Part shown: positions 1-47,973 of the stretch, in pieces
Layout: each line of letters starts with the position of its first letter
Numbering within the stretch: position 1 is the stretch's first letter
NCBI RefSeq assembly: GCF_015552075.1
Contig: NZ_JADNDZ010000110.1
Coordinates: 1 to 47,973, forward strand
DNA: 47,973 nt
Direction of reading: 5' to 3'
Source: Collinsella aerofaciens
Lineage (GTDB): Bacteria > Actinomycetota > Coriobacteriia > Coriobacteriales > Coriobacteriaceae
Notes under the pieces: generated by a model
What the model was told of the DNA's origin: nothing
Database searches by the model: none
The model's input: only the letters and a program-made list of their open reading frames with translations
Made by a program: the position numbers and the translations under genes

Positions 1-174
1 CTGCGCCGTGACGGCTTCAGGTGCGTGAAGTGCGGACGTAGTCGCGAGGACGACGTGAAGCTCCACGTCGACCATATCAAGCCCGTCTCACGCGGTGGAA
101 AGTCTGAGATAGGCAATCTGCAGACGCTCTGCGAGGACTGCAATTGCGGAAAGGGGAACAAGTACGAGGAGTAA
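1..174 (+). CDS. HNH endonuclease, C-terminal part (5' end outside window)
   Basis: The frame is open from base 1 to TAA at 172-174, giving the last 57 residues of a protein that begins before the window. It carries a classic small HNH fold: zinc-ligand pairs C8/C11 (CVKCG) and C44/C47 (CEDCN), the catalytic stretch HVDHIKP (H25), N39 in GNLQTL and N48 after the second Cys pair. Proteins of this kind are stand-alone HNH nucleases common on phages and mobile elements. Substrate and role cannot be told from this fragment. It is not related in sequence to the HNH domain of the Cas9 further right. Confidence 0.8.
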   Translation: MRRDGFRCVKCGRSREDDVKLHVDHIKPVSRGGKSEIGNLQTLCEDCNCGKGNKYEE

Positions 175-194
175 CGCATCTGATAGCAAACCCT

Positions 195-377
195 CTAAGC
201 ATCCTTCTCATCGTTAACCACCGTCGCGCGGCGAGTGCCGACTGTATCGAGATGCGAGCCGATGAATACTTTGCCGTCGGGCTCGAGCTCAATGCTGCCA
301 TCTTCATGGGGGGCGGCCATGCGCTCGAGGTCGGCATCGGTGATACCGTGCTTCGCCATAAAATCGTTAACGTTCAT
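195..377 (-). CDS. small acidic hypothetical protein, possibly antitoxin-like
   Basis: A 60-residue protein. The start at 377 is chosen because GGAGAGGTG lies 6 nt before ATG; the longer reading to 464 has no such site. It begins MNVNDFMAKHGITDADLERM, a short helical segment resembling the N-terminus of some small actinobacterial antitoxins, followed by an acidic stretch (EDGSIELEPDG) and a short basic C-terminus. No toxin lies beside it, and the protein is short for a ribbon-helix-helix antitoxin, so it may be truncated. Function unknown; the antitoxin idea is only a resemblance recalled from the family. Confidence 0.45.
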   Translation of the reverse strand: MNVNDFMAKHGITDADLERMAAPHEDGSIELEPDGKVFIGSHLDTVGTRRATVVNDEKDA

Positions 378-521
378 GTTAATCACCTCTCCAAGCCGAG
401 ATCCCTGAGCGTCTTGCCGCTCGGTGGAATCATCCCGTGTCACAAAATCGAAACAATCATCCACGGAATCATCGATGCGCAGACTCGATGGGCATGTCGT
501 GCTAGCCCGAGATCCAGAGAG

Positions 522-1172
522 CTACTGTTCCTCACGCCGCTGCCGCTCGATCCATTTTTGGACACCGAGGCAGGCGAGGGCATTGGCTAGGCTCGCGCTC
601 ATACCATCCGGCCGGTCGTAGCCGATATGATCGGCCACATCAGTCAGCTCAATATGTGCGAGGCGATTGTAGTTACGATTCGTCTCCCCGAGCCATTGAC
701 AATATTCATACATCGTATCTGTGACCCTGGCACCTGAGGCGGGCGCAGCGTCGTTGTGTCCCAGGAACCTCATGACGCATGAAGCGTTATAGACGATAAC
801 CTCGTCTGCGCCCCAGATGATCTCCCTGATCTTTAACTGGTCGTCGAAAAAGGAGGGGAGGCCCATCTGGTTGTCGGGGGTCACCCCGTTGACCTCAGAT
901 GCCGCCTGCCACAGCTCCCTGGAATCGGGCTTGTATTTCCCCTCATGGACCGCATTTCCCGCCCAGTCCACGATCGCGATGGCCACGATCTCATCTTCAA
1001 CGGGGTTGGGCCCCGTCGTTCCGAGGTCCAGGCAGACAACCTTCGGGGCCCGCGCCTCGAAATAACCCGTCATCATGCCGTCGAGCCGGCAGCGAAGCAC
1101 CGGATTCTTTCTGAACGAGCGCGCAAGAAGCTCGATCTCGTCGGCCGATCCGGTTACACGCACGCATGCCAT
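522..1172 (-). CDS. DEDD-exonuclease-like protein with lost catalytic residues
   Basis: 216 residues, ATG at 1172 behind AGAGGA. The fold signature of DnaQ-type (DEDDh) 3'-5' exonucleases is visible: KVVCLDLGTTGPNP (residues 44-57), SEVNGVTPD (92-100), VYNASCVMRFL (127-137) and SASLANALA (192-200). In active enzymes the first motif is DxE, the second holds Asp, and the last is HxxxxD. Here only D49 remains: the Glu is G51, the second Asp is C132, and the His and Asp are S192 and N197. The intact relative at 44218-44826 has every one of these residues. It is therefore probably a catalytically dead paralogue that may bind nucleic acid or a partner. An extra N-terminal segment of about 40 residues precedes the fold. 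Confidence 0.7.
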   Translation of the reverse strand: MACVRVTGSADEIELLARSFRKNPVLRCRLDGMMTGYFEARAPKVVCLDLGTTGPNPVEDEIVAIAIVDWAGNAVHEGKYKPDSRELWQAASEVNGVTPDNQMGLPSFFDDQLKIREIIWGADEVIVYNASCVMRFLGHNDAAPASGARVTDTMYEYCQWLGETNRNYNRLAHIELTDVADHIGYDRPDGMSASLANALACLGVQKWIERQRREEQ

Positions 1173-1474
1173 ACGCCGTTCCTCTCACTATTTGGTGACC
1201 TCGCCGTTAGCTGCCCCGACTCTATCACAGCACCGGATAGGCCTTTTGTGGCGCCTGCGACCAGGAGGTCATTAAATCTTGTCGAACATGTGTTGTACGG
1301 CCGCGTACGTAGTGGTCTATCTGCGTTTTCCATGTCACCATTTGTCACCCCTTGGCACCAAATTACTTTCTGTTGATGCATTTCGCGGGGCAAAATCTTA
1401 TTTGGGGGTGGAGGTCCATCCCATCGTGTCGACGGGGGCTGAAGACTCGAACCCCCAACCGAAAGGAGTGCATC
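1173..1474. other. intergenic region before the pilin gene
   Basis: About 300 bp without a convincing gene. It separates the minus-strand exonuclease-like gene from the plus-strand pilin gene and holds the first copy of the shared 20-bp site (1343-1362). About 35 bp after that site lies an AT-rich stretch (AAAATCTTATTT) that could act as a -10 region. The pilin ribosome site (AAAGGAG, about 1463) closes the region. A near-miss LexA box, GAAC-ATGT-GTTG, is at 1284-1295. Confidence 0.5.
1343..1362 (+). promoter_or_regulatory. shared 20-bp regulatory site, copy 1 (before flp pilin)
   Basis: TGTCACC-CCT-TGGCACCAAA. Two direct half-sites (TGTCACC and TGGCACC) start exactly 10 bp apart, one helical turn. 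The same sequence occurs at 10823, 13283, 21406 (-) and 44188 (-), always oriented towards the operon downstream. Here the pilin start codon is 112 bp further on. Probably an activator site: no good -35 hexamer is seen beside it. Confidence 0.75.
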
Positions 1475-1717
1475 ATGGATTCTGGAACCATGAACGCCAT
1501 GGCCATGTACCTCATGGCCAAGACCTACAATGTCCGTCGTGCAGCTGACGAGAAGTTCGGTGCCGTGCTCTCCACCGAGATGATCATCCTCATCGGCCTG
1601 CTTGCCCTCGCACTTGTCTCCGTGCTTTCGATTTATTCCGGCAAGCTCCGCGATGTCATCACGATGGCGACCAATGTCGTCGGCAAGATCGGCACCAACG
1701 GCTACTCGCTCACGTAA
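1475..1717 (+). CDS. flp: Flp/Tad-type major pilin
   Basis: 80 residues, ATG at 1475 with AAAGGAG 8 nt before it. A short basic leader (ending ADEKFG, about residue 28) precedes AVLSTEMIILIGLLALALV, a hydrophobic helix with a Glu near its start. This is the layout of type IVb (Flp) prepilins cleaved by a TadV/CpaA-type peptidase after Gly. The assembled protein would be the pilus fibre subunit. It is monocistronic, followed by a strong terminator, and is separated by the whole CRISPR-Cas module from the other tad genes, but it carries the same upstream 20-bp site as they do. The exact cleavage position is uncertain, because the Glu sits at +6 rather than +5 if cleavage follows G28. Confidence 0.85.
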   Translation: MDSGTMNAMAMYLMAKTYNVRRAADEKFGAVLSTEMIILIGLLALALVSVLSIYSGKLRDVITMATNVVGKIGTNGYSLT

Positions 1718-1745
1718 TATAGCTCGATTTGCCTTCCCCTTTTGG

Positions 1746-1782
1746 CCCCGTCCCGGAATCAGCCTGGGACGGGGTTTCTTTT
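1746..1782 (+). terminator. Rho-independent terminator of flp
   Basis: Stem CCCCGTCCC (1746-1754) pairs with GGGACGGGG (1766-1774), followed by TTTCTTTT. It lies about 30 bp after the pilin stop codon. Confidence 0.9.
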
Positions 1783-1900
1783 CGGCTATCCCCTTCGCTG
1801 CGGAAAGGCCCTTAGCCCATTCGGCTGGAAGTCGAGATACTCGGAACATGGCCTTCCGGCAACGCTCGGAATCGTTATCGGGAACGTCCCGACGTCAGTC

Positions 1901-1906
1901 TATAAT
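1901..1906 (+). promoter_or_regulatory. probable -10 element (TATAAT) before the 92-residue gene
   Basis: A perfect TATAAT lies 69 bp before the GTG start at 1975. No good -35 hexamer is seen at 16-18 bp; GGAAC occurs at 1881. A small GC-rich hairpin (CCGGG...CCCGG, about 1927-1940) follows in the leader. Transcription from here could also run on into cas9, reading antisense through the tracrRNA. Confidence 0.5.
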
Positions 1907-1974
1907 TGGATAAAACCCTCCAATGCCGGGAAAGGCCCGGCCTCATGCCTTCTTTCAGAGGGGGAGGGGTAACT

Positions 1975-2253
1975 GTGAACAGTTTCCAAATGAATAGCGT
2001 GCACCTGACCGAGGCCGGCAGCGGCACGGTCGAGCGCTGCCTGGACTCCAGGGGCCAGATGCACGTGCGCAACCAGGTCGGGAAGCTCCGCATCGACTCC
2101 GAGACCGGCGCCACCGAGATGGAGGTGTCGCGCGGTCTCAGCGATGCCGTCTACGTGGATGTGGCAACCGGCGACATGATCCACGAGAACACGGTGGGCA
2201 GCATCCGCTTCCGCACCGACTCGACCGGTACCGTCATGGAGCACCTGCTCTAG
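1975..2253 (+). CDS. hypothetical 92-residue protein upstream of the CRISPR module
   Basis: GTG start at 1975 chosen because GGGAGGGG lies 5-6 nt before it; a longer reading from 1906 would overlap the promoter. No signal peptide, membrane segment or cysteine-rich site. The sequence alternates short polar and hydrophobic runs (HVRNQVGKLRID, YVDVATGDMI, IRFRTDSTGTV), suggesting a small beta-rich protein. It ends 22 bp before the tracrRNA terminator and 144 bp before cas9 and has no terminator of its own on this strand. That position is compatible with a CRISPR accessory or regulator, but nothing in the sequence proves it; it was not recognised as any family. Confidence 0.65.
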   Translation: MNSFQMNSVHLTEAGSGTVERCLDSRGQMHVRNQVGKLRIDSETGATEMEVSRGLSDAVYVDVATGDMIHENTVGSIRFRTDSTGTVMEHLL

Positions 2254-2275
2254 ATGCCTATGGAATGTCGGAATA

Positions 2276-2370
2276 AAGAAAAAGCCCCATACGGGGCGGC
2301 CTGTTAAGGCAGTTTGTGGCTTTTAAGCCGTATTTCGACTTAGGTACTGCGCTTCGAGCAGCAACTCACA
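2276..2370 (-). ncRNA. tracrRNA of the type II CRISPR-Cas system
   Basis: Read leftwards from about 2370 this stretch has every part of a tracrRNA. The anti-repeat (2367-2333) is the reverse complement of the CRISPR repeat. It pairs with repeat segment AGGTAC.GCGCTTCGAGCAG and, across a bulge, with TTCG. The bulge on the tracr side is AAGU, as in the well-known S. pyogenes duplex. Then come a nexus-like hairpin (GGCUUAAAAGCC), a second stem (GCCUUAACAGGC) and a terminator hairpin GCCCC-GUAU-GGGGC (2297-2284) ending in UUUUUCUUU. A -10 element TATAAA (2381-2376) fits a transcript of about 95 nt. It runs divergently from cas9 and overlaps the cas9 leader. Confidence 0.88.
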
Positions 2371-2375
2371 ATCCT

Positions 2376-2381
2376 TTTATA
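2376..2381 (-). promoter_or_regulatory. -10 element of the tracrRNA promoter
   Basis: TATAAA on the minus strand, 6-7 nt before the predicted tracrRNA start. It lies only 17 bp before the cas9 ATG, so tracrRNA initiation and cas9 leader transcription collide. No clear -35 hexamer; a match could lie inside the cas9 start region. Confidence 0.5.
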
Positions 2382-2397
2382 TCACACAGGAGAACTC

Positions 2398-5300
2398 ATG
2401 GCCAGGAAACTTAAAAATATCAACGGTCCGTGGTATGCCGGAATCGACCTCGACGGCACGAGCGTCGGGTTCGTGGCCACAGACGAGTACGGGGAGGTCC
2501 TCTACCATAAGGGCCAGCCCGTGATGGGCGCACGCTGCTTCAAGGAGGCGCTCCACGCCTCCGAGGCCCGTATGCCGCGCACGGCGAGGCGCAGGCTCCA
2601 GCGCGCACGTGGCAGGGAGCGCGAGATGGAGCGCATCTTCGCCCCGGCGATCGCGCCCACGGATCCGGATTTCTTCGTCAGGCGCAGGATTTCCTACAAG
2701 CTCATGCGCGACGATATCGCGGCAGATCCCGCCGCCGCCGCATGGCAGGGGCTTCTCGACGGCTATCCCACGCTCGCGCACCTCGACGTCGACCTCATGG
2801 AATCAGATACCCCCCGCGACCCAAGGCTTATCTTCTGGGCCGTCGCCAACCATGTCGTGCGACGCGGCCATTTCCTCATGGAGGGCCATGACGTGACGTC
2901 GGCGAACTCAGACCCCTTCGCTCAGGTCGAGGCCCTCGTGCGCGAGCTCGACGCCCTGGGGGAGGTCTGCGGCGAGGCTATCGAGCTCGACGGTGGCGCG
3001 CTTGCCGATATGGGCGGCTCCTGGACGGCACGCGAGCTCCAGAAGGCCGTGTCCGGCGCCGTCTCGGTGGCGGGCGACGATATCGACGCCAAGATAGCAC
3101 GCGTTCAGGCAAAGGCGCTGGGCGACCTCGTCGCCGGCTACAAGGCGAACATGGGCGCCTTCGCCCTTGAGGGCGAGCAGATCGGCAAGGTTTCCGTGTC
3201 CGATGCCGACGCGCTCGACGAGTTCCTCGCCAACTGCCCCGACCGCCTCGCCCCGACTATCGAGGCCGCGAGGGGTCTCTACTCGGCATGGCGTCTACAG
3301 GGCCTTCTCTCGTTTGCGCCCGGAAAGACCCTCTCGCACAACCAGGTGGCCCAGTACGAGGTGTATGGGCGCCAGCTGCGCACCCTGAAGGACCTCGCGC
3401 TGAAATATATCGTCCGCGCGGATTCCGCAGACGGTCCCGACGAGGACGGCCTCGCCCTCTATAGGGACTTCTTCGGCGGCCCCAAGAGGTCGGGGCGCGG
3501 GGGGTACGACAAGGTGCTCGTGAAGAAGCTCGACGGGGCGAAAAGGAACATGGGCTATACGGCCTACGACCTCAACGTGATTCCCTACGAGGAGTTCAAG
3601 AAGAGGGTCGAGAGGCTCTTCAAGGGCACGGATGCCGTAACGGACCCAGCCTACGTCGATATGGTCGCCGCCCTCGGCGAGCACAGGTTCCTACGCCGTA
3701 TCCACACCGCGGACAACAGCGCGATTCCCTACCAGCTCCATGCGGAGGTCGTGGGCCGCATCATCGACAAGCAGGGCAGCTTCTACCCTTGGCTCAAGGA
3801 CGCAGGCCCCCATATCCTGAAGGTGCTGACCTCGAGGATCCCGTACTACGTCGGACCGCTGGATTCCTCGGCCGCACCAGTGGACGCACACGGCAAGGCG
3901 AGGTTCGCGTGGTCGCGCCGTCTTCCCGGCCACGAGCGCGCCTTCGTGGCTCCCTGGAACTACGAGGAGCATATCGATACTGATGCGGCCGCAGAGGCCT
4001 TCATCCGGCGCATGACGGGCAAGTGCACCTATCTGGTGGATGAGGACGTGCTCCCGGCGAACTCCCTCATCTACGAGCGTTTCCGGTTCCTGAACGAGCT
4101 GGCGGGAATCCGCTACACCGAGGACGGCCAGGACTGGCTTCCGCTCGATGCCGCGATGAGGCGCTCTGTTGTCGAGGCCGCATCGGACGGGTCGGTCATG
4201 ACCCTCAACCGGATTGAGAACATCCTCTCGCGCGACTTCACGATGGCTCACCCCCACGTCAAGGGCGTATCCGACGCCAAGAGGATGACGTCGCGCCTGT
4301 CCGTATCGGCCTGGATGGCAAATCTTCTCGGCGTGAAGACACTCACTGCGGCCCAGAAGTCCATGGCAGAGGACCTTATCCTTTGGAATACCGTGTTCGA
4401 GGAGCGCTCCATCCTGAAGCGCAAGATCGCCAAGGAATACGGGGACGTCCTTGACGAGGAAGCCATCGACGCCTTTTGCGCGAAGCGACTCAAGGGCTGG
4501 GGCCAGCTCTCCGAGCGGCTGCTGACGGGCGTGTGGGCCGAAACCGCGCGCGGCGACATGTGTATCATGGACGTCCTCGAGCAGGGAGCGCCCTACGGCA
4601 GGTTCCGCGGCGCGTCCATGAACCTGATGCAGGCCTTAAGCGATACCGAGCTCGGCTTCCGCGCAAAGATCGACGAGGCCAACGCAGCCGCGCTGGAAAA
4701 GGCCGGCGAGCTCGGCATCGACGCCCTGCCCGGGTCCCCGGCGCTTCGTCGCGGCGTCTCGCAGGCCATGAAGGTTATCGAGGATATGGTTTCGGTGGCA
4801 GGTTGTGCCCCGGCCAAGGTCTACGTCGAGGTCACGAGGACCGCATCGAACAAGTTGAAGGGCAGGAGGTCGCGAAGCCGCGCCCAGGAGATCGAGGCCG
4901 CTCTGAAGGCGCTTGACGAGGACGCGCGCCGCGACCTGGATGCCGCCAGGCTCCTACGCGAACTGGGGATGTTCGACGAGAAGGAGATCAACGAGCGTCT
5001 GTACCTTTATTTCAAGCAGGCGGGAAAGAGCCTCTACTCCGGCAGGCCCATCGATATTGCGCGCATCGCATCAGCCGACTACTGCGTCGACCGCATCCTT
5101 CCCAGGTCGGTGCGCAAGGACGAATCACTCGACAACAAGGTACTGGTCTTGTATGCCGAGAGCCTTGATAAGAAGGAGTCCATCATCGTGCCCCGGCCCG
5201 TCCAGAGGAAGATGGCGCCGTTATGGATGCACCTGCGCCGCGTGGGCCTCATGACCGAGCGCAAGCTCAACGCGCTCATGAGGACGCAGATCTCGGAGAG

Positions 5301-6591
5301 GATGCTGAAGTCGATCGTCGGGTGCCAGCTGACAGAGACGAGCCAGGAGTGCAAGCTCATCGCCGCGGTCCTCGAGGCCACCTACGCGGGCGTCAAGGTC
5401 GTGCCCGTGAAGGCCGGCGTCGCCAGTTCGGTCAGGAGGCGCGCGGGAATCCCGAGAAGCCGCAAGGCCAACCGCTACTACCACGCACACGATGCCCTGA
5501 TCGCTCTCACGACCGGCAGGTTCATCGAGACGAGGGCGCCCATGTGGTCGAACAACAGGGCCTTCTACGAGCGCACCATGCGCGATATCGAGGTACAGGA
5601 GCGCTGGGGCGGGGCGGACTCCGAGCTCGACTTCTTCTCCGGCGGCTTCTTCCGTGACCTCGTGGACTATGACACGGCCGAAGTGCTGTGGGATTCCGAT
5701 TTCGAGCGCGAGAGGCTCATCCGTGCCTGCTCCTGGAAGAACCTACGCGTGACGTTTGCCCCCTACGAGGAGGGCGGGGCCTTCTGGAAACAGACCGTCT
5801 ACTCCCCGCGCGACTCGAAGACGAAGCTCATTCCCGTGAAGGGAGAACGCGACGCGGCCCTGTTTGGCGGCTACTCCGCCCAGACGTTCGCCTACTTCAT
5901 GATCTACGAGAGCGAGGGCAAGAAGGGAAATCTATTCAGGTTCGCCCCCGTGCCCACGTCCATCGCGTCCAAGGCCACCGATTCGCTCACCGAGCTCTAT
6001 GCGCGCTCGCTGTGCCGCGAATCAGGCGAGAGGTTCATCCGCGTCGTGCGCGACAGGATCCTTAAGGAGACCGTGTACGAGGCATACGGGGAGCGTTTCA
6101 GGATAAAGGGCCAGAAGACCGCCGGTCCCGTGCGCCAGCTCGCCCTCGACGCCACCGACACCCTCCTGCTCAGAATCGTCGAGCGCATGGTGGACGGCGA
6201 GCAGCCGAGCCCCAGACGCGATCTCGAATCCGATGCCCAGGTCCTCTGCCGGCTGTGGGCACGCCTTCTCGAGCTCGCTCCGGCAAACTTCCCCCGCGTC
6301 TCTAAGGTGCTCAAGCTGGGCGCCCTGAAGACGCCGGAGGAGGTGTTCTCCGATGCGGAAGCAGACGATATCGCCAAGACCGTCCGAGCGGTAGCGGAAT
6401 CCGAGGTCCAGGTCGTGGAGCTCCTATCCGGCATCAGGGGCACCGCCGACGTGAGGTCCATCGGCGGCAGCGCGTTCGCGGGCACGCTCTCGATGACCTT
6501 CGATAAGATCGTCAACGACCCCAAGGCGGGCTTCGCCATCGTGGACATCTCCGCGGCGGGCCTTCACGAGAGGGTTTCCACCCTTGGGTAA
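2398..6591 (+). CDS. cas9: Cas9, type II-A, with a degenerate HNH site
   Basis: 1,397 residues; ATG at 2398 behind AGGAGA. RNA-guided DNA endonuclease of the CRISPR system. Parts visible: RuvC-I AGIDLDGTSVG with D17; arginine-rich bridge helix RTARRRLQRARGRERE (about 62-77); RuvC-II KVYVEVTR with E811; HNH region 890-930; RuvC-III YYHAHDALIAL with H1029 and D1032; then about 365 residues of PAM-interacting region. In the HNH segment YCVDRILPRS...DESLDNKVL aligns with YDVDHIVPQS...DDSIDNKVL of S. pyogenes Cas9. The catalytic His840 position is R899 (codon CGC at 5092-5094), and no Asn lies in residues 917-930 where Asn863 should fall (Ser/Leu instead). D898 is kept. RuvC thus looks active and HNH inactive. 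The family's usual second Gly in RuvC-I is Asp19. The gene overlaps cas1 by 8 nt and heads the cas operon. Confidence 0.97.
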   Translation: MARKLKNINGPWYAGIDLDGTSVGFVATDEYGEVLYHKGQPVMGARCFKEALHASEARMPRTARRRLQRARGREREMERIFAPAIAPTDPDFFVRRRISYKLMRDDIAADPAAAAWQGLLDGYPTLAHLDVDLMESDTPRDPRLIFWAVANHVVRRGHFLMEGHDVTSANSDPFAQVEALVRELDALGEVCGEAIELDGGALADMGGSWTARELQKAVSGAVSVAGDDIDAKIARVQAKALGDLVAGYKANMGAFALEGEQIGKVSVSDADALDEFLANCPDRLAPTIEAARGLYSAWRLQGLLSFAPGKTLSHNQVAQYEVYGRQLRTLKDLALKYIVRADSADGPDEDGLALYRDFFGGPKRSGRGGYDKVLVKKLDGAKRNMGYTAYDLNVIPYEEFKKRVERLFKGTDAVTDPAYVDMVAALGEHRFLRRIHTADNSAIPYQLHAEVVGRIIDKQGSFYPWLKDAGPHILKVLTSRIPYYVGPLDSSAAPVDAHGKARFAWSRRLPGHERAFVAPWNYEEHIDTDAAAEAFIRRMTGKCTYLVDEDVLPANSLIYERFRFLNELAGIRYTEDGQDWLPLDAAMRRSVVEAASDGSVMTLNRIENILSRDFTMAHPHVKGVSDAKRMTSRLSVSAWMANLLGVKTLTAAQKSMAEDLILWNTVFEERSILKRKIAKEYGDVLDEEAIDAFCAKRLKGWGQLSERLLTGVWAETARGDMCIMDVLEQGAPYGRFRGASMNLMQALSDTELGFRAKIDEANAAALEKAGELGIDALPGSPALRRGVSQAMKVIEDMVSVAGCAPAKVYVEVTRTASNKLKGRRSRSRAQEIEAALKALDEDARRDLDAARLLRELGMFDEKEINERLYLYFKQAGKSLYSGRPIDIARIASADYCVDRILPRSVRKDESLDNKVLVLYAESLDKKESIIVPRPVQRKMAPLWMHLRRVGLMTERKLNALMRTQISERMLKSIVGCQLTETSQECKLIAAVLEATYAGVKVVPVKAGVASSVRRRAGIPRSRKANRYYHAHDALIALTTGRFIETRAPMWSNNRAFYERTMRDIEVQERWGGADSELDFFSGGFFRDLVDYDTAEVLWDSDFERERLIRACSWKNLRVTFAPYEEGGAFWKQTVYSPRDSKTKLIPVKGERDAALFGGYSAQTFAYFMIYESEGKKGNLFRFAPVPTSIASKATDSLTELYARSLCRESGERFIRVVRDRILKETVYEAYGERFRIKGQKTAGPVRQLALDATDTLLLRIVERMVDGEQPSPRRDLESDAQVLCRLWARLLELAPANFPRVSKVLKLGALKTPEEVFSDAEADDIAKTVRAVAESEVQVVELLSGIRGTADVRSIGGSAFAGTLSMTFDKIVNDPKAGFAIVDISAAGLHERVSTLG

Positions 6592-7471
6592 GACGCTCTT
6601 CATAGAGAACGCCCGGAAACTGCGCTATGAGGCTGGATGGGTCGCCGTTCACCGCGGCGGCGACCCCCGCCCCGTTCTGTTACGGGCCGACGAGCTCGAC
6701 TGCATCGTTATCGACGGGAAGGCCGCGTTCATATCGACCTACCTGATCGATGAGCTCGCGGCAAGGGGATGCAGCGTCATCCTCACCGATAGCCGGCATA
6801 TGCCGGCATCAATCCTGATGCCGCTAACGGGAGCAACGATCGACACGAACGGCAAAGTCCTCGCGCAGATGTCATGGGGCGCCTGGCCGCGCAAGATGCT
6901 GTGGAAGAAGATCGTCGAGTGCAAGCTGGATAACCAGGCCTCCGTCCTCGAAGGGTCGGGCCATGAACAGGAGGCCGAGCTGCTCGCGTCCTATGCGGGA
7001 GAGGTCCGCGCGGACGATTCGACCGGGCGCGAGGCCGCCGGGGCCCGCCGCTATTTCCAGGCGCTGTTCGGTACCGGTTTCGTCCGGGCACCGCACGCGG
7101 ACGCGACCAACAATGCCCTCGACTATGGTTATTCCATCCTGCTCTCGCATACAGCGTGCAGGATCGCGGCGAAGGGCTATCTCAACCAAGTCGGCATCCA
7201 CCATCACTCCAAAACAAACCCCTACAACCTCGCCTGCGACCTCATGGAGCCGTTCAGGCCACTGATCGACCGGAAGGTCGAGCTGGAGCGTCCCTGCGAG
7301 CTCACGCCGTCCGTGAAGAGGTTCCTTGCGTCCACACTCGCGGACAGGATCCCCTATGGCCATGGGAGCTACCGGGTGTCGGACGTCATCGACCTTTGGG
7401 TAGATGGGTGCCTTCGGGTGATGGAAGGGACTGGCGATGTGGATGGGATCTCGACGCCCGGAATGCCTTGA
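6584..7471 (+). CDS. cas1: Cas1 integrase (type II-A)
   Basis: 295 residues, TTG start at 6584 overlapping the cas9 stop, so translation is probably coupled. With Cas2 it forms the complex that inserts new spacers at the leader end of the array. The metal-binding residues of type II Cas1 are present: E150 in GREAAGARRYFQALFG, H207 in GIHHHSKTNPYNLACDLMEPFRP, and E222 in the same motif. Length fits the type II family (about 290-300). No damage is visible, so spacer acquisition could still work even though the partner Cas9 has an altered nuclease site. Confidence 0.96.
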   Translation: MGKTLFIENARKLRYEAGWVAVHRGGDPRPVLLRADELDCIVIDGKAAFISTYLIDELAARGCSVILTDSRHMPASILMPLTGATIDTNGKVLAQMSWGAWPRKMLWKKIVECKLDNQASVLEGSGHEQEAELLASYAGEVRADDSTGREAAGARRYFQALFGTGFVRAPHADATNNALDYGYSILLSHTACRIAAKGYLNQVGIHHHSKTNPYNLACDLMEPFRPLIDRKVELERPCELTPSVKRFLASTLADRIPYGHGSYRVSDVIDLWVDGCLRVMEGTGDVDGISTPGMP

Positions 7472-7496
7472 TGAGGAGCGGGGGAGGATAAGGTTC

Positions 7497-7805
7497 ATGA
7501 GGATAATCGTCATGTATGACCTCCCCGTAGCCGATATGCAGGACCGCCACGAGTACTCGAGGTTCAGGCAGTTTCTTGTCAGGGACGGCTATACGAGGCT
7601 GCAGAATTCCGTCTACACCCGCCTGGCAGTGGACTCCAAGAACGCCGAGGCGGCGATCTTGCGCCTCAAGGCCAACATTCCCGAAGCCGGGCTGGTGCAG
7701 GTGCTCAGGGTATCCGAGATTTCCTTCTGCTCGATGCTCACGCTTTGCGGAAGCCCGTCAGACGAGGGGCACCTTGTTACCGGAGAGGATTTCATCGTCT
7801 TATGA
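7497..7805 (+). CDS. cas2: Cas2 (type II-A)
   Basis: 102 residues, ATG at 7497 preceded by GGGGGAGG. It starts MRIIVMYDLPV, the first beta-strand of the ferredoxin-like Cas2 fold with the conserved Asp (D8), and has the usual SVYTRLAVD and LVQVLRVSE strands. It acts as the dimeric core of the Cas1-Cas2 integrase. The longer open frame from 7437 only overlaps the cas1 end and has no ribosome site. The stop codon overlaps the csn2 start (ATGA). Confidence 0.95.
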   Translation: MRIIVMYDLPVADMQDRHEYSRFRQFLVRDGYTRLQNSVYTRLAVDSKNAEAAILRLKANIPEAGLVQVLRVSEISFCSMLTLCGSPSDEGHLVTGEDFIVL

Positions 7806-8476
7806 TCGTCAAGCTTGAAACGATAGGGGAGACTATCGATTTACCGGATGGGCTCGGAGTCATTTCCTTCGATGATTTCGACGGACTATCGCGATGCGCA
7901 AAGTCGCTTTTGGGGGAAGGGGAGCCTGGAATCGCCCTATACCGCGGGGAGAGAAAGATCAAGCCGAAGGATATCCTCCTTATCGACAGCCTGATCGAGC
8001 TCCCATTCGAAGACCGGAGGCTTATCGGCGCCTACGCGTCGAGGATGGCTGCCGAGGTCGAGGCCTATGAGCCCCTGGCGACCAAGGCACATGAGATCAG
8101 GATGTTTGTCGACGAGCTGATTGCAGAGTTGGGGGCTTCGCTTCGAACGGATCCGATAGGGGGCTCGGAGCGGGATATCAAATCATTCGCCAAATGGCTT
8201 TCGCTGACACCGCGCCGTGAACCGGGCAGTACCCTGCTCAGGAGATTCCTCTCATTCATGGATTACGTTTGCGATACGGGGCTGAGTCCGTCAATTGCCG
8301 TAATCGGCCTTATCGACAAACTCAATCCAGCTGATGTTTTGGAGATAACCCGAAAGGCGCGGCATGAGGGTCTGGAATTGCTGTTCCTCGAATATCGGGA
8401 GACGAACGCAACCGATCCCGAGATTCCGGTGTGGCATATAGACAGAGACGGGGTTCTCTTCTCCCGCACCGCTTAA
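7802..8476 (+). CDS. csn2: Csn2, adaptation protein of type II-A
   Basis: 224 residues, ATG at 7802 overlapping the cas2 stop by four bases. Position as fourth gene after cas9-cas1-cas2 and length (about 220) identify it as Csn2, the tetrameric ring that binds DNA ends during spacer acquisition and defines subtype II-A. Sequence features fit: N-terminal strand-rich part (MIVKLETIGETIDL), a LLIDSLIELPFEDRRLIGAYASRM helix region, and a C-terminal LIDKLNPADVLEITRKARHEGLELLFLEY stretch typical of the family's ATPase-like fold without a Walker A. Identification rests on context plus this general pattern; the family is divergent. Confidence 0.88.
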   Translation: MIVKLETIGETIDLPDGLGVISFDDFDGLSRCAKSLLGEGEPGIALYRGERKIKPKDILLIDSLIELPFEDRRLIGAYASRMAAEVEAYEPLATKAHEIRMFVDELIAELGASLRTDPIGGSERDIKSFAKWLSLTPRREPGSTLLRRFLSFMDYVCDTGLSPSIAVIGLIDKLNPADVLEITRKARHEGLELLFLEYRETNATDPEIPVWHIDRDGVLFSRTA

Positions 8477-8524
8477 ACCGTTAAACTGGTGTGAGCACCT
8501 TGAAATCTCAAATAAGGCTTATTG

Positions 8525-8569
8525 CTTGACAGCCCGGTTGTCCGACGATCCGGTAGCTGTCAGGTTTTT
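8525..8569 (+). terminator. terminator after the cas operon
   Basis: TGACAGC (8527-8533) pairs with GCTGTCA (8556-8562), with CCGG...CCGG able to pair inside the loop, followed by GGTTTTT. It begins about 50 bp after csn2 and would end the cas9-cas1-cas2-csn2 transcript before the leader. Confidence 0.7.
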
Positions 8570-8582
8570 CCAGAACTCACAC

Positions 8583-8616
8583 AACCATCCTGTTTCCGGG
8601 CGGAAATAGGATGGTT
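8583..8616. terminator. second strong hairpin before the CRISPR leader
   Basis: AACCATCCT (8583-8591) pairs with AGGATGGTT (8608-8616) and TTTCC (8593-8597) with GGAAA (8602-8606), leaving a loop of four bases and one unpaired base on each side of the internal step. A short TTT follows. It may back up the previous terminator or insulate the array promoter. Confidence 0.55.
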
Positions 8617-8713
8617 TCCCAAAATCGTCGGAACCTTTTCTTTCTTTAAATCAACTTTTCAGCTTCAGTAGCTGCTCTTATGTTGGCGCTTGCCAGCCGA
8701 TGCCGATTCTCCG
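8617..8713 (+). promoter_or_regulatory. CRISPR leader
   Basis: 97 bp between the hairpins and the first perfect repeat. It is AT-richer than its surroundings (CTTTTCTTTCTTTAAATCAAC), as leaders are, and should hold the array promoter and the Cas1-Cas2 integration signal. No clear -35/-10 pair could be picked. It is the leader side because the first eight repeats are uniform apart from one truncation, whereas decay increases with distance from it. Confidence 0.65.
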
Positions 8714-10639
8714 GCTTCGCAGGTACCGCGCTTCGAGCAGTTACTTGCCCCTATTCGCCGCCTTTGCCGCGCAGAGCGCGCTTCGCAGGTACCGCGCTTC
8801 GAGCAGTTACTTGCCATCGCAGCGCTGTTGCCGCCCTGCAGCTGGGCTTCGCAGGTACCGCGCTTCGAGCAGTTACTTGCCCATCGAGCGCGTCAACGAG
8901 AGGGCCAAGGCGCTTCGCAGGTACCGCGCTTCGAGCAGTTACTTGCCCAATCTCCTCGTCGTTGTATTCACCGATATGCTTCGCAGGTACCGCGCTTCGA
9001 GCAGTTACTTGCCTGCTGGGAACGTCTAACGGAAGCAGCTCCCGCTTCGCAGGTACCGCGCTTCGAGCAGTTACTTGCCGGCTGAAATACTGGAACTACG
9101 GGCAAGCGGGCTTCGCAGGTACCGCGCTTCGAGCAGTTACTTGCCTGACGTCGCCGAGGTTGATCACGGAGTCGCGCTTCGAGCAGTTACTTGCCCTCGT
9201 GGTGCTCGCGGGCACCCCTAAAGTCGCTTCGCAGGTACCGCGCTTCGAGCAGTTACTTGCCGTTCTGCTCGTCCATCATACGCGCAAAATGGCTTCGCAG
9301 GTACCGCGCTTCGAGCAGTTACTTGCCTGTTGGTCGACTTCTTCCGCTGCTATATGCGCTTCGCAGGTACCGCGCTTCGAGCAGTTACTTGCCGGTCAAC
9401 CGGACCAACATGAGCCAGGAGATGCTTCGCAGGTACCGCGCTTCGAGCAGCTAATTGCCAACGGGCAGATACAGCCATTCGTCCTCGGTGCTTCGCAGTT
9501 ACCGCGCTTCGAGCAGTTACTTGCCTCCCCGAGCACACGATGTGATAGACCGTCGGCTTCGCAGGTACCGCACTTCGAGCAGCTACTTGCCTGATATAAA
9601 GTAAATGCCTGACCAGCTGAAGCTTCACAGGTACCGCGCTTCGAGCAGTTACTTGCCTGAACAATTGCACCATAGGAGGAATTGGGAATTTCACAGGTAC
9701 TGTGCTCGGAGCAGTTACTTAGCGATCGCGCTCGTTAATATACGTGCGATGGCGCTTCGCGGGTACCGAGCTTCGAGCGGTTTCTTGCCGGGCTATGTTC
9801 CATTGGAACGCTCCATATGCTTCGTAGGTTCCGCGCTTCTAGCAGTTACTTACCGCTGAATCCACTTTTCTTAAATCTCTTAATACTTCGCAGGAACTGT
9901 GCTTCGAGCAGTTGCTTGCCAGGATTCATCGACTGTACGGTATGGTTGCTGACTCGCAGGTACTGCGCCTCGAGCAGCTACTTGCCCCTCCAGATGGGCC
10001 CGCTTCTCACCCGCGAGCTTTGTAGGTGTCGCGTTTTTTGCACTCGCCTCCCGCTGTCAAGAGAATCAGAAGGCGCTCGTGGTCCTCGAGAAAACGACAC
10101 GTCAAGCATCGACATATCCAACTTTAACGTTTGCAGAATCATGCGCTTCATAGATACCTCACTTCGAGCAGCCGCTTGCTCGGAGCTCCTTAATTCGAGA
10201 GGGGTATACTTCGCAGGAAATGCACTCCGAGCAGCCGCTTACCGGAACGGCCCCCAGCTTATTTAGCACATACGCGGCAATAGCACAGCGTTTCGAGTAG
10301 ATACTTGCTGCATATCAATGCGGTTTGTCTGCTCGATGCGTTTCGTAGGCAACTCACTTCAATTTGTTTCTTGTCTTCTCCCGCCCTTGACGGAAAGCGA
10401 CATGAGCTTCATAGGCATCGCGCTTCGAGCAGCTGCTTACCATTTTTCCGAAAAGGAAGATGACGGGATGCACTTCGCCGAGACCGCGCTTCGAGCAGAT
10501 ACTCATTCTGTTGCGACGAGCAGTGCGACTGTAACGGGCCTCGCAGGCACCGCGCCTCGAGCAGTATCTTTCCTCAGGTGTATGGCGTTGGCTATCTGGT
10601 GATGTTTCGCAAGTACTGTATTTCGATCGGCAATTATAT
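8714..10639 (+). CRISPR. CRISPR array, 36-bp repeats, 30-bp spacers, decaying distally
   Basis: Repeats of 36 bp begin GCTTCGCAGG and end GTTACTTGCC, with a 66-bp period and spacers of 30 bp. Starts: 8714, 8780, 8846, 8912, 8978, 9044, 9110, 9176 (truncated), 9226, 9292, 9358, 9424, 9490, 9556, 9622, 9688, 9754, 9819, 9885, 9951, 10017, a badly decayed one near 10083, 10144, 10208, 10274, 10340, 10406, 10472, 10538, 10604. Repeats are identical up to 9358 (except the 20-bp copy at 9176). From 9424 they drift: 1-2 changes at first, then 7-10 or more by 10144 and beyond. Spacer length stays at 28-30 bp, so the phase is kept. Repeat orientation matches the tracrRNA anti-repeat. No spacer was seen by eye to match elsewhere in the window. 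Confidence 0.97.
9176..9195 (+). repeat. truncated CRISPR repeat (20 of 36 bp)
   Basis: This unit lacks the first 16 bp of the repeat and starts directly at the internal GCTTCGAGCAG. The repeat contains GCTTCG twice, 16 bp apart, so the loss is explained by a deletion between these short direct repeats. Flanking spacers (9146-9175 and 9196-9225) are both a normal 30 bp. The missing part is the half that forms the lower stem and the start of the upper stem with the tracrRNA. Confidence 0.9.
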
Positions 10640-10822
10640 CTGTCTGACGTTAGCTCCTGAACAGCTTCTACTTCGGATGCACCCTTATCGATCGGCTATC
10701 CACCATACGCATCGCGATTGAGCCGCCAACTGTCCGCAGGCGTCCTCAGGACGGAGGCTCCGCAGTTTTGTAGGTGTCCATGGTGCGGTCCAACCCGCAT
10801 AGGTTGCGTTTCGATATATACC
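10640..10822 (+). repeat. remnants of further, almost erased CRISPR repeats
   Basis: No gene. At 10670, exactly one 66-bp period after the repeat at 10604, ACTTCGGATGCACC resembles the repeat start. CCGCAGG at 10734-10740 and GTTTTGTAGGTGTC at 10765-10778 are similar; the last differs from the repeat start only by C-to-T and A-to-G changes. The old array thus probably ran right up to the regulatory site of the next operon. Confidence 0.45.
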
Positions 10823-10842
10823 TGTCACCACGTGGCACCAAA
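10823..10842 (+). promoter_or_regulatory. shared 20-bp regulatory site, copy 2 (before tadV operon)
   Basis: TGTCACC-ACG-TGGCACCAAA, 72 bp before the GTG start at 10915. An AT-rich GAATTAAATAT, a possible -10, lies about 30 bp after the site, a spacing shared with the other copies. Confidence 0.75.
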
Positions 10843-10914
10843 TAGGCCTTATTTTGAGTAAACACGACTACAGAATTAAATATGAGTTCCCATGCCTGTA
10901 TCGAGGAGGCTCCC

Positions 10915-11724
10915 GTGTCTTTTGGCGTCAGATTGGCGACCATATTAGCCGTCGGCTGCGGCTTTTGGTGCGCCTCCCATCTTTATCAGCGTTGGCGCTA
11001 CGCCGCGCTGGAGCATGAGGACAAGGCCATGCTCCAGGCACGACCCGGTGACGCCGATAGGGATAAATGGATTGACGCCGTGAAGAGGGAGGCAGTTAAT
11101 TACGGCGTCAGCCCCTCGACACTCATTTCCCTGGGGAGTAAAGGATGTATCGGCGCGGAGTTATCCATGCTTGGCGACACCGGAGCATACCTCCGCCATC
11201 ATAACCCTCCCTTGGCCTCAGAAATCGCCCTTGTCTACCCTTACCTGTTAGCCTCATGGGTGGGAACGCTCATCTCGGTTCCCTACGCGGTCTTGCTGGC
11301 GACCTCTGTGGCGCTTGGGCAGGAGGACATGAGATTCAGGATTGCACCGGTGCCCATGCTGCTCCTCTTTGCGGCCTCGGGCGCCGTGTCGTCCCCCTGG
11401 GGACCATATAAGTGGGCGATAATCACCGTTCCCTGCGCCGCCGTATTCGCGTTGATTTCATTTGCCATGAAGCGTATCGGGGGCATCTCCTGGCACGCCG
11501 GCGACTATCTCACACTTGCCATCGCCCTCATGACCGTGCTGTCCGTCGGAACGGTGTTCGAGTTTCTCGCTATCCACCTTCTATGCGCGTGCGCTCTTGA
11601 GCTTGCCATCAGGTTCATTCCCGCCTGCGCGCGCCTCAAAGACAACGTCCCCTATAACGCCGTGCTGTCGGTAAGTCTGGTCGGGGCGACGCTAATCGCA
11701 ATCTTGAAAGGTAATCTGCTATGA
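10915..11724 (+). CDS. tadV: TadV/CpaA-like prepilin peptidase
   Basis: 269 residues; GTG at 10915 chosen because GAGGAGG stands 5 nt before it (an ATG at 10882 has none). A polytopic membrane protein with about six to seven hydrophobic segments. The two aspartates of A24 prepilin peptidases can be placed: the Asp in GQEDMRFRIAPVPM, matching the D-x-R-x-R-x-I-P motif, and the Asp in WHAGDYLTLA, matching GxGD. A C-terminal VPYNAVLSVS resembles the VPFGPAL ending of the family. It is longer than typical TadV (about 150-180) because of a soluble segment near residues 30-85. It would process Flp and the TadE-type pilins. The stop overlaps the next start by 4 nt. Confidence 0.7.
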   Translation: MSFGVRLATILAVGCGFWCASHLYQRWRYAALEHEDKAMLQARPGDADRDKWIDAVKREAVNYGVSPSTLISLGSKGCIGAELSMLGDTGAYLRHHNPPLASEIALVYPYLLASWVGTLISVPYAVLLATSVALGQEDMRFRIAPVPMLLLFAASGAVSSPWGPYKWAIITVPCAAVFALISFAMKRIGGISWHAGDYLTLAIALMTVLSVGTVFEFLAIHLLCACALELAIRFIPACARLKDNVPYNAVLSVSLVGATLIAILKGNLL

Positions 11725-12170
11725 GGTCAAGACCAACAGAACTCAGGGCGGTCATGGTGACCCAGCTCGTCCTTCTACTCCCCATCATGATCGCAATGCT
11801 CGCACTCGTCGTGGATTGCGCGAACCTGAGCCGATGCAAGGCCCTCGCATCGGCGGCCGCATCCGAGGGGGCGCGCTACGCCGCAGCGAACCCCGATAAG
11901 AATGATTCTGAAGTCGAATCCTACGTAAGGGGCGCTATCGGTCTCGATAGCAGCTGCACTGTGGATATCGAGCGCGGCGCGCTTTCGTCCAAAGGCGTGA
12001 AGCTAAGGGTTGGGGACAAGTCCAGGGACTCTTCAATAGAGCGCAAGTCCGTCACGGTCAATGTCCAGATTCCATGCCGCCGCGTATTCACCCTGGCCGT
12101 CTTCGATGGCCTTGCGGAAATTGAGCCCGAGTCATCCTCGGCAACGGCAATCTCATCGGAGGTCAAGTGA
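11721..12170 (+). CDS. tadE: TadE-like minor pilin
   Basis: 149 residues, ATG at 11721 overlapping the previous stop. A short basic N-terminus (RSRPTELRAV) leads into one membrane helix LVLLLPIMIAMLALVVD (about 16-32), then LSRCKALASAAASEGARYAA, the usual TadE sequence in which Ala-rich residues continue the helix. The remaining 90 residues are a small secreted domain with two cysteines (in SSCTVD and IPCRRV) that may form a disulfide. TadE-type proteins are pseudopilins that initiate or regulate Flp pilus assembly. First of three such genes in a row. Confidence 0.78.
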   Translation: MRSRPTELRAVMVTQLVLLLPIMIAMLALVVDCANLSRCKALASAAASEGARYAAANPDKNDSEVESYVRGAIGLDSSCTVDIERGALSSKGVKLRVGDKSRDSSIERKSVTVNVQIPCRRVFTLAVFDGLAEIEPESSSATAISSEVK

Positions 12171-12643
12171 TGGTGCGTAACAGAAGGTCGCTCGAGGCGC
12201 TCATCTCCACTGAATTCATCTTCGTATTCCCGATAGCGCTCACCGTCGTCCTCGCCATATTGGGCTTCGGGTTCACGGGCTACCAGCGAGCCAGGATTGA
12301 TTACTCCCTCGCACATCTCGCGGACCGACTTCCCGCAGGCTGGGATTCTATGGACGCCGACACGCTCGTGAAGAAGCTCGTAAGCGCATCGGCCGACATT
12401 GACCCAAGCTGTCTCACGGTAAAGAACGCCTCGGTCAACATCGATTCCGATGAGAACCTCGGCCACGGAAACGCCGTCGCAGGTGATTTGGGCACCGAGA
12501 ACCTCAGGACCGAGGACAGGACCGTAGCGGTGTCGGCTGAAATCACGTACGACTACCCGGCGCCCTACAACGTGTTCGGAAAGAGATCCGTCCGAAACAT
12601 CACGCGTTCCTACATCAGCTATTCCGATTGGGAGGTCATCTAG
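12170..12643 (+). CDS. tadF: TadE/TadF-like minor pilin
   Basis: 157 residues from ATG at 12170, which shares a base with the preceding TGA and has CGGAGG 7 nt upstream; a GTG one codon earlier is possible. N-terminus RNRRSLEALISTEFIFVFPIALTVVLAILGF is a type IV-pilin-like helix with a Glu (STEF) near its start, as in TadE/TadF. The exported part contains DPSCLTVKNASVNI and ends ITRSYISYSDWEVI. Probably forms the pilus tip or base with its two neighbours. Confidence 0.72.
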   Translation: MVRNRRSLEALISTEFIFVFPIALTVVLAILGFGFTGYQRARIDYSLAHLADRLPAGWDSMDADTLVKKLVSASADIDPSCLTVKNASVNIDSDENLGHGNAVAGDLGTENLRTEDRTVAVSAEITYDYPAPYNVFGKRSVRNITRSYISYSDWEVI

Positions 12644-13237
12644 ATGAAGTGCCACGCACTCAGGGGAGGGGGAGCCCGCGCGCAGCTCACATCCTTTTTC
12701 GTCGTGATGCTCATCCCCTTATCCCTCCTCATAGCGCTCGCCGTAGACCTGGGAGGAGCTCTCGCATATAGGACATGGCAGGGGTCGCTTCTCGAGAGCA
12801 CGAGGCAGTCTTGCTTCGGTGAGGCCAATGCCGTCAAATACGCCGAGAACCCGGGGGATGAGGCGCGCTCCGAGGTTCTCGAGATGCTCAAGGCCAACGG
12901 TTACACCGGAAAGGCCACGGTCTATTATGTAGAGGCCCCTGAAAGCCTTTGCGGGGCAGCCGATCGCTACGCAGGCGTCTATGTGGTCCTTGAGGGAACC
13001 TGGCCGTCGACTTTCGCGAGATTCGCCGGCATCGACGAGCTGAAGGTGCGCTCGGACGCCGTCTGGACCCTACATCCCTATTCGTCCACGACGGTGTGGC
13101 GACCGGCCGATACCGGTAACGGCTGGTGCGAGTACACGATCGACAAGGAAGGTGTCGTTTCGACTAAAACGGGAGCCTGCTCTCTCGACGATGCACCCGA
13201 AATTCTCTCCGAGGCCGTGAGGGACATGCTTCCCTGA
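12644..13237 (+). CDS. tadG: TadG-like pilus assembly protein
   Basis: 197 residues, ATG directly after the previous stop. RAQLTSFFVVMLIPLSLLIALAVDLGGALAYRTWQ is the N-terminal membrane anchor of TadE/TadG proteins, followed by LLESTRQSCFGEANAVKYAENPGDEARSEV. It then continues as an exported domain with four cysteines. It is much shorter than proteobacterial TadG, which carries a von Willebrand domain that is absent here. Last gene of the operon that starts at 10915. Confidence 0.65.
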   Translation: MKCHALRGGGARAQLTSFFVVMLIPLSLLIALAVDLGGALAYRTWQGSLLESTRQSCFGEANAVKYAENPGDEARSEVLEMLKANGYTGKATVYYVEAPESLCGAADRYAGVYVVLEGTWPSTFARFAGIDELKVRSDAVWTLHPYSSTTVWRPADTGNGWCEYTIDKEGVVSTKTGACSLDDAPEILSEAVRDMLP

Positions 13238-13550
13238 TCGTCAGACGGCAACCGCCAGCCAACACGCCATAGCGCGCCATATTGTCACCCAATGGCACCA
13301 AATCGCCCTGCGCAGATCGTCGCGCGGGGCGATTCTTTATATGTCGGAATAGTACGTCAGGCCGAAGAGCCCTCGGGCCCGATGTACGACCCGATGCGTC
13401 AGAGACCGGTCTGCTCAACAAAAAAGGCTTTCGAGATGGTTTGTGCGGGAGGGGGGGAAGTGCAGCCAGTATCACCTGGCACTGGAGTGCGAACCATTTT
13501 CCACCGCTCGCGTTTAAGGGACTCCTAGGTCCCAGGAAGGAATCATAGAG
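13238..13550. other. intergenic region before cpaB
   Basis: About 310 bp with no convincing gene. It holds copy 3 of the shared 20-bp site (13283-13302), a possible -10 (TTTATAT, about 13336) and, just before the cpaB ribosome site, a small palindromic hairpin GGGAC-TCCTAG-GTCCC (13518-13533). The leader from the predicted start to the ATG at 13551 would be about 200 nt, long enough for post-transcriptional control. Confidence 0.45.
13283..13302 (+). promoter_or_regulatory. shared 20-bp regulatory site, copy 3 (before cpaB-tadABC)
   Basis: TGTCACC-CAA-TGGCACCAAA. GATTCT follows 29 bp after the site, at the same distance as in the copy at 21406 (-). The operon start codon is about 250 bp downstream. 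Confidence 0.75.
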
Positions 13551-13561
13551 ATGAAAAAAAA
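13551..13561 (+). other. ATG followed by eight A: probable true cpaB start, one base out of frame
   Basis: ATG at 13551 has AGGAAGG 10 nt upstream and is followed by A8. In the sequence as given it runs into a stop at about 13683. If one A were skipped it would read MKKRTQEEIRAEIAQVDSEM and join the CpaB frame at its ATG 13609 without a stop. That extension has the same charged, helical character as the residues that follow it. Either slippage on the A tract (transcriptional, translational or phase-variable) or a sequencing error is likely. Confidence 0.6.
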
Positions 13562-13608
13562 GGACCCAGGAGGAAATAAGGGCAGAAATCGCCCAAGTCG
13601 ATTCGGAA

Positions 13609-14502
13609 ATGCGCACGGCCATCGACTCCGGGCGCATGCGCAGCGTCGAGCGGCTCCGCGGGCGCAAGCAGGCGCTCGGCCATGAGCTGGAGCGCGCCAT
13701 GGCGCAGGAGGCCGCCATGGGGGCGACCACGTCGACGCAGATGCCCGCCGCGGCCCCCAAACCCGCACAGGGCGGCCAGAGGACCACGTCAACAGCAGGC
13801 GCCTCGACCGCCCGCAGGCAGCGCGGACCGGCAGCCGGGGGAACGCGTAAGGACCGAAGGCTCGCCGCCGTCGCCGGCGTGGCGATCGCCGTCGCAGTCG
13901 TGACGGTCGGTTTCTCGGGCTGGCGATGGACACAGGCGCAGGGCGAGCTCGCGCGTCTCGAGAAGTCGACTGTCAAGGTAGTCACCGTCACGCGCGATGT
14001 CGCCCCCGGCGAAGTTATCACTTCGGCAGACCTTAGGGTCGCAAGCGTGCCCACGGCGTTTGCGCCCAAGGACGCCGCGAAGAAGTTATCCGATGTCGCC
14101 GGGCGCCAGTCCGTCACACAGCAGACCTCGGGAACCGCCGTCTCGCTCTCATCGGTCTCCGGCTCAAAGAAACCCGCTTCCATCACCACCGCCGTAACCG
14201 AGGGCCACGTTGCCTATACCGTCGCGCTCGACAGCTCAACGGGACTTTCCCCGCTGCTCTCGGTCGGCGACAAGGTCGATGTTCTCGCGAGCGTGAACGA
14301 CGGCCAGGTCGTGAGCAGCGTGCGCGTGGCCGACTCCATTCGCGTACTAGCGCTCGACGGCAATCTCTCGGGTTCCAAGTCAGACGGCTACTCCAACGTC
14401 ACAATCGAGGTAACTGAGGACCAGGCCCTCGCCCTTTCAAGCGCGAGCGGCATCCGACTCGTGGCCCTTCCCGAGACGGGGGAGGTGCAAAATGCTGAAT
14501 AG
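13609..14502 (+). CDS. cpaB: CpaB/RcpC-like pilus assembly protein
   Basis: 297 residues from ATG 13609, but that ATG lacks a good ribosome site and the protein probably begins at 13551 (see the A8 feature). Order: charged helical N-terminus (MRTAIDSGRMRSVERLRGRKQALGHELERAM), Ala/Pro/Gly linker, membrane helix LAAVAGVAIAVAVVTVGFSGW (about 85-105), then a SAF-like domain VKVVTVTRDVAPGEVITSADLRVASVP and an RcpC C-terminal domain ending LSSASGIRLVALPETGEV. In Gram-negatives RcpC works with a secretin; here there is none, so it is probably a cell-envelope guide for the pilus. An unusually long cytoplasmic N-terminus. Overlaps tadA by 11 nt. Confidence 0.8.
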   Translation: MRTAIDSGRMRSVERLRGRKQALGHELERAMAQEAAMGATTSTQMPAAAPKPAQGGQRTTSTAGASTARRQRGPAAGGTRKDRRLAAVAGVAIAVAVVTVGFSGWRWTQAQGELARLEKSTVKVVTVTRDVAPGEVITSADLRVASVPTAFAPKDAAKKLSDVAGRQSVTQQTSGTAVSLSSVSGSKKPASITTAVTEGHVAYTVALDSSTGLSPLLSVGDKVDVLASVNDGQVVSSVRVADSIRVLALDGNLSGSKSDGYSNVTIEVTEDQALALSSASGIRLVALPETGEVQNAE

Positions 14503-15793
14503 CGATCTGCTCGGCATCGAACGCGAGGCCGTCCGTCAGGCGACGGGAATCCTGACCGCCGCCAACGATGCCTCCGAGAGCGATGTGCAGCGCGACTCGC
14601 GCGCCCGCGACCTTCTTGCCGAGATTATTGATTCCAGTCCCGAGGGGTCGCGTCTGGACGACGACTCCTTTAACGCCGTGATCCAGGCCGGGCTCAACGA
14701 CCTATATTACCTGGGACCCATCGAGGAGCTGCTTCCGGATACGTCGATCTCCGAGATCATGGTGAACGCCCCGGACGATGTGTGGGTTGAGCGTGCAGGA
14801 CTGCTACAGAGGGTCCCCGTAGCCTTCGAAGACGACGAGCATGTAAAGTTCATCATCAATCGCATAGCGTCAGCCGACGGTCGCCGTTGCGACGAGGCGC
14901 AGCCGCTGTGCGACTGCATCCTGAACCGCCCCGGCGCGATATTCAATGGCTCCCGTGTCGCGGCGACCGCAAAGGGCATCGCCGTCGACCACAACATTCT
15001 CAACATCCGTAAGTTTCGACCGGATGCGGTGGAACCCGAGGACCTCATGGCCCTCGGCACCTTCGACCAGCGCATGCTCGAGTTCATGGAGGCGATCGTA
15101 CTCGGCCGAATGAACGTCGTCATCGCAGGCGGCACCGGTTCGGGCAAGACGACGCTCCTCAACGCCTGCTCGTCCTTCATCCCGGACAACCAGCGCATCG
15201 TCACGATCGAGGATGCGCCCGAGCTGCGCCTCCAGAAGCCCCATGTCGTGCGCAAGACAGCTCGCCGACCCAACATCGAGGGCGAGGGCGAGATCACCAT
15301 CCGGCAGCTCGTGATTCACGCGCTGCGCGAGCGCCCCGACCGAATCGTCGTCGGCGAGTGCCGCGGCGGCGAGGCGTTCGACATGATCCAGGCGATGATG
15401 ACAGGCCACGAGGGCTCGCTCACGACCGTCCACTCCTCCAACGCGCGCGAGGCCATGACTCGCCTGCGCTCGATGATCCAGCAGACGGGAACGGAGATGC
15501 GAAGCGAGCAGATCATGGAGCTCATCGCCTCGGCTATCGACTTCGTCATTTTCGTCAACCGCTACGATATCGACGGCTCGCGCAAAATTACCGAAATCGC
15601 CGAGGTCCAGGGCATGCAGGGCGACGTCATCACCATGGGCACCATCATGCGCTTCGAACAAACGGGCTTTTCCGAGGACGGCAAGGTGCTCGGAGAGTTC
15701 ATGCCCACCGGAGAGCGCATCACCCCGGCGCACCGCGAAAAGCTCTTCGCGCGCGGCGTGTACATCGATGACGATTTCTGGTTCCGTCGATGA
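14492..15793 (+). CDS. tadA: TadA/CpaF pilus assembly ATPase
   Basis: 433 residues. Hexameric secretion ATPase that powers Flp pilus assembly. Motifs: SISEIMVNAPDDVWVER in the N-terminal domain, Walker A GGTGSGKTT (about 213-221), Asp box VTIEDAPEL, Walker B RIVVGECRGGEA and His box TGHEGSLTTVHS. Length and order match CpaF-type enzymes. It starts inside the end of cpaB and its stop overlaps the tadB start (ATGA), so the genes are translationally coupled. Confidence 0.95.
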   Translation: MLNSDLLGIEREAVRQATGILTAANDASESDVQRDSRARDLLAEIIDSSPEGSRLDDDSFNAVIQAGLNDLYYLGPIEELLPDTSISEIMVNAPDDVWVERAGLLQRVPVAFEDDEHVKFIINRIASADGRRCDEAQPLCDCILNRPGAIFNGSRVAATAKGIAVDHNILNIRKFRPDAVEPEDLMALGTFDQRMLEFMEAIVLGRMNVVIAGGTGSGKTTLLNACSSFIPDNQRIVTIEDAPELRLQKPHVVRKTARRPNIEGEGEITIRQLVIHALRERPDRIVVGECRGGEAFDMIQAMMTGHEGSLTTVHSSNAREAMTRLRSMIQQTGTEMRSEQIMELIASAIDFVIFVNRYDIDGSRKITEIAEVQGMQGDVITMGTIMRFEQTGFSEDGKVLGEFMPTGERITPAHREKLFARGVYIDDDFWFRR

Positions 15794-16692
15794 GCGGGCA
15801 GATTTCCCCGGCAGCCCTCCTTCCCGCGCTGCCGGCGGTCCTGATGGGAATAATCCTGTTCCTGACGGCAAGAAAGCTTCGCATCGAGCGTGAGCAGTCA
15901 GAAGCCGGCCCCCTTCCGGAGAACCCCTCCGGTAAAGATGGGGGCAACCGCCTTTCCGGCGCCCTGCGACGCGTGTGCCAGGGCGCGGCACCCCAGCTCT
16001 CCACCACCGAGGCGGCACAGCTATGGGCGGTAGTTGCGTTCGCGCCATCGGTCTTTATCCTTGCAATGGGCTCGACAGCGGGGGCGGTTGCCGCACTCCC
16101 GCTCGGTATCGCGGCCTTCCCGATCTGGGTGAAGACGAAGCGTGGTGCCGAACAGGGCCTTTTCGAAGAGCAGCTCGGCCAGGCAATGCCGCTTATCGCA
16201 TCGAACCTTCGAACGGGAGTCTCGATCGCGCAATCGGTGGCACCGGTCGCCGAGCACATGGATGAGCCCCTGAAGTCGGAGTTCGCCATCCTTGAGCGCG
16301 ACCTTAGAAACGGACGCCCCATCGACCAGGCGCTCGACGATATGGCAAAGAGGACCAAAAGCTCCAACCTCAGGCTCTATTCAACAGCCGTATCGGTATC
16401 GCAGCAGACAGGCGGCTCGCTTTCCGAGATCACGGAGCGTGTTGGCGAGGCCATCAGGGCAAAGGTCAAGGCGAAGCGCTCGGCCGAGGCCAAGACCTCC
16501 TCGGCACGGTTCGAGGCGAAGATCGTCGGCTTCGCGCCGATCGTCATGCTGCTGCTCATGTCGCTTGCCTCGGAAATACACCGGCAGTTCTTCATGACGC
16601 CTGCGGGGTGGGCGTGCCTGGGCGTGGGCATAGCGCTCGATATCATCGGTTTCATGGTGCTGAAGCAAATTAGCAACATCAGGTACGACTAG
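15790..16692 (+). CDS. tadB: TadB inner-membrane platform protein
   Basis: 300 residues. A type II secretion F-domain protein: an N-terminal membrane segment (LLPALPAVLMGIILFLTARKL), a hydrophobic pair around 80-115, the cytoplasmic F domain EEQLGQAMPLIASNLRTGVSIAQSVAPVAEHM...FAILERDLRNGRPIDQALDDMA, and two C-terminal helices (GFAPIVMLLLMSLA, CLGVGIALDIIGFMVL). Forms the membrane platform for the TadA ATPase together with TadC. Ten bp separate it from tadC, which has its own GGGGAG ribosome site. Confidence 0.92.
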   Translation: MSGQISPAALLPALPAVLMGIILFLTARKLRIEREQSEAGPLPENPSGKDGGNRLSGALRRVCQGAAPQLSTTEAAQLWAVVAFAPSVFILAMGSTAGAVAALPLGIAAFPIWVKTKRGAEQGLFEEQLGQAMPLIASNLRTGVSIAQSVAPVAEHMDEPLKSEFAILERDLRNGRPIDQALDDMAKRTKSSNLRLYSTAVSVSQQTGGSLSEITERVGEAIRAKVKAKRSAEAKTSSARFEAKIVGFAPIVMLLLMSLASEIHRQFFMTPAGWACLGVGIALDIIGFMVLKQISNIRYD

Positions 16693-16702
16693 GGGAGCTC
16701 AG

Positions 16703-17572
16703 ATGTTCGAATCAATAACAACTGGCTTCATTATCATCCTCATCGGAATCGCAGCGGGCCTCGGAGTGGACATCGCCCTCAAACGTGTCTTCGGCCTAGA
16801 GCAGCCTGCGGAAGAGGACGCCTCCCCGGCGCTTCCCGGAATCGCCGACAAGCTGTCCAACGTTGTCTCCAGGCTCGCACCCATTTCACGCACCGTAATG
16901 GACTCGACGCGTGACTCCCTCGACCGCGCCGGTTCCACCATGCAGCCGGCGACTTTCTGGGCCTTCCGCGTCGCGAGCGCCGCGGGATTTACGGCGGCGG
17001 GACTCGTCGCGTCGCTTTTCGTCGGCGGGGCAAAGGGTCTTGGCATTTTCGCCGCGCTGGCGCTCACGGGAATCGCCATCCCGCAGCTGTGGCTTTTGAA
17101 TGAGCGCGCGAAATGGCGCGACGAGCTCGACCGACAGCTTCCCGACGCCCTCGATCTGCTCGCAATCTGCATGTCGGCGGGCTCATCTATCGATTTCGCC
17201 CTGCACACGGTCGGCAGCAAGATGGACGGCGCCATCGCGCAGGGCTTCGAGCGAGTGGCCAACGAGGCCAGCTTCTCATCGCGAACCGAGGCGCTCCTTC
17301 GCTTCGCAGAGCGAGCCCGCGTGCCGTCCCTCACGATCTTCGCGGCCTCGTTTGCGCAATCCGAGCGCGCGGGCGGATCTCTCGTCGACATCATCCGCGA
17401 CCAGGCGGAGACGGTTCGCGAGCAGCGGCGCCTGAAGGTCGAGTCGGAGATCGAGAAGCTCGGTACCAAGATGCTCTTCCCGATCATCCTGTTTATCCTT
17501 CCGGTGTTTCTGATCGTCGTCCTCGCCCCCGTGTTGGCCCAGATCGCGCAGACGTTCACCTCCCTCATGTAG
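16703..17572 (+). CDS. tadC: TadC inner-membrane platform protein
   Basis: 289 residues, second F-domain protein. N-terminal membrane helix TTGFIIILIGIAAGLGVDIAL, a helical pair around 95-130, then DELDRQLPDALDLLAICMSAGSSIDFALHTVGSKM and FAQSERAGGSLVDIIRDQAETVREQRRLKVE, the signature of TadC, and final helices MLFPIILFILPVFLIVVLAPVLAQIAQTF. Pairs with TadB. The gene order tadA-tadB-tadC is the canonical one. Confidence 0.92.
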   Translation: MFESITTGFIIILIGIAAGLGVDIALKRVFGLEQPAEEDASPALPGIADKLSNVVSRLAPISRTVMDSTRDSLDRAGSTMQPATFWAFRVASAAGFTAAGLVASLFVGGAKGLGIFAALALTGIAIPQLWLLNERAKWRDELDRQLPDALDLLAICMSAGSSIDFALHTVGSKMDGAIAQGFERVANEASFSSRTEALLRFAERARVPSLTIFAASFAQSERAGGSLVDIIRDQAETVREQRRLKVESEIEKLGTKMLFPIILFILPVFLIVVLAPVLAQIAQTFTSLM

Positions 17573-17582
17573 GAGAAGGTCC

Positions 17583-17960
17583 ATGAGCTTCGAATACGAT
17601 ATCCCCTGCGTGGCCACCACCCGGTCCGGCGCCGAGGTCCCGATTTCCCTCAAGATCGCCAAGTCCTTCTGGGACAAGGCGATCGGGTATATGGGCGCCA
17701 AGTCAATCGGCAAATCCACCGGCATGGTCTACGCAAGGGGCAGGTCGCTCCATACCCTGTTCATGCGCGTCCCGATTGATGTCTGCTGGATTGGACGTTT
17801 CGACCCCTCAGATCAGTCCTGGCCGGTAGTCTCGCTCGATGCCTCAGTCGCCCCCTGGCGCATCCTTTTCGCACCGCGGGGGGCTGTGGGCGGCATCGAG
17901 GTCGCGCCCGGGACGTTCAACGAGTCGGACCGCCCGATCTCTATCAGGAGACTCGATTGA
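17583..17960 (+). CDS. DUF192 family protein
   Basis: 125 residues, ATG behind AGGAGAAGG. It has the pattern of the small DUF192 beta-barrel: FWDKAIGYMGAKSIGKSTGMVYARGRSLHTLFMRVPIDVCWIG (the GLMGR...H..FM..PIDV pattern) and later APWRILFAPRGAVGGIEVAPGTF (PWR...PxxAxxVLELPAG). The family's function is not known; it is often found next to Tad pilus genes, as here, and most members are secreted, but no signal peptide is seen in this one. Stop overlaps the next start. Confidence 0.8.
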   Translation: MSFEYDIPCVATTRSGAEVPISLKIAKSFWDKAIGYMGAKSIGKSTGMVYARGRSLHTLFMRVPIDVCWIGRFDPSDQSWPVVSLDASVAPWRILFAPRGAVGGIEVAPGTFNESDRPISIRRLD

Positions 17961-19465
17961 ACCAAATTAAGGTAGCGAAGATCGTACGCTGTGCCTCAGC
18001 GGCGCTCGCCGTCCTCCTGTCAATGGTCGTTGTGGCCTTGATTCCCGCCATCAGGTCGGCGGGGACGCTTGATACGGACGGATGGTTCCTTCTGGCCTCG
18101 GGGCGCGTGGTCGTCGAATCCGGCATCCCGAGTACGAACCCATTCACCGCAATCGCCGGCCAGGGAATCGTAATCCAGCAGTGGCTGCACGACGCGTGGC
18201 TCTACCTGTGCTGGAAGGCCGCGGGCTACGTGGGCGTCGCCGTCTCCGTGGCGATACCCGCCGCACTCGCCCTGTGGGCCTATACCGGCACCGTTTCCAG
18301 GCTGGCGCGAAACGCACGCTACCCCTGGGCACCGCTGCTAATCGGTGCGCTCGGCTTTACCCTCATGGCCTCATATCTGTCCATCCGTCCGTCCCTTTGG
18401 ACGGCAGCGCTGCTGTTTATCACCATCTCTACGTGCCTAGAATGGCGACGTGGCGCCAGCTCTTGTTACCTTCTGGTACTCCTGGTCGTATCGCTGCTGT
18501 CTGTAAATCTGCAGGCGGCGCTTTGGCCCTTGCCGGCCGCCGCCGCAGCGTGCTTCCTGCTTCCGGAAGAGGGCGAGTTCGAGCCGAGCAATGCATGCGA
18601 GGCACTCCGCGCGTGGTCACAGTCCAGACTGCCCCTGCTTGCGGCGATTGCCGGAATGGCAGCGGAATCCCTTGTCAACCCGTATGCAATCGACGGCTCA
18701 CTCTATGTGCTCCGCTCACTCGGTGCAGCATCGTACGGCGGGGTCATCCTCGAGCTGAAGCCGGTGTGGGCGATGCCGGCGGCCGCCCTGTTCTGGTGCG
18801 TTGCCGTCCTTGCGGCGAGCGCATCGTGCGCTCTCGCGCACCGTTTCCCGCCCAGATGCCTCCTTGCCTTTTGGATGGCGTCCGCAATCGCCGGGGCGCT
18901 CGCCGTCAGGTGTCTTTGGATAACGTGGACCGTCTCGTTTCTGATCGTCACCGTATCTGCCGGGCGAAAGGACGAACTCGAGCGCCGGACATATCGAGCG
19001 CTCATTGCAGGCAGGCTGGCCTTGAGCCTTGTCTTGGCACTCTCCGTCATCAACAGCGGACTCCACTCAATCGAGCCCGAGGCAAGCGGAGTGGAATCCG
19101 GTTGGTGCGGGATTGACGCGGATATGGGGCAAATCGTCGAGGCCCTGGGCGACGACCCCGGCCGCATATGGTCCGAGGACGTCTCCGTGATGAACTACCT
19201 CGAGTGGGCCGAAGTGCCCGTGACATACGATATGCGACCTGAGATCTGGTCTGAGGCTATCGCAGGGGACAGCGCTGCCAATGACTACCGACTCTACGTT
19301 GACAGCCTGGAAGGCGGCTTTGGGCGCCTAAGGGAGGATGGCTGGGCATGGGCAATCGTGATGGACTCCCATGGGAAACGACTGGAGAAAGCCTGTCCCG
19401 GCGCCGAAAAGACGGCGAGCGGCAGGGGTTATACGCTCTACCGGTTGCGACATGAAATGGATTGA
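17957..19465 (+). CDS. polytopic membrane protein, GT-C glycosyltransferase-like
   Basis: 502 residues, TTG start at 17957 behind AGGAGA and overlapping the DUF192 stop. About ten membrane helices; after the first comes TLDTDGWFLLASGRVVVESGIPSTNPFTA...IQQWLHDAWLY, a loop with acidic residues just after helix 1, as in GT-C glycosyltransferases that use lipid-linked sugars. The C-terminal 110 residues are soluble and exported (WSEDVSVMNYLEWAEVPVTYDMRPEIW). In a pilus operon a role in glycosylating pilins is possible. Exact family not recognised; enzymatic function is inferred from the loop pattern and topology only. Confidence 0.6.
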   Translation: MNQIKVAKIVRCASAALAVLLSMVVVALIPAIRSAGTLDTDGWFLLASGRVVVESGIPSTNPFTAIAGQGIVIQQWLHDAWLYLCWKAAGYVGVAVSVAIPAALALWAYTGTVSRLARNARYPWAPLLIGALGFTLMASYLSIRPSLWTAALLFITISTCLEWRRGASSCYLLVLLVVSLLSVNLQAALWPLPAAAAACFLLPEEGEFEPSNACEALRAWSQSRLPLLAAIAGMAAESLVNPYAIDGSLYVLRSLGAASYGGVILELKPVWAMPAAALFWCVAVLAASASCALAHRFPPRCLLAFWMASAIAGALAVRCLWITWTVSFLIVTVSAGRKDELERRTYRALIAGRLALSLVLALSVINSGLHSIEPEASGVESGWCGIDADMGQIVEALGDDPGRIWSEDVSVMNYLEWAEVPVTYDMRPEIWSEAIAGDSAANDYRLYVDSLEGGFGRLREDGWAWAIVMDSHGKRLEKACPGAEKTASGRGYTLYRLRHEMD

Positions 19466-19478
19466 TGGGTGATAACGC

Positions 19479-20024
19479 ATGGGTAGCGTCAACGTCAGCA
19501 GGAGGGCCGTTCTGACAGGTCTCACCTCGCTGGCCCTCATGGGATGCGGCTGTGCCAAGAAGTCGGATAAATCGGACGACTCGAAGAAGAAAAAGAAATC
19601 CGAGAAGAGCGAGGACGAGGCGTTCTCCTTCGGAGGCATAGGGGACACGGGCTCATCCGATGCCTCCAGGGGGCTTACGGTCGATGGCGTCTACAAGAGG
19701 GTCGTCACGGACTCGAGGGGCAAGGAGTATCGATTCCTGCTCGTCGGCATGACATTCGAGAACAACCTCGACCATGACGGACGGGCACCGGTGTCCTACG
19801 TCTCGTGCTACCAAAACGGCGTGAAGCTGTCCCATTGCACGAAATACAGCGACCCGAATGCCTCGAAGACACTCGAGCCCGGCTACTCGATTTCAGTCTG
19901 CACCGCATTTCTGCTGGAAGACGAAGGCCAGCCCGTAAAGGTGAAGATCAAGTCATCGAATTCATCGGATTACGTCTACGAGAACACCTACCCGATCTCG
20001 CATCTGGATTATGAGGCCCTCTAG
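19479..20024 (+). CDS. Tat-type lipoprotein, DUF5067-like
   Basis: 181 residues. The N-terminus SRRAVLTGLTSLALMGCGC combines a twin-arginine motif (SRRAVL) with a lipobox (ALMGC, Cys at about 23), so it should be exported by Tat and lipidated. A low-complexity Lys/Ser/Asp/Glu linker (30-50) follows, then a beta-rich domain (YRFLLVGMTFENNLDHDGRAPVSYVSCYQNGVKL...LEPGYSISVCTAFLL), the immunoglobulin-like pattern of DUF4352/DUF5067 lipoproteins. Last gene of the pilus operon. It converges with the minus-strand gene at 20021 and overlaps it by 4 nt. Confidence 0.75.
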   Translation: MGSVNVSRRAVLTGLTSLALMGCGCAKKSDKSDDSKKKKKSEKSEDEAFSFGGIGDTGSSDASRGLTVDGVYKRVVTDSRGKEYRFLLVGMTFENNLDHDGRAPVSYVSCYQNGVKLSHCTKYSDPNASKTLEPGYSISVCTAFLLEDEGQPVKVKIKSSNSSDYVYENTYPISHLDYEAL

Positions 20025-20272
20025 GAGTCCTCTCCTGCGCGCACGATGTAATAGCCATCACCGTCCTTGACGATGAAACGGTGGACCGGTCTGCCCTTCC
20101 ACTCGATCTCCACGCTCCAGATACGGGCGAGAGAGCCCGTCTTGCGCCCGGGGCAGGGGACAGATGCGCCCGTGGAGCGGACCTGGAATCTACGACCGTC
20201 GGAAAGCTCAATCCATCTGAACTTCGGCTCCCTACCGGGCCTCTCCACGACGCTGACCGTAACGGGAGTCAT
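20021..20272 (-). CDS. hypothetical 83-residue protein
   Basis: ATG at 20272 with TGGAGC 5-6 nt upstream. No membrane segment. It is basic and strand-rich: VTVSVVERPGREPKFRWIELSDGRRFQVRS and WSVEIEWKGRPVHRFIVKDGDGYYIVRAGEDS. Second gene of a short minus-strand operon with the gene at 20346-21332. Not recognised. Confidence 0.55.
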   Translation of the reverse strand: MTPVTVSVVERPGREPKFRWIELSDGRRFQVRSTGASVPCPGRKTGSLARIWSVEIEWKGRPVHRFIVKDGDGYYIVRAGEDS

Positions 20273-20345
20273 TTTCGCTCCAAAAGATTCTCATGGCCAT
20301 GGGGGATTAGAGAGTTGCCCAGCGAGCGCATCTGCGCACTCATGG

Positions 20346-21332
20346 CTATTCCGGTCTAAATACGGGCATTGCGCGGGCGGGTGCCGGGACAACCCTTTCC
20401 GCTGGCTCCGGCTCGCTCTTAAGCTCAGCCTTCCTCGGATTGCCATAGAAGTCGCCGACAACCCACGGCTCGTTAACGCCCAGATGCTCCTCGAGCATCG
20501 GCGCGACACGCTGATCCCATATCTCGAGATCGGTATCGAATACCTCACGCGCCTTTTTGAGAATCGAGTCACGGTACTGGGCGGGAACCCCTTCCGAGAT
20601 GAAGCCCGCCTCATTCATTTTGCGAATGAAATCAGGGGAAGACCCCGAATCTAGAACTAGTCTAATTTTCTCTTTGGCAGAGACATCCTTCCTATAGGTG
20701 GTGTCTAGCATGTCCTCAGCATAATCCGGGCTAAAGGTCGTAAGGCCATGTGTTTTGGAAAGATGGCAGAGGGCTCGCAATTCTGACCCCTTGCCTACAA
20801 TAGTGGCTCTTTCATCAAAAAGGCGATGGGGCAACCTGCAATCACCAGGATAATTACCTGCGTAGTGTTTAATATAGTCGAGACTCTTCCGAGATAAACT
20901 ACCGAAGCATAGGGCGTTATCTGGCAAACAAATCTCGATTCCCTGTGTTTTTAGGGCGCATGCAAGAATGGGAAACTCCAAAAGCAAACAATCGAAGCCA
21001 CGCGGTAGCGGGTGATCAGTTTTAGATTCCTTTTTATTCTTGCGGAACGATAGGTTCGCCCTGGTGAAATCGACGGTCACCAGATAACCTGTACTGTCAT
21101 TCATTCCGCAAAAGGCCGTTAGTGTTTCAAGAACATCTTTCTCCACCATGGCTTCAGTCTTAATGGAAACATCGTTTGCGAATCTCAATGTCTCTGGGCA
21201 TTTCTCATCTTTTTTGACCGTTACCATACCAACAGCAAAGTCATCGAAATTCGGTCTGGATTCGTTGGGCATATCGTCTTTTGGCATTTTCGGAACCAAC
21301 GGGACAAAAATGCTAGTAGTTTTCTTAACCAT
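20346..21332 (-). CDS. unknown 328-residue protein, paralogous to 23089-23853
   Basis: ATG at 21332 preceded by GGAAGAAAGGG. Soluble, without recognised catalytic motif. It shares with the protein at 23089-23853 the pattern RGFDCLLLEFPILACALKTQG...LCFGSL (there SGFENLMEFPILMGILDLEG...LYGTL), and a more weakly similar segment later (SPDFIRKMNEAGFISEG against TPERFMRSLLDSKILRAG). Its first two thirds use clearly more A/T-rich codons than the neighbours, while the last 95 residues are GC-rich, so the gene may be a mosaic. Copy 4 of the shared 20-bp site lies 74 bp before the start, which links it to the pilus and T4SS operons. Confidence 0.7.
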   Translation of the reverse strand: MVKKTTSIFVPLVPKMPKDDMPNESRPNFDDFAVGMVTVKKDEKCPETLRFANDVSIKTEAMVEKDVLETLTAFCGMNDSTGYLVTVDFTRANLSFRKNKKESKTDHPLPRGFDCLLLEFPILACALKTQGIEICLPDNALCFGSLSRKSLDYIKHYAGNYPGDCRLPHRLFDERATIVGKGSELRALCHLSKTHGLTTFSPDYAEDMLDTTYRKDVSAKEKIRLVLDSGSSPDFIRKMNEAGFISEGVPAQYRDSILKKAREVFDTDLEIWDQRVAPMLEEHLGVNEPWVVGDFYGNPRKAELKSEPEPAERVVPAPARAMPVFRPE

Positions 21333-21405
21333 AACCGTTTAGCCCTTTCTTCCAGGGATTTCCATGAGATTAGAATCCCACTACCGAGGCTCTTGCGCGT
21401 GGTCG

Positions 21406-21425
21406 TTTGGTGCCATCTGGTGACA
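21406..21425 (-). promoter_or_regulatory. shared 20-bp regulatory site, copy 4
   Basis: On the minus strand TGTCACC-AGA-TGGCACCAAA. TCTAAT, a good -10, follows about 31 bp after the site, with no -35 match. It directs transcription into the unknown gene starting at 21332. Confidence 0.75.
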
Positions 21426-21489
21426 CTTCAGTCTGTATCGAGAAGGCTTCAAAACATCCGGCATGTACGCTATGAGATATGAGACAATA

Positions 21490-21501
21490 GAACACGCGTT
21501 C
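21490..21501. promoter_or_regulatory. LexA-type SOS box 1
   Basis: GAAC-ACGC-GTTC, matching the Gram-positive LexA (DinR) consensus GAAC-RNRY-GTTC at every position. It lies 27 bp before the GTG at 21528, inside the likely promoter of that gene. Three more such boxes are at 31477, 45790 and 47794. Confidence 0.65.
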
Positions 21502-21527
21502 GTTAGTAATTGGCATAAGGAGTCGGC

Positions 21528-21812
21528 GTGGGGAAGAAGTCAATCAGGCTCGTGACAGCACTGGTCGAGTGCCGGCCAGACGGAGAGTACAGCCCGTGGG
21601 GCATCAAATGGTACGACGGCAGGATCTTCCCCTTCGCAGAAGTCGGTTGGCACGAGCCGCGGTCATGGGTAATGGGGGAGGGCCGTGTGTGCGAGAGCTG
21701 GCGCGTGAAGATGGGGGATGGAACCCTGCGCGATATCTGCCACCACGGCAGCAGCTGGTACGTGGTCCATGATCCGGAAAATGACAGACCGGATGAAGGA
21801 TGGTCTCCGTAA
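21528..21812 (+). CDS. hypothetical 94-residue protein, probably SOS-controlled
   Basis: GTG start with AAGGAG 6 nt upstream. A Trp- and His-rich small soluble protein (WGIKWYDGRIFPFAEVGWHEPRSWVMGEGRVCESWRVKMGDG, later HHGSSWYVVHDPENDRPDEGWSP) without known motif. An excellent LexA box lies directly before it. It is a single gene, followed by the 8-bp repeat array. Function unknown. Confidence 0.6.
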   Translation: MGKKSIRLVTALVECRPDGEYSPWGIKWYDGRIFPFAEVGWHEPRSWVMGEGRVCESWRVKMGDGTLRDICHHGSSWYVVHDPENDRPDEGWSP

Positions 21813-21829
21813 CCGAGATATCGTATTGG

Positions 21830-21981
21830 CAATAGCCGAACTGTGATATGACTCAACTACGTGACAATGTAACTACGCAATAACGCAACTACGGCATAGT
21901 GTGACAATGTAATAGAGTGATTGTGTAATGCCGTAACTTCTCAAAATGAAAGTATGCATTAACGTAATTTCGCAGTTATCG
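21830..21981 (+). repeat. array of degenerate 8-bp tandem repeats, left copy
   Basis: The region divides into consecutive octamers close to YAAYWAYG: CAATAGCC, GAACTGTG, ATATGACT, CAACTACG, TGACAATG, TAACTACG, CAATAACG, CAACTACG, GCATAGTG, TGACAATG, TAATAGAG, TGATTGTG, TAATGCCG, TAACTTCT, then less regular units to CATTAACG and TAATTTCG. TGACAATGTAA recurs exactly 40 bp (five units) apart at 21862 and 21902. About 18 units. A second array in the same orientation lies at 22965-23020, on the other side of the toxin-antitoxin genes. No known feature type is recognised. Confidence 0.7.
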
Positions 21982-22135
21982 GTACCATGATTTTCCAAAG
22001 CTGTCCTGGGTGGCCTCTTTCGTTACAGTTCACATTACATGAACGATGGAAGATCAATACATTTATTTTGCACCTCTGCGGTGATCGATGTGCTAGAATG
22101 TAATACACGTTATACGCATGATTGGGAGGTGCGCT
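21982..22135 (+). promoter_or_regulatory. promoter region of the toxin-antitoxin operon
   Basis: AT-rich stretch with no gene. TGCTAGAATG at 22091-22100 is an extended -10 (TG-n-TAGAAT). Just after it GTAATACACGTTATAC (22100-22115) is an imperfect inverted repeat that would suit autorepression by the RelB-type antitoxin. TTGCAC at 22068 is a distant -35 candidate. Confidence 0.5.
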
Positions 22136-22372
22136 ATGGCCACTGCTACCGCGGCATTGAGGCTGCCCGAGGATTTAGCAAACAGGTACGACCGTTTGGC
22201 GAAATCAACGGGGCGCACGAAGACTTTCTACATGACAGAAGCGCTCGCTGCCGAGATTGACAGGCTTGAGTACGAGTACGGCTTAATGAAGAAGGTCGAG
22301 GATTATAGGGCCGGCAGGCTTGAGACTGTGACGCTCGACGAGCTGGAGGAAAGCCTTGGCTTGGCGGATTGA
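22136..22372 (+). CDS. relB: RelB-type antitoxin (ribbon-helix-helix)
   Basis: 78 residues, ATG at 22136 behind GGGAGGTG. N-terminus ATAALRLPEDLANRYDRLAKSTGRTKTFYMTEALAAEIDRLEYEYG is a ribbon-helix-helix DNA-binding fold; the C-terminus VEDYRAGRLETVTLDELEESLGLAD is the toxin-binding tail of RelB/StbD antitoxins. It would neutralise the downstream toxin and repress the operon through the inverted repeat upstream. The end overlaps the toxin start by 17 nt. Confidence 0.9.
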   Translation: MATATAALRLPEDLANRYDRLAKSTGRTKTFYMTEALAAEIDRLEYEYGLMKKVEDYRAGRLETVTLDELEESLGLAD

Positions 22373-22628
22373 AGTCGATAAGGATGTCCAGCGATCAATG
22401 AGAAAGCTGGACAAGCAGATCGCCAAAAGAATTGTGGCAAAGCTCCATGAGATTTCACAGCTCGAAGACCCGAGGAGCATGGGAAAGGGCTTGACTGAAA
22501 ATAAGTCTGGTCTATGGCGCTACAGGGTCGGAGACTATCGGATAGTTGTCGATATCGAGGACGATGTTCTCGTCATCCTTGTTGTCGATGTAGACCACCG
22601 AAGCAGGGTTTACAGGACTCGCAGGTAG
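22356..22628 (+). CDS. relE: RelE-type mRNA interferase toxin
   Basis: 90 residues; TTG start at 22356 inside the antitoxin end, the usual arrangement. RelE/ParE fold: MAWRIEVDKDVQRSMRKLDKQIAKRIVAKLHEISQLEDPRSMGKGLTENKSGLWRYRVGDYRIVVDIEDDVLVILVVDVDHRSRVYR. The GLWRYRVGDYRIV strand and the HRSRVYR end carry the basic and Tyr/Arg residues used by RelE for ribosome-dependent mRNA cleavage. Probably helps keep the element in the host. Confidence 0.92.
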   Translation: MAWRIEVDKDVQRSMRKLDKQIAKRIVAKLHEISQLEDPRSMGKGLTENKSGLWRYRVGDYRIVVDIEDDVLVILVVDVDHRSRVYRTRR

Positions 22629-22650
22629 ACTGGTCGACACCGCTGACGCA

Positions 22651-22682
22651 ACGGGGAGGGTTTTTGACCCTCCCCGTTTTTA
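22651..22682 (+). terminator. terminator of the toxin-antitoxin operon
   Basis: ACGGGGAGGG (22651-22660) pairs with CCCTCCCCGT (22668-22677), followed by TTTTT. Confidence 0.92.
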
Positions 22683-23042
22683 CGCTTGCCAACAGGGGTG
22701 GCCGTCGTAGGGCCCGCCGTCTGGAAGTCGGTCGTACTCCCGCGGCCCCGTTTCCAGCAGCTCCTTGGCGCGAGCGAGGTCGTAGCGCACGTCCCATTTG
22801 CTGCAGCAATACCAACTCGAATCGCCGTGGCCATAGGTGACGGGCTCCCATCGCGTGTCGACGATCGGGACGAACTCCAGGACACACCACCGATAAGCCG
22901 TGTTTTCGATGTAACTGTCCTGCAGGTTGGCCTCGCTGATGGTGTCGATGGTGCCGCCCCAACGGCATAACGTAGCTACGTGATAACGGAACTGTGCAAT
23001 ATCGTAACTATGTAATTTCTGACTAAATGAATTTCCTAACAA
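22680..23042 (-). pseudogene. hypothetical ORF whose 5' part is formed by repeat array
   Basis: 120 codons open from TTG at 23042. The last 90 residues look like a real protein (GGTIDTISEANLQDSYIENTAYRWCVLEF, SSWYCCSKWDVRYDLARAKELLETGPREYDRLPDGG), but the first 26 are encoded by the antisense strand of the 8-bp repeat array (22965-23020), and there is no ribosome site. It therefore seems to be a gene fragment whose original 5' end was replaced by the array. Function unknown. Confidence 0.45.
22965..23020 (+). repeat. array of degenerate 8-bp tandem repeats, right copy
   Basis: Seven consecutive octamers: GCATAACG, TAGCTACG, TGATAACG, GAACTGTG, CAATATCG, TAACTATG, TAATTTCT. GAACTGTG is identical to a unit of the left array, and the consensus and orientation are the same. 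Confidence 0.7.
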
Positions 23043-23045
23043 ACG

Positions 23046-23072
23046 AAAAGCCCCTGATCAGGGCAGGGGCTT
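23046..23072 (-). terminator. terminator of the minus-strand helicase operon
   Basis: Read on the minus strand AAGCCCCTG pairs with CAGGGGCTT, followed by TTCGTTTG. It lies about 17 bp after the stop of the gene at 23089-23853, the last gene of the operon. Confidence 0.8.
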
Positions 23073-23088
23073 ACGGATTTGTGAGCTA

Positions 23089-23853
23089 TTAATGTCGCGT
23101 TGAACGCTCTCTCATATCGAGCGATTTCTTAAGGTTTTCCGTACCGGCGACGCTATGGCCCAAAAGGCCATCGAGTCCCGATCTCAGCGCCGCTACATCT
23201 GCCGCCGAAGCCCCAGCACGCAGGATCTTCGAGTCGAGCAGCGACCTCATGAAGCGTTCCGGAGTCTTTTCCGAGATGATCGCCTCGACCTCCTTGGAGA
23301 TTCGGTTCGGATCGCGGTCAACGGGAACCGTCGGCATCTCCTTGGATGAGACGGGGTGTGCCCCGTTGTTCCTGAGCCAATACCTGAACTCGGTATCGAC
23401 ATCCTCGGGAACCTCGACCTTGATCTCGTTAGTTTTCTCATCGATCACGAGGGTGCCGTAAAGAGAGTCGCGCTCGGCGTTCTCCACCATCCCCTCGAGA
23501 TCGAGGATGCCCATAAGGATAGGGAACTCCATTAAGTTCTCGAATCCAGACCTGAGATACCCGGTTAACCCGTTTTTATCACATTGGTAAGGGATTATGG
23601 CGAAATAACCGTTGTGTGAGAGTTCCGGCCATCCGAACTTGAGAGCGGTCTCCACTTTATGCGAGACATGGGCCATGGGAATGGTGCCATCGCGTGAGAA
23701 GGGTTGAACGAAGACGCCCTCGCGCCCTTTCGGATCTCTCTCAACCTTGAGCAGGATGTTATGGGGCTGTGTTGTGAAGTAAACGTTCGCCGGCAAGTAC
23801 TGGACACTAGATATATGGACACATGGCTGCCCAAGGTCATTCTCAAAGTACAT
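23089..23853 (-). CDS. unknown 254-residue protein, paralogous to 20346-21332
   Basis: ATG at 23853; AGGAGG overlaps the end of the preceding gene. Soluble. The middle part GYFAIIPYQ...SGFENLMEFPILMGILDLEGMVENAERDSLYGTLVIDEKTNEIKVEVPEDVDTEF resembles the other unknown protein at 20346-21332. The C-terminal 100 residues are helical (KEVEAIISEKTPERFMRSLLDSKILRAGASAADVAALRSGLDGLLG). It is the last gene of the ArdC-like/helicase operon. No function can be assigned. Confidence 0.7.
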   Translation of the reverse strand: MYFENDLGQPCVHISSVQYLPANVYFTTQPHNILLKVERDPKGREGVFVQPFSRDGTIPMAHVSHKVETALKFGWPELSHNGYFAIIPYQCDKNGLTGYLRSGFENLMEFPILMGILDLEGMVENAERDSLYGTLVIDEKTNEIKVEVPEDVDTEFRYWLRNNGAHPVSSKEMPTVPVDRDPNRISKEVEAIISEKTPERFMRSLLDSKILRAGASAADVAALRSGLDGLLGHSVAGTENLKKSLDMRERSTRH

Positions 23854-23854
23854 A

Positions 23855-24292
23855 TCAGCTCCTCCTGATATTCGTTCGCCTGGCCTTATCCTTCGCGCTT
23901 ACCGCGACGCCGCGGTCGGCCTTCTGGGCGCGCTCTGCATCGAAGGCCCTGACGAGCGCGGGCGCGTACTCTTCCGCAAGCGATGCGGCCTGCAGCCTGA
24001 ACATGCGGGAGATGACGCCAGCGTCCTGCTTCGCCTGCTTGCCTGCGAGCGCGATAGCGGCCTCGCGGATCTCGTTGGTCGTAGGCTCCCTTCCACCGAA
24101 CTCAGCGAGCTCATTTTTCACGGTATCCAGCGAACCGCCGTCATTTCGGGCATAGGCGGCGACATAGGCCTGTTTGAGCGCCTCGACCAGCCTCACATCA
24201 GCCGCAATCCCAGTCTCGGTGCCACCGCCGTCCCGATAGTAGGCCGTCGTGGCCCCCTCAATCGATTCGGCGAGACTATTCCCTACGTTCAT
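23855..24292 (-). CDS. hypothetical helical protein
   Basis: 145 residues. ATG at 24292 preferred (GGAGA 4 nt upstream) over the open frame to 24346. Mostly Ala/Glu-rich helices (VRLVEALKQAYVAAYARNDGGSLDTVKNELAEF, EIREAAIALAGKQAKQDAGVISRMFRLQAASLAEEYAPALVRAFDAERAQKADRG). No membrane segment or known motif. Lies 84 bp after the helicase/methylase gene and directly before the unknown gene at 23089-23853, with a 1-bp gap. Confidence 0.6.
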   Translation of the reverse strand: MNVGNSLAESIEGATTAYYRDGGGTETGIAADVRLVEALKQAYVAAYARNDGGSLDTVKNELAEFGGREPTTNEIREAAIALAGKQAKQDAGVISRMFRLQAASLAEEYAPALVRAFDAERAQKADRGVAVSAKDKARRTNIRRS

Positions 24293-24376
24293 CCCGTCTC
24301 CAATCTCATTCAGCCTCGATAGGTCCAATTGCAACAAAACGAGCAATGCCCTTTGAAAGCCGATTGTGCCTGTCGT

Positions 24377-27300
24377 TTAAATTCCATGACCGTTCGTGTG
24401 GGGATGTTCGTCCCCGTCCTGGCCTCCATCACTGACGGGAGATGCCGAAATGCTAGGACCTTCCTCATCCTGGCCATCATCTCCATCCGACTCGACCTGA
24501 CCCTTTTCCAACTCCTTCTGCTCCAACTCGGCAAGCTCGGCCCGCAGCTTCTCGAAATTCTCCTCGCCGTCCCAGGGCTCGCCGACGATCTTGGTTGCAT
24601 CCTCGAGCTGCTTGGCGGCGCGCTCCATTAAGGCCCTTGCCTGATCTAGACCGCTCGCCTCCTTCTCAACAATGCCGTCCATCTGCTGTAGCACGGTGTG
24701 GGAACCGGATGTGGCCGATGGCAGCATATGCCTCGACCAGTGAGCCTCGGTCTCGCCTTTCACCCTCAGGCCGATGAAGGGATCGTAGCGGAAGCTGCCA
24801 CCCCGTTCCTGAAGTGTCTGCTCCTTCTTCACGACGACTTCCAGCCCACGGAACTCTCCGATGGCCCTGATGGGGCCGATAGGGCAGTCGTGGGCCGCCG
24901 ACTGGATCATCTCGATTGCGTTCGTGCGATTTTGCGCCGAAACACCGTTAACCGAAACCCTTACGATATCCGACCCCTTCTCGAGCTCTCTTTGCCTATT
25001 CGCGCGGTCGAGGGCATCATGGTCGCGCTCAAGCAGCTCAAATATCCGGCGATTGACCCTGGCAGATGGCTCATAGCGAGATTCGATTTGATGGCGCATA
25101 TTCGCCACCGTCTCCGCGTGCGACTGTCTGAGCATAGACTGCGACATGATCTCGCTTCTCAGTTCCTGGATCCTCTTGATGTCGGGGTTGCCGGAAGCCA
25201 CAGCAGCGAGGTCGGAATAGGAGATTCTCGTCTCATCGATATCGTCCATGCTTCGCACGGACGGCTTATTCGAGAAGACCTGCCCGATAAAGCGTTGCTT
25301 ATGCTCGACGGTGGAATAGAGGAAGGAATCGAAGGTTCCCTGGGCGACATACTTGTAATCCTTTACCCGATCAAACAAGTTTCCCTGACGCTTGACTCTT
25401 CCCAGGCGCTGCTCGAAGTCCGAGGGCCTCCAAGGGCAGTCCAGGTTATGGATGGCCGCGAGCCTTGTCTGGACGTTCGTGCCCGTTCCCAACTTAGAGG
25501 TCGATCCCATGAGCACGCGCACCTCACCCTCGCGCACCTTCTCGAAGAGCGTCTCCTTCTTCTCCGGGTTGTCGCCGACGTCGCTGACGCACGCAATCTG
25601 CTCGGAGGGGATTCCCGCTTCGATAAGGCGTCTCCCCATATCATCTTGGATATTCCAATTACCTGATGCCGGGGTAGAACGGTCGCAGAAGACGAGCTGT
25701 GCGCCGCGCATGTCGGCCGTCTCCTTCCATATCTTAAATACCTCCTGCGCGCAAGCATCGCATTTGCCGCCTTCCAATGGCTCCAGCTCAGGATGCAACA
25801 GTTTTGGATCGAGGGCGACCTTCATGCCGTCGCCCGTGATTGCCAGCAGGTTGTCGTTGTCATCGGCGTTTCCGGCACGGACGCGCTCGCCGCGGATACC
25901 GAGCTTCTTAACCTCTTCGACCTGTTCGGGAGTGGCAGGTACGGTGACATGGATTTCCTCGCAATCGGGCACCTTGAGGTTCACATCCTCCTGCGTGACG
26001 ATATCCGCAAAGGATCGATAGGCGCTCATGAGCTCGGGAAGGTTATGGAACTTCGTGAAGCGCTGTTTCAGCTGGAAGCCGTTGCCCTCCGGTTTAATCT
26101 CCATCGAGTCCTCAATCGTCCCGAACGTGAACGCCCAGGCCGGAAACGACGATAGGCCCTGCCGCTCGAGAAGCTCAGGAGCAAGGTAGCGCTGCATGTT
26201 GTACAGCTCGCCCATCGTATTGGTGACAGGCGTGCCCGTGGCGAACACTATATTACGTCCACGGCCGATCTCTCGAAGATAGCTGCACTTATCGAGCAGG
26301 CTCTCACTGCGGTTGGACTTTGAGGAGGCCATTCCCGCGATGTCGAGGCCGTGGGTTTGGAGATTCTTATAGCTATGCGCCTCGTCCACGAAAAGGAAGT
26401 CGAAGCCGATCTCCTCGAATGAAAGCCCCTCGGTCTTCGGGGTCGAATGGAGGCTCGCGAGCTTATCATCGATTTTCTTGGCCTCTTCCTCGAGCCTTTT
26501 AACCGAGAAACTTCCACCGTTCGCCTGTGCATCCATCTTAGCCTGCAGGAATTCTTCCTTTCGGCGTTTGAGATAGACCTCCTTGCGCTCCTGAGAAAGG
26601 TCGAGCATATCGAAGCGCGAACCGGATACGATCACGGCGTCCCAATCTCCTGCCGCCGCACGTCCGAAAAACTCTCTAACGGAGTCTGCGGAATCCGACT
26701 CCGTTTTCCCCATATAGAGGACCCTTGCCCCGGGATAGAGGTAGGCGAAATCAGATGCCCACTGCTCGGTAAGATGCTTAGGCACTACGACGAGCGGCTT
26801 GTTGGCCCGCCCGAGGCGCCGAGCCTCCATGCACATTGCGATTCCCGTATAGGTCTTACCGGCGCCGACAACATGGGCCACGAGCGTGCCCTCATCAGCT
26901 TGTCCGGCACGTGCCACGGCGGCGCGCTGGTGCGGCCTCATCTCAACGTCGGGATTCATGCCGGGGAATGTGAGGTAAGAGCCGTCATACGTCCTGGGAG
27001 CCAGACGGTTATATCTGTCGTTGTAGATTCCGCACAGGACATTCGCCCGATCCGGATCGGTCCACACCCACTTCTCGAAAGCCGATGAGACAATGCGTCT
27101 CCTATCCCATGCGGCCTTGGTCGCCTGAGGGTCGGGGACCTTCTTGCCGGTGAATGGGTCCTCCCTGTTCAGCTTCGTCTCGCTGCCGTTGAGAACGGCC
27201 GAGACGACCTTGAGGGGAGTGTAGGCGTTGACGCCAAACCTAGCCAGCACCTCAAGAGAAAGGTCCGTCACATTTCCCGTCAGTCTCCATTTGCCGGTAT

Positions 27301-30300
27301 GGGGCTCATGGGCGACCTCGAATTTCCTCCGCTTTGACGCAGGCATCTCGCCATCGGTAATCTCGAACGTCTCCTCGATGAAATCCATGACGATAGAGGG
27401 CGGAATCCAAGGGGAGCCGAGGGTAGCCGCAATCTCCCCAGGGCCCAACTCGCGTGGAAGCACGGCCTTCAGCTTCATTTCGCACGAGTGCAGTGTAGCG
27501 AGCCTCTCGGCATCCGACTCGGTTAGGCCGAAGCCTGCCATATGCTGTTCACGCCTTGCCCTGTAATCGGCAAGGTCCTCAGGGCTGAAAAGCTCCTCGT
27601 GCGGAATGGGCTGCTCGACGTCACCCACCCAATCGACATGGGTGATTTCTGTGGCAGCATCCTCACCCGCCTGACGATAACCGAGTGAGACTAGGAATTC
27701 GGCCGGAACGGGATCCGCCTTCATAGCGGCTGCGAGGGCTCCCGAAAGAGGCTCCTCTCCCGACTCCCGAGAAATAGAGACCCCGTACACCGTCGCAAGG
27801 TTTACGATTGGTTTAGGAGTCTGATAGACACAGTCGGCGTCGGCCCGTCGAAGCGCGGCGGCAAGGACATCGGTACCCACGCGGGGCTCTCTGGACAGGC
27901 GCCAGAGAACTTCCTCGGTATTCATTCCATCGGTTGCAAATTCACGATTATTGGCTCGATATCCGACAGATCGCGCGACAAGCGTTGCGATGAGCGGGTT
28001 CGAGATGACAGTGCGGCCGTCCCTACGCTCGGTTGAGACGGATACCCCCTCATCAAGTTCGCTCAGGGCGGCGATAAGCGCCTCGCCCGTCCATGTACCG
28101 AATTCCCGGTCGCGCCAGCTGTCCGGCAACCTATCGACATGTGCAGATGCGATAACGGCACGGTTGGCAGTCAGAGGATGGACGCAGGTGTCCCATAGGC
28201 CGCTCTTCACGAGAACGGCGACGGTCCTAGCCACCCCCTCGCTCGTCTCGGGAGTCCGAGCAGGAGGAATCGATACAGATTCAAGCCAGGAGCCTTCTCC
28301 GGCGTTAAAGCGCTCAGTTTCAATATTCTTCTGTAGCGCATGGATGGCATCAAGCTTCTTGCCGATATCGCCGGAAAGGTATGCCTCTGCGCTTTCGATT
28401 TTCGATGTGATCGGGTCGCGGACAATGAGGTCGCCGAGCCTTTCCTCGGCCTCGTCGGCGTCGCAGCCCAGAAGGCCTCCGATGAGCGCGAGATCCACTC
28501 CTCCCGTACGGTCATACGAGACTGCGAGGGCATCAGCCGGGGTCTCGGAGCGGTCGGGGAGGGGCGTCTGCGGGCGAACCGTGCGCTTCGAGAGCATATC
28601 AGCCTTACGCACGAAGTTCTTCTTGGTGTCCAGCACCTCGAGGCTGAACAGATTGATGCCGAGCGAGCAGTCGTGATAGCCCTTCTTGATGAGGATCCTG
28701 CGGTTCTTCGGGTCGTTCAGACGGCCGTAGCGATCGGCAAAGCGATCGTAGCGGTCGTTAAGAGACTTGATTCCGGCGTCGATTGCGGCATCGGTCGACT
28801 CGGGATCGCGCTGGAGGGCGATAAGCGCCCGTGCGGCATCCCTGAGCTCGATCATAGCGCGGGCGCGGTCCTCGGCACCTCGTCCCGCGGGGTGAAAGCG
28901 CTCCACGGTATCGCCGTTGCCATACCAGATCGAGCCGCCGTCGCCCAATGTGAACTCATAGAGTGCCGGGTCGGTGGGGATTTGGACGACCTCGGGGGCT
29001 GCGGACCTACCCGGCACACCCTCAAATGTATGGGCAGTAGTGCTGATCGCCTGATCTGCCAGAGCCTTCCTGGCCCCATCGGCGATCCCTGCGGCGTCAA
29101 GTCCGCTGGTCAGCGAATACCCGGGGCCGTATGCGGTCATCACGGAGCCCTGGTCTCCCACGGCGATTGATGGATTGCCTGCAAGTTCCGAATTTACGCG
29201 GAAGCCGTCCGCGTTCATCGCTGTGTGAACCCAGGCTGGAGCGTTGTCGCGCGAAATCTCCCGCGGCTCGGCAAGCTTCCTCAGGATAACGAGGTCGCAC
29301 AGCGCGCTCGTTCCGGCCTGGCTCTCAAAAGTCTCCTTGGGGAGTCGGACCATGCCGATAAGGTCGCACTCGCGCGCAAGGTTCTCGCGAGTCGTCTCGC
29401 GGGCCTTGTCCATGGTGTAGCGGCTCGTCAGCACGGCGACGATGCCGCCCGGGCGCACGGCGGCCACCGACCTTCTGATCATATAGTCATGGAGCGGGAC
29501 TCCATCGATTTTGATTGCATCCGAATAGGGTACGTTGCCGATAGCGGCATCAAATGAACCATCGGGGATCTCGCATTTAGCGATATCCGCCGCGACGATC
29601 GTGTGGTCTGGACACAGCACGCGCGCGAGCCCTGCGCTCACGGGGTCGATCTCCACGCCAGTGACGTGTACATCCATGCCCTCTGGAACACAGCGCATGA
29701 AGTTGCCCGTACCGCAGCCCGGCTCCAGGATCTCAGCCGTGCCCTCATCGCAGATACCGGCGCCCCTCAGCGTCTCCCAGATTAGCTCCACGACGGGACG
29801 CGGGGTGTAGAAGGCCGTGAGGACCGTGGCACGCTGCTCTGCGAACTCATCCTCACTCAGCAGCTCTTTCAACTCTTGAGATACGGCAACCCAGCCGCCG
29901 GTCGGATTCTGAGCAAAGGCGTTCGCGGCGCCACCCCAACCGGAGTAGGCCGAAATCGCACGCTTCTCCTCGGGAATTGCCTCTCGTCCCTCGTCCATGG
30001 CCGCCTTGAGGGCGCGTAGCGCAGCTACGTTGAGCTTCGCACGCTCCAGGGGCGTATGGCCGGCCTGGGCATCCGGGTTCAGGTATTCGTTGTTGTAGGT
30101 GGTGGCTAGAGCGTGAGCACCGTCTCGTTGAGGGCGATCTCCTCGGCCATCTTGTGGGCGCTTTCGGCCTTGCGGATGTAGTCGTCGTACCGGCACTGGG
30201 CCATCGTGAGCTGCGCGAACTCCGGTGTCGCCCCGCAACTCTCCATGCAGCTGTCCTGGAGTTCCGCCAGCCTCGTGAGGTAGTTGCGCTCCACCGCCTT

Positions 30301-30643
30301 GAGATACTCCTCGGTCTCGCCGGCCGCGTCCATCCTGGCCAGCTCCTCCGGAGCGTTCTGCTCCATGAAGGAATAGCGGAGACCCCTCACGCCCTTGTAC
30401 GGGTTCTTCAGCACCGACATGTGCCTCCTCCTCGGAATCGTCCTTGCGGGTGGCCTCATCGCCACCCGTTTGGCTTACATAAGATTCCAGTTGCGCCCCG
30501 AAGTCAAGAGCCAACCTCTGTTGGGTCTCCTCTTTTTCTGCCGGCTTCTCAGCCGGTTCCTCATACATCGTCGGGTCATCCATGGCGAAAAGGGAGATCT
30601 GCCCCTCTGCCGCGACGAATCGCTTCGACGTTCTCCTTGCCAT
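24377..30643 (-). CDS. giant N6-adenine methylase / SNF2-type helicase fusion
   Basis: 2,088 residues from ATG at 30643 (GGAAGGGGG upstream). N-terminus has AEGQISLF, a clamp-binding-like motif. A class I methyltransferase follows: LEPGCGTGNF (about 306, SAM binding) and NVPY (NPPY-type adenine motif). Then about 900 residues of less clear sequence, and a superfamily 2 helicase: VVGAGKTYT (Walker A, about 1258), FVDEAHSYKN (about 1419), FATGTPVTN (motif III) and EQRLGRVKRQGN (motif VI, about 1750). Such proteins are hallmarks of large conjugative elements and may guard incoming DNA against restriction. Residues about 75-180 look like a nonsense reading: that DNA encodes the tnpV-like gene in another frame. 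No good start codon exists after tnpV, so either the whole frame is translated or a frameshift is used. Confidence 0.88.
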   Translation of the reverse strand: MARRTSKRFVAAEGQISLFAMDDPTMYEEPAEKPAEKEETQQRLALDFGAQLESYVSQTGGDEATRKDDSEEEAHVGAEEPVQGREGSPLFLHGAERSGGAGQDGRGRRDRGVSQGGGAQLPHEAGGTPGQLHGELRGDTGVRAAHDGPVPVRRLHPQGRKRPQDGRGDRPQRDGAHALATTYNNEYLNPDAQAGHTPLERAKLNVAALRALKAAMDEGREAIPEEKRAISAYSGWGGAANAFAQNPTGGWVAVSQELKELLSEDEFAEQRATVLTAFYTPRPVVELIWETLRGAGICDEGTAEILEPGCGTGNFMRCVPEGMDVHVTGVEIDPVSAGLARVLCPDHTIVAADIAKCEIPDGSFDAAIGNVPYSDAIKIDGVPLHDYMIRRSVAAVRPGGIVAVLTSRYTMDKARETTRENLARECDLIGMVRLPKETFESQAGTSALCDLVILRKLAEPREISRDNAPAWVHTAMNADGFRVNSELAGNPSIAVGDQGSVMTAYGPGYSLTSGLDAAGIADGARKALADQAISTTAHTFEGVPGRSAAPEVVQIPTDPALYEFTLGDGGSIWYGNGDTVERFHPAGRGAEDRARAMIELRDAARALIALQRDPESTDAAIDAGIKSLNDRYDRFADRYGRLNDPKNRRILIKKGYHDCSLGINLFSLEVLDTKKNFVRKADMLSKRTVRPQTPLPDRSETPADALAVSYDRTGGVDLALIGGLLGCDADEAEERLGDLIVRDPITSKIESAEAYLSGDIGKKLDAIHALQKNIETERFNAGEGSWLESVSIPPARTPETSEGVARTVAVLVKSGLWDTCVHPLTANRAVIASAHVDRLPDSWRDREFGTWTGEALIAALSELDEGVSVSTERRDGRTVISNPLIATLVARSVGYRANNREFATDGMNTEEVLWRLSREPRVGTDVLAAALRRADADCVYQTPKPIVNLATVYGVSISRESGEEPLSGALAAAMKADPVPAEFLVSLGYRQAGEDAATEITHVDWVGDVEQPIPHEELFSPEDLADYRARREQHMAGFGLTESDAERLATLHSCEMKLKAVLPRELGPGEIAATLGSPWIPPSIVMDFIEETFEITDGEMPASKRRKFEVAHEPHTGKWRLTGNVTDLSLEVLARFGVNAYTPLKVVSAVLNGSETKLNREDPFTGKKVPDPQATKAAWDRRRIVSSAFEKWVWTDPDRANVLCGIYNDRYNRLAPRTYDGSYLTFPGMNPDVEMRPHQRAAVARAGQADEGTLVAHVVGAGKTYTGIAMCMEARRLGRANKPLVVVPKHLTEQWASDFAYLYPGARVLYMGKTESDSADSVREFFGRAAAGDWDAVIVSGSRFDMLDLSQERKEVYLKRRKEEFLQAKMDAQANGGSFSVKRLEEEAKKIDDKLASLHSTPKTEGLSFEEIGFDFLFVDEAHSYKNLQTHGLDIAGMASSKSNRSESLLDKCSYLREIGRGRNIVFATGTPVTNTMGELYNMQRYLAPELLERQGLSSFPAWAFTFGTIEDSMEIKPEGNGFQLKQRFTKFHNLPELMSAYRSFADIVTQEDVNLKVPDCEEIHVTVPATPEQVEEVKKLGIRGERVRAGNADDNDNLLAITGDGMKVALDPKLLHPELEPLEGGKCDACAQEVFKIWKETADMRGAQLVFCDRSTPASGNWNIQDDMGRRLIEAGIPSEQIACVSDVGDNPEKKETLFEKVREGEVRVLMGSTSKLGTGTNVQTRLAAIHNLDCPWRPSDFEQRLGRVKRQGNLFDRVKDYKYVAQGTFDSFLYSTVEHKQRFIGQVFSNKPSVRSMDDIDETRISYSDLAAVASGNPDIKRIQELRSEIMSQSMLRQSHAETVANMRHQIESRYEPSARVNRRIFELLERDHDALDRANRQRELEKGSDIVRVSVNGVSAQNRTNAIEMIQSAAHDCPIGPIRAIGEFRGLEVVVKKEQTLQERGGSFRYDPFIGLRVKGETEAHWSRHMLPSATSGSHTVLQQMDGIVEKEASGLDQARALMERAAKQLEDATKIVGEPWDGEENFEKLRAELAELEQKELEKGQVESDGDDGQDEEGPSISASPVSDGGQDGDEHPHTNGHGI
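30106..30420 (-). CDS. tnpV: TnpV-like protein nested out of frame in the helicase gene
   Basis: 104 residues, ATG at 30420 with an excellent GGAGGAGG ribosome site. MSVLKNPYKGVRGLRYSFMEQNAPEELARM...EEYLKAVERNYLTRLAELQDSCMESCGATPEFAQLTMAQCRYDDYIRKAESAHKMAEEIALNETVLTL has the pattern of the TnpV family, small helical proteins of conjugative transposons (YL...L.EI.......E.LK...QM.WV...N.......EI). It reads in a different frame of the same strand as the 2,088-residue gene, and its protein-like composition (unlike the Gly/Arg/His-rich alternative) shows that it is the real product of this stretch. The role of TnpV is not known. Confidence 0.72.
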   Translation of the reverse strand: MSVLKNPYKGVRGLRYSFMEQNAPEELARMDAAGETEEYLKAVERNYLTRLAELQDSCMESCGATPEFAQLTMAQCRYDDYIRKAESAHKMAEEIALNETVLTL

Positions 30644-30647
30644 GGCG

Positions 30648-31409
30648 CTACGCCCCCTTCCGTGCGTTATGGGATGTCCCGCGCGCTCCGGCATCGAAGG
30701 AGGCCAGCATGCTCTTCAGGCGTTTCGTCGTCATGTTTGCCGACTGCCCGCGCTCTGACGGACCGTTCTGCGCGGTTCGCGTTCTCGGCCGGCACTCGAA
30801 GCCAGCCTTTTTAAGGGCCCGGTCGATTCTATCCGTGGCGCCCCTCACCTGCGCGCAAACGCGCTCGATTCGGGCGAGAAGAAGCTCCGTGTCCTCCATC
30901 GGCACGGGAACATCCAGGCCGTCATCGACCCCGTAGCGTCGAAGCGTCACGTGCGTGGCCATCGGGTCCATGCCCTCGAGATCAACGTCTTTTGAAGCCT
31001 CCGAGACCGCGTCGAGTCCGACCGCGTCGCCCTCGATCACCCTAATCGGAGCTGCCCCAGGCCATGAGGAAAGGCCCTCGAAAGCGGAGGCGGGGTAGAC
31101 CGTCTCGGGTGCGAGCTCGCAATCGAGAGTCAACTCATCCCCGACTCGCCTGGCGATAGGGACGAGGATGTCGAACCCAACCGGATGCTCCTTGATTCTG
31201 CCGCCCAGTTTATCGGCGCGGGATCTACTGAGGACGGTCGAGGTATCTGCCTCTGGATGGTCCAGTTTGAAGGCCGCAAGGGCGAGGATTCCCCTCGGGC
31301 CCATCTCGGGATGCTCGGACATGGAGTCGAGAATTGAGTCCCAGCCATGTGGATGTCCCAACACGGCTGCAAGCATCTCGACAGGCGCTTCAGTGTGCCT
31401 CTGCTGCAT
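30648..31409 (-). CDS. ArdC/LtrC-like hypothetical protein
   Basis: 253 residues, ATG at 31409 behind GGGGAGG. The N-terminal 100 residues recall the ssDNA-binding domain of ArdC/LtrC antirestriction proteins: WDSILDSMSEHPEMGPRGILALAAFKLDHPEADT and ADKLGGRIKEHPVGFDILVPIAR (compare the family's G-rrVkkGEKGikIlaP). The zinc-protease half of ArdC is missing. The C-terminus is basic (TDRIDRALKKAGFECRPRTRTAQNGPSERG). It ends 5 bp before the methylase/helicase start and heads that operon; a LexA box lies 68 bp upstream. Assignment is tentative. Confidence 0.5.
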   Translation of the reverse strand: MQQRHTEAPVEMLAAVLGHPHGWDSILDSMSEHPEMGPRGILALAAFKLDHPEADTSTVLSRSRADKLGGRIKEHPVGFDILVPIARRVGDELTLDCELAPETVYPASAFEGLSSWPGAAPIRVIEGDAVGLDAVSEASKDVDLEGMDPMATHVTLRRYGVDDGLDVPVPMEDTELLLARIERVCAQVRGATDRIDRALKKAGFECRPRTRTAQNGPSERGQSANMTTKRLKSMLASFDAGARGTSHNARKGA

Positions 31410-31476
31410 TGTTTCCTCCCCGTCTCAGTCAACTCCCATTGATGATGGGGGAGTGTAACCACAACATCCGATGCGG

Positions 31477-31488
31477 GAACAAGTGTTC
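31477..31488. promoter_or_regulatory. LexA-type SOS box 2
   Basis: GAAC-AAGT-GTTC, a perfect GAAC-N4-GTTC, 68 bp before the ATG at 31409 of the ArdC-like/helicase operon. Confidence 0.65.
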
Positions 31489-31519
31489 ACGGCGAATAGG
31501 AGGTCTCAAATCTATAGAC

Positions 31520-32275
31520 TCATAATGATTCAAAATAAATCGCGGCGCCGTACGGCGCGCCTATACCTCGAGTCTCATAGAAGGATGCGTTTCGGAGATC
31601 GGAAAAGTAATAGGTCCCCGATGTTTTTATGCCATCCGAATCAACAGGCGCGCACCCGCTCCCCATTACTGCATGATTGTCACGAGGATTACACCCAGAG
31701 CTCCACGCACGCCCAGCTTCGGCAATAATCTCGTCCTTACAGTAGCTACCGTTATGAAAGAACGCGAAATGGGGAGCGGCGCCCCCAAACTCCTCGCCCA
31801 ATTCAATTACGCCGACATTTTTACATTTGGCAGCGTCATCGTCCGTGCCAAGGACAATCCAATTCGACGGAATTAGCGCATAGGCGCCACCGCTAAGCTC
31901 AATACGCCTAAGCTCATCCGGTACGCTGTCCTGCTCATAGTATGAGGAGAAATGTTCGTGAAGGCGTTTTAACTGACTTCGTGTGGCCTCCAAATCGCTC
32001 CACATCATTTCCCGCGATCCGTCCTGCGGAAGAAGCTTCATCTCCTTTTCAATTACCCTGATCTGCTCCGTACAGGCCACATCGACCGTCTTGGCAACTC
32101 TCGGTTGGAGCCCCATAGCGATATTGGCGATGTAGTCTATGGCCTCGCCAGGTGTCCGGAGAGAGTCTGGGGTTGCCTGCATCAACCCATCTAAGGCGGC
32201 CTTGGTATCCACCTCAATCGTAGTGCCGATTTTGACCTTATTCATCTTGGCGCCATGTCGCGGCAATCTTGCCAT
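31520..32275 (-). CDS. hypothetical 251-residue protein
   Basis: ATG at 32275 preceded by GGATGAG; an ATG ten codons further on is an alternative. The N-terminus KVKIGTTIEVDTKAALDGLMQATPDSLRTPGEAIDYIANIAMGL looks like a small DNA-binding or dimerisation domain similar to ribbon-helix-helix proteins. The rest (AYALIPSNWIVLGTDDDAAKCKNVGVIELGEEFGGAAPHFAFFHNGSYCKDEI) is not recognised. The coding is more A/T-rich than its neighbours, suggesting a separate origin. It stands alone between the T4SS operon and the SOS-controlled operon. Confidence 0.6.
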   Translation of the reverse strand: MARLPRHGAKMNKVKIGTTIEVDTKAALDGLMQATPDSLRTPGEAIDYIANIAMGLQPRVAKTVDVACTEQIRVIEKEMKLLPQDGSREMMWSDLEATRSQLKRLHEHFSSYYEQDSVPDELRRIELSGGAYALIPSNWIVLGTDDDAAKCKNVGVIELGEEFGGAAPHFAFFHNGSYCKDEIIAEAGRAWSSGCNPRDNHAVMGSGCAPVDSDGIKTSGTYYFSDLRNASFYETRGIGAPYGAAIYFESL

Positions 32276-32354
32276 AGCTCATCCATTCTCAATCTATGTT
32301 TTCGTTGATTTAGCATCCGACGATAGGTGGAGTTACAACCGGAAGGCCGATTCT

Positions 32355-32684
32355 TTAGTCCGGCACCTTATCGGCGCCCTCATCCATCGTTTTGGGAGCC
32401 GAGGCGATCTCCGCGAGCCTCGTGAGCCCAGAGGCGATCTCCACCGCGTCCGCACCCAGCAGCCAATCGGCGGGCACACCGAACGTCCTCGAGAGGGCCT
32501 TGAGCGAGACAGCGGAGGGCAGCCTGACGCCCGTTAGCCAAAGGCCGATCGAGCGCGACGACTGACCGATCATGTCCGCAAGCTCATCCTGACCGACACC
32601 CGTCACCCTCATGAGGGCGGCCAGGCGCCTGCGAAAAAGCAGCAGGGACGGTTCGGTTGTGTACGGTCCGGGCGCGTTCTTCAT
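32355..32684 (-). CDS. XRE-family helix-turn-helix regulator
   Basis: 109 residues. After 20 residues comes a Cro/CI-type HTH: FRRRLAALMRVTGVGQDELADMIGQSSRSIGLWLTGVRLPSAVSLKALSRTFGVPADWLLG, with the recognition helix around SSRSIGLWL. A short acidic tail follows. It is the last gene of the long T4SS operon, 5 bp after the membrane protein gene, so it may feed back on the operon. It is the only DNA-binding regulator of this kind in the window and thus one candidate reader of the shared 20-bp site, though nothing proves that. Confidence 0.85.
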   Translation of the reverse strand: MKNAPGPYTTEPSLLLFRRRLAALMRVTGVGQDELADMIGQSSRSIGLWLTGVRLPSAVSLKALSRTFGVPADWLLGADAVEIASGLTRLAEIASAPKTMDEGADKVPD

Positions 32685-32689
32685 CTCGA

Positions 32690-33205
32690 TCAGTACGTCC
32701 CGACGTTGAATCCCTCGCCCTTGGTGTAATCAACTGTCACGGGGATCTCCGTCTCGTTGGGGAAATAAGCTCGGATGATCCAGTAGGGGATATCTGAGCC
32801 ATCGGGACCCATCCCCGTGTTGACGCCACTCGACTCGATAAGGGTCTTCTCGGGAGCGCCGTATTCAGAGGTCAGGGAAGTGAGGTACCTTGCGACCACG
32901 TCTTGGAAACCAGCCTGGGTCATCTCCTCAGGGAGGTTGTCGGGGACGGCCACGATCGACGGATCGACCTGAATCGTATCGCCCTGCCCATCCGCGGCGC
33001 CTTCCGATTCGTCATCCGTGCCAAAGCCATCGGTATCGACCGCACCGTCGGAGGCAGCCGAGGATTCCACTGCCGAGTTGTCATCTGTCCTGCCTGTGGG
33101 TGGAAAGAGTGCGAACGCGACGTTGATTGCGATGCAGACAATGATGATGCCCACGCAGGCGAGGATAATCCCCTTCGAGTCCAGCTTCTTTCCCTTTTTG
33201 TACAT
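32690..33205 (-). CDS. membrane-anchored protein of the T4SS operon
   Basis: 171 residues. Basic start MYKKGKKLDSKG, one membrane helix IILACVGIIIVCIAINVAFALFP (13-35), an acidic disordered linker (DDNSAVESSAASDGAVDTDGFGTDDESEG) and an exported domain of about 85 residues (LPEEMTQAGFQDVVARYLTSLTSEYGAPEKTL...YFPNETEIPVTVDYTKGEGFNVGTY). The layout resembles small accessory T4SS proteins of Gram-positive elements, which sit outside the membrane. Family not recognised. Confidence 0.65.
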   Translation of the reverse strand: MYKKGKKLDSKGIILACVGIIIVCIAINVAFALFPPTGRTDDNSAVESSAASDGAVDTDGFGTDDESEGAADGQGDTIQVDPSIVAVPDNLPEEMTQAGFQDVVARYLTSLTSEYGAPEKTLIESSGVNTGMGPDGSDIPYWIIRAYFPNETEIPVTVDYTKGEGFNVGTY

Positions 33206-33230
33206 GGTAGTCTTCCCTTTCCCTTGTCCG

Positions 33231-35057
33231 TTATTTGAGTTCGACCCCGCCTATCCAACCCCAGTAGACGCCTGAGCCCTTGCCGTAGAAGGCGATGAAC
33301 TCATCGAGCGTCTTGGTGGTAATCGCACCCTCGTTGCTCATGACCTTGCCGTCACCGACATAGATGCCGACATGGCCATAGAGAAGGCCCGGGCTGCCGG
33401 TGCCGGGGTGGCTCGCATCGCCGACGATCATGCCGACCTTGAGGTCCGCAGGATTGTTGCTGTGGCACCATGCCTTGACCATGTCGCAAGCGTTTCCACC
33501 GAAGGTGCCGACACCCGCCGCCTTGAATACGTTTGTCACCCACGCGGCGCACCAGTTCTGGCCAGGCGAGGGCGTGGACTTGCAGGCGTTGACGACGGCG
33601 AGCTGGCTTCCCGTGGCCCCCGCGAGACCCTGTCCCGAGCCGCCGAGGGTACCGGATGTGATTGCGTTGTAGAAGTACTGCGCGTTGGTGTATCGCGATT
33701 CCCAGCCTGAGGGCTTGCCTCCCACCATGGCGCAGCGCTCCCACCCCATGGCGTAGATCTTCGTCGCGGCCTCGAGATCGGTCGCATCCATGAAGGTCTG
33801 ATAGGTGTATTTACCGTCGGCACTGGAAAATGAGCCCCATTCGTCGTGGTCCGACCAGAACTCGAGCTGGACGTCGAGGTCGTACCAGTTCTTGCCTTTA
33901 TCCTTGGCGAATTGGGCCAGGCGAAGGCGGCGTCCTCCGTCCCATTGGCCTATACCGGTCGCCTTGTTATAGACAGAACCCCTCGCAATGATCTCGTCGT
34001 TTGTTTTCGGGCTCTTACCGTCCAGCCAATAGGCACGCGAGCCCATTGCCTGGTCCGCCATCGGGTAAATCTTATGATTTGAAGATCCAGCAGACTCGTG
34101 ACTGTAGTTGCCCATGATGGCGGCGGCGTGGATGTCGTCGCAACCGTGGTCCTTGAGGTACAGGTAGATGGCGAGCTCGTCGCCGTCCAGGCTGCCGCCG
34201 TTGCTCGCACCTCCCGCCTGTTGGCCGAACTGCACGAGCCCAAACGACGAGGCGAGAATCGCACCCATGAGCAGAAGGCCGCCGAGGGAGAGCAGTGAGG
34301 CGAACAGGGCGATCCTGTTCTTCCATTCCCTGAGGGAGAGAAGTTGCTTTCTGCCCTTACGGCCCTTGAATAGCTTTCGGGAGAGCTTGCCACCGACGGC
34401 GCGCCCCGCCTTCTTCCCAAGGGAGGCCTGCTTGAGGGCGGCCTTCCTCTTCCTGCGCAAAACCATCTTGCGATGGTCCTTGAGCTTTTTGACGGCGGCC
34501 GGATCCTTCTTGAATGAGCCCGGACGGCGCTTCATAAGGATGTCGAGCTCGACAGCATTAGCGCACTTGAGCGTCTTGGATGCGCTACCGGTAACCGGGG
34601 CGACGGGGACCGTTGCCACCTTTTTCGCAAGCGACGAGGATGCCAGGAGCTGGGCCGAGGGCGTTGCGCCCGACACAGCGGCCCCGCGTCGGGAAGACGA
34701 GGCCATGACGGAGGGGGAGAAACCCGATCCCTCCGATGTTTCTGTGCCGGGCGCATCGGCTTCGGATACCCCTGCCATGGATGATTTCGCGACCGACGCG
34801 AAGGTGCCGCCGTATGAGACGGCGCCCGCGGCGGCGGATGCCGCACGCGAGCGCGTCGATTTCTGGGCGCTGAGACGAGAGAAGTCCGAGGAGCCGGTGC
34901 GCGACCTGTTCGGGCGTGGTGAGGACCCTTCCCATGCGGAAGTGCGCCGCGACTCGGCTTCGAGCACGGCGGGCACGGTGCCCGTACGCCGGCTGACGGT
35001 GGTACGGGCATCCGCATGGGCAAGGTTTGAGCTATATCTCGTCGAGCGCGGTTTCAT
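33231..35057 (-). CDS. VirB1-like cell-wall hydrolase (lysozyme plus NlpC/P60 or CHAP)
   Basis: 608 residues. Long basic, low-complexity N-terminus (1-245), membrane helix RIALFASLLSLGGLLLMGAILASSFGLV (about 248-275), then a phage-tail-lysozyme-like domain (DELAIYLYLKDHGCDDIHAAAIMGNYSHESAG...GIGQWDGGRRLRLAQFA) and a C-terminal cysteine peptidase/amidase domain with Cys near 502 (PGQNWCAAWVTNVFKAAGVG) and His near 562 (YGHVGIYVGDGKV). It is the two-domain peptidoglycan hydrolase of Gram-positive conjugation machines, opening the wall for the T4SS channel. The start overlaps the end of the upstream ATPase gene by a few bases. Confidence 0.88.
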   Translation of the reverse strand: MKPRSTRYSSNLAHADARTTVSRRTGTVPAVLEAESRRTSAWEGSSPRPNRSRTGSSDFSRLSAQKSTRSRAASAAAGAVSYGGTFASVAKSSMAGVSEADAPGTETSEGSGFSPSVMASSSRRGAAVSGATPSAQLLASSSLAKKVATVPVAPVTGSASKTLKCANAVELDILMKRRPGSFKKDPAAVKKLKDHRKMVLRRKRKAALKQASLGKKAGRAVGGKLSRKLFKGRKGRKQLLSLREWKNRIALFASLLSLGGLLLMGAILASSFGLVQFGQQAGGASNGGSLDGDELAIYLYLKDHGCDDIHAAAIMGNYSHESAGSSNHKIYPMADQAMGSRAYWLDGKSPKTNDEIIARGSVYNKATGIGQWDGGRRLRLAQFAKDKGKNWYDLDVQLEFWSDHDEWGSFSSADGKYTYQTFMDATDLEAATKIYAMGWERCAMVGGKPSGWESRYTNAQYFYNAITSGTLGGSGQGLAGATGSQLAVVNACKSTPSPGQNWCAAWVTNVFKAAGVGTFGGNACDMVKAWCHSNNPADLKVGMIVGDASHPGTGSPGLLYGHVGIYVGDGKVMSNEGAITTKTLDEFIAFYGKGSGVYWGWIGGVELK

Positions 35058-35060
35058 CTA

Positions 35061-38000
35061 CTAGCCCACGAAACCGGAACCGTCGGCATATTCGTTGAGG
35101 CCCTCGGGGCTGATCTCGTCGGGGCTGGCGAACATGCCGCCAACGTCCTCACCGCTGTCATTTTGGTATTTCAGCAGAGTGGACATAGCATCGGAGACCG
35201 ATGCGCTGCCAAAACGCTGGTCTGCCGACTTCTGGGGGGCGACAGCCGCCTGGGAGGAAGCCTGGGCGCGATGACGCTGCGCGGCGCGCTGATTCAAAAA
35301 CATGCCATTCGGCTGTGTAAAGCTGGTCGCGGGGTCCTGCTGAACAGGGGAGGAAGGCACCGGCTGCTGAGGCGCCGGCTGCTGAGGGGCCTGCGTCTGG
35401 GCGCGCGGACGAGGCGCCGAATCCATCTGCTGCCGACGGGTGCCGTTTGACCAGGAGCCCGACTGCGCGTTGAGATCTTCCGCAGGCTGAGTCTGCTCGG
35501 GAGCGGGAGCGGACTGGGGCTTCACCTCGGCATCGAGACCGTTAGCGCGCTCCGACATGGCAACGAGCGCAGACAGCGTGTAGCCCACCTCGGAGCCGGA
35601 GAGGGCGACCGTGCCGTTCGAGAAGGCGATATCACCGGAGGGCTCGCTTCCAAGCGTGACCCCGACAGACGAAAGAGCCAGCGCGAAATCGTCGAAATGG
35701 GTGTCGCTCTCGCGGGTGAAGACCCGATCGATTGCTTTCAGGACGAGGTCCTTGAGCTCAGATTCGGCCTGCGCGCGCAGCTCCTCCTCGGTCGGGAGTC
35801 GACGGGTGTTGAAGCGCGAGAAGTCCGCGCCCTCCTGGAAGTCACGAATATCCATATCTTCCATCCTTTCCTTGTTGGCGGTAACCGTGTCTCGGTTGCC
35901 GCCTCCGTTAAAACCGAATTGCTCACTCGCCGGCCGCACATTGGGTCGAGGGCGCGCCGGGGGAGCCATATGTGCGGGCGATGGTACGTTGCGGCCGATC
36001 TCCTCACGCGTTGATCGCGGGGTCGATGACGGAGTGTCTTCCGGTTCGTCGAGCGCGGCGACGTCTGGGTTTGCCGCCGTCGACTTGACTGCACGGCGCT
36101 TGATATCGGCGGGACGGGTCGTGCAGATGTCGTAGAGCGTCGGGCAGATCTTCGAGTCAATCTGGAAGTCGAAATGCACCACGCGATTCTTGAACACGTA
36201 GAGACCCTCGCCGGGATGTGCGGTAGCCAAAACCTTCGTCTGGCTTTCGGAGAGATTGAACAGCTCTTGGAAGTCGGGGAGGAGGTCGCTTGTCTGCTGC
36301 AAGATCGTCACGAATGGCGAGTTCTGGAACATGTAGCGCGTCTCCTCGCTGTTGAGGACGCGCGAGAGGTTCTGCGTGATGGCGTTGATGTAGAAGTCCC
36401 ACTTGCCGCCACGGGTGAAGAAGCGGTCGATCTGGCTGCGGGCGTAAGGGCTGTCGAGCAGGAGCTGGAACTCGTCGATGACGAGCCAGGTTCTCCTACC
36501 GGCACGGCGGTTCGCCGAGACGCGGACCCAGATGTGATCGAGGATGATGAGCAGCGCCAGCGGTTTGAGCTCGCTGGATAGCTCGTGCAGGTCGAAGCAC
36601 ACGAGATTCGACTGGAGGTTCACGTTCGTCGGATGGTTGAACAGCGACAGCGTGCCCGTGACGTAGCGGCGAATGAGCTTTGCCAGGTCGCGGGCGTCGC
36701 GCATATCGGAGCCCTGCTCGGACATCAGGAAGTCATAGATGTCCTGGAGTGTCGGCAGGTTCTCGGGACGCGGGTCGTCAAGATACCGGTTGTAGGCGTA
36801 TGCGGCGGCGGCGTCGAGGACGTTAGCCTGGGCATCGTTGACGCTGCTGGCCATCATGCGAACGAGCGATTGGATGAAGGACACCTTCGCGGGCACGGGG
36901 GAGGACTTCGTCTCCGGATCGTCCGAGCCGTAGGCAAGGGAGATGTCGAGAGGGTTGATGAAGTCGCCCGAGTTCTCGGCGATGCGGATGACCTGACCGC
37001 CCAGATACTCAGTGGGCGTGACATACTCGCCCTCGGGGTCGATCGTGATCACGTCGTCGTCCGGATGCTTCAGGTGCACGGGGATGATACGCGTGATCTT
37101 GGAATTGAACGACTTGCCGGATCGGGGCTGCGCCAGCGTGAAGCTGTTCGTGTGCTCATGGGACACGGGGTCATAGACGATAAACGAGCGGGTCTCGGCG
37201 TTGAGGCCCATGATGTTACCGCCTGGATCGTTCATCTCGGCGGCAACGAACATCAGCATGTGTGACAGGGGGTCCGTGGTCAGCGTTCGCTCATACGGAA
37301 TGTAGGGGGCGCCGATCGGCAGGGCGGTCGAGAAGGACTCCTCGCGAAGGGCCCGCCATGAATCGGGATAGGGCTTCCTGTGAGTCGAGAACACCTTCTC
37401 CACCTCGCGGCAGGCCTCCTCGAGTTCAGTCTCCGTACGCCCCTGGACGGTCACGACGGTCGTGACGCCAAAGGCGTGCATCTCCGCGCTCTCAAGGTCA
37501 TCTCGGAACGCCTCGGCGTCCTCCTGGGCTTCGCGCATCGCGGGCGGCATGTTGTTCTGGTCGACGAAGTAGCCGACCTCGGGACGGCTCGTGTTGAACT
37601 GGTAGGTGTTATTCTCCTCGGTGATCTCGTGCAGGTGGTTCTCGGCGGCCGAGATCGCGGCAGAGAACTCCCAGGGACGGATGTGCCACGCGACGGTGAG
37701 GTCGTAGGGCAGTCCCGTCAGGTCCGAGATAAAGGAGTCCTTCATGGTCTTGCCGTAACCGTCGAGGGTTACGTCGTAGGTCTTAACCCAGCGACGGCCG
37801 ACGATCATGCGGGGGTCGCCGCGGTAGCCGTCTGCGGTGAGGACGGAGGAGGGCGCCACGAGCTCGCGGGTCGTGAGGCCCACAGTCCCGGATAGGCGCT
37901 CGAAGTTCGCCGTGCCCGGAGTGTCATCCTGGCGCGTCATGGTCTGAATGATGTCGAGGCGCTGCTGGCCGTCGAGGACATGCGCATCGGACCCGAGGTC

Positions 38001-38720
38001 GCGCATGAAGCGCAGGAAGGAATCCGCCTCCTGGGACAGCCGGGGCACCGCACGCTCCAGCGTGTCAGCGGACACGGCAATCGTGATGATGCGGTCGCGG
38101 CGCACCGAGCGGGAGGACTTGGCAAGCATGGAGCGGGTCCATGCATTGTACTCGCGGCGCAGGACGTTACCGCGCTCATCGCCGGGAACCTCACGGAAGA
38201 GCAGGTCGGATGCGAACTCCTCCGGGCTCACGCGCTTGTTCATGATGAAGATGCCGAGGCGAACCGTATGGTCGAGCGAATCGAGGTATCCCGCCCACGC
38301 CTCGCGCACGAGATACTGGTCCTCGGGTCGCGCTCCCTGGTAGTTGACGTCATCGACGCGAAGGGCGATGGAGTAGGTCTCGCTGTCGATGCGCATGACG
38401 CCGTCAACCGTGAGCAGCTCGTAGGGGACGAGTTTCGTGGTCGACCACTTAGGCTGGACGAGCTTCACATCGGTCGAGAGCGCAGTGTTTACACCGAGCT
38501 CGGCCTGTTCCTCGTCTGTCGCCCAGGAAGAGCCGAGGGGGATGGATGGCACGTCGGTGCCGTAATTCACGACATACTTGTCACGTTTCTTCTTCAGTTT
38601 TTTCAGGCGTTTGTCCATCTGGCGCACGCCCTTCTGCCAACCGGCCTCGAGGGCGCTCGCGCGGCGCTCCTCGGCCTCGGCAATCTCTCGGTCGAGATCG
38701 TCAATAGTCAGTTTGCTCAT
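35061..38720 (-). CDS. virB4: VirB4-like conjugation ATPase
   Basis: 1,219 residues, longer than usual because of a Gln/Pro-rich tail. Coiled-coil start (LTIDDLDREIAEAEERRASALEAG), VirB4 N-domain, Walker A AQPRSGKSFNSK (about 530) with ITIDPEGEYV after it, Walker B RTWLVIDEFQLLL (about 747) and the motif GGKWDFYINAITQNLSRVL. After about 880 follows a disordered region (PQQPAPQQPVPSSPVQQDPATSF) that may contact partners. It is the energising ATPase of the T4SS. Its end overlaps the start region of the hydrolase gene, and its start overlaps the prgI stop (ATGA). Confidence 0.92.
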   Translation of the reverse strand: MSKLTIDDLDREIAEAEERRASALEAGWQKGVRQMDKRLKKLKKKRDKYVVNYGTDVPSIPLGSSWATDEEQAELGVNTALSTDVKLVQPKWSTTKLVPYELLTVDGVMRIDSETYSIALRVDDVNYQGARPEDQYLVREAWAGYLDSLDHTVRLGIFIMNKRVSPEEFASDLLFREVPGDERGNVLRREYNAWTRSMLAKSSRSVRRDRIITIAVSADTLERAVPRLSQEADSFLRFMRDLGSDAHVLDGQQRLDIIQTMTRQDDTPGTANFERLSGTVGLTTRELVAPSSVLTADGYRGDPRMIVGRRWVKTYDVTLDGYGKTMKDSFISDLTGLPYDLTVAWHIRPWEFSAAISAAENHLHEITEENNTYQFNTSRPEVGYFVDQNNMPPAMREAQEDAEAFRDDLESAEMHAFGVTTVVTVQGRTETELEEACREVEKVFSTHRKPYPDSWRALREESFSTALPIGAPYIPYERTLTTDPLSHMLMFVAAEMNDPGGNIMGLNAETRSFIVYDPVSHEHTNSFTLAQPRSGKSFNSKITRIIPVHLKHPDDDVITIDPEGEYVTPTEYLGGQVIRIAENSGDFINPLDISLAYGSDDPETKSSPVPAKVSFIQSLVRMMASSVNDAQANVLDAAAAYAYNRYLDDPRPENLPTLQDIYDFLMSEQGSDMRDARDLAKLIRRYVTGTLSLFNHPTNVNLQSNLVCFDLHELSSELKPLALLIILDHIWVRVSANRRAGRRTWLVIDEFQLLLDSPYARSQIDRFFTRGGKWDFYINAITQNLSRVLNSEETRYMFQNSPFVTILQQTSDLLPDFQELFNLSESQTKVLATAHPGEGLYVFKNRVVHFDFQIDSKICPTLYDICTTRPADIKRRAVKSTAANPDVAALDEPEDTPSSTPRSTREEIGRNVPSPAHMAPPARPRPNVRPASEQFGFNGGGNRDTVTANKERMEDMDIRDFQEGADFSRFNTRRLPTEEELRAQAESELKDLVLKAIDRVFTRESDTHFDDFALALSSVGVTLGSEPSGDIAFSNGTVALSGSEVGYTLSALVAMSERANGLDAEVKPQSAPAPEQTQPAEDLNAQSGSWSNGTRRQQMDSAPRPRAQTQAPQQPAPQQPVPSSPVQQDPATSFTQPNGMFLNQRAAQRHRAQASSQAAVAPQKSADQRFGSASVSDAMSTLLKYQNDSGEDVGGMFASPDEISPEGLNEYADGSGFVG

Positions 38721-39187
38721 CTAGGATTTCTCCCATCGTTTCTCACGGAGGCCTCAGCCATCGCCTGGGCGATTCCCGCCGGCACGGCCTCCTGCTCAAA
38801 CTTCCTCGCCTTCCTTGCTGCCTTTTCGCGGCGTTTCTGCTCGCGCACCTCTGCCTTCGTCTTCTTCGGAACGGCCACCTCGAAAGTCGGGACAGCGAGC
38901 GTGAGCTGATCGGGCTCCGTCCTGTCCTTCAGCATGAGCGGCAGCCATTTCTCAGATTTCAGGCCGTGGTGCGAATGGAGGCCGATGACGCCGATGGCAA
39001 CGCACACCGGGATCGCCATGTAGGTGACAATATCGAGGCTCCAGCCCCATGCGTAGACGCCGTATATTCCGACGGTCACGACGGCAACGGCGGCAAGTGC
39101 CGCTATGGCCGAGCGCTTGGAAAAACGACCAAAGATGTTTCTCGCGACATAGTTGTTGATATCGTCGCGCACGAATGTCTCTGCCAT
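38717..39187 (-). CDS. prgI: PrgI-family (VirB3-like) T4SS protein
   Basis: 156 residues from ATG at 39187, chosen because AGGAAAGG precedes it. MAETFVRDDINNYVARNIFGRFSKRSAIAALAAVAVVTVGIYGVYAWGWSLDIVTYMAIPVCVAIGVIGL gives two adjacent membrane helices near the N-terminus, the PrgI/VirB3 hallmark, followed by a cytoplasmic tail rich in Lys/Arg/Glu (KKTKAEVREQKRREKAARKARKFEQEAV). It anchors the VirB4 ATPase at the membrane. The usual order VirB6-PrgI-VirB4 is kept. Confidence 0.85.
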   Translation of the reverse strand: MAETFVRDDINNYVARNIFGRFSKRSAIAALAAVAVVTVGIYGVYAWGWSLDIVTYMAIPVCVAIGVIGLHSHHGLKSEKWLPLMLKDRTEPDQLTLAVPTFEVAVPKKTKAEVREQKRREKAARKARKFEQEAVPAGIAQAMAEASVRNDGRNPR

Positions 39188-39200
39188 TTCACTACCTTTC

Positions 39201-40790
39201 CTAGACGAGGCCGAACAGACTGTTGGCAACGACCTTTGACTTGTTCACGATTTCAGTAATGCAAAGGACGGAGCACATCGACGGGATGAGCGCGGCCGCG
39301 GCGCCCCCGAAACCATTCAGGGTGCTTGTATCAGACGTGATAGGGGCTATGAGTTCGGTTGCGACCGTATTGATAAGTGGGATCATGCCAATCGCGATGA
39401 CAATCATCACCGCCTGGAAACAGACCGCGGCGAAACGCTTGAGATAGCCGACGCCCATGGGTCTTGATTTGTCGTCAGCAAAGAACGCTAGGCAAAGGGG
39501 GCTTGCGGCGGCCCTTAAATATATTTCGCCGACACGCACGAAGATTGTTGTCAGCACGGTGAATAGGCAGGCGACGCAGGCGACAAGGGAAACGATGGCA
39601 AGGATGAGAAGAATAAACGAGGTACCGGCCTGTGCGTAAGTCAGGGCGTCGAATGAGCTGGTTACCTGTTCCTTTATTCCAATGGAGTTGGTCGTGTCGA
39701 TTCCCATGGATGCAAGCGTGTTGTTTACGACCCCGACAAGGTGTTGGGCGAGAACGTATACGGCCGCACAGATGTCCATCGCATGGACGATGAGGGTGTA
39801 GCTCACTGCGAACATCATGACGACGAATGCGAGGCTTGCCATGATGTCGACGCCTGCCATCTTGCGACGGACATCCAGCTGGTGCATGAGGGCGACACCG
39901 AACGTCAGGCCGAGAAACGCCATGGCATAGGGCTGGAAAGCGCCTTTCGATAGCTTTGATGCCATGGTGTAGAACTGGCCGAAAGGACCATTGGTAAAGT
40001 CGGATGTGAATGCAGTGCTCGCCGTAGAGGACACTAGCGAAATGCACCATTCGGCAAGGCTCGTGGCGCTTTCCGCAAGCCCACGGCAGAAAGTCCATGC
40101 CAGGTTTTCGGCAGCATATTTAAAGAACTTAAAATCTAGGGCAAAATCCGGGGTCTTCTTGCTGATAAGTTGGTTGTCCAGATCCTCTGGATCTTTTGAC
40201 TCAGAACCCTGCGATTCATGCGGCTTATGGTTGTCGTTGGGACTTGTGCTCGTCGAAGCAGACGCGCCCTTTTCCCAACCATCAGGAGCCCAGGACGGTT
40301 CGAAGTTTTTCTTAAGGTCCTCGCCCTGCAGGCTACCGTTATACTTCTTCATTTTGCTGTGGGATTTATCGACAACTTTGCCGTTTTTATCGTAGTAGAC
40401 AGGACCCTCGACGGTACTTCCGTCTTTGGTGGTCGTTATGGTGTAGCCAATCTTGTAGGCCTTAATGCCGCCATGCTCGAAGGAAACATACTTGTCCTTA
40501 TCGATGTCACTCCACCTGATTGTAATTTGCGTGCGCTCGGGGTTCATGTTGTCAACACCAAGGTTGACATTCCACTGACCCTTTTGAGCGGCATAGGCAA
40601 TCGTCGCAATGGCGCATGCCACAACGAGCATCAAGACGCTGACGGTAGCAAAACGTAAGACACGATCGCCAAACGAAGTCGGCCTTTCATCGTATTCAAA
40701 TTCGTCATACGGGTCTGTTGGCCCGGGCGACGCAGCACCACCGATAGGGGAGCCGGCCGCGAAGGCGAGCAGCCTCTCTCGGATCTCCAT
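39201..40790 (-). CDS. VirB6/TrbL-like polytopic channel protein
   Basis: 529 residues; ATG at 40790 overlaps the stop of the upstream gene (TAATG), so the longer frame to 40877 is not used. An N-terminal membrane helix (FATVSVLMLVVACAIATIAYA) and an exported domain of about 150 residues come first, then a block of five to six helices (FAFLGLT-type segments: AMAFLGLTFGVALMH, IMASLAFVVMMFAVSYTLIVHAM, SFILLILAIVSLVACVACLFTVL, FQAVMIVIAIGMIPLI) with GEIYLRAAASPLCLAF, typical of VirB6-like subunits in Gram-positive elements. It forms part of the inner-membrane channel. Confidence 0.85.
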   Translation of the reverse strand: MEIRERLLAFAAGSPIGGAASPGPTDPYDEFEYDERPTSFGDRVLRFATVSVLMLVVACAIATIAYAAQKGQWNVNLGVDNMNPERTQITIRWSDIDKDKYVSFEHGGIKAYKIGYTITTTKDGSTVEGPVYYDKNGKVVDKSHSKMKKYNGSLQGEDLKKNFEPSWAPDGWEKGASASTSTSPNDNHKPHESQGSESKDPEDLDNQLISKKTPDFALDFKFFKYAAENLAWTFCRGLAESATSLAEWCISLVSSTASTAFTSDFTNGPFGQFYTMASKLSKGAFQPYAMAFLGLTFGVALMHQLDVRRKMAGVDIMASLAFVVMMFAVSYTLIVHAMDICAAVYVLAQHLVGVVNNTLASMGIDTTNSIGIKEQVTSSFDALTYAQAGTSFILLILAIVSLVACVACLFTVLTTIFVRVGEIYLRAAASPLCLAFFADDKSRPMGVGYLKRFAAVCFQAVMIVIAIGMIPLINTVATELIAPITSDTSTLNGFGGAAAALIPSMCSVLCITEIVNKSKVVANSLFGLV

Positions 40791-41008
40791 TATCCTAGGA
40801 TGCCGTTGAACAGCTGGGAGATGATATGGGAGAAGCCGCAGCCGGCGATAAAGACGCCAGCGAGAACCTGCCACCACTCGGTACCGTGGCCGGGGCGTCC
40901 CTTAGTCTTCTCCTCGAGCAGATTGTAGACACCCCACAAGGCAAACAGAGAGCCGCCAGCGATCATGACGTTCTCGAATTTGGTAACGAGATCAGCAAGC
41001 TGTTCCAT
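40790..41008 (-). CDS. Maff2-like small membrane protein of the T4SS
   Basis: 72 residues, ATG at 41008 with AAGGGAAGGAA upstream. Two hydrophobic helices (VMIAGGSLFALWGVYNLL and WQVLAGVFIAGCGFSHIISQLF) joined by a short polar loop (EEKTKGRPGHGTEWW). Proteins of this size and layout (Maff2, VirB2-like) stand between the coupling protein and the VirB6-like gene in many Gram-positive conjugative elements, as here. Confidence 0.78.
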   Translation of the reverse strand: MEQLADLVTKFENVMIAGGSLFALWGVYNLLEEKTKGRPGHGTEWWQVLAGVFIAGCGFSHIISQLFNGILG

Positions 41009-41054
41009 TGAAATTTCCTTCCCTTAAGGATAGTTGATACCTATTCACGCGCCC

Positions 41055-43025
41055 TTAGGCGTCGATGACGATGGTTTTGGGGCTGGTGCGGTCTATGAGC
41101 ACGACACCCTCCGGTGTTGACACGTCAGGGCTATCCGCGTGCCGCCTGGCGCGCGCCCACTCGAGCATGTCGGTCTTGCCGGCGCTGAGATACTCCTTGC
41201 GCCTGGGGTGAATCTCGGGATCGGCCTTGAGGTCGCGAAACCACATGCCCTGCTTGTAATGGGTCACGCACTCGTCAGGGGACAGGCCGTCCTCCTCGTT
41301 GAAGCTGTAGAGCTCCTCGGGGCTCATAAGCGGGACCTTGACGTATCTCGTACTCTCCTGAATGGATTTGCCGCTCGCGGAGTTCGAGACGGAGTAATCC
41401 GTGAACTTCTTCGTGGTGTTGCCCATCTCGCGCGATATCTGCTCGCAATCGGAAAAGAGGGAGGAACCCATGTACATAAAAATGGCCGAGTTTGCTCGGA
41501 TGGATTCCGACTGCTTGCCGTATCGGGCCTCGAGCTGCTTGCCGTCCTGCACGATCGCGCAGAGGTTGATCCAGAACTTACGGCTCTCGGCGAAAAGCTT
41601 CTCGAGGTCGGGGATCTTACCTATCTGGGCGAGCTCGTCGAGATAGCAATAGAGGGGAATCTCAAGATGGCCGATTCCATTCGTTGACCCGATATCCTTC
41701 GAGATATCGAACAACTGGTTCAGGGCCATCGCGGCGACGAAGTCATAGGGGCCGCCGCCGGACTTGATGCAGAAGAAGATGGCGCGCTTGCGCTTGTCGA
41801 TAGACTGGAGGTCGAGCTCGTCACGGCCCAGCATCTTTCGAATCGCGGGGTTGTTGAGCCTTTGCAGACGAGCGGCACACGAGGACACGACCGCCGCCAT
41901 CTGCTCGGGAGCGCCGGCGTTGGCCTTGAATGTGCGGTAGTTGGTGAGGACCGAGTTCTCGGGGAGTGACTCGTCATCCAGTGCGTCCTCTCCGTAGGTA
42001 TCGATGATGTACTGCGCGAACCCATCGAAGCCGTCGCGCTCCCGGGTGCCCTCGAAAACGAGGTCGAGCTTGTTGATGCCCTCGGCGCCGTCGGCCTTGG
42101 CCATCGCGAGGTAGTCGATGATGCCGGGAAGGGTGCAGTCGGCGGTATTGCCGTTGGCCTTGAACCAGAAGACGAACATACCGCAAACGCAGGTGTAGAA
42201 GTTCTTCTCCATATCGATGAAGAACTGCTGGTCCCCGTGCGTGTCCTCGCCCTTGGTGTTCGAGATGAACATATTGACCAGGGAGTTGATGGACGTGACG
42301 TCGCGGCAGTTGATAAGCGGGTTGTAGGGGGTTGAGGCCAGGATATGCTCCTCGTCGCGCAGGTCGATGACCTGCACGTCATAGCCGTTCTTCTCCAAAA
42401 AGGCGGCAGATGCACGGAACAGCTCGCCCGAGGGGTCGGTAAAGACCATGTTGCCGTTCATCTGCATGATCTGATTGGTCACGAAACGGTAGGACTTGCC
42501 GGCGCCCGATCCGGCCATGATGAACATGTTTCGGTTTGGCACCTGGCTCTCGCGCCTGATCGGGTCCTTCTTGTCGTTGACGATGGATGTGCCGGCAACC
42601 TTGCTGTTGAGCGAGAGGATGATATTGTCGTCCTCGACCGTCTCGCACCATTCGGGAACCGGCCATTCGGCCGTCGCCTTGTTGTGCGAGTACAGCAGAC
42701 GCTCCTGGGCGGTCGAGAAACGCTGGGATCCATATTGCTTTGCAGGCGAGATGTCCTCTCCGGGCGCCTCATGCTTAAGGAGAACGGCAAGGGCGATTGC
42801 GAGGGCAGCGGCGACTGAGGCCAGCAATGGGACCCCGCCGAAATAGATGCCGAGGGGCCGGCGGGATGCCGCCCACGCGACGAACGCCACGACGTCATCG
42901 GACGTCTCGATACCGCTTGTTCCGAGCATGACCTTCTGGACCGTGAGGTTCACGATCCAGAAGGCGGCAGATCCCATCACGGCGGCTCCGACGGCCTTCG
43001 TTATGTCTATCCTTGGCAGCTTCAT
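41055..43025 (-). CDS. VirD4/TraG-type coupling protein
   Basis: 656 residues. Two N-terminal membrane helices (AVGAAVMGSAAFWIVNLTV and LLASVAAALAIALAVLL), then YGSQRFSTAQE, Walker A AGSGAGKSYRFV (about 172), VFTDPSGELFR, Walker B YCYLDELAQIGKIPDL (about 462) and SRKFWINLCAIVQDGKQLEARYG. It brings the relaxase-DNA complex to the T4SS. The partner gene pcfB lies 3 bp upstream. No relaxase is in the window. Confidence 0.95.
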   Translation of the reverse strand: MKLPRIDITKAVGAAVMGSAAFWIVNLTVQKVMLGTSGIETSDDVVAFVAWAASRRPLGIYFGGVPLLASVAAALAIALAVLLKHEAPGEDISPAKQYGSQRFSTAQERLLYSHNKATAEWPVPEWCETVEDDNIILSLNSKVAGTSIVNDKKDPIRRESQVPNRNMFIMAGSGAGKSYRFVTNQIMQMNGNMVFTDPSGELFRASAAFLEKNGYDVQVIDLRDEEHILASTPYNPLINCRDVTSINSLVNMFISNTKGEDTHGDQQFFIDMEKNFYTCVCGMFVFWFKANGNTADCTLPGIIDYLAMAKADGAEGINKLDLVFEGTRERDGFDGFAQYIIDTYGEDALDDESLPENSVLTNYRTFKANAGAPEQMAAVVSSCAARLQRLNNPAIRKMLGRDELDLQSIDKRKRAIFFCIKSGGGPYDFVAAMALNQLFDISKDIGSTNGIGHLEIPLYCYLDELAQIGKIPDLEKLFAESRKFWINLCAIVQDGKQLEARYGKQSESIRANSAIFMYMGSSLFSDCEQISREMGNTTKKFTDYSVSNSASGKSIQESTRYVKVPLMSPEELYSFNEEDGLSPDECVTHYKQGMWFRDLKADPEIHPRRKEYLSAGKTDMLEWARARRHADSPDVSTPEGVVLIDRTSPKTIVIDA

Positions 43026-43028
43026 CGG

Positions 43029-44093
43029 CTACCTCTTGACCCGCTTGTTGAGGGTTCGGGAGTGCGTGGCCGGACGATTTTGGTTGCCGATTTGGTGACG
43101 GTTGGCCTTGCGGTCGGCAGCGTCGCGCATGTTGACGGCGCGGATGACCTCGTGCGAACCCATCTGCTTGGTTCGTCCCTGGCGCTGCTGGAGTCTGACC
43201 GACCCCTCGAAGGCCTCACGGTCCTTCAGCGTCTCGATTTGGGTATGGCATCGGACGATGGCATCGGCACGGTCCTCACGAAGCACTCCCTTGTCATCGC
43301 CCTCGCAGATTTGGTTCCCGATTTTCGCCGTGTGTCCGTCGGGATCGGTAATCCTGAAGGCTCCGGCCGTGGAAACGGCGGCAGTGTATACGACGCCGTC
43401 CCACCCGGTGAATTTACGCTTGTACATGCCGTCGTTCTGGTCGAGCTTCCAAGACTCCCCCAGGTATTCGATATTCTCCGGTGCGGGCGGGAGCCCTACC
43501 GGGGGCAGGCCTACAGCGGGTAGCCCGATTGCCGGAAGGGCGGGGTACTCTTTTGGCTGGGAAGACGACTGGATATCGTTTGGATTGGCGGGCATCTGGA
43601 CGCCGCTCTCGACCGGACCCCTCATCGCGTTGTCCACATCGGCATTCGAGATCAGTTTCCTCTCGATTGCCGTCTCAATGCAGGCGGCGAGCGCCTCCTG
43701 GTCCTTCATCTTGTATTCGATTGCGAAATAGCCAGTCGCCGGGTCCTCGAAGACAGCGAACCCGATGCGGTGCTTTCGGCAGATGTCGGAAAGGAGCGAC
43801 AGGTCGCTTCGGTCGAGCGCACCTTCCTTGCCGAGGTTGACGAGTTTTATGACGTCGTTGCGGTCGCGCCTTAGCGTGTGCTCTGTGACGAGGCCGTAAC
43901 GGCCGAGTCCATTCACATGGCTGATCGCGTGGTTCGCGCCGCGACCGGCAACCCTGCCGGCACCCCCGGCAACCTTGCCGGTGCCGCGCGCCAGCGCTCT
44001 CATCGTGATGATGAGGACTTCGCGTGCCGGGGGCAGGACAGCCTGGCCGAGCATCAGCAGAACACGCATGGCCTCTTCATTCTCTCCGGGCAT
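43029..44093 (-). CDS. pcfB: PcfB-like (DUF3801) conjugation protein
   Basis: 354 residues; ATG at 44093 chosen because GGAAGGAGG precedes it by 7 nt, whereas the frame open to 44198 would cover the inverted repeat. Start MPGENEEAMRVLLMLGQAVLPPAREVLIITMRALARGTGKVA and the part VNLGKEGALDRSDLSLLSDICRKHRIGFAVFEDPATGYFAIEYKMKDQEALAACIETAIERKL fit the PcfB family, which cooperates with the coupling protein in recruiting the relaxosome. The C-terminal half has a repeat GLPAVGLPPVGLPP linker and a basic end. First gene of the T4SS operon. Confidence 0.82.
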   Translation of the reverse strand: MPGENEEAMRVLLMLGQAVLPPAREVLIITMRALARGTGKVAGGAGRVAGRGANHAISHVNGLGRYGLVTEHTLRRDRNDVIKLVNLGKEGALDRSDLSLLSDICRKHRIGFAVFEDPATGYFAIEYKMKDQEALAACIETAIERKLISNADVDNAMRGPVESGVQMPANPNDIQSSSQPKEYPALPAIGLPAVGLPPVGLPPAPENIEYLGESWKLDQNDGMYKRKFTGWDGVVYTAAVSTAGAFRITDPDGHTAKIGNQICEGDDKGVLREDRADAIVRCHTQIETLKDREAFEGSVRLQQRQGRTKQMGSHEVIRAVNMRDAADRKANRHQIGNQNRPATHSRTLNKRVKR

Positions 44094-44118
44094 TACTGTT
44101 ACCTCCTTCCGGCGACGT

Positions 44119-44153
44119 GTAGTTGGGGCCGCACATAAAGCGGCCCCAACTAC
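44119..44153. repeat. perfect 14-bp inverted repeat before pcfB
   Basis: GTAGTTGGGGCCGC (44119-44132) and GCGGCCCCAACTAC (44140-44153) pair without mismatch around a 7-base loop. It lies between shared site copy 5 and the pcfB start, around the predicted transcription start. Only on the plus strand is it followed by TTTT, where no gene needs a terminator. It may be an operator, an mRNA leader structure or part of an origin of transfer. Confidence 0.8.
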
Positions 44154-44187
44154 AGTTTTCGCCATATAGGCCACCCGTGCCGAGAGG

Positions 44188-44207
44188 TTTGGTGCCACAG
44201 GGTGACA
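44188..44207 (-). promoter_or_regulatory. shared 20-bp regulatory site, copy 5 (before the T4SS operon)
   Basis: On the minus strand TGTCACC-CTG-TGGCACCAAA, 95 bp before the pcfB ATG. It connects the conjugation operon to the pilus genes that carry copies 1-3. Confidence 0.75.
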
Positions 44208-44217
44208 ATTTCTTTAA

Positions 44218-44826
44218 TTAGCTATGCCTGCGCGCCCCGGGTCGTTTGACATGCACGCCCGGTTGCTTCAGGCCCTCGGTAACTGCAGTCGTGTGCTGAT
44301 ATAGACGCCTTGTAGCCAAGGCATCGGCAAGTGCGGTATGCGGAGCGCCCTCGAAGCTGTATCCCATGGCATCTGCCGCAGAGGTGAGCCTCCATCTTGA
44401 ATGGGACTCTGAGAATGGGCCGTATACGCGCCCGAATTCCTCCATCGCATCGACAATTTCCGCTGTCTGCGGAATGATGACGCCTTCATGCTCGAGGAAT
44501 CCAAGGTCGAAGCCGACATTCCATCCGACGATCTTCTCCGCGCGGTCGAATAGCGACTGGACGGCCTCGAGATAATTCTTAAAAGGCTTATGGTTCGCCA
44601 CCGAGTCGGGTGAGATGTGGTTCACGCGCTCTGCGGCAGGCCACTCGGTCTTATGCTGCGGCTTGACACGCAGATGGACCGACGAGGGCGAATCCTGACC
44701 CTCAATATCGAGAACCATTGCCAGGGTCAAGATTTCTTCGCCGTCATAAGGGTCGAGCCCCGTCGTCTCGGTGTCAATCGTCATGCACACGATGGGAGAG
44801 TCGAATGGTACCAGCGTGATGCTCAA
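44218..44826 (-). CDS. DEDDh 3'-5' exonuclease (DnaQ-like), intact
   Basis: 202 residues, TTG start at 44826 with AGGGG upstream, 11 bp after the preceding stop. All five active-site residues are present: D18 and E20 (MTIDTETTG), D107 (GWNVGFDLGFLE), H163 and D168 (PHTALADALATRRLY). It should be a metal-dependent 3'-5' exonuclease on DNA or RNA, a stand-alone relative of the DNA polymerase III epsilon subunit. Second gene of an SOS-box operon. It is the active counterpart of the degenerate copy at 522-1172. Confidence 0.88.
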   Translation of the reverse strand: MSITLVPFDSPIVCMTIDTETTGLDPYDGEEILTLAMVLDIEGQDSPSSVHLRVKPQHKTEWPAAERVNHISPDSVANHKPFKNYLEAVQSLFDRAEKIVGWNVGFDLGFLEHEGVIIPQTAEIVDAMEEFGRVYGPFSESHSRWRLTSAADAMGYSFEGAPHTALADALATRRLYQHTTAVTEGLKQPGVHVKRPGARRHS

Positions 44827-44837
44827 CTTGCCGTCCC

Positions 44838-45719
44838 CTATGCCTGTCCGTAATGGAAATAGGCAGTACGATTGGAGGCCGTGGTATGAAGGGCGCCCTC
44901 GGTACCGCCTCCCAGCTTCCTGCTGATCTGCGCGATGAGGTTTTTCGTGCCGGGCATCTCATGAGCTCGCTCGGTCTTGATATCGCTCTTTTGGACATAG
45001 CCCTCGTCGACAGACTCGTCCCACTCGTCCTGGGTCGCCTCGGTGTAGAAGACCGGCGCCTCGGGGTCGTTTTCGATAGCCTGGGAGGCAAGCGTATCGA
45101 TGTGGCCGGTATTCCCCCTCACCGCAGCGTGGACAACGTCGTCGGTAAGCGCGCCGCCGTTCGCGATGTACTCATAGAGGCTCTGGTCGGCCGGGTCGGG
45201 AATAACGCGCCCGAATTGCTCGTCTGTGACATAGCCCTCGTCGCCGATCCTGAACTGGCCATAGGGCCCCGCCGGCCATGGCATCGCGATACGTGAGAGC
45301 TCCGTGTCCGCCATGACATAGAATTTCATGACGGCGAGCTTCTCATCTCGCGAGATATAGTCCTGGACGGCAATAGACGCCTTCGGGTTGATGTGGGTTC
45401 GATCCGACGGCGAGAGTTCAAGGCCGCGCTCGATCTCATATTCGGCCTGGGCGGTGGAGGCCGTGAAAAGGGCCCGTGCGAGCAGCCAGGACTTCTGACC
45501 CGCATACGTGTCGGGGACGATGCCGTCAAGAGCGACCTCGGCCACGGCCGAGAGAAGGTTCGGCTCTGCCATGATCGCACCGAGCGTGGCGACAGCCGGC
45601 CACTTAAGGTATCCCTCGCATTGCTGCGGGTCCATGATCATTTCGCGCGCGGCATCGAAAACGCGGTCGAGGTCGAGCAGGCCCAGCCCGGCCGCACCCG
45701 CTCTATCCAGTTTGTCCAT
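44838..45719 (-). CDS. hypothetical 293-residue protein
   Basis: ATG at 45719 with GAAGGGAG upstream. Soluble, acidic, mainly helical (DLDRVFDAAREMIMDPQQCEGYLKWPAVATLGAIMAEPNLLSAVAEVALDGIVPDTYAGQKSWLLARALFTASTAQAEYEIERGLELSP), with a C-terminal part LIAQISRKLGGGTEGALHTTASNRTAYFHY. No known motif. A LexA box lies 71 bp upstream and it forms an operon with the exonuclease, so a DNA-damage-linked role is plausible but not shown. Confidence 0.65.
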   Translation of the reverse strand: MDKLDRAGAAGLGLLDLDRVFDAAREMIMDPQQCEGYLKWPAVATLGAIMAEPNLLSAVAEVALDGIVPDTYAGQKSWLLARALFTASTAQAEYEIERGLELSPSDRTHINPKASIAVQDYISRDEKLAVMKFYVMADTELSRIAMPWPAGPYGQFRIGDEGYVTDEQFGRVIPDPADQSLYEYIANGGALTDDVVHAAVRGNTGHIDTLASQAIENDPEAPVFYTEATQDEWDESVDEGYVQKSDIKTERAHEMPGTKNLIAQISRKLGGGTEGALHTTASNRTAYFHYGQA

Positions 45720-45789
45720 ACGGCTCTCCCTTCGGTCATAGTTCCGTTGGTTGTATCGTCCGCCCTTGGGCTTGTCGATGAGAGCCGTT

Positions 45790-45801
45790 GAACAACTGTT
45801 C
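45790..45801. promoter_or_regulatory. LexA-type SOS box 3
   Basis: GAAC-AACT-GTTC, 71 bp before the ATG at 45719. Identical in sequence to box 4 at 47794. Confidence 0.65.
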
Positions 45802-45812
45802 CTAGATTTTGG

Positions 45813-47726
45813 TTAATGTTTAAGCGACTGAGCGTGGGGGAGGGTCACGTCGCGCTCCATCGACACAACCCCATCAGACGATGCCGTGCTTTTGGTCGCA
45901 AGTCGAAGCGAGTCAATGATCTTTTTCGTGCTGGGGCTGCAATCGACTCTGTGGGGAGCCACGCTCAGCTCTTCATACTGATCGAGGATCACGTCCACCT
46001 TCCGCGACTCGTCGAAGGTCTGGCCGCGGTAGAGCGTATAGTCGTGCCCGCCGATGCTGACAAGGCCGTCTGGCATAAGGGCAATGTCCTTCGCTTCAAT
46101 CGCCGGCACGATGGCGAAATTTACGCCTGCGGCGATGGCGATATCCTTATATTCAGGGGGAATGACCATCTCGCGGAATTCCGGCAGGTCCCTCATCGAA
46201 AGAAACGCGTTCATGTTAATTTCGACGGCCTCGTATCCGCCCCTTCCGGCGCCATCGATAACGGAGCCGAACACCTCCGAGTCCATGAGGATGCCGGGTA
46301 GGGGGTCTACACTTGACCTCTGCATGTAGACGGTACGGTCCCCTTGGGCAGGTCCGTCGAGGTTCACAGTCACATCCGACCAAAGCGAGCCGAATGAGTC
46401 AGAGCCGTCGGTCACATCGAAGGCTTGGATGCAGAGCGAGTCGTTCTCCTCGTAGAACTGCTTCACGAGCTCAACGGTCTTCGGCTCGCCGTCAACCGAA
46501 TAATTGACCTTGATGCCGCCCTTGGTGGTTGCATCTACATAGAGGCTGCTGTCCTCGATGCGCTTTTTGAGGTTCTCCCTATAGGCGACCAACGATCCCG
46601 GGAGCGCCTGAATCTGAGAAAGGCCTTTTTCCAATTGGTCAATATCGACAACGACCGGCTGCTCGATTTTAGGGAATGGGCCCAGCTGAAACGCTTTCAC
46701 CGCATAGTCGCTTCTATCTTCCCTAGCCGTCATAACGAGGGCGGCGTCGCTTGGAAACAGAGTAGTACCGTCAACCCTAACGATCCTGACGGTATCTCGC
46801 CTTGTCGCCGATGCCACAGACTGAAGGACATGCGACGATGCCTGGTCGATATTTCCGAGAACGATGGCGCCGCCGCTTGCGGCAGAGATGGCACCCGGCT
46901 TGATTGGGCGCCCGCCGCCGATAATGCCTGCGATGCTTGCCGTCCCGATATCGGAGACAACGGCAACGTTACCCTTTGCACCGACACCGGCAAGGTCTCT
47001 CATGAGCGTCGCCTCATCGCTTTCGCCGACGCGAAAGAACGCGCGAAGCGCCTCTCCCGCACGCTCCGGGCTATCCGTCTCAATTAGGATGGGAATTCGC
47101 GTCGCAAGGGCCCCGGCCACAGCAGAGACTGCAGCAGGCGGATAAACCGGACTCAATTGATTTGGTTCAGCCGGCATAGACCTTCCGATAAGATTCTCGG
47201 GATTACCCAAGGAATCAGGTGAGATCGAGTCCAGGGTTTGAAGGCTCGGGTGAGAAGGCCTCAATCCGCGTGGAGTTGCCGCGGAAACGACTCCCTGGAG
47301 ATTCAACTCATGGCAGAGATCCTCAACTGCAATGGCGCCCCGGCACGAAGTCACGTTACCGCCGAAGTCCAGCGATCCGAAAAACAGCTTATCCTTGATA
47401 TACGTAGGATCGACCTGCCCCGAGGCGCTCAGGATACCAAGTGCTATGGGCAGCGCGAGGGAGCCTGCGTCTCTGAATCGACCTGAGAAGGCCTTGCTAT
47501 AGCCGGGTGATGGCATGACGTCGATAGAACCACTGTCTCGAGGCAAGGTGTATCCCTGCGCCTTGAGTGCACACCTGACAATGCCCCGCAACTCCACGGC
47601 GGCGTTATCCTGAATGCCTAGAATGTGAATGCCGGGAATTCCCGGTTTGAATTCAATCGCGATGTCAATGGGTACTGCCGAGGCGCCTTCCACAATGGCG
47701 CCATGGACAACTGTACGATTGGTCAT
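45813..47726 (-). CDS. ComM/YifB-like protein lacking ATPase motifs
   Basis: 637 residues; ATG at 47726 (TTGGAG upstream) preferred over TTG at 47738. The N-terminal 140 residues clearly match the ChlI-type domain of ComM/YifB: GIPGIHILGIQDNAAVELRGIVRCALKAQGYTLP and SLALPIALGILSASGQV...LFFGSLDFGGNVTSCRG. The following part parallels the AAA+ module (PPAAVSAVAGALATRIPILIE, ASIAGIIGGGRPIKPGAISAASGGAIVLGNID), but the Walker A GxxGxGKT is absent and the Walker B Asp-Glu is replaced (IVLGNI where ComM has VLFLDE). About 250 residues of unrecognised sequence end the protein. ComM is a branch-migration helicase of natural transformation; this one should not hydrolyse ATP. A LexA box lies 68 bp upstream. 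Confidence 0.75.
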   Translation of the reverse strand: MTNRTVVHGAIVEGASAVPIDIAIEFKPGIPGIHILGIQDNAAVELRGIVRCALKAQGYTLPRDSGSIDVMPSPGYSKAFSGRFRDAGSLALPIALGILSASGQVDPTYIKDKLFFGSLDFGGNVTSCRGAIAVEDLCHELNLQGVVSAATPRGLRPSHPSLQTLDSISPDSLGNPENLIGRSMPAEPNQLSPVYPPAAVSAVAGALATRIPILIETDSPERAGEALRAFFRVGESDEATLMRDLAGVGAKGNVAVVSDIGTASIAGIIGGGRPIKPGAISAASGGAIVLGNIDQASSHVLQSVASATRRDTVRIVRVDGTTLFPSDAALVMTAREDRSDYAVKAFQLGPFPKIEQPVVVDIDQLEKGLSQIQALPGSLVAYRENLKKRIEDSSLYVDATTKGGIKVNYSVDGEPKTVELVKQFYEENDSLCIQAFDVTDGSDSFGSLWSDVTVNLDGPAQGDRTVYMQRSSVDPLPGILMDSEVFGSVIDGAGRGGYEAVEINMNAFLSMRDLPEFREMVIPPEYKDIAIAAGVNFAIVPAIEAKDIALMPDGLVSIGGHDYTLYRGQTFDESRKVDVILDQYEELSVAPHRVDCSPSTKKIIDSLRLATKSTASSDGVVSMERDVTLPHAQSLKH

Positions 47727-47793
47727 AACTTGCTCCAATCCTCAATGATAATGAAACAAGTTTGACGGCAGGCATTAACCATAGCGTCTAGCT

Positions 47794-47805
47794 GAACAAC
47801 TGTTC
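47794..47805. promoter_or_regulatory. LexA-type SOS box 4
   Basis: GAAC-AACT-GTTC, 68 bp before the ATG at 47726. Confidence 0.65.
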
Positions 47806-47875
47806 CGGGCCCTCACTGGGTCGCCGCCGATTGAAGGAGACGGTCCATAGCATATTCACAATGTATATACAGGGA

Positions 47876-47920
47876 AAACAATTGTTTATGCATTGAGCTG
47901 TGGTGGATAGTGGTGGACAG
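47876..47920. repeat. palindrome and direct repeats at the right end
   Basis: In the gene-free last 245 bp, AAACAATTGTTT (47876-47887) is a perfect 12-bp palindrome. It is followed by TGGTGGATAG and TGGTGGACAG (47901-47920), direct repeats exactly 10 bp apart and framed by GCTG/CAGC. Together they may be an operator or part of an origin; the next gene would lie beyond the window. Confidence 0.4.
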
Positions 47921-47973
47921 CCAGAAGAAACCAGTGGATTCGAGAAGGAATAGCCAATAGTAAAGCGGTTCCC

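What the first reader, a model, noticed from the sequence alone, without database searches (positions are those of the whole stretch)
5080..5190. Cas9 with an intact RuvC site but a destroyed HNH site
The motif aligned to YDVDHIVPQS reads YCVDRILPRS: the general-base His is R899 (CGC). The third HNH residue (Asn863 in S. pyogenes Cas9) is also missing, since no Asn lies in residues 917-930. Meanwhile D17, E811, H1029 and D1032 of RuvC, the bridge helix, tracrRNA, cas1, cas2, csn2 and the leader-proximal repeats look intact. The expected result is an effector that cuts only the non-target strand, or that mainly binds. A naturally occurring nickase in an otherwise complete II-A locus on a conjugative element would be unusual. 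It could silence or nick invading plasmids, or regulate genes instead of killing.
Basis: partly seen in the sequence, partly recalled or inferred. Interest (0 to 1): 0.95.

Follow-up and report, generated by a model that had tools for sequence, protein, structure and literature searches.

The report
Collinsella Cas9 with dead HNH site
A gut bacterium carries an otherwise complete Cas9 immune system whose Cas9 has permanently lost one of its two DNA-cutting sites yet is kept by natural selection and still collects new target memories, some aimed at the bacterium's own surface genes, so it probably blocks or nicks its targets instead of chopping them.

Summary
Cas9 (2398-6591) reads Arg899 at the position of SpCas9 His840 and Ser922 at Asn863, and the HNH fold itself is intact. 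All other class relatives that could be read keep His (46/46) and Asn (47/47). It is not a sequencing slip. A second Collinsella genome (C. aerofaciens NZ_JADMWW010000008) has the same two residues with a different Arg codon, 94% protein identity and dN/dS 0.10. "Intact RuvC" needs a caveat: the D-E-H-D tetrad is there, but the flanking conserved residues Gly12, Thr13 and His982 are Asp, Gly and Tyr, so the protein may be fully dead rather than a nickase. The system is not a relic. Cas1, Cas2 and Csn2 are under purifying selection and tracrRNA is conserved. The two loci share no spacer, and protospacers carry a shared 3' PAM (NRAR; A at position 3 in 16 of 17). Targets are plasmids and conjugative elements, but also host surface loci. 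The second genome tolerates a perfect, PAM-bearing self-target beside thrS. Best reading: a natural HNH-dead, binding- or nick-type Cas9 with live adaptation. I found no published precedent in the open literature; the known natural half-dead Cas9 is the reverse case (RuvC-dead, phage-borne II-C2).

The parts
2398..6591 (+). cas9, 1397 aa, HNH-inactive
   Evidence: single Cas9 match in the genome
5092..5094 (+). codon of Arg899, in the place of the HNH general base (SpCas9 His840)
5161..5163 (+). codon of Ser922, in the place of the HNH metal ligand (SpCas9 Asn863)
4903..5373 (+). HNH domain region (aa 836-992), fold preserved (AlphaFold2 mean pLDDT 91; best PDB matches SpCas9)
2446..2457 (+). 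RuvC-I catalytic Asp17 followed by Asp19-Gly20 where the other relatives have Gly-Thr
5479..5493 (+). RuvC-III: Tyr1028 (invariant His in relatives), catalytic His1029 and Asp1032
2277..2374 (-). tracrRNA: anti-repeat, nexus-like stem, hairpin, terminator (approximate ends; pairs along the repeat in a co-fold)
   Evidence: the sequence is conserved in L002
6584..7471 (+). cas1, active-site residues kept, dN/dS 0.14
7497..7805 (+). cas2, dN/dS 0.12
7802..8476 (+). csn2, dN/dS 0.20
   Evidence: below NCBIfam cut-off (32.4 vs 35 bits)
8477..8713 (+). leader region between csn2 and the first repeat
8714..10573 (+). CRISPR array, 28 repeats (36 nt) with 30-nt spacers; leader-proximal repeats identical, distal ones degenerate

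Best explanation
A type II-A CRISPR-Cas system whose Cas9 lost HNH catalysis in an ancestor and was then kept for guided DNA binding, with at most a cut of the non-target strand. Cas9 with tracrRNA reads the PAM (NRAR) and, with Cas1-Cas2-Csn2, still feeds new spacers into the array. At targets it acts by occupying DNA, blocking transcription or replication of plasmids and conjugative elements, or by nicking them. Because no double-strand break follows, spacers against the cell's own chromosome are not lethal and persist, and some sit on surface genes where they could repress. Shown: loss of both HNH residues in two genomes, preserved fold (predicted), selection on the cas genes, complete spacer turnover, the PAM consensus, and the targets. 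Inferred: occupancy or nicking, absence of a double-strand break, any repression. (The nickase and the fully dead versions listed as rivals are the two sub-cases of this statement.)
For: HNH residues lost only in this lineage, the same in an independent genome with another Arg codon. HNH fold kept. Whole-gene dN/dS 0.10 and HNH region 0.14; cas1/cas2/csn2 dN/dS 0.12-0.20 with the Cas1 active site kept. tracrRNA:crRNA pairing conserved. The arrays of the two genomes share no spacer. Protospacers have A at position 3 in 16/17 and a purine at position 4 in 17/17. Targets include a relaxase gene of a Collinsella plasmid, DnaB-like, VirD4-like and integrase genes. The second genome carries a perfect self-target with PAM AGAG just after thrS and a one-mismatch self-target with PAM CGAG. 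No self-target was found among 125 spacers of two HNH-intact Collinsella arrays. A review states that Cas9 catalysis is not needed for II-A adaptation (PMC6546361).
Against: No expression or activity data. Only two genomes carry it, and the stem leading to them is very long (2.94 changes per site). Self-targets can also be tolerated through anti-CRISPRs or low expression. The protein may be used only for adaptation.
Confidence: 0.62

Rival explanations
1. True nickase defence (sub-case of the best explanation): RuvC remains active, cuts only the non-target strand, and plasmids or phages are lost when replication meets the nick; chromosomal nicks are repaired by ligation.
For: The RuvC tetrad D17/E811/H1029/D1032 is intact and RuvC-I and RuvC-III are the most constrained parts of the protein between the two genomes; targets include plasmid and conjugative-element genes.
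Against: Conserved RuvC neighbours changed: G12D, T13G, H982Y. No activity data.
Confidence: 0.33
2. Fully catalytically dead Cas9 (natural dCas9; the other sub-case): both sites are inactive and the protein acts only by binding, like the nuclease-inactive type V effectors.
For: HNH residues lost plus Asp at the otherwise invariant Gly next to the RuvC Asp (46/46 readable relatives have Gly); nuclease-dead type V-C and V-M effectors interfere by blocking transcription (PMC12669027).
Against: All four RuvC metal ligands are retained and under purifying selection (RuvC-III dN/dS 0.06), which a pure binder would not need.
Confidence: 0.33
3. A dedicated host gene regulator: the array is used mainly to repress phase-variable surface loci (capsule promoter, adhesins).
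For: Both arrays independently hit the same two chromosomal loci: a secreted 869-aa protein gene (window spacer 4, L002 spacer 25, about 1 kb apart) and the loaP/sugar-transferase operon with its invertible promoter (window spacer 5, L002 spacer 19). With 3 and 4 chromosomal spacers, about 0.01 such coincidence within 1.1 kb is expected in a 2.3 Mb genome (my arithmetic). L002 spacer 5 covers a poly-G tract in an FctA-type surface protein.
Against: More than half of the placed spacers target mobile elements. Strand orientation towards genes is mixed. The window's own genome has no good self-target: its loaP site has 4 mismatches and it lacks the 869-aa gene. Tolerated acquisition from chromosomal hot spots would look the same.
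Confidence: 0.15
4. A decaying locus: interference was lost and the remainder persists by drift.
For: Excess departures at near-invariant positions, 83 of 328, as expected after relaxed selection on the stem.
Against: dN/dS 0.10 between the two tips, no stops or frameshifts, leader-proximal repeats identical, complete spacer turnover, shared PAM.
Confidence: 0.1
5. The second cut is supplied in trans by another nuclease, for example the small HNH protein with a hydrophobic N-terminal segment encoded about 2.2 kb upstream.
For: An HNH ORF with a full VDHIKP motif lies upstream in both genomes (window 1-173; L002 5278-5766).
Against: Separated from cas9 by other genes and looks membrane-anchored; no physical or genetic link shown.
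Confidence: 0.04

Closest known systems
Type II-A CRISPR-Cas (S. pyogenes Cas9 and Coriobacteriia relatives)
   Same: cas9-cas1-cas2-csn2 order, tracrRNA, array with leader, 3' PAM, domain layout, about 35-40% identity to class relatives
   Different: HNH general base and metal ligand lost; several RuvC neighbours and one bridge-helix Arg changed; divergent repeat; self-targets tolerated
Type II-C2 phage Cas9 (PMC12669027; PMC10910872)
   Same: a natural Cas9 with one nuclease site inactivated
   Different: there RuvC is dead and HNH active, it is phage-encoded without an array and thought to act as an anti-CRISPR; here HNH is dead, with full adaptation genes and array
Nuclease-inactive type V effectors (V-C, V-M) and type IV-A
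   Same: RNA-guided interference without target cleavage, by blocking transcription, is the proposed working mode
   Different: unrelated effector families; mechanism here not tested
IsrB (HNH-less RuvC RNA-guided protein, ancestor-like of IscB/Cas9)
   Same: would leave only non-target-strand cutting (from my own knowledge)
   Different: IsrB lacks the HNH domain altogether; here the domain is kept and folded
Engineered Cas9 H840A nickase and dCas9
   Same: same residue mutated
   Different: natural, with a further Asn-to-Ser change, kept by selection

Membership tests
Type II-A CRISPR-Cas | Cas9-family effector | tested here: met
   TIGR01865 630 bits; nests within Coriobacteriia Cas9 in the tree
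Type II-A CRISPR-Cas | cas1 and cas2 adaptation genes, Cas1 active site | tested here: met
Type II-A CRISPR-Cas | csn2 | tested here: met
   PADLOC Csn2 E 6e-18; NCBIfam just below cut-off
Type II-A CRISPR-Cas | tracrRNA pairing with the repeat | tested here: met
   co-fold of repeat and tracrRNA, conserved in L002; expression untested
Type II-A CRISPR-Cas | array with leader and a 3' PAM | tested here: met
RNA-guided double-strand endonuclease (functional definition of Cas9) | HNH catalytic His and Asn | tested here: not met
   R899 and S922
RNA-guided double-strand endonuclease (functional definition of Cas9) | RuvC catalytic tetrad and activity | tested here: inconclusive
   tetrad present but G12D, T13G, H982Y next to it; activity not testable here
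Type II-C2 phage RuvC-dead Cas9 | RuvC inactivated, HNH active, no array | tested here: not met
   HNH residues lost, RuvC tetrad kept, array present
Binding-only interference (as type V-M/V-C) | target silencing without cleavage | not testable with these tools
   needs biochemistry or genetics

The most novel reading that the evidence does not exclude
A naturally evolved Cas9-based CRISPR interference system: a nuclease-disabled Cas9 with a live, PAM-selecting adaptation module that writes spacers both against mobile elements and against phase-variable surface loci (an invertible capsule-type promoter, a poly-G adhesin), giving the gut commensal heritable, updatable gene silencing.
Probability: 0.15. 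Interest if true: 0.95.

Novelty: new variant of a known kind. Interest (0 to 1): 0.82.

Why it matters
Nuclease-dead effectors have been found in types IV and V, but a cellular Cas9 system that kept adaptation after losing the HNH cut is not described in the papers I could search. It would show in nature what engineers made by hand, and allow a direct test of whether Cas9 immunity can work without a double-strand break. It also bears on why self-targeting spacers persist and whether CRISPR can become a gene-regulatory memory. It may offer a natural nickase or binder with an NRAR PAM.

Tried and rejected
Sequencing error: rejected, because an independent genome has the same residue with another codon. 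Alternative catalytic His or Asn: none in the domain. Pseudogene: rejected by dN/dS and open frames. A second, active Cas9 in the genome: none found. Rfam search of the window: nothing. Viral contigs: no relatives of the Cas9 and no exact match of a 24-nt piece of spacer 2. Phage and plasmid collections: no close Cas9 relatives, best hits 24-30% identical. Wei et al. 2015 on host-genome sampling in II-A adaptation is not held and could not be read. Literature searches on natural nickases or naturally inactive Cas9 found no precedent.

Full report
Observation. The window is a whole 47,973-base contig (C87) of a 2.32 Mb genome in the genus Collinsella: it is of the same genus as G004, whose contig is C. 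aerofaciens NZ_JADMWW010000008. ORF 2398-6591 encodes a 1397-aa Cas9, the only Cas9 found in that genome. Its HNH motif reads YCVDRILPRS, with Arg899 (CGC, 5092-5094) at SpCas9 His840 and Ser922 at Asn863; Asp839 and Asn854 are kept. No other His could take the place: the only one between residues 836 and 992 is H945. AlphaFold2 on the domain with 41 related sequences gives mean pLDDT 91 and SpCas9 as the best PDB match, so the fold is predicted to be kept while its catalytic residues are gone.

Lineage trait. Among Cas9s of the class, every relative that can be read has His (46/46) and Asn (47/47) at the two positions. A second genome, locus L002, has the same Arg (codon CGT) and Ser, at 94% protein identity and 92% nucleotide identity over the first 8.7 kb. 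Between the two, whole-gene dN/dS is 0.10 and the HNH core 0.14. A genome-contig scan (84,980 species) returned only this one relative, though that search reaches only close ones. In the tree the pair nests among Coriobacteriia II-A Cas9s on a very long stem (2.94 changes per site). The window protein departs at 83 of 328 near-invariant columns, clearly more than any other relative.

RuvC caveat. The D17/E811/H1029/D1032 tetrad is intact, but the residues aligned to SpCas9 Gly12, Thr13, Trp18 and His982 are Asp, Gly, Phe and Tyr, and bridge-helix Arg75 is Ala, in both genomes. Gly12 is invariant in the other 46 readable relatives. I therefore do not accept 'intact RuvC' as shown; nickase and fully dead Cas9 are about equally likely to me.

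The system is alive. cas1, cas2 and csn2 are intact with dN/dS 0.14, 0.12 and 0.20, and the Cas1 Glu/His/Asp residues are conserved. The tracrRNA lies on the minus strand just upstream of cas9 and pairs with the repeat in a co-fold, in both genomes. The window array has 28 repeats and L002 has 33, with 30-nt spacers and none shared. Leader-proximal repeats are identical within each array and differ between the two genomes, and distal ones are degenerate: repeated rounds of acquisition since divergence.

Targets and PAM. Searching the arrays against 43 Collinsella genomes, phages and plasmids placed 17 distinct protospacers (up to 5 mismatches). Their 3' flanks have A at position 3 in 16 of 17 (binomial p 3e-9 against 0.25) and a purine at position 4 in 17 of 17; 13 fit NRAR. 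Some protospacers have mismatches, and for the invertible site (below) I counted the orientation that fits, so the motif is a consensus, not a measured PAM. Mobile targets: a relaxase gene on plasmid NZ_OY725719, a DnaB-like helicase, a TraG/VirD4 coupling protein, an integrase and a small element. Chromosomal targets: an 869-aa secreted protein gene (window spacer 4 and L002 spacer 25), an FctA-type surface protein at a run of nine Gs (L002 spacer 5), a SpaA-type surface protein (window spacer 19, 3 mismatches), lactate permease (L002 spacer 8), and the loaP-sugar transferase operon next to thrS (window spacer 5 at the 3' end of loaP; L002 spacer 19 in its promoter).

The promoter is invertible. 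The roughly 110-bp segment between GTACAGGTTTTT and AAAAACCTGTAC occurs in both orientations among genomes. Spacer 19 covers the first repeat arm; the PAM AGAG follows it only in the orientation where the TATAAT box points to loaP, while the other orientation gives ATCT.

Self-targeting. In L002's genome the array holds a perfect 30/30 match with PAM AGAG about 100 bp after the thrS stop (G004:C31:93-122) and a one-mismatch match with PAM CGAG in the 869-aa gene, itself interrupted there. By established knowledge a cutting Cas9 would normally kill or select mutants in that case. Two HNH-intact Collinsella arrays (84 and 41 spacers) gave 5 protospacers and no self-target; two of those five lie beside phage-like genes. 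This control is small and those genomes are less closely related to the sampled set.

Mechanism. Most likely: PAM-dependent binding by the Cas9-crRNA-tracrRNA complex, with occupancy or a single-strand nick as the effect, plus Cas9-guided spacer choice; a review notes that Cas9 catalysis is dispensable for II-A adaptation (PMC6546361). The convergence of both arrays on the same two chromosomal loci is unlikely for random chromosomal sampling (about 0.01 expected, 2 seen; my arithmetic), but acquisition hot spots would also give it, so regulation of host genes is a hypothesis at about 0.15.

Comparison with the known. By gene content and tree this is type II-A. It fails the functional definition of a double-strand endonuclease on the HNH residues. 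The known natural half-dead Cas9 is the reverse: phage II-C2 with RuvC dead and HNH active, no array, proposed to act as an anti-CRISPR (PMC12669027, PMC10910872). Nuclease-inactive type V effectors interfere by blocking transcription. I found no paper on an HNH-dead cellular Cas9, but only open-licence papers were searchable. Verdict: a real, selected, new variant of a known kind.

Noticed in passing
window 522-1172 (minus); L002 6115-6765: DEDDh/DnaQ-like exonuclease homologue (PADLOC DEDDh E 1.6e-12) in which the usual D-x-E motif reads DLG and other acidic residues appear lost; dN/dS 0.64 between the two genomes, so probably relaxed.
   Followed up: partly
window 1-173; L002 5278-5766: Small HNH endonuclease with an N-terminal hydrophobic segment about 2.2 kb upstream of the HNH-dead cas9 in both genomes; truncated by the contig end in the window.
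   Followed up: partly
window 1475-1717 and 10882-19465: The cas locus lies between a Flp/Tad-type pilin-like ORF and a Tad/type II secretion-like cluster (T2SSE, T2SSF), as if inserted in a pilus locus.
   Followed up: no
L119:10899-11060 and equivalents in L099, L112, L055, L080, L064: Invertible promoter upstream of a NusG/LoaP-like antiterminator and sugar-transferase operon next to thrS, found in both orientations across Collinsella genomes.
   Followed up: yes
L108 6640-6718 and L180 1-60 (window's own genome, contigs C67 and C59); L101 1-92 (G004): In both genomes with the HNH-dead Cas9 the loaP promoter sequence breaks off into similar unrelated sequence right beside the protospacer, suggesting a mobile-element insertion there.
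   Followed up: partly
L177 / G004:C11:192344-194942: The 869-aa secreted-protein gene hit by the strain's own spacer 25 is broken (in-frame TAG and split frames) in that strain.
   Followed up: no
L105:6822-6852: L002 spacer 5 matches a run of nine Gs near the start of an FctA-type surface protein gene, a possible slippage (phase-variation) tract.
   Followed up: no
L002 14947-14977 and 15145-15175; window 9146-9195: The same spacer occurs twice (10 and 13) in the L002 array; the window array has a shortened repeat-spacer unit.
   Followed up: no
window 24377-30694 (minus): 2105-aa SNF2-type helicase with an N6-methylase domain on the same contig as conjugation genes.
   Followed up: no
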